Of a stretch of 64,000 bases of DNA, positions 1 through 64,000 are shown piece after piece. Origin of the DNA: Punctularia strigosozonata HHB-11173 SS5 (taxonomy: Eukaryota > Basidiomycota > Agaricomycetes > Corticiales > Punctulariaceae); NCBI RefSeq assembly GCF_000264995.1, contig NW_006767439.1:1096805-1160804 (forward strand). The letters run 5' to 3'. A program made the translations under genes and the position numbers. Position 1 is the stretch's first letter; each line of letters opens with the position of its first letter. Below the pieces are notes generated by a model. It did not search any database and was not told where the DNA came from. It saw nothing but the letters and a program-made list of their open reading frames with translations.

Positions 1-688
1 ACGGTACCCTGGACACATGTCCGAATATGACACCTGCCAGGGAGAACCGCCAAGGTCGTTCTACCAGGACAAACGGCCTATGTCTGTTCAACATTTGATT
101 CAGCATACCGGGATGTTGAAGACGACGAGGTTGGTTGCGGGAAGAGCAGGCAGTGCAGTTCCCCCGCGCACGCGCCCTTCGCGAGTTTTCGTCGACGACC
201 TCTATACGGCCTCGTCCTGGGCGTATTACATGACAAGTAATTGCTAGACTTGTGTGTCTTCTCACGGATGACTCGCAGAAGATGCACTTTACTGCTCTCT
301 ATCGCATCCAATCGCTGAAGACGTCTTGACCTTCTCCAAGGAGCACACGCCAGACTTTACGACGCCCAATGGGGCTCCTTGCTAAGCTTGTTCTCAGGAC
401 CTACCTCAGAATAGCTCTGGAGACGTTCAGGGCGTGTTCGAAACGATGGTGGTAGCGAGCGATGTCTTCGTTGCGGTCACAGTACCTCAGGCTTCTGAGA
501 TACACACCGGTCTGGAGAGGCCATTCTTGCGCTTCTGCGCGCTCTGAGGCGTAAAACGGCGATCGCGTATCTCACGACATCCTGGCCGCCGGTGGTCCTG
601 CTCTCGTTCTGTAGCTTTAAATGGGACAAACAGGTATGCAAACGCGCTTCAGTACGAGCCTTCTATCGACCTGACTATCCTATCCACC
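1..688. other. intergenic / MFS upstream region
   Basis: No gene could be supported here. Short ORFs occur on both strands (for example 17-247 plus and 78-311 minus), but none has a recognisable motif or joins to a neighbour by plausible introns. The stretch around 270-560 reads weakly protein-like in broken frames and may be a decayed gene. The last part is the promoter and 5' leader of the MFS gene. Confidence 0.4.
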
Positions 689-2628
689 ATGCAGGTCGAG
701 AAGCCGGAGTCGGCGATTGACGAAGATGTCAAGAGCATGGGGCTTGACAAGGTGTATCATCGTCATGGACGGGTTGACCTCGTACCGCTGCCTGCAGATG
801 GTCCAGATGATCCGCTGAATTGGCCTTCGTACGTGCGGCCTTTATCCGCCTTCCTGACCAAGTCTTCAATGCTTTCATTATTCAGGTGGCGAAAGCACGT
901 AGTCCTATTCCTCGTGTCCTTCCACGCCTTCCTGGCCATCTTCTCGTCGGCCATCATCATCCCCGCCTACTTCAACTTCGCGCAAGGTTCGCGTTACTCA
1001 TATCACCGTTCGCCTCGTCCGCTGACATGTTCGCGACAATTCTCGCAGAATTCGACGTCTCGGTGACTCGGGCATCTTACTTAACCGCGGTTCACATCGT
1101 TTTCCTCGGCGTCAGCCCGGTGCTATGGGGCCCCCTGTCCGCGCGCTATGGTCGTAGGCCGCTCTACCTCTTCTCGAGCATCGCCAGCGCCGCGTGCACC
1201 CTCGGTGGCGCGTATTGCCGCTCGTACGGCACGCTGATGACGACGAGGGTGTTTCAGGCGATCTGCGTCAGCCCTCCTTTGGCTATCGGAGCCGCGACGG
1301 TCAAAGAGGTGTTTTTCCAGCACGAGATTGGACAGAAGGTGTGCTTTCTGTCCCACTCATGGTATCGGCCGGGGGGTCTCATCGACTGTATTTACCAGAT
1401 GGGGGTATGGACGTTGCTGGTGACCATCGGCCCGCCCCTTGGACCTTTGCGTGAGTGCCACTCTCGTCGTATTCGCAACGTCAGACGCTAATTCGCATTC
1501 TCCGTAGTTGGAGGCTTCATCGTGCAGAACAAAGGATGGCACTGGCTGTTCTACCTTCTCGCGATCCTCAGCCTCGCCCTCTTTTTCGGCTACTTATTCT
1601 TCGGGCCCGAAACGCTCTACATGCGGCCGTCGCGTACACCCGATAACCTGCCAGCATCTGGCTCCTCCGATACCCTGACCACGCCGTCCACCGGCTCCGG
1701 TCAGACATGGTCAGCCTACGTCCGATTCCGTCGCATCGACCCGCGGCCGCTCCGCCCGGCCGAGTTCGTGCGGCCCTTCCGGATGGCCCTGCGCCCGCCC
1801 GTGCTGCTCTGCACGATCGCGTACAGCGTCGCGTTCGCGTACGCGGGGGTGCTGCTCACCGTGCTCGTGCCGCAGTTCTTTGGAGCCAAGTTTGGGCTGG
1901 ACGCGGCGCAGGTCGGGCTCCAGTTCGTCGCGCTCGTGATCGGTGCCGTGCTCGGGGAGCAGGTGGCCGGGTACGGCAGCGACCGGCTCGTGCGCTGGCG
2001 ATCCGCGAAAGCTGGGGGAGCTCGGGAGCCGGAGATGAGGCTGCCGGCGAGTTATCCGGGCTTTGTGTTGGCTGCGGTCGGGCTCGTGATTTGGGGGGTG
2101 AGGTTGCAGCAGGCGAAGGAGGGGAGGTGGAACGTGACGCCCGACGTTGGCGGCGGGATCGCGTATTTCGGGCTGCAGCTCGTGACGACGCCGGTGTATG
2201 CGTATTGTCTCGAAACGTACAAGGAGGACGCGGCCGCGGTGGCGACATTCGTGCTCGTGGTCAGGCAGGTCAGTTACTATTACTCAAAGGGCTCATGCTC
2301 GTGTTTTCTGTTTGTCGATTTGGCGATCGCTGTCATGGCGGGCTCTAGTCGTGGCTCTCCTGCTGCATGGACTTGCTTTCGCCGTAGTTCATTCCTCTGG
2401 GCTTAGATTTGCCTTGCCGCGACGGTATTTGCTGATACATTTTGCTCCTGTGGTTAGGTCTTCGGCTTCACGGTGCCATTTTACGCGGCGGGCGCGGCGG
2501 AGCGTTTGGGCGACGCGAAGTTCACGGGGATTCTGGCGGCGTTGACTGGAGCGAGCGTTGTCCCCGTCCTGGCATGTGAAATTTGGGGCAAGAGATGGAG
2601 GACCGGTGGGACATCTCGGTCCCAGTAA
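689..2628 (+). CDS. MFS transporter, drug:H+ antiporter-like
   Basis: A polytopic plasma-membrane carrier of the major facilitator superfamily, probably a proton-coupled exporter of small organic compounds. My model has six exons: 689-828, 886-986, 1049-1338, 1399-1450, 1508-2268 and 2458-2628. They keep frame and give 504 residues, the usual size for this family. The N-terminal DPLNWP element followed by a basic stretch and the first membrane helix is typical of fungal DHA1-type carriers. Helices 2-3 carry motif A as GPLSARYGRRPLYL, and a paired PLGPLLGGF/NKGWHWLFY segment follows. The central loop is short and helices 7-12 are present. The last intron is long (189 nt). The ATG at 689 directly precedes the conserved acidic N-terminus. 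The substrate cannot be read from sequence; polyamine or fungicide efflux are possibilities only. Confidence 0.88.
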
Positions 2629-3459
2629 CTCGCAGTCATGATCAGCAACATGATGCTTTGGTATGCATCCTTCGGGATCTCGGCGCGATACGTGGTGTTT
2701 ATCGGCGTTTTGATAGCAATGCTCGGTGTCTAGGAAGCAGTCGACAACGAGGCTTTGTTCCGTCGGCGATGTTGGGCTCGAAGGTAGGAGACGGGGCAGG
2801 GCGGCGTAGCTAGCATCTATGCCGTTCATAAGCTTGTATACGTGGTCGTCGTTCTAATCTGATACATGGTCTCAGAGTGGTCTGAAACCTTACGCTTCAA
2901 TCTCCCCTGAGCTTGTGGCCCGAGGCGACACGTGGCAAGTGGCCCTGATCCGTTGCCAATGTTGCAGATCATGGCGTGCTCGTCTCCTTCATCCACCGTC
3001 TGCATGCCTCGCGGATTGGTCTCCTTCACGAATTAGCTTGCTGGGAACGACTGCATCGCGACGTACGGATATTACCGGTAACCCGTTCGCGACGATACTG
3101 GGAACGTTCACCCGAAGGGGTTTCCATCTCTCCATGCTGCGACTCCGACAGCCAGGTACACCAGCGCCGGGACGATCACTAGAATATATGGTCCGGCGGC
3201 GGCCACCAGCTCCTGATGATCCGCACGTGGCTCTCGTTGCGTTGCCCGGCCATGCATGGGCATTCGGTGGCCCAACTCGGCCAGTCCATCATCAATTTTG
3301 AACGCGAGCGTTGTTGATTCTTGAGTCTCTCTCTTCCCCCCTTTCCCCGTCCCCCTTCCTTCGCCGTTCTCCCCTAGGGTTCGCGCGCTGGTCGCGTTGC
3401 GTGTGTGTGCAGACAGCGCGGCTGAACAATCTGTTGTCGATCGTAATATCCTCGCTATA
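2629..3459. other. intergenic, MFS 3' side and GH30 promoter
   Basis: I see no supported gene. Overlapping ORFs on both strands are short and unlike any family I know. The 3' half is pyrimidine-rich (tracts around 3329-3375) and runs into the GH30 start, as expected of a fungal promoter and 5' UTR. Confidence 0.4.
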
Positions 3460-5664
3460 ATGCGTTTCTGTTCCTTCCATCTGGCAGTCATCTGCCTTGG
3501 TACGCGCCTCGCCTCGGCCCAGCAGATCTTCGACGTGGTGAGTTCATTCCTTCCTGCTAGTGTTGCCACCGCGTGTTGATGATTTGCCTGGCTCAAGTGG
3601 ACAACCACGGAAGACAAGTCTCAGCTGCTCCAATACAAGGCACAGGACCCACCTATCAACTTCGACACGTCGGCCAAAAGCGGAGCTGCCACGATCTCAG
3701 TAGACGATTCGAGCGTGTCGCAAATCATTCACGGTTTCGGCGCTACCCTCAGTCAGTCTCCTCCTTCTGACGAGTTTTCCTAATCGGGAATATGATGACC
3801 TTTGTCGTACAGCCGACTCTGCAGCGACTACGCTGAACGGGCTCAAGGTACTTTTTTTACCGTATATATGCGTGCCGTATCACCTGACTAGCATATGTGT
3901 CACAGTCGTCCAATGCGGGAAACTACAATACGCTCTTGAACAAGCTCTTTGACGGTGCGTGCCATCCGTGACCTCTACGAACCCATCAAACTCATGGTCC
4001 AACTTCAGCCACGGATGCCAACTTCGAGAACGCCGGACTCTCCTACCTCCGAATCCCGCTCGGTGCCTCTGACTTCTCAGCATCTAGTACGCAACGATTC
4101 AGTCTTTTTGGCTGTGATCTCACGGCGAGGATTATCACCCTCACAGTTTACAGCTACGACGACACGGAAGGCGACACGTCGCTCAGCAAGTTCACCATCG
4201 ACGCGGCGCCCTCCGAGGTGTTCTCTGTCGTCAGCGACATCATGGCCATCAACAGCGCGATCAAAGTCCACTTCGTCCCGTGGAGTCCCGTACGTCTCGC
4301 GTCCATCTCATAAAATGCGGAGCTCACCTTCGCAACAGCCGGGTTGGATGAAGGACAGCGGCTCGATGAAAGGTGGTTCGCTCAAGACCGAATTCATCGA
4401 CACATGTACGACTTTTTTCACCAGCATGCATGCGAACTTCTGTAGCACCGACTGACGGAATTTTCCCCATATGCTGCTGTGTTCAGACGCGAACTACATA
4501 CTAAAGGCCCTGCAAGGCTGGCAATCCAAGGGCGTCACCGCGTTCGCGGTCTCCATCCAGAACGAGCCCGAGAACGGGGACACGACGTACCCAACGGCCA
4601 CGATGGCCGCGGACCTCGAGGCGAAGGTCGCGACTTCCCTGCGATCGTTGCTTGACACGAACGGTTTCACCGCGACCAAGATTATCGGGGTACGTGTCGG
4701 CTGATCATAACGTCTTTCGACGGGCAGTTCGCTAATCAATGATCACATACTCAGTATGAGCACAACTGGATCGACGCGGCAAACTATCCTGTACAAGTCG
4801 TCGACAACTCGCCGAACGTCTTCGCCGGCGCCTCGGTGCGTCGCCACACCCTCTCTTCCCTGATCCCCCCTTCTCCATTCTCACGTTATTGTTCCGCATC
4901 ATTAGTTCCACTGCTACGCCGGCACGGTCGACCAACAGGGCTCCTTCATATCCGCCCACCCGAACAAAGAGGTTTACTTCACCGAATGCGCAGGCACGAT
5001 CGGCTCCGACTTCTGGTCCGACCTCAAGTTCAACATGGACAACATCATCCTCGGCTCGCAGGAGCACGGCTCGTCCTCGGGACTCTTCTGGTCCCTCGCC
5101 GGCGACGCATCGGGCGGCCCGATCCTCCCCGGCACCGACTCGTGCGCCGGCGCCGGATGCCGCCCCGTCGTCACCGTCAACGCCGACGGGAGCTACGTGC
5201 TCAACACCGAGTTCTTTGCGGCGGCGCATGCGAGCAAGGCGACGATCCCGAAGGATAACGGGGGCCCCGTCGCGAAGCGCGTGGCGAGCACGGTCGATAC
5301 GGGCTTGCTCCGCGTCGGCGCGTACGTAACCGGCCGCGCGAACTCGGCCGACTTTTTGCGGTACTCGCTCGTCGTCATGAACTGTGCGTGCACTCCACTC
5401 CGCTCCCCTTTTCCTGTCCCTCTTCTCGCGACGCAAGGGGTTAGTTAGGTGTGTGGCTGACGGGTGTTTCGTTGTGCAGGGAACGACGCGGGTGCGGGAA
5501 CGCCCATGGACACGGTCATCAAGTTCAGGGGATCGCAGGCGCAGTACACGTTCCCCGTCGGGGTGACTACCCTGACGTGGTACGCCGCGCCCGACGGCGC
5601 GCCGTCGCGCCGGTCCTCGACCGTGCACCGGAGGCACCATCAGCAACGCCGTCGTCACGTCTAG
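3460..5664 (+). CDS. secreted glycoside hydrolase family 30 (endo-beta-1,6-glucanase-like)
   Basis: A secreted retaining glycosidase of clan GH-A, family 30, probably cutting beta-1,6-glucan of fungal cell walls. About nine to ten exons assemble into roughly 490 residues. A signal peptide (MRFCSFHLAVICLGTRLASA) is followed by IIHGFGATLTDSAA, the typical GH30 start of the barrel. Further landmarks are LSYLRIPLGASDFS and HFVPWSPPGWMK, the acid/base glutamate in FAVSIQNEPEN, and the nucleophile glutamate in EVYFTECAGT. A C-terminal beta domain follows (SLVVMNWNDAG). The protein ends in an arginine-rich tail after LTWYAAPDG that looks out of frame; the +1 frame reads GGTISNAVVTSRSK and then a stop, so a late frameshift or sequencing error is likely. 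Glucosylceramidase or xylanase subfamilies are alternatives, but the motifs fit fungal beta-1,6-glucanases better. Confidence 0.88.
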
Positions 5665-7218
5665 ATCAAAGTGAAGTGACGCAGGAGAAAACAGGACAGG
5701 ACAGGGCATAGTCCCTGGCTACAGTCGCTCATTCATTCAATTCATTGATCAAGGGGGTTGAATCATTCGTTTGGGATGAGGTGCACGTACGGGGGACGTC
5801 GCATCGTTTTTGGGTCTTTCGTTGTAAGGTTCGGTGTAGATTCACTCGTATAGATCAGGATGTTCGGGTTTCTCTCCTGTCTGGGTGTTTGCACAGTCAC
5901 TATCGTATCCGAGATATCGTCCGTGCTGAGCGTGAAGTCTCCACAGCTGTTGTTTAGTATCAGCCACGCCGCAGCGTCCTGCAACGCGACAAGGGATAAG
6001 AGCAAGGCCAGATGGACAAACGTCATCGCCATTGCTTGTTACTACAGAGCGGATATATCTATGCCCTTTGCACACTAGAACAGGCGATGAATCGATAACT
6101 CTGATTTTTTTGAGCAAAGCAAAGCCATCACGCAGACCGACGTCACCGTACGGAAGTGCATTTGGGGTTAGGGTTACGACTGCATTGTGACATCGCAAAG
6201 CGTTTCCTCGGAGGTCTTGAAAAAAAAATGTCAAAACACCTCCAAGGGTGCCTTATGGAAAGGCAATAGTTATACGACGTTCAATCCGGTAAATCCTCAT
6301 ACAGGAGGAACTACCGGACGTCAATATAGTGGGGGATGTAGCGCGAGGCCGACCCCAAAGAGAGCGGTCGTCTGTCGAGGGCTTATATACAAGTCCTCCC
6401 GATCAGATCTTGCCCAGCCATCACACGGAGATACGGCACAGCCTTGGCCGCTACCCGCTTCACCCGCGCCCTTACCCCATCTCCGTATCTGCCGGTGGAA
6501 CGCGTTGACCATACTATAGATGGTGCTTGGATCCTCACGTCTTGATCATCAGCAATAACTTCGGGCACTGTTGGAACGCCAGGAATGTTCTGCGAACACA
6601 CGGTCGCGACCGTATGACGCCTCCTCCCCCATGTTTGCTCCCAATCAGAGCCCTTTCTCCGAGGCGAGGCACCTCCATATCAAATGTCGAACGGTATCGG
6701 AAGGCGTGCCATCACGGAACCTCGCCCTATCTCGCTTTCGGTCGATGACAAGATCGAGCGCTGCCGGGATTTTGCGCCTGGAACGGCAAACCCAACCGAA
6801 AACGCGCTGTTTAGGCTTCCACCAGAACACCGCCATCGCTCGAACCGTCTCTGAGTCTCTCTCGCCCTCTCCCACCACCATGACCCTTGATGCAACGATC
6901 ACTTTCGGACCCCACCCGATCCCATCTACCTCCTGCGCCTCGCGGCATGCTGTGTCACTTCTGCGCCTCCGCGCGTAGCCCGGAACAAACCCTCTCGAAG
7001 ATTGACGCACAAACGGACCTTCCGTTGCCGTACCTTGAGAAGTTCCCGCCGCGGCGACGATGTCAACCGGCCTCCAATCTAGATCAGCGCCCTCGCTAGG
7101 CCGCTTTCGCGCGAGCTCTCTATAAAATGCTGAGGATTTTGCGCTCAACGTGGTCTCCTCGCCAACATCGAGACTTCGCAACTCTCTTAAATCCCCAACC
7201 AAGTTCCTCCTTGTCGCA
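5665..7218. other. intergenic, possible small secreted ORF, telomere-like motif
   Basis: No firm gene. A minus ORF at 5763-6032 (89 codons) begins with a hydrophobic, signal-peptide-like N-terminus (MAMTFVHLALLLSL). It has no recognisable domain and few cysteines, so I do not call it. A TTAGGGTTA motif lies at 6168-6176. The end of the stretch holds the promoter of the next gene, with a TATAAAA box near 7121 about 100 nt before its ATG. Confidence 0.35.
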
Positions 7219-8053
7219 ATGTCGATAACTACGCACGTCAATCCCTTTGCGGCATGGTCACAGACCTCCCGCAGTGGCATCCCGCCCTCCGTCGCAGGTG
7301 CACTCCCCTCCATGGTTGTGACACCTCCCGACTCCGACTCGCAATGGGGATCACCCTACACTTCGCCGTATTCCTCACCGTACTCTTCACCGTACTCTTC
7401 TCCGGCGTCTTCACCCGGCTCATCTCCCACGTTATCCGCCTACAAGAGCACGCCGCTCTCCGTTACCTTCCACTTCGCGTCCTTCCAGGACACAATATTG
7501 AACTGCACCGTCGTCGGCCCCCATTCGATGAACTACTATCGCGTGCACTCCGAGGTGTCCTCAGGTGGACTGCTCACGACGCTGTCGGACAGCAGTACCG
7601 GCAAGCCCGTCGGCATCGTCGACTGGCATTCGCGCCCTATCGTCGAAGTGCGTTCCCTCGTACCGCGGCAACGCGCCGGTAAATGGCTACCGCTATCGAG
7701 CGATCGAACGTGAGTCTCGTCTGCACCGTCGCTTCGAATGACGCGGATGCTCAACAAATGGTCTGCAGTCATAGAACGATGATCATTGACGGCGTACAAT
7801 ACGTCTGGAAACCCGCCGGACGAGATCTCATCGTACGTCCGGCATCATGACTCCTATAACAAGGCGGCTGACCGACACATCGACCCTTTAGCTCATGCTC
7901 CCTGGCACATTCCAATCGACACAAGTCGCGAGAGTGCACAAATCGCACAACATGGTCTCCCTCGAGATCAGCTACGACGCTATCACCGGCGGCCTCCTGC
8001 CCGCTATCGTCCTCGGCGCCTTCGTACTACAAAGCGGCCGCAATATCGATTAG
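7219..8053 (+). CDS. DUF6593-like protein, distal copy 1
   Basis: A small protein of the basidiomycete family I recognise as DUF6593-like; its function is unknown. Exons 7219-7709, 7769-7832 and 7892-8053 keep frame and give 238 residues. The middle exon is 64 nt and the last 162 nt, exactly as in the cluster at 26-45 kb. After the conserved FASFQDTILNCTVVG segment come a YYRVHSEV strand, LLTTLSDSSTGKPVGIVDW, and a W-containing strand (QYVWKPAG). The C-terminus is hydrophobic, PAIVLGAFVLQSGRNID, then stop. It differs from the other six by an N-terminal extension of about 70 residues containing a repeated SPYS tract (around 7351-7410), probably disordered. It lies 18 kb from the nearest relative in the window. 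Family membership is secure from motif and intron positions. Confidence 0.85.
7356..7404 (+). repeat. short tandem repeat coding SPYS units
   Basis: Near-identical 12-nt units (TCACCGTACTCT and close variants) repeat in frame within exon 1 of the DUF6593-like gene and encode consecutive SPYS units. The tract could vary in copy number between strains. Confidence 0.6.
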
Positions 8054-11000
8054 AGGCTTGTGCGCAGGCGCGCTTTCCGCTTCCGTTTCACGACCACGCC
8101 CGTATGTAGTTCGTAGTGTAGAGTAGCCATAGCATTAGCGTAGTCAGTAGGATAGTATTAGGATAGCAGTATCACTCCAATGTAGCCATAGCCATCGTTC
8201 CAGTCCTCATCTCTCAATTGCTATCCGTTTTTTTTTTTTTTTTTGCATCGCGTACACGGTCGGGATCGAGCGACCCATCGGCATCGTTTCCCTCGTTGTC
8301 CCCACTCAGTCGAGATGTCATTCCGAATCGGTCTTAGAGGGTGATTATCCCATCTGCCGAAGCGCACTCTATTACTCTGCCTGACGCAGCCTGAGTAATG
8401 TAGAGTTCGGTCGTGATGCGGAATAATCAAAGCTCGCGGCGGATCCTCCCGCACGTCCTAAGTTATACCCGATGCCCTCGTTTGTATTGTCTCGCTTGGT
8501 TTCTCGGTTCCTGTGCGTGTGCCGTATCCCGATAGAGTGCCGATCTCACCTGCAGTGCCATCGCGCTCCACCCCCAGATCGGCGCATCCTCTTCCGCTTC
8601 TGGACGGCGGTTCACTCTCGTTCTGATGTGTCCGGTCATCACGCCGTGCGCATTGTCAATTGTTATAATTTATGATGGAATGATACGTCTAGGGTTGCAT
8701 CCGAGTCGGACACTCTCCTCGTTGATAGTGCTAGGTAATCATGGGACACATACATGCGTGTAAGTCGGTATGAGTCTCGCCGTATCCCTATCCGGGAATT
8801 AGCAATCGGGGGCCGCCGTCAACAGTCTCATAGCGCTACGCAGCAAATGAGACGTACTTGTCCGTGGAGGTGTGTGTCAAAAATTAGTCATGGAACCCTC
8901 TTGCGATTGCGCATGCGCAGCGCGGTGGGCTCACACGACGCAGATGGACGATCGGGAAACGCTCCGCCATCTTCGGCGCTCGGCTGTGCGCATGAGAATG
9001 AAATGGCATCGAGGCTTTGCCTTCCCTTCTGATTGATCTTTCCATCGTTCCATCGGAGACGCACAGCCGGCGTAGCGCATTTCAAACGGGAGTGCGTATG
9101 TATATAAGACCAGGTGCGCGGAACAGGTTGACAGGGCCCTCCTTGCCTCGTCGTTGTCTGACGGGGTTATGGCGGCCCGCTCCGTTGTCGCCCTGCCCAG
9201 GATCTAACCCTAACCTTACTTCCTCCTCCCCCCATCACTGAGTGAGTCGACGTCTACCACTTGTCCTTTTCTGTATTGGGTCCTGTGACACCATAACGAC
9301 GGATGAACTTCGAATTTGGACAATATATGTGAAACACCTCGAAATCATCGCGCATTGCTATCTCGTCAACCTGAGCGATGATTCATCATAGTACCTTTCT
9401 ATGTGTGGGTTTATGCCTCATCCACATGGACTGAGCACCATTGCTTGCGAAGTACACGAGATGGAGGCTCGCTCGTTCACATTCATCGCCACCGCTGGCT
9501 GAATTCACAAGAACGCATGATGAGAAACAAAGGTCCGCTGCGGAACCTTCCTTACGGCATCAAGAGTTGTACTGCAGTACATCTTCGGTATTCCGTCAGG
9601 TGTGAGAGCGCGGATGTGCCACAAACTCGAAAGAGGCGAAATCGGCTCATGAGAGTGTCCCCAACCTTTGCACCAACTGCGGAGTTATCAATTCGTAACC
9701 TTGAAATTGTTCAATGAAGCTCCAGGCGTAGGAAGAGGATTCTGTGCCACGTACGCTATGCAGTCAGAGATGCTGCGGCGGAATGACGATCCCATGCAAA
9801 GTCATCCGCAAGATCCGACTCGGCGCGTCCTCGCCTCGCCTCTGGAAGGGTCTTGAAGACCGGCCCAGTGCGCTAGAAGCTCCGGGGACGGCTGTTGTCA
9901 AGAGGTTGAATGCATCGGCAAAAGCTTAACAAAGACAACGCGTACCGTGATGCTTATCTGATCCCGTCGTGTATGAGTTGCCGTAGCACGGGAGAGTGAG
10001 TGTAGGACGTCCGCCCGCTCGATGTACAGCATCCCTTGAAGGGATGGTATGAACCTTGATATACTTGCCGCCGGCACCTCGCCCTCGCCGTCATTGCCAG
10101 GAGCAGTTATGAGTCTCTAAGACTCTGATGTTTGATGGCGTAAGCCCCGGTTGAGCACTTTGTGTCAAGCATTAGAGATGAAACCGTGGCTTGCGGGTAG
10201 GTGACCATACCGGCAGGAAGCAGTAAATCGCGACCAAGTGGATTGGCAATTTGTTACGGAAACCGTCGGCACGGGATAGACAAAACAGCAATAATTTGGA
10301 GAGTACCTTGCTTTTGTCACAGTGGCTTTTGACGGGTACGTACGCGTGTCTTTGTAGATCCAGCAAAACGCCATAGTCCGACAGCGGAACTTCATACATG
10401 GCGTCTTGGTTTGTACGAACCGTGTCATATAATTCACAGCCACGACGCCGCCCGGTATACTTGGACTTTGCGTTGATGGAGTAACGCGTGTGTCCAGATT
10501 GCGCTCGAGGACCAGGGAACTGCCTATGCGGGAGACAGTTACGATTCCCAGAGAATTCGTCAACGCTCTGATCATCATATTCCGGTTCCATCTTGCGCAC
10601 AGCTGAGGAAGATTTGAGTGCTTCTCATCTTAACAAACGCCACCAGGAAACATCGTCGGAGATGGTGATACAGCCTCTAAATAGGTTATAGAGCACACGT
10701 ATGCTCTGTGTCCCTGTAAATATATGGTCGTGTAAATCGGGCAGCGATGAATGTCTCGTGGTGTATCTTGGTATTCACTCACGGTGACCAAGACCGAACA
10801 CACGAACATAGCGTTGGAAGATGCGAGTCCGAAAGATAGAGCAAGTTACATCGAACCCAAGGAGTTTGCTGGCGTCCAGTGGCATCAAACATGGTTGTGA
10901 GAGAGCCCACCAGTCCATTTCAGGACCGGCTCTCTCGTGCTCTGAACTTCTTCGACACAGCTGGCATGTTTCCGCATGCAGCGACGCGCTCTAGAGCAAC

Positions 11001-11235
11001 CCTTGATTATCCTCAGAGTTTCGAGTTACGGACGAGCCTGAACACGAGAGCAGGATGAACGTTTAGGCGCCCATGCAAACTCTGTCTGGCTCTCCGAAGG
11101 CGCAACCACCGTGTTATTTCGTGCTATCGGCGACCGTGCTCCGATCGATTATGGCGCTACAATAATATTCAGGGGATTCAACTACGATTATTTACTCGAG
11201 TCATTCCGTATAACTCGAACGTCCACTACCGCGGG
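8054..11235. other. 3.2 kb without a supported gene
   Basis: I found no gene I can defend. A 17-nt poly-T run lies at 8228-8244, soon after the upstream stop. A CTAACCCTAACC telomere-like motif lies at 9204-9215. Overlapping minus ORFs at 10165-10600 reach 137-142 codons in two frames, but neither shows a domain, biased composition or splice continuation. A plus ORF at 9403-9717 is equally unconvincing. The last 200 nt are the promoter of the homoserine dehydrogenase gene. Confidence 0.4.
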
Positions 11236-12547
11236 ATGGCGTCCTCATCGAGCAGCGACATCATCGACATCGCCGTCGCCGTGGTCGGGACGGGCCTCGT
11301 CGGCAGCGAGTTCGTCAACCAGCTCCTGGGCTTCCCCAAGCCAAACCACTTCCACCTCGTCTCCCTCACCTCATCCAAGCTCCACCTCTTCGCGGCCGAT
11401 GGGCTGAAGTTTGAGTCCGGGTCGGACTGGAAAGCGCAGCTTGCCCAGTCGAGCGTCAAGCCGAACATCATCGATATACACCGGGAGCTAGCGGGGATCG
11501 TCACCCCCGGGCGCAGGGTGATCCTCGTGGACAACACATCCTCCGAGGAGGTTGCCGCGTTTTACCCCGAGTTCTTGAAGTCTGGGATCAACGTGATCAC
11601 GCCTAACAAGAAGGCGTTCTCGGCTGGGTTGCCCCTCTATGAGCGAATCCTGTCTGCGAGCCTCGAGAACGGTTCTAGGTTCTTCAACGAGGCGACGGTT
11701 GGTGCCGGCTTGCCTATCATCTCAACGTTGAAGGATCTGGTGGCTACAGGGGACAAGGCATGTTTTCATGCTATAATTCTACTATGTGTCAGTGTTGACG
11801 ATGCGTTCGCAAAGGTCTCGAAGATAGAGGGCGTTTTCTCGGGGACCATGAGCTACATCTTCAACGAGTTCTCCACCGGCAAGCCCGATGGGCCCTCGTT
11901 CTCGTCCGTCGTCAAAGTCGCGCGAGAGAAGGGCTACACCGTACGTCACCCCAACCTCCTCCGCGTCCCGACAAGAGAGCTCATCGTTACCGTATCGTAT
12001 AGGAGCCCCACCCCGGCGATGACCTGAATGGCGCCGACGTCGCCCGCAAGCTGACGATTCTCTCGCGCTTCATCCCCTCCCTTCGCGCCGCCCTGCCCGA
12101 CGGTTACCAATCCGTCTCCATCACCTCCCTCGTCCCGCCCGACCTTGAGGGCATCGCGACCGGCGACGAGTTCCTCGAGCGCCTTCCCGAGCTGGACGAC
12201 AACTTCGACAGGACACGGGGCCAGGCGGCGGAGGAGGGCAAGGTGCTCCGATACGTCGGCGTCATTGACGTCGCGAGCGGGGAGATCAAAGCCGATCTCG
12301 TACAGTGAGTCATACATACATACCCCAACATCATCTGGCCTTATAGGGACGCCGAGGTTGACTTCACGTGGTGTGCCGCAGGTATCCGACAACACACCCG
12401 TTCGCTACCTCCCTAGGCGGCTCAGACAATATCATCATGTTCCACACAGAACGGTACGGCGCGCGACCGTTGATTGTACAAGGCGCGGGTGCTGGGGCGG
12501 CGGTGACAGCGATGGGTGTAATGAGCGATCTACTGAAACTTGTATAG
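11236..12547 (+). CDS. HOM6: homoserine dehydrogenase
   Basis: Cytosolic NAD(P)-dependent enzyme that reduces aspartate-4-semialdehyde to homoserine, the branch step to threonine and methionine. Four exons (11236-11757, 11815-11940, 12003-12304, 12382-12547) give 371 residues, close to the yeast enzyme. The Rossmann motif is [51 protein letters not shown] and the signature [18 protein letters not shown] follow. [15 protein letters not shown] and a C-terminal [20 protein letters not shown] are the family's catalytic-domain landmarks. There is no ACT domain or aspartokinase fusion, as in fungi generally. Intron 1 (11758-11814) has a GC donor instead of GT; it is 57 nt with no in-frame stop, so an unspliced message would add 19 residues. 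The function call is very secure. Confidence 0.96.
11758..11814 (+). other. GC-AG intron of HOM6
   Basis: The donor reads AAG|GCATGT and the acceptor AAAG|GTC. Removing it joins GDK to [10 protein letters not shown], which matches the conserved family sequence; keeping it inserts 19 codons there without a stop. A GT donor giving the right frame is not available nearby. Confidence 0.75.
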
Positions 12548-12853
12548 TACTGTGCACGACAACATGTCACCACAATGTTCGCATTGTCCACTCCAGTGTC
12601 GTTTCGCACGTCGTACGTCGTCCGAAAACGGATTCGACATACAGTGAGATAAGACACGCAGAATAATTTCCAGAGGTCACACCGGTTGGACGTCCAAACT
12701 GAGAGAAATGGCGAAAAGAAAAATCAATAAAATACGGTACAATACAGCGAGTACAAAGGCAACCGAATGCGAGAAGACACAGCCCGCTTGACTAACTCTC
12801 GCGGTACTGAATAGTGGGTATGCACACCCGAGGAGCTACAGAGTAGAGCCTAC
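12548..12853. other. convergent intergenic stretch HOM6 / H2B
   Basis: Both flanking genes end here (HOM6 on plus, H2B on minus). The sequence has AATAAA-like A-rich stretches near 12717-12733 that fit 3' ends. No gene seen. Confidence 0.5.
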
Positions 12854-13816
<963 letters not shown>

Positions 13817-14104
13817 ATGGTAAGTAATTCGCTTCGCCTGTCCGCGTCGAGGACTTCGAGCTGACTCAGACGCGAACCCTTCTAGTCTGGAAAGGGCAAA
13901 GCTGGCAAATCTTCCTCTGGCAAGGCCGGCTCTGGCGACGCCAAGACGCAGTCGCGCTCTGCTCGCGCTGGTCTCCAATTCCCGGTCGGCCGTATTCACC
14001 GTCTCTTGAAGAAGGGCAACTATGCCCAGCGCGTCGGTGCTGGTGCTCCTGGTACGTCGACTTCACATCCGTTTATTGAACCAGTGTTTGACTTCGGGTT
14101 GCTT
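13817..14104 (+). pseudogene. histone H2A, truncated by assembly gap (left copy)
   Basis: The start codon exon (13817-13819), the first intron, exon 2 and the second intron up to the run of Ns are identical to the intact H2A at 14921. The remaining exons are missing because the contig ends. I regard it as an assembly artefact rather than a biological pseudogene. Confidence 0.85.
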
Positions 14105-14336
14105 NNNNNNNNNNNNNNNNNNNNNNNNNNNNNNNNNNNNNNNNNNNNNNNNNNNNNNNNNNNNNNNNNNNNNNNNNNNNNNNNNNNNNNNNNNNNNNNN
14201 NNNNNNNNNNNNNNNNNNNNNNNNNNNNNNNNNNNNNNNNNNNNNNNNNNNNNNNNNNNNNNNNNNNNNNNNNNNNNNNNNNNNNNNNNNNNNNNNNNNN
14301 NNNNNNNNNNNNNNNNNNNNNNNNNNNNNNNNNNNN
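14105..14336. other. assembly gap (232 N)
   Basis: A run of 232 unknown bases. Because the sequences on its two sides overlap by 872 bp, the true gap is probably negative, meaning no sequence is missing. Confidence 0.97.
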
Positions 14337-14570
14337 TCAGCCACGATATCGCGCGAAACCATGTAGTTCGAACTCACCCTTGTAGATGTAGGACGAGTAA
14401 GTCTCCTTGCGGACCTTACGGCGCTTCTTGTCCTTGGACTCGCCGTCGCCAGAGGTCGTCTTGCTGGTCTTCTTCGCCGCCTTCTTCTCCGTGGTCTTGG
14501 CAGGCGCCTTAGACGCGGTGGAGGTGGAGGCAGGAGCCTTGCCGGCAGTAGAAGCGGGTTTCGGGGCCAT
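14337..14570 (-). pseudogene. histone H2B exon 1 fragment (right copy)
   Basis: Exon 1 of H2B (14570-14378) plus the first part of its intron, identical to 13466-13233, then cut by the gap. Exons 2-4 are absent on this side. It is an artefact of the unmerged contig overlap and not a second H2B gene. Confidence 0.85.
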
Positions 14571-15208
14571 TGCGATTTAGTGGGCGGGTTGGCGAGGAGA
14601 GTTGAGTGTTGATAGTGCCGGCAAGGAGTCGGTGGTGGGCGATGGACGAGTAGCGTTGACGAGGTCGAAAGCCAGAGTCCAGCTTATATACGGATCGCCC
14701 TTTGTCGTTGTTTGCAGTAGTCACGTGAGATGATATGGGCGCGTCCCGCGCTTGTTGACTCAAATCAACGGCGCAAACTCTAACGTCACGCACGCGTCTT
14801 CCCTCTTGCCTTCTCCTATAAAACCCTTCGTCTCCTAGCGTTCCGCCGTTCAACGTCTCTTTGCCCCGTACCACCCCACCCTTGTCTTACCTCTCCACCA
14901 ACCTCAACCTACACTCAACAATGGTAAGTAATTCGCTTCGCCTGTCCGCGTCGAGGACTTCGAGCTGACTCAGACGCGAACCCTTCTAGTCTGGAAAGGG
15001 CAAAGCTGGCAAATCTTCCTCTGGCAAGGCCGGCTCTGGCGACGCCAAGACGCAGTCGCGCTCTGCTCGCGCTGGTCTCCAATTCCCGGTCGGCCGTATT
15101 CACCGTCTCTTGAAGAAGGGCAACTATGCCCAGCGCGTCGGTGCTGGTGCTCCTGGTACGTCGACTTCACATCCGTTTATTGAACCAGTGTTTGACTTCG
15201 GGTTGCTT
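14337..15208. repeat. 872-bp direct repeat, right copy
   Basis: Partner of 13233-14104, beginning immediately after the Ns inside the first H2B intron and ending within the second H2A intron. See the left copy for interpretation. Confidence 0.9.
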
Positions 15209-15522
15209 AGTCTACCTCGCCGCCGTCCTCGAATACCTTGCCGCCGAGATTCTCGAGCTCGCGGGCAACGCGGCGCGTGACAACAAGAAGCAGCGAATCG
15301 TTCCCCGTCACTTGCAACTCGCCATCCGGAACGACGAGGAACTCAACAAGCTTCTCGGCGACGTCGTCATTTCTCAGGGTGGTGTCGTACCCTTCATTCG
15401 GCCTGAACTCCTCCCGACAGCGACCAAGAAGGGCGCCAAGGGCGAGTCACAAGAGGTGAGCACCTTTTTGATCCTCCCATAGGTTGTCGAACGCAGAGCT
15501 TATCGCCGATTTGCAGGTATAA
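14921..15522 (+). CDS. HTA1: histone H2A (complete copy)
   Basis: Core histone, the partner of the adjacent H2B. Exon 1 is just the ATG (14921-14923). Then come 14990-15155, 15211-15455 and a 6-nt last exon (15517-15522) coding Val-stop, giving 139 residues. The fold reads [40 protein letters not shown] and [20 protein letters not shown], followed by [13 protein letters not shown]. The tail ends GESQEV, so the SQE motif phosphorylated after DNA breaks (gamma-H2A) is present. If the last intron is retained the tail would instead read [11 protein letters not shown]. The start exon and its intron position match other basidiomycete H2A genes. Confidence 0.95.
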
Positions 15523-16063
15523 TCTTCTGGTGTCGTGCATCTGTGACGCATCGCGAGTTAGTCGCGTTGTTGACCATCGTTCCTCTTTCTTCGCTTGGCT
15601 GTTGTACAGGCTGTATTACCACTGTTTACTCTACTTATCCGATTCATTTTCCGTCTCCGTTCTGCGTTAAGTCGTCTGAGGTGTACTAGACATCTTTCGC
15701 GTCTGTCGTCCTGTTCATGGTCGCACTGTTGGTTTCTGCCGAAGTGCTCGATCCAATGCAGGATGCCTGGTGGGCACCCGCCAAGTGTATCCTGGACGCG
15801 TCTCCAGCTCACGTCTGACCGTCCAGTGGATAGCGTGTTCACCCTGCCCGGCACATCATGCAAAGATTGTAGTGGATTGATTGGACCGATCGAAGATTGT
15901 AGTAAGGCATCGATGCTGACTGATTGTGCTGATAAGATGGTCTTATAGCCGCACTTGCGTTGAGTAGGCGCTCGAATCAAATACGGGTTTTTCTTGTACT
16001 TGTACTCAACGTTCAACGCCAACCTCCCATCTTCCACCTCTCATATCTCACTCATCGCAGAAC
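15523..16063. other. intergenic, H2A 3' UTR and GST promoter
   Basis: ORFs up to 159 codons overlap on both strands here, without motifs or consistent frames. I read the stretch as H2A 3' sequence followed by the promoter and pyrimidine-rich leader of the next gene. Confidence 0.45.
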
Positions 16064-17208
16064 ATGGCTCCCGTTGGCACTCTTTACGGCCCGGCATGGC
16101 ACCCTCTCATTCAACCCGTGCGCTACCGTCTTTCTGTATATGATCGCTAGGCATCAATACCGATTTTCGCACCTCGATAGCTCAAAGCCCTCGCGGCGTA
16201 TGGCGGCCTCGAGCTTACGGCGCCCGAGTTTGAGTACGGGAAGGACAACAAGACCGTACGTCCTCCCTCGACATCAATAGCGCTGCCCTCATGTTCGCAC
16301 GCTGATCTCTTCAATTTATTTTGCAACCAGCCCGAGTTCCTCGCGAAGTTCCCCTTGGGCAAGATCCCCGCTTTCGAGGGCGCAGATGGCTTCCAACTTT
16401 TTGAGCTCATCGCCATTGCGCGTTACAGTGAGTATCCTGTTCTTCGTCCTTGTACTTGTCCCCTTCTCCGGCGCCGACGAACTAGGGTCGCGAGTTGAAA
16501 GTCAACATGATGAGACGTATACATCTTCAGTTATCCCTGTCTTAATAAACATGGTGTCGAGAATACGAAGCTCTGATTCCCTATCACTGCTTTTCCCTTC
16601 AGACTGTTCCGTTTTCACGCCCACTCATACTCTTTCACAGTCGCGTCGCAGTCACCCCAGGCGGACCTCATCCTCGGCTCGGATATCGTGACCAAGGCAC
16701 AGGTCGACCAATGGATCTCCTTCGCCCAGAAGGAGATCCTCGCCCCGCTCATCAATATCCACCAGCTCTGCAGGGGGATCATCAAGCCGTACTACAAGCC
16801 CGTAAGCGCCCCGCCCATCCTGCCTAGCAAGTGGCGTAGGCGCTGACGAACGTATGCTTAGCTCCACACGCAACAAGCCGAGGCGCAGTTCCGCGCGCTC
16901 GACGTGCTTGAAAAGCACCTCGTCGCACACACCTTCCTCGTCGGCGAGCGCATTACCCTCGCCGACATCATCCTCGCCGGCGCCATCAGCTTCGCCGTCC
17001 AGGTGCGTTTTCCCCGTCATGAACACCATAACATTGTCCTAAACGTGGTTTTCTGTAGGTCACCCTCGACCCGCCGGCGCGCGCCAAGTACCCGAGCGTC
17101 ATCCGCCACTTCGAGACCGTCATCCGCCAATCCCAGTTCGCGCCCATCTTCGGCGAGCCTAAGTACGCGGACAAGCCGCTGGCGTACACCCCTACCAAGA
17201 CCAAATAG
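16064..17208 (+). CDS. EF1B-gamma-class glutathione transferase-like protein, lacking EF1G domain
   Basis: Six exons (16064-16117, 16181-16255, 16331-16427, 16641-16801, 16862-17002, 17059-17208) give 225 residues. The thioredoxin-like N-domain starts MAPVGTLYG and includes FPLGKIPAFEGADGFQLFE, with the conserved cis-proline segment and glutathione-binding E/S region. The helical C-domain contains LEKHLVAHTFLVGERITLAD, the GST N-capping region. These match the N-terminal half of elongation factor 1B-gamma. The ORF stops right after KYADKPLAYTPTKTK, where the full-length factor continues through a linker into its C-terminal EF1G domain. Downstream sequence shows no such domain, so this is a stand-alone GST paralogue, perhaps acting in detoxification. 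Catalytic activity is unproven. Confidence 0.85.
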
Positions 17209-17495
17209 ACGATCAACATCAATGGTGTTTGTACATCTCGTCCCTTGCGCGGTGTTGTATGTGCTTTGTGTATCGGTTTTTCTACACCCAATGGAAGAAA
17301 GGGAAATGGAACGTTCGGGGCGTGCGGTTGTCAATATGAACGATCCTCGATCGACGGTGGTGTTGAGGATCTTAGAGCCGTGCATGCTCTCAAACAAAAT
17401 ACAGTATCTCATGAAAGTCGACTGTGCTGGTCTATTGGCTACAATTTTTGAACTAATCCACGATGTTACATCCTATTGCTCTACGAAGTGAGGCT
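17209..17495. other. convergent 3' intergenic stretch
   Basis: The stretch between the stops of the GST-like gene (plus) and the carboxypeptidase (minus). No gene seen. Confidence 0.5.
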
Positions 17496-19456
17496 CTACG
17501 TCGAAGACAGGCTCTGGTTGCTCATGATCTGGCTGAAGAACTGGAGTGCCGCCTGGCCGTACGCCAGGCTCCCGTACTTGTACGCCGGCACCTCGTGGCC
17601 GGCCCCGAAGATGCGCACATACGAGAACGTGCCGGCGTTCTTGAACACGCCCGTCCGGACGCCGTTCACGGTGTAGTTCGCGAAGGACTGCTTGGCGAAT
17701 TCGGATGTGAACCGGGTTTGGAGGTTGTTGACCTGTGGGACGCGCGGATAGAATGATCAGCGCCAGATCTCGTGGTTTCCGAGTGTGTAATAAGGGGCTT
17801 ACCATGGCCTCGACGCCCATATAGTTAAGGATGTAGTCGGCGTCTCCATCGTAGATGAGCGTGCGCACGCCCGAGTCGATCACCGTCTGCAGGTCGAGGC
17901 GGGAGTTGTGCATCCAATCGCCGGTGGAGGCGAAGTTGCTATACACGTCGTCATTGGTCTCCTGCCACGTAGCCTACAGGGCACCGCATCGCATATGAGC
18001 ATCTCGAATGAAACCGGGCGAATTGAGGATGCGTACATGGGCGCCAATCTTCGTGTGCAACGAGGACGAAGAGAGGTAGGACGTGATGTCGGGAGGGTAC
18101 GAGTCCGGGTTTTTGGAGAGCACATAGTAAACATCGTAGTTGCCCACGAGCGGTGAGAGGATGTTGTTGTTGCAGTACGATTGCGCGGAGGAGCAGGTCG
18201 ACGTCGAGCCGGAGTCGTAGCAGGCTTGGATCTGCGATTGCGTCAGCTAAGAATAGGGGATGACCTGGGAACATTCTCAAGTATATGTACCTTATCCTGG
18301 CAGCCGTTGGACTTGTAGTACGACGTGTTGGCAGTCTTGATAGTCGACGAGGAGACGAGCGCGTGGTACGGGTTGGAGGAGGCGTAGCTGATGTAACCCG
18401 GGTACTGGGATAGAGGATCTAGGAAATCGCATCTTAGCGCTGGGTGCTGCGCCTTATCGTCGAGAAGAGGTGCTTACCGGTCAGACCATCTCCGACTCCG
18501 AGGTACTTCAGGTTGATGGGGGTGCCGGTGACGGTCCCGTTCGCAATCGCCTTGTTCTGGTCCAGGAAGTACGCGGCGAAGGTCGGGCCGTAGTGGCCAC
18601 CGTAGGACTCTGTCCAGATGGCGAACTCGTTCTTGGCGTACTTCGAGAAGCGCGAATCGGAGAAGAAGATCTGAAGGAACTGTTATACGACAAGCATCAG
18701 TCTGTCGTCTGAGAAGAGGCGAGACTAGGTGATCACACCTTCCAGACATCGGAAGCGGCTTCTTGAGAGGTGCCGACGGTCGTGTCCCCATAGGAAAAGC
18801 CGACACCGATGGGCTGGTCAATGTAGAGCCTGTGCCGGGTGATGAATGAATTCACAGAACAATGTGAATGTGAGCAAAGAACCTACATGTTCGCCTTCTC
18901 ATTCCAGCTGTACGGGTTGAGCGCGACAGTTTTGGTATCGTTTTGGATGCGACAGGGGCCGTTCTCTTGGAAAAGGCCAATCATGGAAGAAGATCCCGGC
19001 TGTGCATTCTCGATGAGACCGACCGAACATGTGTACAGATGGTAAAGTACTTACACCACCATTCAACCAGATAGCGAGCGGCGCGGTGTCGGGATTGGAA
19101 CGGGCTTCAAAGAACCAAAACCACACGGAGTTCTTCGAGGTAAGGTCGCCGTATCCGGACGCTTGGTATACGCCCTTCGTCGTCTCTGTCATGTACAACA
19201 CGGTCAGCTCTGCTGAATACGACTTCGGCTGAGGGAATTTGGCCGCACCACAAACTCCAGAATTCTCCACTATCCGCAACGCGCCGGGAGTGTTCGCCTC
19301 CGTTGATAGCTTCGCCTTGGTCTTGACCAAGTCAACGCGAGATGCGGACTGAACATGTGAAGGCACACCCCCGAGAACGCCCTCGACGACGGGTATCTGG
19401 CCGCCGAGGACAAGCGGCGTTATCGACAACAGAGCAATGGCAACTCGGAGGATCAT
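17496..19456 (-). CDS. serine carboxypeptidase, peptidase family S10
   Basis: Secreted or vacuolar exopeptidase that removes C-terminal residues at acid pH. About seven exons on minus give roughly 520 residues. A hydrophobic signal peptide ([18 protein letters not shown]) and a propeptide precede [20 protein letters not shown]. The oxyanion segment WLNGGPGSSSM is assembled across an intron. The catalytic serine lies in [11 protein letters not shown], the aspartate in [16 protein letters not shown] and the histidine in [11 protein letters not shown]; all three are intact. [12 protein letters not shown] and several NxS/T sites are typical of the family. A TATATAA box on minus lies near 19512, about 50 nt upstream of the ATG. 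Vacuolar carboxypeptidase Y-like versus secreted forms cannot be separated here; the lack of an obvious vacuolar motif favours secretion. Confidence 0.92.
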
Positions 19457-22400
19457 GGCGTTGGAGAGGATAGCCCAGGGCTTGGACGACGACGACCACC
19501 ATCGCGATTATATAGCGATGCATTCAGGAGTTCTCGCCGGGTCGGAAGGCGGATGCAGATGGAGAGTGTATATTTGGCACACCCACCGTGCGGTTGGGCG
19601 ACTGAGGTTGATCCGAGAATCGTCTCGCTCCAGCTGTGTTCCATGCTGATCTCTCTAAGAATAGAGGGAGCACAGTGAGGACGGTATGTCGAAGGCAAGG
19701 CGAAGGTTGCCATCGTGGTCGATCAGCGGATGATGGTCGACCGAGCCACCTGCTCTCGTTCTTCTTCCTCGCGGCTTCGTTGTTATCTTCACGTTCTCGG
19801 TATCCTTAGCACGCTGTCCACCCAAGTGCCGGCCTCAAGATGGTCATCGTTTCCACCGGCAAAAAGCAGAGAAAAAACCTAGGCAGCGCCGAGGCACCGT
19901 GCATTGCTTGCGCCTTCAACGCCAAAGTTGAGCTGTATAGCCTGTATACGACCTTGCGCGATGCGGAATAATGCCAGCTTGGGTATAAAAGGTGATAATC
20001 AAATCAAACATACCCACATGCGGCCAGGAGCGACTCTTGGACTGGCGTATCTTCTGCGTTCAAGGTTACCAACGGTGCTACTCATCTCCTTACTTAAGAT
20101 CCCTCTCTGTCTTGCAGCCTTTGTGATTCGCTCAACGCTCCAAACGGACGCGCTCGTGCGCGTCGCGGGCTTCCATCAGCAATCCAGATTATCCTTGCGG
20201 AATAAATAGGATGTGATGTCCCTCATTCACTAAGGTGTTCTCTGAGGGCATTCATCGAAAGTTGGATTGGAGGCCATGATGGTTCGGGGTGCGTCGGTGC
20301 AAACTTCGGCAGCTCATGGTGTTGCTGACCAGGTACCCTGCCAGAATCGCCGTTCGACTCACCCACCAAAGCCTTTACCAACGGCCCGCTTCCGACTACT
20401 CAGCGCAGCCTTGCGAACTATCCGCCGCTCATATCGCAGGACTCAATCGCGTATGGTCCATCGAGTTGTGGGGCGCAACGACTCAGACGCGACAATTCCG
20501 AACGATTCACGGAATCCAGGCAATCTTCCGATTCTCCCTCCTCTTACGCGTAAGCGCTGGGTCAAAGGTGCTCCATGCCATATCTCCCGAAATGCGCGCT
20601 TCGGTGTGCGGGCTTTCGTACTCTTTCCTGGTCCTCAGCAACCTCCGACCAGTTCGGGATGGTCGAGCAACGATCCTCTTGCGCGTAGGGGGCACCGCTG
20701 CAACGGCGTGGCGCGCTCCTCTCGCACGTCGTCGGCCCATAGCCGCGAACGGTGGCTCAATCCAGCAATTCCACGTCCCAAAACGACCATGCCCGTCCGG
20801 CACCGACGTTTACCTTCCTTCCGGGCGGCCCGCCGCGGGCCGCGCTCAAACCTTTGCCCCGATATGTTCGCTGGAACCGCCCGCTGCACAGTACAGGCCT
20901 CCAAACATGTCTCCGATTATTCTTGCTGCTTCCTTGCACTGCAATGCGTATTTCGAGCAGAGTAGCGACTCGGAGGTCTGTTCTATCAACCCGTCCCCGA
21001 GCCTGGACGGAGATACATGGGCATGGCTGTGCTCAAGATCAAGCGGGGAAACCAATCTTGAGGGCCGTCGCAGGACAGCGCGGGCGGTCAATACTTGTGC
21101 AGGGCTCCGTCGGGGCAGTTGTTCCGTGGCGACGGCGGGCTGGTGTTCGTGTATCTCAGCGATGTGGGTGCCTCTCATGTGCCTGCAAAGGTCGGGGCCC
21201 GATGGCACCTACCATTTGGCGTGGGTGACCCTTGCGCGCGTCGGTGGTGCACCCGGGTAGCGCGGGATTATTGGAGAAAACAAAACGGATGGATATCACC
21301 GCCCCTCAAAACTTCTTTGATTTGGGGGCGTATCGTTGCTGGTTCTTTCATGATGGATATCCAACTCAGAAGGAGATCGAGAACGCCGCGCTGCGCGTTG
21401 AAGACGCAAAATTTCTTCGTGTCCAACATCTGGGCACGGGGCTGCACGGACCGGATCCCGTTTTAGGACATCGCCCAATTGCTGATTCGCTCGCAGGGCT
21501 GTTGCGGAAGGTGGAGCGTTGTGGTCGACTTCCACCTTCGTTTCTAGATGCCCTTGGATGGAGTTTGAGTCGCCTTCCCTCGGCGTCAGTCGTATGTGCA
21601 CTCCAAATTCGACGGTGCAATCATCTGGTTTGATTGCGGCGTAGCAGCATTCTGAGATTCGCAAGACGCCTAAATTTCCATCCCGGACACTTGCCCGTTG
21701 TTTCATAGGCTCGCGATATCGCTCATGGGACGAAAAAGCGGCAGCGAAGTCTCTTCCGCCGACGCCATTGCATTTGACTTTCCCATGAATCGGATGCGTA
21801 CGTACACCCATCGCTTTGCAGAATCTCTGGTGCTCCACAATCAACGGGCAACGCTATTTTTCATCCCCACATGATGACATATCCTTCCTTCGTGCCTGAA
21901 GGAGTATTGCGGGCAGAGTTTCACTCGTCATCCCTCAACGTCACCCGCATCCCTCTGAAAATTGACGATGCGACTATCATTGCCCTTTCCCTTTCGCTTG
22001 TTGCGAATCTGCGCCGTTCCAGAACCGACTCCGGGCGTTTGCTTGGGAATATGCAGCAATTGGTCTCTTATCGCCGTCCGCCTTCCTTTTATGAGGTCCG
22101 ATCAACGACGTTCCGCCCTCCCGCCCTTCCGCCATGTCCTTTGGCGGTCGAGGTTGCGGTACGGACGGCTCCGTCACCACCGCCGTCTTACCGTCCCTAT
22201 GGAACAGATGCGTGGGCTGTCGTAGCCGGATATCCTCTGTGCTCTACAGCCTACGGGCGCAGGCATCCGTGCGACGTTACCGCCCGCACCCTTGTAATGA
22301 TGGTATCGCCATTCTCTGCGAACCTCAGCAATCTATCGCTGTCCTCGCCCTGTGGGGCATACTCCAACTCAGATACCTGTTGATCAACTGTCAGTCGCAT

Positions 22401-23879
22401 CACATGCGGGCTTCGAGTGGCTGCGTGGCATGGTGGGGCATATGGACGACGCTACTACCGATGTGTTGGAAGTCCTCGTGACCGACCGCGAAAGCGAGCT
22501 CCAGAATGAACATTCTTCCAAGAACGATCTCGAGCGTCAAAACGGGCTGTACGTACGGTTCGACACCGCAGATTGTGGCCAAGCAACGATTGATCGATGC
22601 ATTGTACGGAATCTCAAGGCTGCGATATTGTGTTGCTGGCGTGGAGCTTGTTCCCGTTTCGGTGCGACGATCTGGGCCTTCGTCCAATCCGACTCCCTAA
22701 CGTTCAATTCTCGTTCCTGCCTATACAGGTGGCTCCGCTCCTTGTGTGATGGGTAATGGCAACTGTTCTGCGCATGCCATCATCATTGTACAGTGACTAT
22801 CTCCATGTACGGGAGCGACTCTCCCGCTCCTATGGAGCGCAGATGTGGATAAACTCATACAGCGGCCGAACAGCATAAGGTTTCCGCCCGACAACGAACG
22901 AGCAGGTGCCACATAAATCATCATTATACGACCTTTTCTGTGCCACGATGCTCACGATACCGGGCTTAGCGGAGAACTGGTGCAGTGCCCCTTCGGACTC
23001 CGCGAAGGCGCCGGACCCAGCGACACACCGGTTTCCAGCTTCGACCGACCTCAAACACTACGTCCGGGCCTCCGGCCCGTACACCATCGTGACGTCGTGA
23101 GTCGACATGCAAGCTTTACGATGCGAGGTTCTTGATAGAAGCGTTCGCCGTATGTTCGCAAGTTCGCCATCTTTCTACGTTGGAGTCTAGGAACCACTGG
23201 GAAGCGTGCTATGCTGCTTGTTGGTACTTCCCACCTGCGACCGCTGGTGACCCGTAGCAAGTACGTATACCGCCGATGAGCACGGGTAGTACTGCCGTGC
23301 GCGCAGAAAATCCCTTTCCCAACAGCCCGCGCAATAGGTATTGCACACAGCATTATCCGACGGGACGATGAGTCTGGAGCGCAGTCAGAGTCGGCACGGA
23401 TTACCGGAACGCGCACGTCCCCATCGCAGTCGATGATACACATTACACATTTCCTTGGTTTTAGGATCCACATAATGACTAAATGGATCGGCGACCAGAC
23501 CTTCCATTCTGGCAATCTCTGGGATCTCGGTGATGCTGGTCGGACCTCCCCTGTGGTAACTGCTCCGCCACCCGTGGTGACGGAGAAGGGGGGAACTTGC
23601 GTGACTGGTCCAGTTTCATCGGCTATGCTGGACTATGTTTGGGATGTGCGATGAATTCTCCACACGCGCTGGGCGGGTATCTCACAAAGACGTTCGTGGA
23701 GAATCAATATGGTCGGCGCAGCATCCCATAAAAAGGGACCAGCAGTGGCGAATGACGACAAAGTCATCACTGCTACTTCGACTCCTCGGCACCTCCTCCA
23801 ATACTCGACACCTCTACTACATTACCATCTACACCCTATCGGAATGGTTGCACCGCACACTTCTACATCGTCCAAAGCA
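19457..23879. other. 4.4 kb without a recognisable gene
   Basis: Many overlapping ORFs occur (largest 20289-21260 plus, 323 codons; 21296-21844 minus, 182 codons), several in all three frames of the same GC-rich stretch, so length alone is no evidence. None shows a known motif. The plus ORF 22352-22756 begins with an acidic, helix-prone segment (residues 17-46) that could be a real exon of an unknown protein, but I could not connect it. The last 200 nt are upstream of the terpene synthase. Confidence 0.35.
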
Positions 23880-25164
23880 ATGCCGTCGTACATCGTACTC
23901 CCCGACCTCCCAGCGCACTGCCCTTTCGAGGTTCGCCTCAATCCTCACATGGAAACCGCCGGCCGTGAATCAGAGGATTGGGTCGTCGATGGAGGCAACC
24001 TCGGCGCCAAACACGCCGCCAAGCTTCGCGGCGTCAAAGCACGCCTGCTCACTGCTGGTTGCTACCCTGATGCGGACTTCGACGAGTTCCGCCTGTGCTG
24101 TGATGTCATGAACTGGCTAGTGCGCAGCAAATCTTTCTCATACGATCCATGATTGTGCCGCTGACGCTCGTTGTGGAATCGTCATTATAGTTCCATTACG
24201 ACAATCTCACCGACGATATGGACCAAGCTGGAGCCCGCAATGCGGGAGACATAGTAATGGACACTATGCTTCATCCAGACACATACATATCCGATTCTCG
24301 CATCGGCAAGCTGACCAGGAGGTACGGCCAAACCATCATCACATGCCATGCTATTTTACTGAGATTGATCCGCAGCTTCTGGCTACGATTCCTCAAGATC
24401 GCATCTCCTGGCGCGCAGAAACGTGAGAACTTCACAAGCTGCAAGTGCCTAACCTGATCAGGAATTCTTCAACTCTAGGTTTCATTGACACGACTCGCTC
24501 ATTCCTTGCGGCTATCGAGCAAGAAGCGCGTGACCGGAGGGCCGGTGTCATCCCCGATCTCGAGTCGTACATCCAACAACGGAGGCATACCGGCGGCGTG
24601 CTGCCGTGTTTCATTTTAGCAGAATACGCCAGTCACCTCACCCTCCCAGATGAAGTCGTGGAGCATCCTGTTCTCAAGAATATGGCCGACGCCTCCAACG
24701 ACTTCGTATGCTGGTCCAACGTAAGCATCTACACTTTCAAACGCTGCATAGCATTCTCACATCGTTGTATTCGAATAGGATCTATTCTCTTACAATGTCG
24801 AGCAAGCCAGAGGCGATACCCACAACATCGTCATCGTCGTCATGAGGGTGAGCATATGACGAGCTCTCAAAGCTCTGAGCAGACGTTGACAATGCAACAG
24901 GAGCAGAACCTCGACCTCCAGTCCGCTATCGACGTCGTTGGGGAGATGTGCAAATCCACAATCGACCGTTTCCTTGAGAACCAGGCGCTCCTGCCGTCGT
25001 GGGGCCCGGAAATAGACGCTCAGCTGGTCCCATACGTAGCGTGCATGGCTGATTGGATCGGCGGCAGCTTGAACTGGTCCTACGAGAGCGACCGCTACAT
25101 GGGCGGCAAATCCGAAGAGGTCAAAAGGACTCGCATTGTCCAACTGTTGCCTAAGAAGGTCTGA
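23880..25164 (+). CDS. sesquiterpene synthase (class I terpene cyclase)
   Basis: Ionises farnesyl diphosphate with Mg2+ and cyclises it to a sesquiterpene. Six exons (23880-24119, 24191-24321, 24376-24422, 24479-24720, 24779-24847, 24901-25164) give 330 residues, the usual size of basidiomycete enzymes. The metal-binding aspartate-rich motif is present as DNLTDD in FHYDNLTDDMD. The NSE triad is complete: NDLFSYNVE, spliced across the intron at 24721. The C-terminal RY pair is in WSYESDRYMGG. I chose the ATG at 23880 (MPSYIVLPDLPAHCPF) because homologues begin near this PDL segment; in-frame ATGs at 23844 and 23709 would add 12-57 residues. No P450, oxidoreductase or transporter lies beside it, so no biosynthetic cluster is visible within the window. 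The product cannot be predicted. Confidence 0.93.
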
Positions 25165-26439
25165 ATGGTGGACGCGGGCCTTACGAATCGATGCTATAGA
25201 ACGGAGTACTGCCTGAGTATATATCATTATCCTTGGATTGCTACAATATTTTGAACTGTATCGTATGAGCTTGGAGTAGACCAATTTAATAGCCGCGTCA
25301 TCGTTCCTCTCATGCATTCCATGTGGTAAACACTCGTGCTTGATTCTTGCAGATCAATACTCGTATGTGGTGTGTTTTCTCCAATCAGCCGTGCGTATTG
25401 ACGTGCGGTGCGGCAACCAGTTGTTCCGCTATTGGGACCGCGCCGGAAATATACCTACCTACCTACCTACCCATAACTATTGCAGACTTTCAGGGCGAAT
25501 ACGATGCACCAGCAGTGTGATCAACGAGCAACCGGAAGCAGAGCAGAGCTTCGAATCCCAGGCTGTGAAAACTATCGGACATTCGAGTACAAGTCAAGAA
25601 ATGTTGATTTGTGCAAGTCTGAACCATAAAGGACGACAATGATCATCCCGGGGTCACAAATGATTTCATGGTCAAATCCAGCTTACTACAAAAGTGCGAA
25701 GAGAACTCACGACCGCGTGTTGAGTATACAGCCTCAGGCAAGTACATGATGCGAGAGATGGTGGTACCAGACATCCTGAGCAGAGGGCCGTAAGAAGACC
25801 AGAAGGGTATTGAATGGCCGGTCTGGGAGCGGGCGGAAACGAAGCCCCGCCTCTTGCGCCATCTCGAGTCTTTCGGGGAGTGCGCGCAGCCCGATTTGGG
25901 CAACGGAAGGACCCGGAGGCGCGGCGGTAGGTAGGCAATGCTGTGCGGCGTGCTCCATCCGTGCGCATGCGCATCGTCTCTGGCAGTCCCAACGAGCTAA
26001 GCATGCGCTGGCCGGCAACGTTCATCCGGATGCAAGGTCGTTCGGGACGCTGAAGTCAACAGGATTCGAACCAAAAACTTCCGTATCTCCATCTACCATC
26101 GGGCTTGCGATCAACATTCGCGTCATATCTTGCTAGTACAGTCGTGTTCGATGGCCTTTCTTCCGTACATGCGTTCACTCCCATTGATCCGTCTAAGACC
26201 ACCACTCTGCCCTGCTTGTGGCGTACTTAACTCGGTCATTCGCACTTTCCGAAACATCGAGTTATGTGCTACACTCCGGCTCGCCGCGCTTTGTAGCACT
26301 TTGCCGGTGCTGCGCTTGGATTACGACGACGTCGATGCAACACGTCGTGTAGCGGGTATCTGACGTAGAGAGGACGATACGAGGACTCTCGGGCAAGTAC
26401 AAAACCACGACCATGTTCAACTGAAAGTTCCAACATCAA
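25165..26439. other. intergenic with TACC microsatellite
   Basis: No gene supported. Five TACC units run at 25452-25471. Opposing ORFs of 94-117 codons at 25672-26136 overlap in several frames and show no motif. A GGATTCGAACC string near 26062 resembles a tRNA T-loop but lacks a pairing stem. Confidence 0.4.
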
Positions 26440-27084
26440 ATGGCTTCGAACCTACTGGACGTAGGGGCCGGCGGAGAGACCGCACAAACGCTCTACTTCG
26501 TCTCCTTTGCGCCTTCGATTCTGACTAGTGACATCGTGGAACAATCCGGAGACGATTGGGCGAAGAGATTTCGCGTGACGACCGACGACTCCCAAAGTCC
26601 CCAGTTGACGACGATATACGACCTTCGCCGCGGAGAAGAACAGGTTCTAGCGCGCATTGAATGGCAGGGACACCCTGTCGTCGAAATTCGGGACATCCTT
26701 GGCAGGCAGTCTGCTCGTAGCTGGCTCGGACTAGTGCCAGATAGAAGGTACGAATGCAACATCAGGTTGTGCATGAACATGCATTGACCCTCGAACCTTC
26801 CAGTGCAAGGAATATGGAGGCTTCCGGGATCAAATACATTTGGGCTCCTTATCTGGATGATATCTGCGTACGCCGATGTTTCAGAGCTTTGTTGACACTT
26901 TCCTCAACCTGATCCATAACAGCTGTATCTTCCAGATGAGAACTTCACCCGTATCGTCGCGCGTGCGACGAAGAAAGCGGATATGGCCGTATTGCAACTC
27001 AGCAGAGACGCCATCGAGCTCAAGCTTCAGGAAATTGCAATCCTGGCGGTAATCTTGCTGCTAAGCGGGAGAAACATCGACTGA
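26440..27084 (+). CDS. DUF6593-like protein, cluster copy 2
   Basis: First of three plus-strand copies. Exons 26440-26747, 26804-26867 (64 nt) and 26923-27084 (162 nt) give 177 residues; introns are phase 2 and phase 0. Landmarks: TLYFVSFAPSILTSDIVEQ, RFRVTTDD, the polar turn and strand QVLARIEWQGHPVVEIRDIL, SWLGLVPDR, the tryptophan strand IKYIWAPYLDD, LYLPDENFTRIVARATK, and the C-terminal ILAVILLLSGRNID. There is no signal peptide. Together with copy 3 it forms a subgroup marked by an SDIVEQ/CEIVEQ segment and a YVW/YDW-type strand. It is probably cytosolic or peripherally membrane-bound. Function is unknown; a compact Tubby-C/LURP-one-like fold is my inference. Confidence 0.87.
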
Positions 27085-28024
27085 TGATAGCAGAATTCGA
27101 GATCGGGGCCGGGCCCCGTTTCATTTCGGCGAGAAATGAGCACCCTGGGAGGCGCGTTGCGACCATGTCGCTCTCGTAACGATCTGCTTGTCTAGTGATA
27201 GCTGTTCCTGGTGTACAACGCTCGGTGCTTGTCCAAGCCATTGCTAGATCCGCTGATGGCAAGGGTTCTCCGCGTGACTCACCAACACTTCAAGAATGAT
27301 GTCCAGAAGGTCGGTACGAAGACCTCTGCCAATGGTCGTTCACATGCATCGAGTGCCTCAAGAACAAATTCCAGCAAGCTCGTGGTCATCTAGCATATCA
27401 TAGGATCCCCTACGTGATCAACATGAACCACTTCCGAGCCCGCCGCTCCTTAGTATAGCGGATGTGCCGTCTATTGTGAGTCCTGATGTCATCCCTCGAG
27501 AAGCACCGCGAGGCACCGCCACTAAGGGGTGCGGCTTCCATGGCCGTTCCCGAACGCTAATCGGAATGTCGGGGAACCGGAGCCGCCTTCTACTCTGACC
27601 ACCATCACCGTTCAAGCAGATGGTCCTGCCTTCCACGACTCCGGGTTTTAGCGCCTGCATTGGGTCTTGCGCCGCTCAAGCCCCTGCCCACCGTTTGATT
27701 TGACGCCTCTCGTTTTACCCGGGACGGGCTTCACCCTCGTTTGGCTATGCGCGGGGCTCACTGCCCTGTCACTACCACTGTTCTCTCATGTGTCGTGTCG
27801 TATCGGCGGGCGGGCGTCTGTGAGACTCACGATAGGTGATTCGATGCCGCGTTTTCTCCTTTCGTGCGCCTGTCTCCGGCGGCTGGTTCGGTGTCTGGCG
27901 TCAGCTGCAGGCGGAAATCTCTGGCCGTGCCGGGTCCTCTAAACAATATTGAAAGATGAGGAGTACAAAAGGTGGGAGGAGTCGATCGGTGTGAGCAGCG
28001 CAAACGTACCTCAAGTTGATCGAC
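27085..28024. other. intergenic between DUF6593-like copies 2 and 3
   Basis: About 0.9 kb with no supported gene. Small ORFs at 27418-27660 (minus) and 27667-27942 (plus) show no family resemblance, and I see no decayed DUF6593-like copy between the two genes. Confidence 0.4.
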
Positions 28025-28661
28025 ATGGACGCACTCGTCTCAGCACTCGGAGGAGAAGGTGGACGGACCCTGCATTTCATTAACCTGTCTTCGACCATTT
28101 TGGACTGCGAAATCGTCGAGCAAGGATGGGGTGGGCCATCTACGAGCTATAGGATCCATACGGATACGGGCTCTTCGACGGCACAGACGTCGGTAGTCGC
28201 GACTCACGGCGGTAATCCCACCATGATAGCGAGGGTCGACTGGTCGTATACTCCCTACGTCGAGATACGCGAACATCTTGGACGAACCCCCGCCCGAGAT
28301 TGGCTTGTTCTGTCTGGAGATCGAAGGTAGGGCCCCTTCCTGAACGATACGCAGACACGAGCTAACATTTCTGCGAATGTTCAGTGCTAGACGCGTTCAC
28401 GTAAATCGCGTGCGTTACGACTGGGCACCTCTCATGAACGATCTTTGCGTGAGTGCGAGGTCCGATAGCCTTCAGCGTCGTTAATGATAGATTTTCTAGT
28501 TGTACGTTCCGGATCCGATATCTCCTCGGATCATCGCTCGTTGCGTAAAGACGCGACAGAGCGTCACGCTTCACCTCAGCAAGGAAGCTGTCGACCTGTG
28601 CTTGGTCGAGACGTCGATCGTCGCCGTTGTGTTGATGCTCAGCGGCAAGAACATCGACTGA
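28025..28661 (+). CDS. DUF6593-like protein, cluster copy 3
   Basis: Exons 28025-28326, 28385-28448 (64 nt) and 28500-28661 (162 nt) give 175 residues with the same intron phases as copy 2. Landmarks: TLHFINLSSTILDCEIVEQ, SYRIHTDTGSS, MIARVDWSYTPYVEIREHLG, ARDWLVLSGDR, VRYDWAPLMND, LYVPDPISPRIIARCVKTR and the final SIVAVVLMLSGKNID. The start is the ATG at 28025 (MDALVSALGG). It lies 0.9 kb downstream of copy 2 in the same direction and is its closest relative here, so the pair looks like a tandem duplication. Function unknown. Confidence 0.87.
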
Positions 28662-29749
28662 GACCGGCACCCTACCCAAAGCGCGGTCGCAGGGCTCCTG
28701 GATCGGTCCTGGACTCTGCGCACTTGCTCGGACTCTCACTCCAAAAGACTCGCGCGGATGATCAGTATTACGATAATTAGGTTATTTCATTGTTATGGAT
28801 TGTAGAGCATGATACCATTGCTGTCGGTTATTTTGTATTCGTTGTGCTTTCCAATTCGTAAATAAACTTTTGCTGAAGCATGCTAGTAACCCTAACCCAT
28901 TGCCTCAAGCTGTGCGCTGCCGGGCACTATTTTGCAACCTTGCGTTTAACGTCAGGCCTCCATTGTGGTCGATTTTGTGCTTGATCATACCAGCATCAGG
29001 AACTATGCTAAAATAATCTATGCCGGTCTTCGTCATCCGGTGCCCCGAGAACGCGCTCCTTATGGAAGATCATGCACATCGCATACATAAAGCAAAGCAC
29101 GCTATCCTTAGCCCACGCAGAAGCTCATCTTGCCAAGAATAAGAGGGCTTGAGTCATTCACTACATAATGTGCCGTGGTCACCGTTGCGTTTGACCTGGG
29201 AAGCCGTCGGAGGCCACAACACAGAATCGGTATGAGTACGGGATGCACCTTGTCCTCCTCTCATCTACACCTCACCAATGCGTACGTCTGTTCAACAGTC
29301 AACTCCATCTTCTACTCAAGGTTCCCCTACCACCAGAACTTCTATCACTATCCACAACTCCAGCGATCCATTACGGGCCCCAAAACGGAAGCTTCACGTA
29401 ACCTTGGCCCCAGGTCGACTTGTCATCAATGGCCTAGGTTCTCTTGCGCGGCTCTCACAGCCATTCGGGAGAGATCATCGCTCCTGCCAATCAGGTTTCC
29501 AGCTTTGTCTACCAGACAATCGTTAGAGGATGACGATGCCGCACTCCCCGCCGAGCTCATATGATGTGGTAAAACATTGTGCCATGGGCTCATACCGCGC
29601 CGCTCGACGGTCCGGTCTGCGTCCCCTTAGTAAACTGCGCAGTAACTCCTCGACGGCTCCTGTGTCATCGTCGGGAATTGGGAAGGCGCGGATGGCGTAC
29701 AAATATCTGCTGAAGGGGTGGAACCACAACGCTCAACGGTGGGTCGCCC
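28662..29749. other. intergenic with telomere-like motif
   Basis: TAACCCTAACCC occurs at 28887-28898, about 230 nt after the upstream stop. ORFs at 29175-29564 and 29278-29526 are serine/threonine-rich and unlike any family I know; they could be a small exon or chance. No gene called. Confidence 0.35.
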
Positions 29750-30391
29750 ATGATGACTGCATCCCAGCTCAGCAACTCCTCTTATACTCTGCGATACACG
29801 GCTTTCTCACCGAGTGTGCTGGAATGTGACGTGGTGGACTCTACGAGCGCATGCCGCTACACGGTGGGGACGATTTCCACATTCGGATCGCTGCTGACTA
29901 CCGTCAGAGACCATCCCAGCCAGAATAAGATCGCGATGATCAACTGGCAAGAGTCTGCGACCGTCGAAATTCAAGGATACAGCGAGGGAATGAACATCGC
30001 AGACTGGCTCGTCCGCTCCGAAGACTCCAGGTTATTGAATGACATCCTCAAATCATTACGGCACGCTAACATTTGGTCCTACAATCAGGTCAAGGACGAT
30101 GGAAGTAGGGAACATGCGCTATCGATGGATGCCGATTGGTGACCACCTCTGTGTAAGTTTCGCGGAAGCAGTCGGTAATCGGAAACCATCCAGCTTACAC
30201 GTCCAGTTCAGCTGACAATGCACCTTACGCCCACGGCAGACAGTAGCTCTACGCTCTGCATCTTGTGTCGCGTTACTAAATCTCGGACGGAAATCACACT
30301 GGAGCTGTCTCGAGAGGCTATGGTCATCGGCCTCGAGATACCTGCAGTTGTCGCTACGGTCATATTGATGAGCGGGAAGAACATCGACTAA
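29750..30391 (+). CDS. DUF6593-like protein, cluster copy 4
   Basis: Exons 29750-30030, 30089-30152 (64 nt) and 30212-30391 (180 nt) give 174 residues. Landmarks: YTAFSPSVLECDVVDSTS, CRYTVGTI, LLTTVRDHPSQNKIAMINW, ADWLVRSEDSR, MEVGNMRYRWMPIGDHLC, LTMHL, CRVTKSRTEITLELSREA and the final VVATVILMSGKNID. The last exon is 18 nt longer than in copies 2 and 3. Details such as CDVVDS, WLVRSE, the MEVG element and LTMHL make it closer to the minus-strand copies at 40-45 kb than to its plus-strand neighbours. The alternative start at 29753 changes one residue. Confidence 0.87.
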
Positions 30392-33300
30392 AAGAATCCC
30401 GAGCGTTCCCAGCCGGTTACGCTCGCGGCATCCGGACGGAATGGCGAAAACCATCATCCGAAGTCCGTCCGTCCGAGTGAGGATGAAACAAACACGACAT
30501 GCCACGGCTTCTGCCATACAGTCAGTTATCTGCTTGATCAGTTTCATGGAACGTCGCTCACGAGGATTCGATAGGCGTGCCGATTACTACCGTAGCTCCC
30601 AGTCTCCGTTTCCCAGGAACCGAAGTTGCGCCGTGGGACTCTTTATCGCGGTGAGATGAATGCACGCGTACACAGTTTGCCGTTTGACTCCGTTCGTGTA
30701 GTTATATGGCCACCTTGTACCTATGAATTTAGTGAATGCATGTTCGTAGCCGAACATTCGTCAGTGGACGTGAGGACTGTAAATGAATCTCTGCGGATAC
30801 CGTTTAGGTATGAGAACGACGAGCGACTAAGGCGTGGTGGCAGTTGCAGAGCGAATGGGTATGCTCTTGCTCTACAAGCAGATTAGACAGATCTGGCGCA
30901 ATTCCGAGTCCGCGGAGCGTGATAAATGAGCTTGGACAGAGTCAAGACAGTACATGCATGCACAGGACGCAGCTTGTACATCGCGCGTGGCATTGGCGAT
31001 GCCTAGGAAGGTGATAGTATATCCTGACCCTGATTGACCCCATATGGAAGGTGAAAGGGATTAGACTGCTGCGGGCGAGGTCCAGAACGAGCGTTCCAAG
31101 ATATATCAGTCTCTCAGAAGATTATTGGCTGAAAAAGCATGCGAGAAGGAGCCAAGAAATGAGATGGTTGATGTGCCACAGAGTGAGCAACGTATGATAC
31201 CGTGTCGGACACGGTATTATACCACCTCGATTAGGTCTTCGGCATTAGTGTTAATTCACCTGATCTCTGGGCTCTCACGTGTATGACGTGGCCATCCTCA
31301 GGCTGTATCGTTCACTCGTTGTCAGTGACCACCGGCACCTCACATGAACGCAACTATGCATACCACGACCCTCAGTGTTGTCATCGCATCACCAGGACAT
31401 TGCAAAGTACTGCAGCGCGGTCATTCGCCACAATCCCTGAGAAATGGGAACGTAGACCCCCGTCCCGCGGCATGGCAAAAATGAACATCCGTATGTTCAG
31501 AGAGAAAGAAGGACGGGATGGTCCAGGAACGCTGAGATCCGCCGGCGCAACGCATCGCCTGGAGCGCCTCGTTTGGATATTGACTTTGAACTCATGTGCC
31601 CTGAGAGCGAGAACTCGTGATCCCAAACACGATCGACCCGGGTGCCGGCCGTTGCGTGGCATTCAATAAGCTTCCGATCCAATACCAGCTTCGGCGGCGA
31701 GCTGTGCCGCGTTAATAGCTTTGCTGCAGGTGAGGGAGTCGGGGACGCTGAGAAAGAGAGAGAGAATTGGTGGCGTATGTCCGACTCGGAGCAGAGTACA
31801 TAGATCTGGAAGATTTCGGTCGCGATTTGCCTCCGTAACGGAGCGATCTGGTGGCTGTGGGACGTTCGTGCCTTCCTGATTCTGGATGATTGATTGATTC
31901 AGTCACTCACTCATCCGTAACCGCTGGAAGGCGTGGTCCGGAATAATGCGGGTCAAGGAGAGGCCTATACGGGCGTCAACGAGCGCAGTGACTGCGTCAG
32001 TACGATGCGGATATGATGTATCACTTTACTTACTTGTCGGCGTGCTGTGTTGATACACCATACATCCCAGCGCGGTCCGACATACACAGCTTCACTGATA
32101 TACGTCGCTCTGTGAGACCGTCCCCGACTCCTCGTCCGAGTAATGATGGAATATTATCCAATGCCCACGCCCATGAACCCAGACCTTTAGGTACTCAGGC
32201 ACGTCGATATGGAACGGGTCTGCGGAGATCGTGGCTGGTCCGATGTCTTCCTGCCGCCGGGATCAGGTCATCAGGAGTGTGGGTCGAGTACACGTATGTA
32301 TGGGTCGAAGATCAGAGAAGGAGTGCCATCCTTACACTGACAGAGTGCTCGCGGAGAGCTCGGCGACGCTCCGAGCATGACGGAGATCGTTATATGAGAT
32401 CGTTGGTCATGCGGCATCGCTCTGTATTGTTGGTCCGCGCGGGACGGAGGAGAGGGGGGCACAGCTTGCGTGAGCGAATGCCGCACACTCTAGACGTCGC
32501 CTGACGGCCCTGGACATCATGTTGTGTCGGAGAACAGCGCGCGGAGATGGCATGGAGGAGGTTATCCTTGGACTTTGTGGGCGATCGTGTGTCGACCAGA
32601 GCAATATCAGAGCACGGCGGATTGGACGAAGGCATGGCGAAACATCATGACGGGCTTGCTGGCGTGCGTTACAAAGCGTGCGAGCAGTCCAAGCTGATGA
32701 AGACAAGATTGCGGGGGCTCGAGCAGAGGATGTTTGCCGAGCTGACGTGTCCGTTACAAGATTCATACCGGCCAAGTCGCGTCAGACCACCACTACGCCT
32801 GACGTGAGGCATGGATACGGGTATGGCACGTGAGAATGCAGACGACGCGCACCTATTTGCTACCGAGTTCGCCAACTTTTGACTATCCCATAACCCAGCT
32901 GAACAACTTGCCTCGAATACAGATCGCGAACCGAAGTCTCAGGTTTCTATTTCGTAAATGTAATAAAAAAACGACTGGTTGAAACAGAGTCAGTAACGAG
33001 TTTTTGGAACCTTAGAACGAGCGAGGCCTGAGCGTGCAGCAAGACAAGCAATCGAGACGAGCGTCTCCCGCCTCCCGACGCCCGACGCCACGCGAGCAAA
33101 GCACCGCCATGCTCCTTTTTGGGGCATACAAGCTACCTTTCCGGTAACCACCCCTTCGCGCCCTCGAAGCCCGCCGCTCGCTCGATCACCAAACGCTCTT
33201 CCGGCCTCGGACGACCTTTCAAATTCAGTATTTATCAGTGAATATCTTTTATTCTGATTTTTTGACTACCGATCTAGCTTTGGGATCCATCAAATCTTTT

Positions 33301-34602
33301 CGCATCTTCGCCTATACACCTTCCTACTCGCTTTACACATGAAAACTGTTGCTTACACTCATCCTGATGTCGAACCTTAGTTTAAGATTTTAACAACTAG
33401 GCGAGACTGTAAGACCCCTATGGGTTCCTCCAGGACTCGATTTTCTCGGACCCAACTACGCACTTTCACCTATCTAGAGCGCATTTTAATGCACATCAAA
33501 GAGGGCTGGAGGCCCTCACATACATGGCATCTTCTTTTTGCCATGGCGCTTGGTTGTAACTGTGAGATCCTATCTTTGATTTGCCCGAAGTCTGACATGA
33601 TTTGTCAGAAAGTTTTTGACATCGTTATTCCTGTTAGGAAAGCACTCATCACAGCTCAAAGAACTCGTTTGTAACGCGCCCCGTACTTTGAAATCATAAA
33701 CGGGGCTATGTTATCTATTTTCATCGTAGTGAGTTTACCTGTTCCAAGTCGAATGTGTTCTGCCTTTCGTATGGTGAACGTCAATTAACCGTCAATGAAC
33801 ACAGGTGTGTCTCCCCTACCTTGAAGCTTACTGCTCAAAAGAATGCGTCTTCGGGGTTTCTGAGCCGCATGTTTGCACAAAAGCAACCGTTGCCAGTCAT
33901 TTGACAGGAGAGATCATAGTGGCGACCCCCGGATCGTGAATCGTGATTCATTTATTACATGTCCGTGTCGTCACAACTGCTTCCGGGCCTTCGACATGAT
34001 AGAAGACGTGAACCGGAGCGCACTTCGCCTAGCCAATTCCCAGGAGCAGACGCTCCTGTTCGGATCGTGGTCGAATGTATTGCATCCCGGAAGGCAAGCT
34101 CAGCCAATGCTCAGCGGACTCCGGAGCGGAACGTTCAGGGAGACGAACAAGCCGCCGCCCCGGCCGACGGTCGCAGTGGCACAGCCGCGCAAAGCCGATT
34201 GGGCGGCGCACGCGAAGCGCAGGCGGACGACGTAGACGTGACGTCATGGCAGCCGCCCAAAGCGGCAGGACCCTCTTTTTCGCCAGAAGAGATCCGAAGG
34301 GGGGGGCTCATCGTAACGCGTTACACAACCTGCCGCGTTCGTTTTCTCTTGTGGAGCCCCGACCTCTTGCGATTGTGCGGACGTTGTCACGGCCAGAGAG
34401 CCTCGCACTCGCACTCGTACACGCACAAACCACCACTCGTCGTCGTCGTCTCGCCCAGCGACCGCGACCCCGCTGCGGCTTACACCAGCAACATACGACC
34501 AGCCACGACCAGCGCGCGCGCACCTCCTGCTAATCAGCGCCCCGCGGCAGGCGGAGCTTCTGGATGTGAATAGCGGCGCGTCCCGCCGTACACAGCAGCG
34601 CC
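30392..34602. other. 4.2 kb without a supported gene; AT-richer patch
   Basis: I see no gene up to the RNA-binding protein start. The stretch 32940-33900 is clearly richer in A+T than its surroundings and contains TGTAAGACCCC at 33409, which resembles the start of some fungal LTRs; I could not find a matching end or a target duplication. GA-rich simple sequence lies near 31750-31775. ORFs of 120-204 codons at 33873-34573 are in a GC-rich promoter-like area and overlap in several frames. Confidence 0.35.
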
Positions 34603-37600
34603 ATGGCCTTATTCGCAGTGCGTCTCACCGTCTCCGGGCGCCTCGCCGATCCATCGCTGAACGTAACACCAGGACCACTCGTCGCGACCCGCACCCGACT
34701 ACCCCACCACCACCACCACCAACAATAACAACCACACCCACCCGTCGCTGCCGTTATCGTCATCACCACTAGGCCAACCCCCACCTCAGACCACGCACGC
34801 GATCCTGAACACGACTAATCCCGCTCTGTCGCGTCCGGGCAGCAGCGGCATCGGAGCAGGAGCGGGAGCGCTCTTGACCGCCGCCTCGCCCGCGCCCTCG
34901 CGCCCGCCGCCGACGGACGACGACATCGAGGCCGTCATCCAGATGGCGACCGCGTCGCACATGTCCTCGCCCGGCGCGCCTATGCGCGACACCCGCACGC
35001 AGCTGTTCGTGGGCAACGTGAGTTATCCTCCTTCCTCTTCCTCCTCCCTTCCTTTCTCTTTCCCTTCTCTTCCTCTCGGATGTCTTTATTTCTTGTTTCT
35101 CGTCGGATCGGGGCGGGGCTGTATGCGCTTTGGGTGATTGGTGGATGGGGTATGCGAGATCGTGGATCGCAGGCTCCCTCCGAATCGAATCGGGACAAGG
35201 CGAATCGACACTTCCGTCCATTTTCACCCATACATCAGGAAAAATCGGACTATCGAAAGAGTCGCTTATTGGGTACCGAAACCCTCTAAAGCTACTAAAT
35301 GAGCACGTTTTAGTACGTTTTAGGAGGTTTTTATCAATTCCGGTTTTTCCTGATGTATCCCTGCTCTGACTTCTTGAGACTGACACGAACCCCGATGACC
35401 CCCCCTCTAGCTCCCCTACCGCGTCCGCTGGCAAGACCTCAAAGACCTCTTCCGCAAAGCCGGCACCGTCCTCCGCGCCGACGTCTCCCTCGGGCCGGAT
35501 AACCGCTCCAGGGGGTACGGCACCGTCCTCCTCGCCTCCGCGGAAGACGCCGGGCGCGCGATCGACATGTTTAACGGGTACTCGTGGCAGACGAGGGTGT
35601 TGGAGGTCAGGCCGGATCGGCTCGGGGAGGGCGCGGATCCGTTGAGCGCGGTGGGGAGCGGGATGGGAGGGGTGGGGACGCCGATAGGGGGAGGGGCGGG
35701 GACGCCGTTGGGAGGGGCCGTTGGAGCGTTGGGAGGGGCCGTTGGAGCGTTGGGAGGTGGTGTTGGAGCTTTGGGAGGGGCCGTTGGAGCGTTGGGAGGG
35801 GCCGTTGGAGCGTTGGGAGGTGGTGTTGGAGCTTTGGGAGGTATGGGGTTGGGGACGCCGTTGGGCGGGCATGGTCATTCGTTGGGCGAGCTCGGCCAGG
35901 GATCGTCGAGGCCCGGGAGCAGCGCGGGCGGGTTGGGACCCGGACCCGCGCCGGGTCCGCCGAGTCGGACGCTGTTCGTAGGGAACGTGAGTCTTCCCCC
36001 CCCCCTCTCTCGCCCATATAGCCAGCCGTGCTGACTTTTTTTTTTCCGAACGTGCTGCCAGCTCCCGTTCCATACGCAGTGGCAGGACCTGAAGGACCTG
36101 TTTCGCCAGGCGGGCGTCATTTTGAGGGCGGACGTCGCGCTCGGGCAGGATGGGCGGAGCAGGGGGTTTGGTATGGTCAGTTTTGCGACGGAGGCGGACG
36201 CGGAGAGGGCGGTGAGGATGTTTAATGGGTTAGTGATTCTCTCTTTTATCTCTTTCTTGTTCTCGTCTGTTTCCTTCTCGTTTGGCGTGCAGTGGGAGGC
36301 TTAGGATTTTCTTTTTTCTTGGCGTATGCGCGTTTTCTTTTCTTTTTCTTTCATACGCGTTCTCTCGCCGTTATGGGACGGTCTCCGTAGGCGTATATGC
36401 GCCTCCGCTATTTTTTTCTTCTCTATTTTTCTCCCTTCGGTTTCTGGCGGGCCTGCTTTGGTTTCTGTGTCGCAACTCTGGTCGGGTGTGCGCCCTCTTG
36501 GGATGGGTTCGCGGGCGCGGGCGTATATGCGCACTATCCTTCGATTTTCTCTCTTTATTGCACCCCAATCGAGCGCATGTGTATTTGGGCACACGTGTGC
36601 ATCCCTGTCCCTTGCATCCTTCCGGGTTGTTTCAATTGTTCAGACACTTGTTTTCGTCCATTTGAGAACTCATCTTGACCACCTTCGTTCCGTACATACG
36701 CCCTATTACTTGCGACCCATGATCGCTCACGCATTCGTCGCAGCTACGAATACAACGGCAGGCCCTTGAAGGTCCACTTTGACAAATTTGGGAGCCTGTC
36801 GCAGCCCGCGACGGCGCCGACGTCACCCATCCCGGGGTCGGCGTTCGCGCACTCGCCGTTCGGCGGCGTGTCCTCGGCGGGCGCTCTGCTGAGCGCGATG
36901 TCGCACCTACCCCACTCACCGCTATCGTTATCGTTGGGCGGACAAGGACAAGCATCAACCTCCCGGGCGCTCTCTCCGTTCGCGCTCCAGGGATCGTCGC
37001 CCACGGGAGAGCAGGCCTGGCAGAGTCAGTCGCAATACCTGCAAGACCGGCGAGGTAGCCAGGGACAGGACCAACATCACCATCAGGGCCCACCGGGGCA
37101 TATCAGCATGCCCCAGGGATACCACCTCGACGTCGGCCCGCCGTCCGGACCGAGTTCGCCGTACTACTCGCCTTATGGAGGAGGAGGATACTCAGCGTTT
37201 TCGGTCAGCTCGCTGCTGCAGAACCCCAGCGGGGGGCGCCATCCGCTCGCGAGCTCGCTCTCTCCGCAAGACTCAGCTTCGGGCTCTAGCGGGAACTCGC
37301 ATGACACGACGCCGTCGTCTGATCGGTCCGGCCCGTCGATGACCTCGGGAACGTCCGCGCAGACGCAAAGGGCGACGTCGGATTCGGTGCTCAGCACGGC
37401 CGGCACCTCGTCGTCGCCATCGTCATCGCCTCAGCCTCCCTCCGTCGGACGGCACTCGTCGCATCCTGGGACCATCCCGCTTCCACCCCCGCCACCCATC
37501 AGCGCGTTCCCCGCCTTGGGAACGCTCTCGCCGCATCTCATGAGCGGCCCTCACGGGCCACCGATGATGACGCCCCCTCACCATTACCAGCTGTCGCCGA

Positions 37601-38691
37601 TGCACCACCCTGGCCAGCACCAGCACCAGCACCAGCACGGGGGGATGATGATGACGCCCGGTCTGCCGCCGATCACGCCCAGCATGCCGTCCTTCACATT
37701 CTTCCCCCAGATGTCGCCGCACCTGCCCTCGCCGTCCGTTGCCCCCGGTAGCCCGGGAGGGCCGATGATGGGTATGCATCCCCACGGCCACCACCCGAAC
37801 CCGTTCTTTGCCGGGGTGAGTCCCGCGGCTGCGATGGGCCCGCCGACGCCGATGGGCGTGCTGAGCCCTGGGTTGCCGTTCAGCCCCGGCGTCGCGCTCA
37901 CGCCGGGCAACTTCTGGGGAGCGGGCGCGAACGCGTACATCAACCCCGCCGTGGGAGCGCCTGTGCACCGCCCGCCGGAGGAGGAAGGAGCAGGGGCGGG
38001 ACAGAGCCAGGAAGGGGGTTACTTCCCGCCTGTGCAGTATACGAGCTCGGCGTCGGGGTCGGGAGGAAGGACGGAGGCCGGGTCGGTGTCGGGAAGCCAG
38101 CAACTGTTGGAGCCGAGCCAAGAGCAGGGGTATTTCCCGCCTGTGACCGGGTTAGGGCGTGGGAGGGAGGGGGAAGGTATAACGAGGAACCAGAGCGGAG
38201 GGTCGAGCACGAGCGAGGGGACGCCGTCGAGCAGCCGCGACGGACCGTCGCCCGTAAGCACGACGACGACGAGCTGGTACGATGACGCGCAGTCGACTTT
38301 GCTCGCGAAGGGGTTCGAGAGCCTCGCGGTGGACGAGAGGGACCGCGGCAAGGACGATAACGGTCTGAAGACGCGGACGTACTCGGCTGGGTCTGGCGCC
38401 GCCGGCGCCGGACGTCCGAACACGCTAGCTGAGAAGGGCCGGTCGGGGTCTGACCCTGCACCTGCCCATGGGCAAGGCGCAGGGAACGGGCACCACCAGC
38501 ATACCGCCGGCTCGTACGGAGTCGGGATGGATATGGGTGGCACAGAGAGCGCGCCGCCGACGATGCAGCGCCCGGAGGATGTCGTCGCGGCCTCGCCTTT
38601 CCGCGGCCTCGGCACGGACTACGGAGCAGCACAACAAAAACAACAACAGCAGGCTCCTTGGGGTACCATGGAGCACATGCGGAGCCACTAA
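34603..38691 (+). CDS. two-RRM RNA-binding protein (Gbp2/Hrb1-like) with long disordered tail
   Basis: Likely nuclear mRNA-binding protein of the type that accompanies transcripts out of the nucleus. Model: 34603-34662, 34790-35017, 35411-35986, 36062-36228 and 36744-38691, 992 residues. RRM1 has RNP2 as [20 protein letters not shown] and RNP1 as SRGYGTVLLAS; RRM2 has [20 protein letters not shown] and SRGFGMVSFATEADAERAV. A glycine-rich linker encoded by a minisatellite separates them. The last 650 residues are rich in Pro, Ser, Gly, Gln and His (HHQGPPGH, HQHQHQHGG) and have no fold I recognise. Exon 1 is tentative: it was chosen because the GT at 34663 and AG at 34789 keep frame; another start upstream or at 34943 is possible. 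Introns of 393 and 515 nt are long for this genome. Confidence 0.85.
35230..35358. mobile_element. possible MITE-like inverted-repeat element in an intron
   Basis: Inside the 393-nt RRM1 intron, ATACATCAGGAAAAATCGG (35230-35248) is repeated in inverted orientation at 35340-35358 with a single mismatch. The 91-nt interior is AT-rich and codes for nothing. A non-autonomous DNA transposon is a reasonable reading; a functional RNA hairpin within the intron is the alternative. I see no clear target-site duplication. Confidence 0.45.
35716..35841 (+). repeat. coding minisatellite, 6 x 21 bp in A-A-B, A-A-B order
   Basis: Six 21-bp units encode the linker between the RRMs. Unit A (GGCCGTTGGAGCGTTGGGAG plus G) and variant B (beginning TGGTGTTGGAGCTTT) follow the order AABAAB, so a 63-bp block has itself been duplicated. 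Protein units are AVGALGG and GVGALGG. Confidence 0.9.
36229..36743 (+). other. long T-rich intron of the RNA-binding protein gene
   Basis: This 515-nt intron splits the end of RRM2 (MFNG|YEYNGRPLKV). It is rich in T tracts and contains the 12-mer GCGTATATGCGC twice (36391 and 36521). No ORF with support lies within it. Typical introns in this window are about 55-60 nt. Confidence 0.7.
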
Positions 38692-40439
38692 TCGGGCCGA
38701 AGTGTAATGGGAGGGGAATCTTGGATGGAATCAGTTCATATTGTTGGATGTCGTCGCCATCATCATCTCTAGGGAAACTAGGAAGGGGCGAAAGGAAAGG
38801 AGGGAGAGCGTTTTGCGTCTCAAGGTTTCATTCTTGCGTTTTCTTGGCCTCCGTTCCATTCACTACTATCATCTACACAGCCTCGTTCTTTTCTTTTCCC
38901 TTCCAAGTACATACACAGACCTTGGGACTCCAGGAGATCATTCCAGCAGCACGCGCATATATACATGTCTCTCTTTGGTTGTTCGCCTCTTTTGTTCCTG
39001 TTCCTGTTCCTGTTCCTGTTCTTTTTTCTTTTCTTAAATCTCAGATTGTAATAATGCTGTATATCCTCGAAATCTCATCCTAATCTTGAGCGAGAGGTGC
39101 GTTCGATAGTATCTCTTCTCGGGGTCACGGTGGCACTGGCAGTCAGAGATCTGAGATATGCCGCCACGTGGTATGGGTCCCCTTTTCCGTCGTCAGTCCT
39201 TTCTACTCTTTTCAAGTCTTAGTTTGGGGAGGGGAGGGGGGACGGAATATGGTCTATTGATCTTTGCTCTTATCCCAGCCGGGTTCATAGCCCGGGGTTA
39301 GATTCCAGAGAACCCTACTATGTCACCATCAAGTGGGCTTTGCGACCCACTTAGACCTTGCAAGCAAACACCCTTGTTTGTCTCGCTCCATGCTTGTAGC
39401 CTGGCTGCTCGTATTGATCCGGTGGCAGAGACGGACTTAGCGGTCAGCATCATAATCATACAAATTCCAAAACTGATGAATAGCGCAGTGAACACGCCAT
39501 GTCGCGCCTTCGACTTAGTGATCACTTATCGCTATACTAGGGCATATTCCCTGTGAATGCAACCCTCCAATTACTCAGACCATGCCGCGCAATGGCATTT
39601 TTGGAAAAACAAAAAGAAGAAGAAGATCCGTAGTTCCGATCTCTCACCTTCATTTCGCTGAGATGTCTATTCACCATGGCGCGTGTAACGGGTCTGAATG
39701 CCGGTTCTTGCTGACGCCGATGCTTGTGGAAGGGAACACTGAATTCTCACCGCGCCGCTCGCCGCTTGTGACACGCTCATTCGAGTCAACTGCAATAATT
39801 CGCAACCCCATGCTCTCAGAGGAGCGCGCGGCATGTTTCCGCGAAGGGATCTGTGAGCCGCTTGATTGATTCTACTTCCCCGGTAAGAACTGACCTGATT
39901 CCAGGTTCCCCGGACCCACCGGCGGGCCAAAGAATGTATGGCCGGAAGATCCGAGAGTTGCAAAGCTCCACACCGAGAGATCTAGAATGACTCTCAACCG
40001 CCCCGTCGATACCTCGACTTCGTCCCGTGTGAATGGTTGGAGTGGGCGCCGTTTCTCTTTGGTACCGGATTCCTTCCGCTCTTGCGTACATTGAATTCTG
40101 AACCCGTTTCACTCGCCGCAGAGTCGCGCTCAGGGCCAATCGCTGAATTGAGTGACGCGCCCATGGTTATTGGCGTTGTAACCTTGGATGGCTTGCGCTG
40201 TTGCATTGATCTTGCACATGGAGCGAGAACACTCGAGAGAGGCTATCTTGCCCTCCGGTCGTCATAATATGAACGTTAACTCGCTTTCAGCGGCGGCGCC
40301 GAGTACGTTCTTATTACGCAGTGAAGAGAAGCATGACAGATATTCAATGACAGGCGGTGTACATGAATGTTCGAAACTAGCAGGCATACCGAATAACTAT
40401 GAGGTCCGACGAGGTGCTCTGGAGAGAAACCCTTGCTAT
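38692..40439. other. intergenic, 3' UTR with TTCCTG microsatellite
   Basis: The 3' flank of the RNA-binding protein gene carries at least four TTCCTG units at 38995-39021. A minus ORF at 39298-39525 holds one hydrophobic segment but is otherwise unsupported. No gene recognised. Confidence 0.4.
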
Positions 40440-41042
40440 TCAATCTATGTTCCTCCCGCTCATCAACAGCATGGTAGCAACAATTGCTGGCAGTTCCAGA
40501 CCAATGACTATTGCGTTCTGAGTCAACTCGAGCGTGATCATGTCCCTGGTCTTCGTGACGCGGCATAAAACGTCAGCCCCCGGACGGAGATGCATAGTCA
40601 GCTACGGTGAATCCGTCAGTGTACCGCTCTTTTCAGCGTTGTCAGGACCTACGCAGAGGTTGTCCTCATGCGTAACCCATCGATAGTGCATAGCGCCGAG
40701 CTCCATGGTTCTGGAACTGAATACGGTGACTCCGGTGTTAGCTCGCAGCCAACAAGACAACAGTGCATAGTTGGAGACTGACCTTGCGTCCGAAGATCGC
40801 GCAAGCCATTGACTGATAGGCTGCTTCTCGAGGTAGCCCTGGATCTGAATAGACGGAGAGTTCTCCCATGTAACTTGGGCCACGGTTCTTCCAGCCGGGT
40901 CTTTGACCGTGGTGGACAGCGTGCCAAAGATTGTCTCCGAACGTATAACGTATCGCGGTGCGCGGTTGGATCCCACCACGCTGCAATACAAAATGGTGGG
41001 CGAGAAAGAGACGAAGTGCAGAGAGCTTGCAAAGGCAGCCAT
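40440..41042 (-). CDS. DUF6593-like protein, cluster copy 5
   Basis: First gene of the minus-strand triplet. Exons 41042-40783, 40716-40653 (64 nt) and 40601-40440 (162 nt) give 161 residues, the shortest copy. Landmarks: LHFVSFSPTILYCSVVGSN, PRYVIRSETIFGTLSTTVKD, GRTVAQVTWENSPSIQIQGY, SQWLARSSDAR, MELGAMHYRWVTHEDNLC, LTMHLRPGADVLCRVTKTR and the final IVATMLLMSGRNID. It shares LTMHL and the MELG/MEVG element with plus-strand copy 4. The gene is a bare domain with no signal peptide or extension. Function unknown. Confidence 0.87.
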
Positions 41043-42549
41043 CTCGGATGATGTTCAACGGCTTGACATTGCGAAGGCGACGCCTTTTCTACTTTGTCGA
41101 TTCTCCACCGGCTTTTACAACGAAGGTCGCGGCGGTGTATACGGGCTTAACATGAAGAACTCAGAGCTCTGCATTTCCGCGGGGCGAGTTCCACAGGACC
41201 GTTCAATTTCGGAACGTAACCCGGTCGGAGTGGGACGGAACACGCGTTGTACTGTATGGCGATGACAGAAAGGTGATTACTGCCGACATTTCGACATTCA
41301 AGGCGGTCGTAGGGAGCTTGGCAGTAATTTTTTTACAGCGTCCAATGTGCCATGTAATCAGCATGTAAATTGGATGGACGAAAGAAATGACGTGGTGACT
41401 ATGTGTTGGAAAGCCAGCGCAGAACTCCTGTAAAAAGAACATAAAACGGAATAGCGCGAGGCGGGCCGAATAGGCCGCAGGCATGAACGTACCATGGGTC
41501 AAGCAGAGCAGATATAGACGCTGTCGTCAATCTATTGTCGGAAATTGACATCCAGCGCGTTCGTAGTCTGCGCGATCAACAGCACTCCGAGCCGATGTGA
41601 GCACAAGCCCATGCTGTTTTATAACTGGCCGCGAACAACGGGTGTCTGGAGTGCTCCTTGAACTGGGCCAGCTACTACGAGTCTGGTAGAGAGCTGCTTA
41701 GAATGCACTGCGCTTCGGCACAAACTGTCGTCGTGGCAGATGGCAGCCTGAGAGCGTAGAGGTGAAAATGCTGGTCCTCGCCTATGTTCTCACGCACTAT
41801 GGCCATCAAGTTCTACACGCGACCCGTGAACGTCGCTGCAACCTTCTGACCGCGCACCGTCATCTTATAGGAGATATCCTACGTAGGATGCAGTAGCGAG
41901 AACGTGAGGGCAAGAAGAGCCCCTCCCTACCCGCGCGCAGTGCCGCCGCTGTTCACGTTTCCACCTCCGAAGCTTCAACAACGGCCCTCCTTCACGACCA
42001 AGAACTCGTTGCATCAAGTTGCCCTACACACTCTTTCACTAAAATTTTAGCAGTCGCTCACTGCTCTGTGGCTCATCGCTGGTATCCCTTCAATGTTTTT
42101 ACACTTATTTCATTCTCTTCCAACTGGCTCCTCGCGAGTCGCCGCTGCCTTTCAATATTGGGTAGTTTGAGGTTCTGTCCCGCAGATACCCTTTTTTTCC
42201 TGTACACCTCAAGAGAAGTTCCGAATACTCATCAATATCAGTGCGCCTATCTCTATGTCGATATCTCCGACCGATAACATGGCTTACTCCGAATCCGCGT
42301 ACGTAGTAGTGTATGGATCACATCCATAGAGCGCTCACCTTGATCTCAGGCATACCAAAACGCGTGGATAACAATCAGAAAAACGAAGAATGTTCAGCGT
42401 CGCTGACTGCACACGAATGTCATGAATAGGAGTTATATGGTAAACGTGTCGATTCGAACTGCATCAAAGCAATAATCTATGTAACCGAATGACCCCGAGG
42501 TTCGTATTTGACTTGTAGGCGCTGCGGAACTGTCTTTTAAACAACGAAG
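41043..42549. other. intergenic between DUF6593-like copies 5 and 6
   Basis: About 1.5 kb. I see no ORF with a motif on either strand. The first 100 nt would hold the copy 5 promoter. Confidence 0.4.
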
Positions 42550-43217
42550 TCATCGATCAATGTAAATCGATGAAAAGCTTGCCTCATACCAGTCAATGTT
42601 GCGTCCGCTCATTAGGATAATCGTAGCGACAACAACGGGCTGCTCGAGGCCTAGAGCTAGTGCATCGTTCGAAAACTCTAATATAACCTGCTCCCGCGTT
42701 TTGTAGACGCGGCACAGCGTATGCTGCGTGGACATGAAGACAGGCCCTCTCTGAACGGTGAGCTACGCATCCATCAGTGACGTAGTTATTATTAGCACCA
42801 TTCAGCCAGGATAAGCACTCACCAGCAGATGATTGCCTGAGGCGGTCCAGGTATACCGCGTTCTTCCTACTTCCATGGTCCTTGAGCTGGCATCGCTGGA
42901 AGGTTTGAACTTGCAGTCAAGGCTAATAAACGCATTCAAGAATGCACGGACCTTCCATTCTCGGAACGCACAAGCCACTCCGAGGCGGCCTGCCGCCCTA
43001 TGTGACCACTGATCTCGACTGCTGGCTTGTTCTTCCAGTCCAAGATTGCCAGAGCTCTGCCAAGTGCGTCCGTCACAGTGGTGACGAGGGTTCCGTTGAG
43101 CAGCTCCGTCCGTACGGCATAACGAGGACCACCGTTGGAGTCAACAACATCGCATGACAGGATAGTCGGGGAGAAAGACACGAAGTGAAGGGAGAACTGA
43201 GTCAGGAAGAAATCCAT
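42550..43217 (-). CDS. DUF6593-like protein, cluster copy 6, with stop-loss tail
   Basis: Exons 43217-42952, 42886-42823 (64 nt) and 42762-42550 (213 nt) give 180 residues. Landmarks: LHFVSFSPTILSCDVVDSN, PRYAVRTELLNGTLVTTVTD, RALAILDWKNKPAVEISGHI, SEWLVRSENGR, MEVGRTRYTWTASGNHLL, LCRVYKTREQVILEFSNDA and VVATIILMSGRNID. Every other copy stops directly after this D; here the stop codon is TGG, and translation runs 13 more codons to TGA at 42552-42550. Alternatively the GGTATGAG at that point is a splice donor interrupting the stop codon. A second possible acceptor for exon 2 upstream would lengthen it by 9 nt. A TATTTAAG box lies about 40 nt upstream of the ATG. Confidence 0.86.
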
Positions 43218-44143
43218 GGTATGAATGGTGAGTGATGGAGTCTGCTCTTGCGTCGATATTTAAGCACTAGCTGCCGGATGAATGGGAATTTGACCCACAA
43301 GCTCGACTCGCAACGCCCCGTCCACCGGCAATAGCATTAGACCTGGGAAGAGAGTTACTCAGTCTCCATTTCGCCTGAACGCTGCATGGTTCATGATTGA
43401 CCGGAGCGCAACGCGACGCTCCCAACCGCGGAAGCATCGGGAGCTGCGTTTCCCGATGGTAGGATCGCGCATCTCGCTCGCACGTCGCCAAAGGAGTAGA
43501 TTGGTCGCGAGATCGTCCTTTGAGCCGCCTGCGCTTCATGAAGTTTATGAACAAGCACCCCGGCGAGAATTTCCCAATCGGGAGAGCGCAGTCCGGATCC
43601 GGTTCGCGTGGCTGTGGTCTCGTGGAGCCAAACGATCTTTCGGGCTATCCCTCCGTCCGCTTGTCCCGGTGTAGCCCGACACGATGCGCTTGCAGCGAAA
43701 GTGGAAGCGCAGCGTGCAGAACCATAGTGCGTACAGGCGCAGTCGGTTCAGGACCAGATCGTCCGGCGCGCAGTGAGTGAAACCACCCGCAACCACGCGG
43801 AGACCGTCGGAGTTCATGAACAGGTTTCAGGTCAACCGCAGCATCTGTAGCAATTATGGACGGTTGAACGGGAGCTCTAACAGAGAGAATCAGCCTCCGA
43901 TTGTGTCGAGACGCCCTACCTGAGTTACAGTCATTTGGTCAGCATGTTCCGGCGAATCGTTGGCCGGTTGATGTGACTTAAGAACGTGTATTATGAGTCA
44001 TAGTTGTGGAATGTCATAGGGAGTTACACCTGCATTAATAGACGGTCACATATGCTAGGATCTAAGGAAACTGCACGCCCCACATTTCAGCGACGATTTC
44101 TCGCAGCCCAGAAGCTCTCCTACTCACAGCTTGGCCCGATCCA
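43218..44143. other. intergenic between DUF6593-like copies 6 and 7
   Basis: About 0.9 kb. ORFs of 86-95 codons near 43267-43817 overlap in opposite directions and have no motif. No gene called. Confidence 0.4.
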
Positions 44144-44761
44144 TCAATCAATATTCCTGCCGCTCATAAGTACGATAGTAGCGACCGCAGCCGGCAGCTC
44201 GATGCCAAGACGTGAAGCATCGCTGTCGAGCTCCAAAGAAACCTCCGCCCCAGTCTTGCTAACCCGGCATAAAATGTGCGGCGGCGTCGAGAGATCGGCC
44301 GATAACTGTATCGTCAACTACGTGACGTCAGTATTGGGTGTGAACAGGAGACGGATGAGAAACGCACATAAATGCAATTGCCCACGGGCTGCCACGTATA
44401 GCGCACTTTCCCCACTTCCATATATCGAGCTCTGAATCAACCTGTTAAACACGACCAAAGGATAGACAATGAGGCTGACTTACCGCAGATCTGGGGAGCG
44501 TTCCAACCATTCCGCTACTGATGTTCGCCCAAGGAAGCCGCTGATCTCGACTGCAGGGTTGTTTTGCCAATCAATCAGGGCAAGCGTGCGATTGGCGGCA
44601 TCTGTCACCGTTGTCAACAGTATCCCGTTGACCACGTTGGACTGAACACGGTAGTGCGCCGTTCCCTGTGAGTCAACGACATCGCAATGCAGGATGCTCG
44701 GGTTAGCGCCGACAAAGTGCAGATGTCGATAGCAGGTGAATTGTTGCGATGGAGAGGTCAT
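44144..44761 (-). CDS. DUF6593-like protein, cluster copy 7
   Basis: Exons 44761-44484, 44431-44368 (64 nt) and 44317-44144 (174 nt) give 171 residues. The true ATG is at 44761 (MTSPSQQFTCYRHLHFVG); the frame is open further upstream but without an ATG. Landmarks: NPSILHCDVVDSQG, HYRVQSNVVNGILLTTVTD, RTLALIDWQNNPAVEISGFL, AEWLERSPDLR, MEVGKVRYTWQPVGN, LCRVSKTGAEVSLELDSDA and the final AAVATIVLMSGRNID. It is most similar to copy 6, 0.9 kb away in the same direction, suggesting tandem duplication. A TATATAAAAG-like box on minus lies near 44835, about 75 nt upstream. Confidence 0.87.
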
Positions 44762-45858
44762 GGTCGCGTTGTATCGCTGCAACTAGTTACGCAACGCACG
44801 AATGAAGATGTTAGTGAGTGAGCAATGGTCTTTTATATCTGCGCATATGCCATGGAGTCGCTGACGGAGCACTGATGCCGCATGAGTCCAGGACAGTAGC
44901 CGACCGGAGACCCACTCCGCGACGCGTCAGTATGTGCTCAGTGATACGACGTTTATCGTTGTGAGTGTGCCTGGGTACAAACGTCGGCAGCCGCGAATTC
45001 CGTAAGTTTGCCACCCGCAGCAGAGGAACGATGAAATGGCATCTCCGTTTGGAGGCAATAGACATCCAAAGGCCGACTGCGTCCCCTGGGGAAGCTGTGT
45101 TCTGACTACGGAGTCGGCCTTTCCTCCCGAACCGACGCCGCGTTGCCTTTTATGGTCACATCTGGCTGACCGGCAAGTGAGGTCATCAAGGTGGATCGTT
45201 CATGGATGACCACGGAGCCAATCTCAATACGCCGTCGAAGACGGAAACTGAGTACGCGTAGCATTTGCCGAAGGAGGCGGTGCGTCGTGATGAAACGTAT
45301 CCCGATGGACGAGCCGGGAGTGTAGACGCAATCGCATAGTCTGAGGGCGAAGGTCCTAGAGCTGAGCAATCCAGATGATTTCTGTGCAAGTTTCAGTACT
45401 GGAGTCGGGTTCAAAGCACAGTTCAGATGGTACCATCTTGCAAAATTGTTGTGGTAACCCACAAAAATGATGGATGCGCCTCCATGTAAGGTGCGAACGA
45501 CCGACCACTCTCCCGGTGCAGCGCAGCGAACCCGCAAAGGACCGGATGTTACGATTCAAATCGAGACCGTAGCATGTGTACCAAGGAAGGAGAGAAGACA
45601 AACAGAAAGCAACCGGTGCTCGTCTGATGAGCAGAGGAGAGGACGAATAATACTAAGGAAAACAAATTCAATGATTGCTTGATGCGCACGTGATGGGAAT
45701 GTCCGTTGATTTAGAGAGTTTAGTCACCTGATTTTGCTCTCTCGCGGGTCCCCTGTCGCCGCGATATTCGGTAGATTGACGAGGTCCTTCATCATTTACT
45801 TCCCCCGTCCATCACCTACATCATCGCGTCTCCTTATCCTCCTGCCTCTATACTGTCT
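44762..45858. other. intergenic, divergent promoters
   Basis: Upstream of copy 7 (minus) and of the HTH/SAM-like gene (plus). Minus ORFs at 45106-45537 (143 codons) and 45356-45601 overlap one another and have no motif. No gene called. Confidence 0.4.
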
Positions 45859-47577
45859 ATGGTGTATCATCCAGTTCTGAACATGAACTCTATCAAACGT
45901 AAAGAGAGCGATGAGCACGACATGCAAGGTATGAAAACATACCCGCGTTATTCGTATGAAACGCTGATGGATTCTCGTTCAGTGGACACCGAACTTCCAG
46001 AATCCAAGCATCGAAAATTGTCGAACGAAGAACTTCCGGAGGCCCTCGGATTCATTGCGGATAATTGCATTCCGTGAGTAGCGCTCACAGAGAGACACTG
46101 CTTTACAAAGCTAAACTCTCTATATGCGCAGCGTACAACATTTGAATCGCATGCAGAGGGCGCAAATTAGGTTGATGCATTACAATGGGCTACCCATCGA
46201 AGGTGAGTAGCGCGAACTGCTCTCATTCGTATCATTGCCAATTGGAATTGTTCTATTGCATGACAGAGATATGCGGTAGGATCCGTTGCTCCAAGCTCGC
46301 TGCCGAATCTGCGATAGCGAATGACGAAGAGGATCCGGACGACGTTGACGAAGACCCTAAGAACGTCCCTATAGGGTTCACTGACGAGTACCCGCCGCCG
46401 GTGAGCACTCCTTCGTAACTGAGATGTTTCACCTCTTGACCTCATTTCAAACAGCCGCCGAAACCGAAACCGGTGAAGGCCGATATCCCTAGTACGTGAC
46501 TTCCTCTTCGTTATTCTCGATCATCAATGACACTTTCGTAGTCCCGAGCTCTAGTTCTCAAATCAATGGATCGCGCTCTGGTCCGACAAAACCTTTTCCT
46601 GCTGTGGTAGGCAATCGCCTCAAAAAGAAGGGGTAAGCGCATACATCCCATACACCGTGGACATCAGCTGAAGCTCATTATCTCAGCGCTGCAAATGGCT
46701 TGAATCGTCATGAGAGGGCTGCTATGCGTCTGCTGCGCGACAGGGGGTATTCTCTAGAAGGTATAGGACCTGCGGGCGACCCTTCGTATTTTCGCTTACA
46801 ACTTACGTCTTCATCCGGTTGCAGACGTCGCGGATTTTATCAACTGCAGTAGTGCCACTGTTCACAGATTCGTCAAGAACGAAGACCACGCTGACAACGT
46901 GAGAGAAGACGCCTTGTGGGTCCACGACGATATCTACGATAAGATCGACGAGTTCCTCGCGGTCGGTATAGTTTCAAGCGAAGCTACGAATGCATCGACT
47001 AATACCTCAGCAGAATAAGCCAAGGCCGCTAGCAAGCGCCTCGGCACCCCCACATACATCCAGTAGTAGTCGTGGAGGACGTGGCGGTCGCGGTGGCCGT
47101 GGTCGTGGCAGAGGTCGTGGCCGCGGTCGCGGGCGCCCTGTCGGCACGTCCACTCGCTCGTATGTTACCAAGAAGGAGGAGGAGGACTCCCCGAAGCGCA
47201 TCACCCGTCGTCGCGCCGCTAGCGACGCCAGCCATAGACCGGATTCCGACGACGAGGACGACGAGGAAGTCATCACCGTCTCGAAGTCTACTAGAAGCCG
47301 GCGGTTGCTCAAGCCAAAGGTCGAGCAGAGGGCGGTCAACGGCGTACATGCCCCAGCCGACGTCGAGACGTTCCTCCAGACGTGCGGCGTTGACCTGTCG
47401 CATCTCAAACCCGTGCTCGAGGAAGCGGGCTTCAAGACGACCGAGCATCTCCGCGTGCTTATTAGCACACCTGCTATCGCCGAGGGCTTCCTGAAGGATC
47501 TCGTCGGCCAGCAGAAGATCAGCCTCTTCGACATGCATGTCCTGATTGCTGGGCTCAAGCAGCAATATGCGGAATGA
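45859..47577 (+). CDS. uncharacterised HTH / RGG-box / SAM-like protein
   Basis: Eight exons (45859-46073, 46132-46202, 46267-46400, 46455-46491, 46542-46632, 46687-46760, 46825-46961, 47011-47577) give 441 residues. Three parts stand out. A central helix-turn-helix, RHERAAMRLLRDRGYSLEDV followed by ADFINCSSATVHRFVKNE, resembles resolvase/transposase-type or sigma-like DNA-binding helices. Next comes a basic RGGRGGRGGRGRGRGRGRP stretch that could bind RNA or, as AT-hook-like GRP, the minor groove. The last about 70 residues (VETFLQTCGVDLSHLKPVLE onward, ending IAGLKQQYAE) look like a SAM-type helical bundle. A nuclear regulatory role is my inference; I do not know a characterised homologue. 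The gene lies between copy 7 and ERG2 and converges with ERG2. Confidence 0.8.
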
Positions 47578-47934
47578 GTATGTGGTATGATATACGGAAT
47601 GTTCGTGGAATTGGGTCTGTGGGTATGCGTGTAACCTTATGCTGTCCATTATTCTGTATCTTAAACCCTGTAGCATTGCATGGGCGACTAAGAATGGTAG
47701 GACTTGGTAGACTAGCTTGATCGCGAGCTGTACGCTTGTACGCTTCTCGGTTATCTCGTTCCTTCTGTGGCATCCGGGTGACCTTCTATATATGCTCTTC
47801 CGGCATGTCGGATAATGCGTTTCAGCTTGTAGGAAGAAATGCAACGTATTTGCCTTGCTTCGCATCATGTCTCATGATCAGCAGCGTTGGTAGCAAATAA
47901 GACGTATATGGTCACGCAAGCATACATGAGTATA
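47578..47934. other. convergent 3' stretch
   Basis: The 357 nt between the stops of the HTH/SAM-like gene and ERG2. No gene seen; it probably carries both 3' ends. Confidence 0.5.
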
Positions 47935-49038
47935 TCATATTTTACCGACAAGCAAGTTTTTTATGATCTCCCGACCGGTGATCCGGACGGTGTGGTAGAG
48001 CGTCGGGACGTCGAGGGTGGACGTGAGCCCGTCGAGGAATCCGAATGGTAGCATAAGGGGGATCCATCCTGCTCGAAGGAATGTATCAGCCAACGGATGT
48101 CGACAACATCTCCGGTTTGGAGGACGTACCACGAGCGTACTCCATCGCCCAGCACCCTTCGTGCATTTTGTATTGCTTCGTGGTGCCCCGCGGAAGGTGG
48201 TGCACGTCCCCAGGGCGGTATACCTCCTTGTCGAGTGCACCGGGAGCGAATGCCCATTGTTCACCCTGTCAACTCGGTCAACACACAGGGCTTTTCGTCG
48301 TGCAGCAGCTCGTCACGAACGTATAGGATGTTAAAGTAGTCGTCAGCGGGATGAAGTCCTGTATGTCCTTCCGTTCCGAGAGGAGTGCCGAAGATGATGA
48401 GGTATTCAGTGATAGACGCTAGGCAGGCATTGAAGTCAGAGATGGAGGCGACTTCTCATAGCATGCGAACAGAAGACATACCGTGGATAAGATACATAGC
48501 TCCCATCGCGCCTCCAGCATTGTTGAACACCCAGTCCCGCTTCACCTCGGCCGAGTCTATGGGGTATTGGATAATCGTCGGGTTGATTCGTATCTGTTAC
48601 GAGTAGCGTTAGCAGCGCAGGCCGAGCCATTGAGGCACCATGCGTACCCGCTTTTCGTCGCTCGGAAATTCGGTAGTGAGGTTTGTCACGATGTGCTGAA
48701 TCATCGCAGCCGTATCGTTCGGGTATAGGTCCACGGCAGACTTCGCGAGTTCGTGCAACGCAACGTGGTCGAAAACATACCAATGGTGCTATTTCGCGCC
48801 TGGTAAACACGCTATGGACGCGCAGAAGGGGAAGCCCCGCACCTTGATACTGTCCAACCACCGGCCAACTACCACGAAGATCCCAACGACCGCGAACCGG
48901 ATTACCCATTTCCGCAAGAATCCATCAACCTACATGAGTCGTTCAGCGACTCCTAATGCAAACTGAACGGATACCAACACCACCGCTGGTCATGCTCTTC
49001 GCCTTGATTGAGGCGCCAGACGACTTCGACTTCACCAT
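47935..49038 (-). CDS. ERG2: C-8 sterol isomerase
   Basis: ER-membrane enzyme that shifts the sterol double bond from C8 to C7 in ergosterol synthesis; same family as the mammalian sigma-1 receptor. About seven short exons on minus assemble to roughly 260 residues. A basic N-terminus precedes one membrane helix ([17 protein letters not shown]). Then follow [90 protein letters not shown] and [20 protein letters not shown], ending NLLVGKI. These are the diagnostic family segments, including the glutamate and aspartate in the GTEGHTG/DDYF region. The first intron in my model is only about 35 nt, so the exon 1 boundary is the least certain. Fungal ERG2 is the target of morpholine fungicides. Confidence 0.93.
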
Positions 49039-49878
49039 GACTATGACGGGGCAACGTGGTAGCCTGAACGTAGCCTCAGGGATACACTACGAGGGTATAT
49101 AACGCGGCCGTCGACTCGTCAGATGTATGAGGTCGTACGACGCGGAGGATATTTTGCGCGACGCAGAGGATCGAAGAGACGCGTGTTACGTAACACGCGT
49201 ATAGGCGGGCCGCGGAAAATCTGTCATTGTCACTTGAGAAAAGAGAAAATAAGATTGCGTTGAGATTGCGTGTGTGAATGAAACGCCGGACACATGATTG
49301 AAGGTATGTTCAGATAAAATATGTTGGACTACACCGCATACTCAGTCGGCGAGTATCAGACAGCCGTACCGATGTACATATCCGGGTTCGACATATATGT
49401 AAGACAGAATCGAGTGATGCCAAGCTGAAAGGATCTCACGGTTGGAGACTCAACATATCCGCTGCCGCCGGGAATGCGCGGTGCGCTTGAGGTGTGCATT
49501 GAACCGTCGTGTGCTTACTGATTTCTACACGATTAATCACTCGACTGCCGCTTCGACTGCCATTACAACTGTGCAGTTGAATTCCAGCGGCGATTATTGG
49601 CTCAATATGGCGGATACTAAGTAAAGCTACTGAATGCAACTACGGGAGAAATTGTCTATGAAGTGCATTCTGGGGGAGAAGAAGTCTCCGGAGTGCGTAT
49701 ATGGTTTCTCTACGCGTGTCCCCGGGTCGATCCCCATCCGTATAGCTCATGCGTTCGAACGGATTAAATCTGAAATCTCAGCATGTTAAAAAGCCATCAT
49801 CTTGTCGAAAGAAACCACCATGACGTACTCAATGTGAGTCTGACGTGGTCTGAATAGTATGCTTCGAGTCTTGGATAT
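49039..49878. other. ERG2 upstream region and 3' flank of DUF6534-like gene
   Basis: No gene supported. It contains the ERG2 promoter with a striking 22-bp palindrome (49179-49200) and, farther on, the 3' flank of the membrane-protein gene. Confidence 0.45.
49179..49200. promoter_or_regulatory. perfect 22-bp palindrome in ERG2 promoter with two ACGCGT boxes
   Basis: The half-site ACGCGTGTTAC is followed immediately by its exact inverted complement. Each end is ACGCGT, the consensus MluI cell-cycle box, and the centre is TTACGTAA, a bZIP-type site. It lies about 140 nt upstream of the ERG2 ATG. A dimeric regulator site is likely; which factor binds is unknown. Confidence 0.6.
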
Positions 49879-51427
49879 TCATGGTGCTTGGAACGGCAAA
49901 GGACAGTGCCTCAAGGGTTCCGGTAATACCACGACTCTGATCGGTCCCGGGGACGACATCTTCCCGCCAATTCGTACGGCTGGATAATATCGATAAGGAA
50001 GAATGCGGCGCGCAGCAAGTATTGCGACCCACGAGTTGAGCTGCAGGCACGCTGCCCGTCAATATCATGGTTATCACAGCTGCGGCAAAAGGACTAACCG
50101 AGTACATCATAGACACCGAATTCAGATAGGACAAAGTCATGTTAAAGCTGGGAAGCGGGTATGAGCACAGTACTAGTGTCACACGGTAAAATCTGTGACT
50201 CACGTAATGAACCAGGTGTTATATTTCGACATTGTAAGATATGTAACGAGGTTGAGCAATGCGCAGATGAACGGTGGTAATGCCGACATCCACGTTACGT
50301 GGACGATTTTGTTGACAAGCCGATCCGTAGCCTTGTATCCTGTTTTCGACCTGATAAGGAGGTATAGCACTGTTGGAGACGGATGACCAGGGTGAGGAGA
50401 CATCGTTCAAGAGGTGCCCATACATGCGCCAGTGATGATACCATCCGCTCCTGTGACCGATGAGCATACTTCTTCATGCGGAGGATGCGGTGGCTCACCG
50501 AGAACACTACCAGCGTTGATGCTCTGCGAAAGAGGAATTGAATATCTACTAGTCTCTTCGCGGCATGCAACTCACCACGAGGTCGTTGAACTTTGCTACA
50601 TTCCCAGCGCTGCTTCCCTACATGGCAGGTATATCACTTCACTTACCAACGAAGATACGACGGGTGATGTCTCATACCATGTTCATGGTTATCACCGTCT
50701 AGTCGACAGTTAATAACGTCCGCAAGATTAATTTTCACGACTGCGCACCATGGCTATGGCACCGCTGAGCCCGAAGAGAGTGAGCAGGGCGAGCGGTGTC
50801 AACAGAAATATGTTTCTGTTGGTAAGCTTTGCGAGACGAAGCGTGAAATAGCCTTGGACAGCGAAACTGATAATGCCGGACTGGAAGAAAGTGTTAGTGA
50901 TGCATCGTGAGCTAGCGTGCGCGTCTTACGCTTAACGAGGTCGTCATCTGGTACCACGAGCCTGAATATACAGGGTTCAGTCATCCAATGCCGTACCAAC
51001 CGAAAATACGTACCAACGGCGAGCGCGTCGTAGTCACCGAATTTTTCAACGTTGAGATTCCAAGCTACAGCCGCAGTCTGTGCGCTTTTAAGGCTATGCC
51101 GTATCGAGGTTAGAATGCAGTAATCGGCGTGTTGTTTTGAATGTACCAACATATTCAACGCGGCTATGAGTGCCACGTACGAACGAGTGTGCAACGCGTC
51201 CTTCCGATAAGTGCGGAAATAGGAGTCGATTTGAACCAGAAGGATGCCTTGCAAACTGAACATACAAACGGATCGTAAGCAGTGAATACGAAACTTCGGA
51301 CCCGCGCGAGTGGAATGGACACTGACAACATCGAGAAGAGGCTGCCCAGCAGCCAGGGGCCCTGATATCGGTCAGGATGGGCCTGAATTGCGAGCGCCGC
51401 TGGAGAAGACTGGGTATTGGAACTCAT
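49879..51427 (-). CDS. DUF6534-like fungal seven-helix membrane protein (1)
   Basis: Polytopic membrane protein of a family abundant in agaricomycetes, function unknown. The ATG at 51427 opens MSSNTQSSPAALAIQAHPDR, then GPWLLGSLFSML-FLQGILLVQIDSYF assembled across an intron. Short exons follow: RTYRKDALHTRSYVALIAAL, SLKSAQTAAVAWNLNVEKFG, SGIISFAVQGYFTLRLAKLT, IFLLTPLALLTLFGLSG, KTGYKATDRLVNKIVHVTWM, FICALLNLVTYLTM, and FNMTLSYLNSVSMMYS joined to LNSWVAILAARR. The YFxTYRKD motif and the final helix followed by LN-x-R are typical of the group. The stop is at 49881-49879. I count about nine exons; some middle boundaries are approximate. A homologous gene lies at 61.7-63.2 kb on the same strand. 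Confidence 0.8.
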
Positions 51428-52447
51428 GCCAGCACAACGAGAACGTGCAGCCAGAAAATTGCTATCCTATTCGGAAGTCACATAAGTATGTCGGAAGGCA
51501 AGGAACAGGTCGGAGACAAACGAACGTCCCTTCCTTTTTGAGCTGTCAGACACTTATAGACATGAGCCCGCTCTTCTTCATCTCCGGTCTGGACACAGAG
51601 CCCTGAATGCGTAACGACGTCCTTAACCGACGATCTAGTGAGAAGATCCCAGCCAAGATGCCGGCGGCCGTTCTCAGCTTCACATCCAACAAAAGCGATA
51701 AAAATTGGAGAGGACATGATTGCCGTAAGGTTGAAGAACCTAACCACTGCTACAACGCGCCAACTGACGGGGCCGTCGACAAGCTCCAACTGTTTGTGAT
51801 GCCCCCCGTCGATAAAGAGTGCCGAGATACTGAGCAAGTATCGAGTGTCCGTGCCTGAGTTGTTTTTCCCTTCCCATCGATCGTTGACCACAGCTGGAGC
51901 ACAAACGACTCAACTATCCAGCAGTAGTAACACGGGGCTGTACTATGGACATATTCAGTCACCTTCGCGATCAATCCGCGATAGTAGTAATCACGTTGAA
52001 GGGACTGTGGGTCGAAGGGGCTTGCCTACATAGAACGGCGGCGATTTGACGGCGGAGAGCAGTCCTCGATTGTTCTGATGACATTTTCACACGCTAGCTT
52101 GCGTAGAAACCCGCTCACGACGAGCTAGAACCGGAAGCTTGAAGTCACAAGACACAGTAAGCGGCGTCGTCCTACTTACGAAGGTTGTCCACCACACAGC
52201 GAGTATGCATTTGATCACTTCAGGCAAGAGCGTTGATACAATTCATCCCGGGCGAAGGCGGATTCATTTTGTCCTTATGAGTCCATCTATTTGCCTGTGA
52301 TACTGTGTATAGCTTCGCGCAAACCCCCTGATGATTGATGATCGAAGCCCTTGACAAGGATGTTGCTAGGAGTCCCTTCACAATTTAGGATGACTACGGT
52401 ATGAAGAACCAGTATCATACCGCAAATCATACCTTGAGTCTCATATA
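51428..52447. other. intergenic
   Basis: One kilobase between the 7-TM gene start and the SET gene stop. ORFs at 51478-51891 (minus) and 51607-51858 (plus) overlap and have no motif. No gene called. Confidence 0.4.
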
Positions 52448-54045
52448 TCACCCCATATCCTCGTCCTCCCGTCCGTACAATATCTTCATGCCTTCCGTCC
52501 AACGTGCCCATCCAATACTCTCCACCTCGTCCCAGAACGATTCGCGACCATGCACGTCGCCCCAGCGCGTCCTCGCTTCCCGCACTAGCCAGTATCCAAG
52601 TGCGCGCCTCTCCTCGCTCGCAACCTTGAGCTCAGGAAGCGCTTGATACGCCCTTTCCACTATCGCAGCGGCCGCGAGAAGAGTTCCTGTTACACCGTCG
52701 TCTCCGTATCGCTGACGGAGCCAGACGCTTTGCTCGAACAGTATGAATTTGAGGAAGGCGTATACGTATCCGTGCGAGATGTGCAGGTTGACGTTGCCGC
52801 CAAAGCCGTGCTGTTGCAGGTCGAGGCCGAGTATGAATGTGTGGGGGTCTTGTCGGCGCTCGGCGAGCGACGTGAGCGACTGCAGGAGGTTGAATGGCAG
52901 CGCCGCAGGTCGTTCTGCCGACGACTCCAGCGTTTCGAGGATGGAGGGCCAGAGCGACATCCAATCCTCCTGCAGCTTTTCCACGACGGAGACCTGAGAC
53001 GGAGTAAGGCGCGTTCCGCATGCGTCGCATGACCATTGTACGGATCCGCTGATGCGTTGCGGACAGGAGGCGCCGCGGGAACAGGATGGAGATGGGCATG
53101 TCGCGCTGCGCATATATTCTCGGATCTGACTTGTACAGAGAGGGCAGGTGCACTTGAATCCGCGCGAGGAGAGCTGCGCCTGGCGGTCGTCCGTAAGCGC
53201 GAACTCATCATCCTGGTAGTTTATAGTGAGCTCGTCGCCCGCGAAGACCGGTCGTATGCAGCGGAAAAGTAGCGTGGGGACCGCGCTAGGTTGGAGGCCG
53301 CGGGTTGATGGTATGTGCACGACGCAGTTCGGAATACAGGAATGGTTCGCCATGGAAGCTACGAGCCATAGTCCGCACGCTTCGTCTTTTTCCTCCTCGT
53401 CTTCTTCCCCGATCAAGGTGGAGTTGTGCTCGTCGTCTATCTTCGGTGGCGGAGGCAAACGAGGATCAGAGAGGTCCACTTGATCGTTCTCATCACGCGA
53501 GTGGGAGTTCGTCTCCAGGATCGCGAGGAGACGTTCGATTTCGTCCGCCGTCACAGTCGGCACGGAGTCGGACAATTCTGGGATAGCTGTTATCCAGAGC
53601 TCGGCCCATTCCCTGTACTCTGAAGCGCGTTCTGGATCAGCCATTCGGCTGGCTATCGATGTGACTGCGGACGTTGATAGGTCATGCATGGCTAAACTCA
53701 GACGGTCCGTCTCGACGCCGCTTGATCGACAGTACCCATAGAGATAGAGGAGCCTCTGCCAATCAAAGGGTATATCCAGCTCCGATGTCGGCTGAAAGTT
53801 CCGTGCGATGGGGTGAGCAGTATGCAGCACAGGTGCCTCGCTGAAGATCACGTCGCCTGGCTAGAATACTTCAAGATCAGGGGATTTAACGTTGATAGAC
53901 ATATCGACAATGAAGGAAAAAGAAAACTTACCATGAAGTTGCTGCGAGCAATCAACCTACGACCGCGTCCATCGTCGAGAGAGAGCACCCCAATTTGAGG
54001 ATATATGTGCCGGGCGTAGTCAGATATCGAAGAGTATTGTGCCAT
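52448..54045 (-). CDS. SET-domain protein, SMYD-like
   Basis: Putative lysine methyltransferase using S-adenosylmethionine. Two exons, 54045-53932 and 53860-52448, give 508 residues. The SET N-part is split by the intron: DDGRGRRLIARSNFM joined to PGDVIFSEAPVL. A helical insert of about 130 residues follows. The catalytic core shows SMANHSCIPNCVVH (the NHSC motif) and FAGDELTINYQD, with a post-SET zinc cluster, FKCTCPLC. I see no MYND zinc finger between the SET halves, so it is SMYD-like in layout only; a Set5/Set6-like assignment is possible. The C-terminal 200 residues are helical and TPR-like. It is transcribed away from the SRm160-like gene, with start codons 291 nt apart. The substrate is unknown. 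Confidence 0.88.
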
Positions 54046-54336
54046 CGAGAAACAAATCGACGTCGACTACGGCAATGCGTGTAGTGATCTCCGGCCACGG
54101 TGAACTGGGAAAGATTGGACGTGCTACTGTTGTATTGCTCCTGTCGAAGATCTTCGCTCGGTATGAACGCAAACCCTGAGGACGACGGAATGACAGCAAG
54201 TATGTGTATCCGTAGAGGCGGTGAAAGCGAAAAAAATCCAGTCAAGCAAGCGCGCGCGACGCGACGCGCAACAGCGAGCGGCTCCTTTTCCCTCTTACCC
54301 TGTCCAGCACATACATCCACATTCATCTTCTTCGTC
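54046..54336. promoter_or_regulatory. short bidirectional promoter, SET gene / PWI splicing factor
   Basis: Only 291 nt separate the two divergent start codons, so both genes must share this regulatory stretch, including 5' UTRs. I see no clear TATA box, consistent with housekeeping expression. Confidence 0.55.
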
Positions 54337-56114
54337 ATGGCTGATGCCGGTGCGCCAACTCCACACGGCGGATGCCCCGTCACTCACTATATTCAGGATT
54401 TTTCAAGGGGACGTCCGCTGACCAGGACCGTCGGTTCTCCGACAAGGAGCTCAAACTCCTCAAGACTCTCAAGTTTCCCCCGGAATTCGACAAAAAGGTA
54501 TGTCCGTATCAGACCTGTTGCTGCTCAAAGCCGTTTAACAAACTACATCGATACTAGGTCGATATGCGGAAAGTAAATCTACAGGTCATTCGGCCTTGGG
54601 TAACCAAGAAGGTGGTTGAATTCGTTGGCTTTGAAGACGAGGTCGTCGTCGAGTACGCCATGGGTCTCATGGAGGATGAGAACTTTCCTGTACGTCCATG
54701 CGACTAAAGCACTGTCGAACCCGTCGTTGCTAACATACACTCGCCCTCCATCCAGGACCCGAAAAAGATGCAGATAAACCTAACCGGTTTCCTCACTTCA
54801 TCTACCCCCGCTTTCATGTCAGCCCTCTGGAACCTCCTTCTCGAGGCTCAGGAGTCTCCCGCAGGCGTCCCGAAAACGTTTGTGGAGGAGAAGAAAGAGG
54901 AAATGAGGAAGGCCCGGGAGGGCGACACCCGAGCAATCGACGAGAGAGATCGCCGGGCCAGGTTGGACGAAATAAGAGATCGGGAAAGGGGCGACCGAGG
55001 TGACCGGAGTGACCGAGGCCGAGGCCGTGGTCGTGGAGGAGGACGAGGCAGAGGAAGGGACAACGGATGGGGCGGTCGCGGTGGCGTGAGCGATCCCTGA
55101 CACCTGGCAGAGGTTGGAACCTGATGATAATCATTCAACTAGCGCGCAGGTCCTCGGCCAAATTCACGTTCTCGCTCGCGGACGCGCTCTCCGCCTCGAC
55201 GGCGGCCTTCGCCGAGGAGACGCTCACCCTCGCGAACCCCGGACAATTTCGACACGCGCAGTTCAAAGTCTCCCTCTCCACCGCCCGGAAGGAGCAGACG
55301 GTCGCCAGCAAGACGGTCGCCTCCTCCGCATACCGGCAGGAGACGATCGCCTCCGCCGAGACGGTCTCCTCGGCGCTCGCCACCTCCAAGGTCGCGGTCG
55401 CGGTCGCGTTCTGCCTCGCCGCCTCGCAGAAGGTTTCGGTCTCCTCCACGACGAGGACGGTCACCGTCGTACACTCCTCCTCTTCGGGACCGTCGTCCTC
55501 GCGATAGCCCTTCCCCTCGGGACCGACGCCCACGGGTCAGTCTCAGCCCACCTCCGCCTCCGCGTGACCGCAATCGGCGCCCCAGCCCCGTCAGGCGAGG
55601 TGACAGGCGTTCTACACCACCCCATTACGGAAGGCGTCGTAGTCCGAGTCCAGTAGGATCGAGAGAGGACAGGTCGCGTTCCAGGTCGCCTCCGCCGAGG
55701 TATCGCGGGTCGCGATCGCCGCCGCCGAAACGTCGTCGGAATAGGTCCCTTTCTAGGTCCCCGCCTCCTCCTCCCAGAACCAGAAGGAGCCCCCCTCCGC
55801 GAGAAAGGAGGAGACGGATGTCAGACAGCCCCGGCATATCCAGAAGCCGGACCAGGGATGGAAGCGATAATGCTATGGACGTCGACGACTCGGCGCGTGG
55901 CGAGTTGAAGATCAAGGGTCGTGCTGCCGCGGAGAAGAAGGAACAGGATGGCCGGAACGTATGTATTGCCGCCTCACATTGGACCGTTGTGGCACTTATT
56001 GCCTGTGTTACTTAGGATGACGAGGACCCGGAGATGAGAAAAAGAGAAAGCGAACTGAAGGAGAAGGCACTGAGGAACAAAGTCGTGCGGTCCAGGAAGA
56101 ACACAAATGCTTGA
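54337..56114 (+). CDS. SRm160/SRRM1-like splicing coactivator (PWI + RS domain)
   Basis: Nuclear pre-mRNA processing factor. Exons 54337-54349, 54397-54497, 54558-54689, 54756-55080, 55150-55958 and 56016-56114 keep frame and give 492 residues. The N-terminus MADAGFFKGTSADQD leads into the PWI nucleic-acid-binding domain: MRKVNLQVIRPWVTKKVVEF, with PWV in place of PWI, then DEVVVEYAMGLME and MQINLTGFLTSSTPAFMSAL. A charged linker (ARLDEIRDRERGDRGDRSDR) and a GRGRG stretch follow. The long fifth exon codes a dense RS domain (repeated SPPPRR and RSRSRS). The tail is acidic/basic (AMDVDDSARGELKIKGRA). That exon has no in-frame ATG near its start, which hides it from simple ORF searches. The family assignment is secure. 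Confidence 0.92.
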
Positions 56115-56979
56115 AGCCTGATCACCGTCTCACTCTCTATCCCTTGCACTAATGATTTGTCTTCCCCCTTAGGCACCGCTTTGCTCAAATTCATGTTCCT
56201 ACACGAGAACCTGTTTATACCGGCAAGTGGCCTGTACCCGTTTCTTGCCCCTTGTACATGTCCAAAATGCTTAGTGTCCATATCAAGCTGTGACAGATCT
56301 CCGCTGCCTGTGTGCCGTCTGAATACATCCTCACGTCCGCATGGCGAATGTGCGTCATATATCGTTGCGGATGTGGCAATTGTGTAAGTTGTATATCGTC
56401 GAAGCGTACCAGATTGGTGCCTTTCGTGCTCTATCTCGGGACCCGGGCAATGACAATGCGTACCTTCCGACGTTATTCACGCCAAGAAGCGCATCCCGAG
56501 TTCGGAGGGAACGGAGTAACCTGCCGAAGACACGCCCGCGCGTCATGGGATGACGTTCGGAAAAACTTGCTCAGCATATCACAACTTAGGCTAAAGTCCG
56601 GCTCCGAAGTTTATCAGCCCGTTCTCGGATCGGAGTTGCGAGAAGGACGTGGAGGTGCGGGGTCGTGGGCGGGTTGCCCTCGTCCGTCCCCGTGCGTGCC
56701 ACAAGACATTTTTGGACACACCGAACGCGTGGGCAAGGTCGCGACTGAATGCAACACCTACCTCTCCGTCACCATCTCGCCTCGATCGAGGGTGCAGGAT
56801 GGAAGAAGACCGGACATACTGTCGATTATATTGACTTGATTAGCCCCGCGCTGATGTCTCGAGGGCAACTGAATTGAGAGAGGGTGAGGGCAGGGTATAT
56901 AGCGCGCTGGAAGGAGACAAGAGATCGCTCCTCAAGGTCGTTGCGACTCCCATCGACGACTTGCGCAAAAAGGAATAGG
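56115..56979. other. AA9-1 promoter region
   Basis: No gene supported; ORFs at 56312-56839 are motif-free. A 22-nt segment TAAAGTCCGGCTCCGAAGTT plus TA, starting near 56592, recurs upstream of the second AA9 gene. A TATATA box lies at 56898, about 80 nt before the ATG. Confidence 0.5.
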
Positions 56980-58513
56980 ATGTTGGCCCTCGCCGTTGCT
57001 GCATCGTTCATCGCCTCCGTGGCGGCTCATGCGACTTTCCAGGAGATCTGGATCAATGGTACGTCAGGCTTCGTTCGTTTACTGGAGGTCAAGGCTAATA
57101 CCACTATCTAGGTGTCGACTTCGGCTCGACTTGCGTTCGTCTCCCGCAGTCCAACTCACCGGTGACGGACGTTACCAGCACGGCATGTTTTGTGATGAAC
57201 ATGTTGCTTGCATGCAAGTCTGACATTCTCTGTATATCAGGCCATTGCTTGCAATGCCAATCCGTCTTCCTCGAACGGCGTGTGCTCCGTCATGCGTAAG
57301 TGACAGCTGATTTCTAGCGCGCCTGATCACAATTTCACAAATTTTATCAGCTGGGGATCAAGTGACCGTTGAGATGCACCAGCAGCCAGGTGATCGTTCA
57401 TGCGCGAACGAGGCCATTGGGGGCGACCACTTCGGTCCGATGCAAGTCTACCTCGCTAAAGTCGACGATGCGACCACCGCCGTGGGCTCCGACGCCAACT
57501 GGTTCAAGATCGACGAAATGGGCATGCCGTCGGACAGCCCTGACTACTGGGCTACCGAAGTTTTGAACGTGAGCGCGACGTGCTACATGATGTGCGAGAA
57601 GATGATCTGAACCAGGGCAACGATCCAGGACAATTGTGGTCATTACACTGTCACTATTCCCTCGGACATCGCTCCTGGAAATTACCTCCTGAAGGCGGAG
57701 GTCATTGGTAAGTCATTCCATTGTTGCGAATTGTACGCCTTTGTTGATGGTCCATCGGGATTAGCTTTGCACGTTGCCAGTAGCCCCGGAGGTGCCCAGT
57801 AAGCAACGCGTTGTTTCTCCAAAGTTATGACCCATCTGAAAGGCAAACAGGTTTTACACATCCTGCTACCAGATCAATGTTGGCGGATCTGGGACCGCTT
57901 CCCCTCCCACTGTAAGTTCCAGCTACCGGTTGGTTCAACTCATCTCACGAACATGACGCATAGGTCAAGTTCCCAGGTGCCTACAGTGCTAGCGACCCGT
58001 AAGTTGCATTTTCGAATATTTGATGGCTCACGCATTCATGAGTCGCACTACTAGTGGTATCCTCATCAACATCTACCAGTCGCTGACGGCGTACACCATC
58101 CCCGGACCGACTCCCCACGCCACTCAGTCACCCGCCGTTGCTAATACTCCATGGCCAACGACTGCGACGTGGAACACCGCTCTCCAGCCTTCTACCGTCC
58201 CCACCGTCATGCCGTCCGGCGCTGGCGGTGCTCCCGCGCCGACCTCGAAATCTGCGTCTTCATCATCCAGCGCTTCGCACTCGTCCGCTCCTGCGTCATC
58301 CACGCCGGCTCAGACTTCTTCTGCGCCTGTCAGCAGTGGCACCGGCACGCCCGCTGCCAAATACGGCCAATGCGGCGGCATCGGCTGGAGCGGTAGCACT
58401 GCCTGCCAATCCGGTTCGACCTGCACGGTCGTCAACAGCTACTACTCCCAGGTAAGATATCGTTCTTGCTAATGCTTGTGCCAATAGTAATCATACATCT
58501 CCAGTGCCTGTAA
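56980..58513 (+). CDS. AA9 lytic polysaccharide monooxygenase with CBM1 (copy 1)
   Basis: Secreted copper enzyme that oxidatively cleaves crystalline cellulose. The signal peptide [16 protein letters not shown] ends before His1 of [20 protein letters not shown]; His1 forms the copper brace. The second histidine is in [15 protein letters not shown], and [16 protein letters not shown] and [16 protein letters not shown] hold later landmarks, including the axial tyrosine. A Ser/Thr/Pro linker leads to a C-terminal CBM1, [19 protein letters not shown], ending SQCL. About nine exons. The donor after VTST is GC (57183). At the segment after EVLN, the acceptor equivalent to copy 2 would shift frame by one; using the AG at the CGATCCAG site restores it. 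The promoter and coding sequence are tandemly related to copy 2. Confidence 0.92.
57183..57240 (+). other. GC-AG intron of AA9 copy 1
   Basis: The donor reads ACG|GCATGT and the acceptor TATCAG|GCC. Splicing gives VTSTAIACN, aligned with VTSTDIACN of the neighbouring copy, whose intron at the same site has a normal GT donor. Confidence 0.8.
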
Positions 58514-59439
58514 GCCGTGTCGAGGGTATGCACCTTAATTTTCAGCTGTGTATTGTAATATGGTCACAAAACTCGCTTCAAATATCGCCCTTGTTCTGCG
58601 GAGCGTCTTGAAGATCAGCGGCTGGTAAACCCTAGTCTAGGTCTTCCGATCTTTAGAGCGTCCACGCCAACTCTAGTCAAAGCCTTCGGTGCGCTCAACA
58701 TCGACCCCATATTGTGTACTATGTCTGATCTGCATCTGTGTGTTGTTCTATCAACTTGCTCGTCTGGAATGAAATTGCGTGATCGGGCAGATCGAGAACG
58801 ACTAGCCTCCAGCCTCTTCTAGAGAATGGCTAACAGTTCCGGCAAACGATACAGTGCACGATTTTCGCTCTCACCCCCACTGGCATAACCTTACCACGTA
58901 GCTGCTTATCCGGAGGGGATTTGTAGATGAAAGTTCCGGACAATTCGTCAACGACCAGCCCAGGCCTCTGTCTTGTTTCGGCTCCTTCCAAATCATGGCA
59001 TGTCCTCAAATTTCACTCATTCCAAACCCGAATGTTCTAGCTTACACAAGTTCAACAGACCTTACTCGTGTTATACCAGCAACGGGTAAAGTCCGGCTCC
59101 GAAGTTTACCAGCGTTCGCGTCTCGGAACTGCAACGAAGCTCGCCGGTCGTCACGGACCCATCCGCGTGGTTACATGCCATTCCCCGCGGTAGCCTTGCA
59201 CCCCGGGCTGTTGTTCCGGCGCACGTCAAGGCTTCTACGGTTCGACGGTGCCCGTTAGTAGGATCAAAGACGGAGATACTACCTCCCACGTCATGACCTT
59301 CGTCCCTGGGAGCATCATATGCCCCTCCACGCCCGTCCCAGCTGTTCATGGGAGCGGTATATAATGCTTGATGAGCGAGGTTTGCGTCATTGCCCAGGGT
59401 TCATCCATCATCTCCTAGCATTGATAAGTCTTGATTGCG
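58514..59439. other. AA9-2 promoter region
   Basis: No gene seen. The shared element GTAAAGTCCGGCTCCGAAGT occurs at about 59085-59105, and a TATATAA box near 59358 lies about 80 nt before the ATG, the same spacing as in copy 1. Confidence 0.5.
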
Positions 59440-61144
59440 ATGCTGTCTTTTCTCGTCGCCGCATCCCTCGTCGCCAGCGCCGCCGCTCACGCGACGTTCC
59501 AGGAGATTTGGATCAACGGTGGGCTCGCTCCTCTGCTTATCCAGGCTAGCCCGTACTGAAGACATAACGGGCTTGCAGGCGTTGACTACGGCTCGACCTG
59601 CGTTCGCTTGCCGCTGTCGAATTCGCCTGTCACGGATGTCACCAGCACTGTAAGACCACACAGTATCTTCTATCGAACGAATGTTCATCGTTGCTTGGTC
59701 AGGATATCGCCTGCAATGTGGACCCGACACCATCCAACGGTGTCTGCCCTGTCTCACGCAAGTCTCGCCTTGCATACTGACATTGGGGCCACATCATCTC
59801 TAACAATTCATCTTTTGTTTCGTAATATCCAGCTGGCGACTCGATTACCGTGGAGATGCACCAGCAGCCCAATGACCGCTCGTGCGCGAACGAGGCCATT
59901 GGCGGCGCCCACTACGGGCCTATGCTCGTAAGACCGCATTCGTTCTTAGCTTTTGGATTCCCAAGACGTTGACTCTGCTGCTGTAGGTGTATATGGCCAA
60001 AGTCGACGACGCAACGACGGCAGTAGGGTCCGACGCTGGTTGGTTCAAGATTGCGGAGATGGGCATGCCGTCGAACAACCCTGACTACTGGGGTACAGGT
60101 TAGTTTCTCCCTCGGCACCTTATCGCTCGAGAGACGAAAGACTGAGTCGCTGCTTCAGAGGTCCTCAACGTACGTTCCCAATTTATCACAGTCCACACGG
60201 ACAGAGGAAGGTGATGTTCATGGTAAAGGACAACTGCGGGCACTACACGGTCACGATTCCGAAGGACATCGCCCCGGGCAACTACCTTCTCAAGGCTGAG
60301 GTCATCGGTGAGCCCCATCCATCCTCCTTCCACTCGTATACGTCTGATAATGCCACGCTCTCATCAGCGCTCCATGTCGCAGGCAGCCTCGGCGGTGCAC
60401 AGTTCTACACATCGTGCTACCAGCTCCAGGTTGGCGGGTCCGGGACCGCCTCCCCTTCCACCGTACGTGATACTGCCTCCGCATTCCTCAAGTACTGGTT
60501 GCTCACGAGCGAGCCTCTTATGTGGTGTAGGTCATGTTCCCCGGCGCATATGCCGCCACAGACCCGTGAGGGACTCCTCCGTCATTGTTACTGGCCAAAG
60601 CTCACAATGAAAAACTCCCAGCGGCATCCTCATAAACATCTATCAGTCCCTGACGGACTACACCATTCCTGGCCCAACACCCTACGGCACGACCTCGCCC
60701 ACTGTCGCGTACGTCTCTTTCAATCTCCATTCATCCCTTCACGAATGACACATTGTTACGCGCGTGTGCAAGTCCCACCGCGTGGCCGACCACCGCGACC
60801 TGGAACACCGCGCTGCAGCCCTCTACAGTGCCGACCGTCATGCCCGGCTCCTCGGGCTCCACCACAGCCGTGTCCGGTTCCTCTTCCGCCACCGTCACCA
60901 CCGGTCCCGCCACCACCGTATCGCCTACCACGACTTCGGCATCGACCGTGGCGAGCGGCACGGGCACGCCTGTCGCCCAATATGGCCAATGCGGCGGGGC
61001 TGGCTGGACGGGCAGCACCCTATGCGCGGCCGGGTCGGTGTGTACCGTCGTGAACGCGTATTATTACCAGGTGTGTTCATCTTCTAGCCTTCTTCGTGTT
61101 CTCGACTGTACATTCTAACTGGCGATGGTGACCAGTGCTTGTAA
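59440..61144 (+). CDS. AA9 lytic polysaccharide monooxygenase with CBM1 (copy 2)
   Basis: Tandem paralogue of copy 1. The signal peptide [16 protein letters not shown] is followed by [20 protein letters not shown] with the copper-binding His1. The second His is in [55 protein letters not shown] and [16 protein letters not shown] follow. The Thr/Ser-rich linker is longer in TTV/TTT than in copy 1. CBM1: [20 protein letters not shown] ending YYQCL. It has two introns that copy 1 lacks, one after GPML (around 59929) and one in SPTVA|PTAWP (around 60710). All introns have GT donors as far as I can read. The pair suggests expansion of cellulose-oxidising capacity by local duplication. Confidence 0.93.
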
Positions 61145-61671
61145 GCATGCGGATCTGGGTTTCAGGTTAGGGGGACGAGATGAAGGAAGAGAGAGGGCAC
61201 GGAAAGGAATAAAACAGGGTTCATGTCGATGTACTACCTATGACAACACGAATGCACAGTCCTATCTTATTGTTGTTCCGCGTCATTCTGGTCCGGTTGT
61301 ATGCTACGCGTGGAGGTCTCTGCGTCCTTCTTGGAGGTGTCGCGGTATTCGGAGTCCGTCATCGATGAAACATCATATGTCCACATCTGGATTCGATCCC
61401 GGTCGGCGGTATGAGCACTGGTGCTTCCATAGCGTGTCTCTTCTGTGACATCGCCCTGATAGTGCCATAGACTTCATGTCAGTGATTCGGCGACAAGGTA
61501 CGGTCAGAAGCCAGCCGAAGCACCTGTGATTCCTCGCGAGCTTCCAACGTGCTAGAGGCCATGCTTGTGCCATGAGGATCCGTGTCCTGGCCAGGTGTTC
61601 CGAGACGCGCCACGGGTGCATCGATGGCATTAATGGATCGTCGTATTCCACGGAGAGCAATGATATCTGGG
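61145..61671. other. convergent 3' stretch
   Basis: Between the AA9-2 stop and the uncertain 3' end of the second DUF6534-like gene. A minus ORF at 61479-61778 may contain part of that gene's tail. Confidence 0.4.
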
Positions 61672-63218
61672 CTACCTCTTCGCGCAGTGGGAGCCATTTT
61701 GGCTCCTACATCGCGGGGCTTGAGGTGGATGAAGTCCGCACGTCTGATGAACCGATGGAGGATCAAGGCCTTGAACACGTCGCAACTTCTTCAAAACACT
61801 CACGCGTTGATCTGTGGCCATCATCAATCATCTCATTCATTAGGGGGGAGAGTAAACACAAGCGCTTACCGTGTACATCATTGAGATGGAGTATAAGTAC
61901 GACATCATCATTGTAAAGCTGGGTTGCAAGGTCAGGGCTTCTATACACGAGGAATATGGAGGATTGGGCGCACATGATGAATACGGAGCTTTGGTTTACC
62001 AGTGTCACGTAGGTCAACAGCTGAGCCAGTGCGCACATGGAGGGTGGCGCGGCGGATGTCCATGTCACGTATATCATGCGGTCAATGGTGTTGTACGCGT
62101 CCAGGCCGGAACGAGACCCAAGGAGTACAGTAACGGCTGTTTATAGCGAGAGTGAGCTGTTACACGCCCACTCATCATCGCGAGTTATGAGACGGACTTG
62201 TTACTGTGATTATGGCGTCTGCAACTGTTTGAAAGCGCTGAAGTTAGCGATACATGGCATGCGTGATGAGATGCTTGAAGATCATACGCAATACAGCGAT
62301 CGCCGATATCATCTGAGATGTATGTTGTATCAGTTCACGAGGAGACCAATCAGTAGAGTGCACACCATCACAGCGTAATTTTTGGCCATTTCGGACGCTT
62401 TGCCTTTCTGTTGGTTGCTCTTCAGTACGCGTCAGCGATACGATGAGGGAAGATAGAGCACTTGAATGAATAAGGATATTGTCTATGGACAAACTTGAGG
62501 CGTGAGACGAGTAATGACTACATGCAGGGGCAAATACCCACCAAGGCTATGTCGCTCCCAAGGGCAATCAAAATGAACGACCATAGAGGCACGAGAATCT
62601 TCCAGTTCGTCTTAACCATCTTCGCGACTCTTACGGTGAAATACATATGCACCACAAATCGTATGCACGCCGACTGCATGAATATAAGCGTTGGCATGGG
62701 ACCTTGTTTGTACACAATATGGCACTCACCACAACCGTCATGAGCCGCGTGTACCAAGGTCCTAGATGTAGTAGACTGAATGAGCTGCGATAGCCGAGAG
62801 GTGGTGTTCCGCGTAACTCACCTATCGTCAATTCATTGAAGTCTCCGAAATTCGTGATGCTCTGGCCCCATTGTATGGCTATCGTCTGAGCCGTTCTTAA
62901 TCTGCGCGTCCTGAGTATCAACTTCGATGCATGAATGTCACGAGACCACCGCTTACAGATTCAACCCGCTGACGACAGCCACGAACCATCGCGTGTATGT
63001 TCCGTCTTTGCGATAGGTATTAAGGTAGAAATTGAGCTGCCCTACGAGAATCCCCTGCAGACTTGGTAGGCGTCAACTTGACATGAAGCTGGAAATAAAG
63101 CCGCAACAACATACAGCATGGAGAATAGTGCGCCCAGGAGCCACGTCCCGATATACTCTCCTCGGTGCTCCTTCATGTTTTGCGCCATAGGAGAGAGGAC
63201 CTCATCTCTGAAGCTCAT
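61672..63218 (-). CDS. DUF6534-like fungal seven-helix membrane protein (2)
   Basis: Homologue of the gene at 49.9-51.4 kb. The ATG at 63218 starts MSFRDEVLSPMAQNMKEHRG, then YIGTWLLGALFSML joined to GILVGQLNFYLNTYRKDGTY. Further exons are TRRLRTAQTIAIQWGQSITN, ACIRFVVHMYFTVRVAKMVK, a WKILVPLWSFILIALGSDIA helix, MIYVTWTSAAPPSMCALAQL, LTYVTL and TMMMSYLYSISMMYT. Each aligns with the corresponding exon of gene 1 (for example AQTIAIQW with AQTAAVAW), confirming the splice choices. The 3' end is not settled: I give the stop reached through an AG near 61795, but the last exon could differ. No enzymatic or receptor function is known to me. Confidence 0.72.
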
Positions 63219-63703
63219 TGCTGCAAGGACGCTTGCCCACGCCTTAAGCCTTTTCGCGTTCACCGAAACACAGTATAGAGTTACGAGCGTCGGAGGAGAC
63301 TGGGTGGACCGAGCAAGCGAAAGTCAGAGCACGAACCTGCTCGTCCTTTGCCCCGAGTTGTGATGAACGACGAAGATATACATGTCAAGCCAGGCTCCTG
63401 AACCAGCCGCTCGTATCGCGTCGAACTCCCAAATCCTAGCGCGGTAGTCGATGTTGTAACAGAATGAATGTCGGAATGGGATCATGTGAACTCAGGGGTA
63501 ACATCATGTGATCATTTCCTTTTATATCATAAGGCTTGGGGGAGTACGACGCGATAGAGCGGCTGGCAGATCTTGTATTTCAAATTCTCGGCTTCACTCG
63601 GCATACATGCCTAAGAATGAACCTAGGGTTCGAAAGAGTTGTTCTCCGTCTTGCCAGCGCACCGGTCGTGTGATCGTCTTCTTTGATATTCTCGGGCTCA
63701 CGC
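63219..63703. other. divergent intergenic stretch
   Basis: Upstream of both the 7-TM gene (minus) and the helicase-like gene (plus). No gene seen. Confidence 0.45.
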
Positions 63704-64000
63704 ATGTCTACTGATAAGATAACACGTCTGGAGACCACCCGAAAATGGACTGAAGAAGAGCTGAGGGAAATTGTTTTCCGGAGATTTGGGGTCCGTGCAT
63801 GTCGGTGGCAACTGCAGGCAGGGCAGAGCTTGCGCGCAGGCAAAGATGTAGTGGGTATTGCAGCTACGGGCCAAGGGAAAACTCTCTCGTTCTACACAGG
63901 GCTACTCATTCATCTCGAGGAAAGGGCATGCCAACAAGATGGTAGTCATAATCACACCATTGAATTGTACTAGACACCAGAACGCAGATCAAAGATGCTT
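63704..64000 (+). pseudogene. RecQ-like DNA helicase, 5' part, frameshifted and cut by window end
   Basis: The ATG at 63704 begins MSTDKITRLETTRKWTEEEL, continuing to REIVFRRFGVRACRWQLQAG (Q-motif region) and the Walker A box DVVGIAATGQGKTLSFYTGL. These are the first helicase motifs of the RecQ-like enzymes common in basidiomycetes. After LIHLEER (about 63927) the frame closes in a stop, while the +1 frame continues ANKMVVIITPLN and QNADQ, the expected next segment (motif Ia region). The four bases GCAT between them are too few for an intron, so a frameshift is likely. It may be a decayed copy or a sequencing error. The rest lies beyond the window. Confidence 0.7.

Follow-up and report, generated by a model that had tools for sequence, protein, structure and literature searches.

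The window analysed here, a 64,000-nt stretch of contig NW_006767439.1 of Punctularia strigosozonata HHB-11173 SS5, contains seven genes of the DUF6593 family (Pfam PF20236), designated g1 to g7. On predicted splicing, each is composed of three exons; bit scores given with the genes are those against PF20236. The first, g1 (7219..8053, plus strand; exons 7219-7709, 7769-7832 and 7892-8053; 238 aa; 41.3 bits), stands apart from the others and has a Ser/Pro-rich N-terminal extension. The remaining six genes are clustered as two triplets, one on the plus strand (26440-30391) and one on the minus strand (40440-44761), separated by 10 kb. The plus-strand triplet comprises g2 (26440..27084; exons 26440-26747, 26804-26867 and 26923-27084; 177 aa; 35 bits), g3 (28025..28661; exons 28025-28326, 28385-28448 and 28500-28661; 175 aa; 29 bits) and g4 (29750..30391; exons 29750-30030, 30089-30152 and 30212-30391; 174 aa; 35.3 bits). 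The minus-strand triplet comprises g5 (40440..41042; exons 40783-41042, 40653-40716 and 40440-40601; 161 aa; 31.9 bits), g6 (42550..43217; exons 42952-43217, 42823-42886 and 42550-42762; 180 aa; 37.3 bits) and g7 (44144..44761; exons 44484-44761, 44368-44431 and 44144-44317; 171 aa; 28.4 bits). Only g5 has two introns that are both divisible by three (66 and 51 nt). In the 400 bp upstream of the genes, no 8-mer is common to at least four of the seven.

The original prediction described a fixed plan for these genes, in which a middle exon of 64 nt is preceded by a phase-2 intron and followed by a phase-0 one and the protein carries an SG[KR]NID motif, and an open spliced model of this form is found for all seven at the starts and on the strands given above. 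The initial models were built with the 64-nt exon and the intron phases imposed, which left one to four models per gene. The plan was therefore re-tested with all GT-AG two-intron models having a middle exon of 40-90 nt (174-473 per gene), each scored against a profile built from the remaining six proteins. In every gene the middle exon of the top-scoring unconstrained model measures 64 nt, and the chosen model ranks first in six; that of g7 ranks second by 0.3 bits, behind a model with a 162-nt last exon. This re-test is only partly independent, because the other six proteins in each profile were themselves built under the constraint. Including the stop codon, the last exon is 162 nt in g1, g2, g3 and g5, as originally described, 174 nt in g7 (a version shorter by 12 nt is equally possible), 180 nt in g4 and 213 nt in g6. 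The further statement that it is at most 30 nt longer in the remaining copies does not extend to g6, where it is 51 nt longer. In this gene the stop codon following NID has been lost and a tail of 13 residues is added, which accounts for 39 of these nucleotides.

Assignment of the genes to DUF6593 was borne out by HMM search, with all seven predicted spliced proteins (28.4-41.3 bits) scoring above the PF20236 gathering cut-off of 27 bits. Nothing sets them outside the family, although the C-terminal tail of g6 and the long N-terminal extension of g1 are departures from it. A DNA pattern for SG[KR]NID, with serine as AGY, occurs seven times in the window, each time without a mismatch and inside one of these genes; with two mismatches allowed, none of 100 shuffled windows gave seven matches (mean 1.39). 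A six-frame profile scan of the window did not reveal an eighth copy, the next best score being 5.8 bits. A possible C-terminal relic at 42212-42283 on the minus strand (3 bits, E 8.7) was treated as a chance match. No NCBIfam model matched any of the seven proteins. Outside the fungus, a tblastn search of phages with g6 as the sole query found no relative, 21 pattern matches in viral contigs included no relatives, and a DUF6593 search of one bacterial genome gave no matches; among the 14 control genomes of that search there was a single match, below the cut-off, in Thermotoga maritima. Pfam annotates the family as of unknown function, and a search of 5.39 million open-access papers gave no mention of it by name or by accession.

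The seven copies are deeply divergent. Pairwise identity among them is 30-53%, and dS is undefined through saturation in 14 of the 21 pairs and 1.6-3.8 in the remaining seven. When gene neighbourhoods extending 600 bp on either side are compared, DNA matches are confined to exons and exon edges, overlapping flanks aside. In the tree, the neighbours g2 and g3 pair (98/96), as do the neighbours g4 and g5 (96/94); g4 to g7 form a group (89/93) within which the order of g6 and g7 is not resolved. A local expansion of DUF6593 genes is thus plausible, and the copies look like old tandem duplicates. The expansion had been proposed to be recent, a proposal that finds no support in the identity, the saturated dS and the restriction of DNA matches to exons and their edges. 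A recent, diversifying expansion serving non-self recognition would be in keeping with the arrangement of the genes in a local array and with first exons that range from 260 to 491 nt. However, the same divergence argues against it, nothing found here points to non-self recognition, and we consider this explanation very improbable. The results bear neither way on a role in development, which had also been suggested.

An AlphaFold2 model was built for one member, g5, with both introns retained, so that it includes 39 intron-encoded residues (87-108 and 131-147). In the underlying alignment, exon 2 of g1 is omitted and a few residues are misplaced in the exon-3 rows of g1-g3. The model has a pLDDT of 71.0 and a pTM of 0.64, with pLDDT below 50 at 54 of 200 residues. 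DSSP assigns 13 strands and a final helix. When the retained introns are set aside and the strand split by intron 2 is joined, our count is 12 strands, followed by a 12-residue C-terminal helix (ELPAIVATMLLM); stretches with pLDDT below 50 hold most of three of these 12 strands, namely 108-115, 118-125 and the one rejoined across intron 2. Comparison of the model with the PDB using Foldseek gave 920 matches, of which one alone has an E-value below 1e-3: 1zxu (Arabidopsis At5g01750, a tubby-like LURP-one-related protein; E 1.1e-4, probability 1.00), with low TM-scores (0.37/0.44) and an rmsd of 12.1 A. A viral structure library gave no match to the model under 1e-3, and a search of solved structures by sequence found no match (best E 0.036, unrelated).

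The tubby C-terminal-like superfamily comprises the Tubby, LURP-one-related (LOR) and phospholipid scramblase proteins. At the level of Pfam models, those for tubby, LOR (PF04525) and scramblase (PF03803) do not match any of the seven proteins at E<=1. Structurally, the Tubby C-terminal domain is represented among the g5 matches by four TULP1 chains (PDB 2fim and 3c5n) at ranks 4, 8, 14 and 16 of 920, with probabilities of 0.54-0.85 and TM-scores of 0.25-0.34; these match scores are weak, and the TULP1 domain is larger than DUF6593. LOR (PF04525; 1zxu) is the best structural match, with, by our count on the g5 model, an equal number of strands and a terminal helix. A bacterial LOR taken through the same modelling and Foldseek pipeline as a positive control also gave a model of 12 strands and a 12-residue helix. 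Its only match below 1e-3 is again 1zxu (E 1.7e-5; TM-scores 0.71/0.66, 3.5 A), with TULP1 at E 0.026-0.14. By E-value, DUF6593 is therefore placed near a true LOR.

With hhalign, the profiles of DUF6593 and LOR align colinearly over 108 columns (g5 21-140 to LOR 17-138; P 0.0091, and a probability of 4.5% by hhalign's own estimate). The score was reached by 3 of 1200 column-shuffled controls and a length of 100 columns by none of the 1200, while a reversed control scored 11.8 vs 22.6 for the real alignment. The N-terminal register of this alignment, with an offset of 4, agrees with that of the models (g5 strands 29-38, 41-47 and 53-59 vs LOR strands 25-34, 37-43 and 49-56). An earlier run, in which one of the 80 LOR loci had been dropped for length to leave 79, gave a match of 37-38 columns that was reached by 1 of 400 shuffles.

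The likeness to 1zxu could be coincidental if DUF6593 were another barrel carrying a lipid or hydrophobic ligand, LolA/LolB-like or otherwise. LolA/LolB barrels account for 15 of the best 50 of the 920 g5 matches, at ranks 2, 3, 5-7 and onwards, with probabilities of up to 0.77, comparable to TULP1; they are absent among the 50 matches listed for the LOR control. Nevertheless, their TM-scores (0.15-0.25) are lower than that of 1zxu and do not exceed those of TULP1, a true LOR yields the same top match, and the profile alignment with LOR is colinear. We regard such an origin of the likeness as quite unlikely. The fold, as supported by prediction, is probably a barrel resembling that of tubby and LOR proteins.

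The hydrophobic segment that precedes SG[KR]NID can be read in two ways. As small tail-anchored membrane proteins, the DUF6593 products would span the bilayer with this segment, leaving SG[KR]NID as a short tail at the opposite face. The segment is at the extreme C-terminus, the maximum 19-residue hydropathy is 1.74-2.11 in six of the seven proteins (1.35 in g7), where the usual threshold for the mean is 1.6, and g1 has an uncharged run of 20 residues. In the other six, however, this run is only 12-13 residues, counting the SG, and the helix predicted for g5 is 12 residues long, as in the LOR control. We consider a tail anchor unlikely. Phospholipid scramblases, members of the same superfamily, have a hydrophobic C-terminal helix that was formerly read as transmembrane. 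The segment is best read as the core helix of a barrel, because the model of the LOR control repeats the predicted layout and the top match of g5 and the profile alignment is colinear; most likely the C-terminal end forms a helix tucked inside the predicted barrel. DUF6593 differs from LOR in having a more hydrophobic C-terminal segment (hydropathy maxima are 0.97-1.22 in the three LORs checked out of 80), a difference that tells against this reading, and in carrying the SG[KR]NID cap. The suggestion that the array relates to membrane biology would then survive only in another form, with the apparent anchor forming the helical core of a barrel like those of tubby and LOR proteins.

Taken together, the genes, which belong to a basidiomycete that probably decays wood or litter, are in our judgement likely to be old tandem DUF6593 duplicates, each encoding a single-domain, divergent tubby C-terminal-like barrel plugged by its own hydrophobic segment. 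Around 12 short beta strands would close around the short C-terminal helix, which would act as a plug and not as a transmembrane anchor, with SG[KR]NID as a cap. By analogy, the product would most likely be a soluble or peripheral protein at the face of a membrane, and the loops of the barrel may bind a lipid or phosphoinositide, or a partner; the copies would differ in these loops and in their N-terminal extensions.

Tubby-like domains as such are already on record in fungi (PMC5415576; PMC10264818). What appears to be new here is the predicted structure of g5 and the structural and profile link that it suggests between DUF6593 and the tubby/LOR fold; the fold itself would already be known if PF20236 belongs to the Pfam tubby clan (CL0395). 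A bolder proposal, which we hold tentatively and think rather unlikely, is that DUF6593 represents a branch of the tubby/LOR superfamily that has expanded in fungi: arrays of small, putatively lipid-reading barrels with diversified loops and N-termini, and with a role in stress or defence at the membrane surface like that of the plant LURP-one-related proteins. The link to tubby and LOR offers an alternative reading of an apparent membrane anchor, and provides a family annotated as of unknown function with a concrete hypothesis, namely that its members may bind lipids or phosphoinositides and be located peripherally at the membrane.

Seven genes encoding DUF6593 (PF20236) proteins, numbered here by their order along the window, start at 7219 (g1), 26440 (g2), 28025 (g3) and 29750 (g4) on the plus strand and at 41042 (g5), 43217 (g6) and 44761 (g7) on the minus strand. 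All seven proteins pass the Pfam DUF6593 cut-off, which bears out the family membership proposed in the original prediction. None has a match in NCBIfam, no phage match was obtained with g6 as the only query, and no relative was matched in viral contigs; these absences are expected, since DUF6593 is a family that we take to be fungal. A search of the open literature for 'DUF6593' and 'PF20236' found neither term. The DNA pattern for the motif SG[KR]NID occurs seven times in the window, the motif lies within the last exon of all seven genes, and a six-frame profile scan of the window revealed no eighth copy (next best 5.8 bits). Just past g6, a possible decayed DUF6593 C-terminal end (42212–42283, minus strand; 3 bits) may be due to chance. 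The extra N-terminal part of g1 includes a repeated SPYSSP-like stretch (7351–7428), absent from the other six.

A GT-AG intron search, with phase and a 64 nt exon both imposed, gave the same plan in each gene: a phase-2 intron of 52–66 nt, the 64 nt exon and a phase-0 intron of 50–60 nt. With the constraint dropped, 6 models for g1, 53 for g2 and 19 for g7 were open among those listed. Because so many were open, every two-intron model of each gene (n=174–473) was scored with a profile built from the other six proteins. The top-scoring model has a 64 nt middle exon in 7/7 genes, in a test that is partly dependent, the six proteins in each profile having themselves been built with the constraint; the chosen model ranks first in six genes, whereas in g7 another model scores 0.3 bits higher and puts it in second place. 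The exon plan previously described as invariant thus appears to hold. The last exon is 162 nt in g1, g2, g3 and g5, 174 (or 162) nt in g7, 180 nt in g4 and 213 nt in g6, where loss of the stop codon after NID gives 13 extra residues.

Contrary to the original suggestion, the expansion does not look recent. Pairwise protein identity is 30–53%, and dS is 1.6–3.8 in seven of the 21 pairs and undefined in the other 14, which we read as saturation. DNA matches between gene neighbourhoods are confined to exons and the few bases bordering them, and three 100% matches are merely the overlapping flanks of adjoining genes. In a midpoint-rooted tree, g2 pairs with g3 (98/96) and g4 with g5 (96/94); g4–g7 are grouped at 89/93 (not starred), and the fork placing g6 and g7 has support below 80. 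The paired genes adjoin in the array, the pattern that old tandem duplication gives. As g4 and g5 are now on opposite strands, approximately 10 kb apart, the array has probably been split by an inversion.

The Pfam scan took in 30 of the window's 47 ORFs of at least 150 aa. Matches included an MFS transporter, homoserine dehydrogenase, SET, GST, serine carboxypeptidase and a terpene synthase family 2 C-terminal domain (24445–25161, plus strand; 9.3e-26), the end of its ORF lying 1.3 kb upstream of g2. CBM1 cellulose-binding and AA9 (LPMO) domains (58020–58469 and 60211–61053, plus strand) point to a plant-matter-degrading fungus, and the matches among the scanned ORFs suggest a wood- or litter-decaying basidiomycete. 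A tandem repeat of G-rich 21 nt units (35687–35854) lies inside a 434 aa minus-strand ORF, and a 641 aa plus-strand ORF (36766–38691) is of low complexity, rich in Pro, Ser, Gly and His; neither ORF has a Pfam match at 0.01.

The fold of g5 was predicted with AlphaFold2 from the contiguous translation, both introns keeping frame, using an alignment of exon fragments from the other six genes (pLDDT 71.0, pTM 0.64; introns and exon 2 poorly predicted). By our count, which omits intron residues 87–108 and 131–147 and joins a strand split by intron 2, the model has 12 strands, of which three fall mostly in regions below pLDDT 50, and ends in a 12-residue helix, ELPAIVATMLLM. The sole Foldseek match below 1e-3 among 920 in the PDB was 1zxu (E 1.1e-4, probability 1.00), Arabidopsis At5g01750, a LURP-one-related (LOR) protein; global superposition on it was poor (TM 0.37/0.44, 12.1 Å). 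TULP1 chains ranked 4, 8, 14 and 16. LolA/LolB lipoprotein carriers made up 15 of the best 50 matches, from rank 2 onward, at TM-scores of 0.15–0.25, lower than that of 1zxu.

Controls were drawn from bacterial LOR loci (best 80 of 147 confirmed). One, modelled in the same way, gave 12 strands followed by a C-terminal helix of 12 residues (pTM 0.83), with 1zxu as the sole match below 1e-3 (E 1.7e-5), TULP1 at E 0.026–0.14 and no LolA/LolB among the 50 matches listed. The 1zxu E-values of the two models are in the same range, whereas the DUF6593 TM-scores are much lower. Profiles of DUF6593 and 18 LOR rows (17 distinct) are colinear over 108 columns, and the alignment stops approximately at the helix start in both families. 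Of 1200 column shuffles, 3 attained the score of this alignment (22.6; reversed control 11.8), and none extended over 100 columns or more. The N-terminal register of the alignment fits the placement of strands in the two models, which were built separately; HH-suite's own probability for the alignment is only 4.5%. The Pfam LOR, Tub and Scramblase models matched none of the seven proteins at E≤1. DUF6593 is therefore a probable member of the tubby/LOR superfamily, but not of LOR itself.

Hydropathy alone would flag the hydrophobic segment in six of the seven proteins, as expected of a tail anchor, the main rival reading. The uncharged run, including SG, is 12–13 residues in six proteins and 20 in g1, and a hydrophobic helix enclosed by the barrel has been described in the tubby fold (PMC10584680) and likewise in LOR (PMC10264818). 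Given this short run and these barrels, we read the segment as a putative core helix. A connection with defence is reported for plant LOR proteins (PMC10264818, PMC8624885), and a stress or defence role for DUF6593 proteins is accordingly offered as an idea, not a result. As tubby-like proteins are described as binding phosphoinositides or acting as scramblases (PMC10584680), the most likely role of DUF6593 proteins would be that of small, peripheral proteins binding lipid or the membrane surface.
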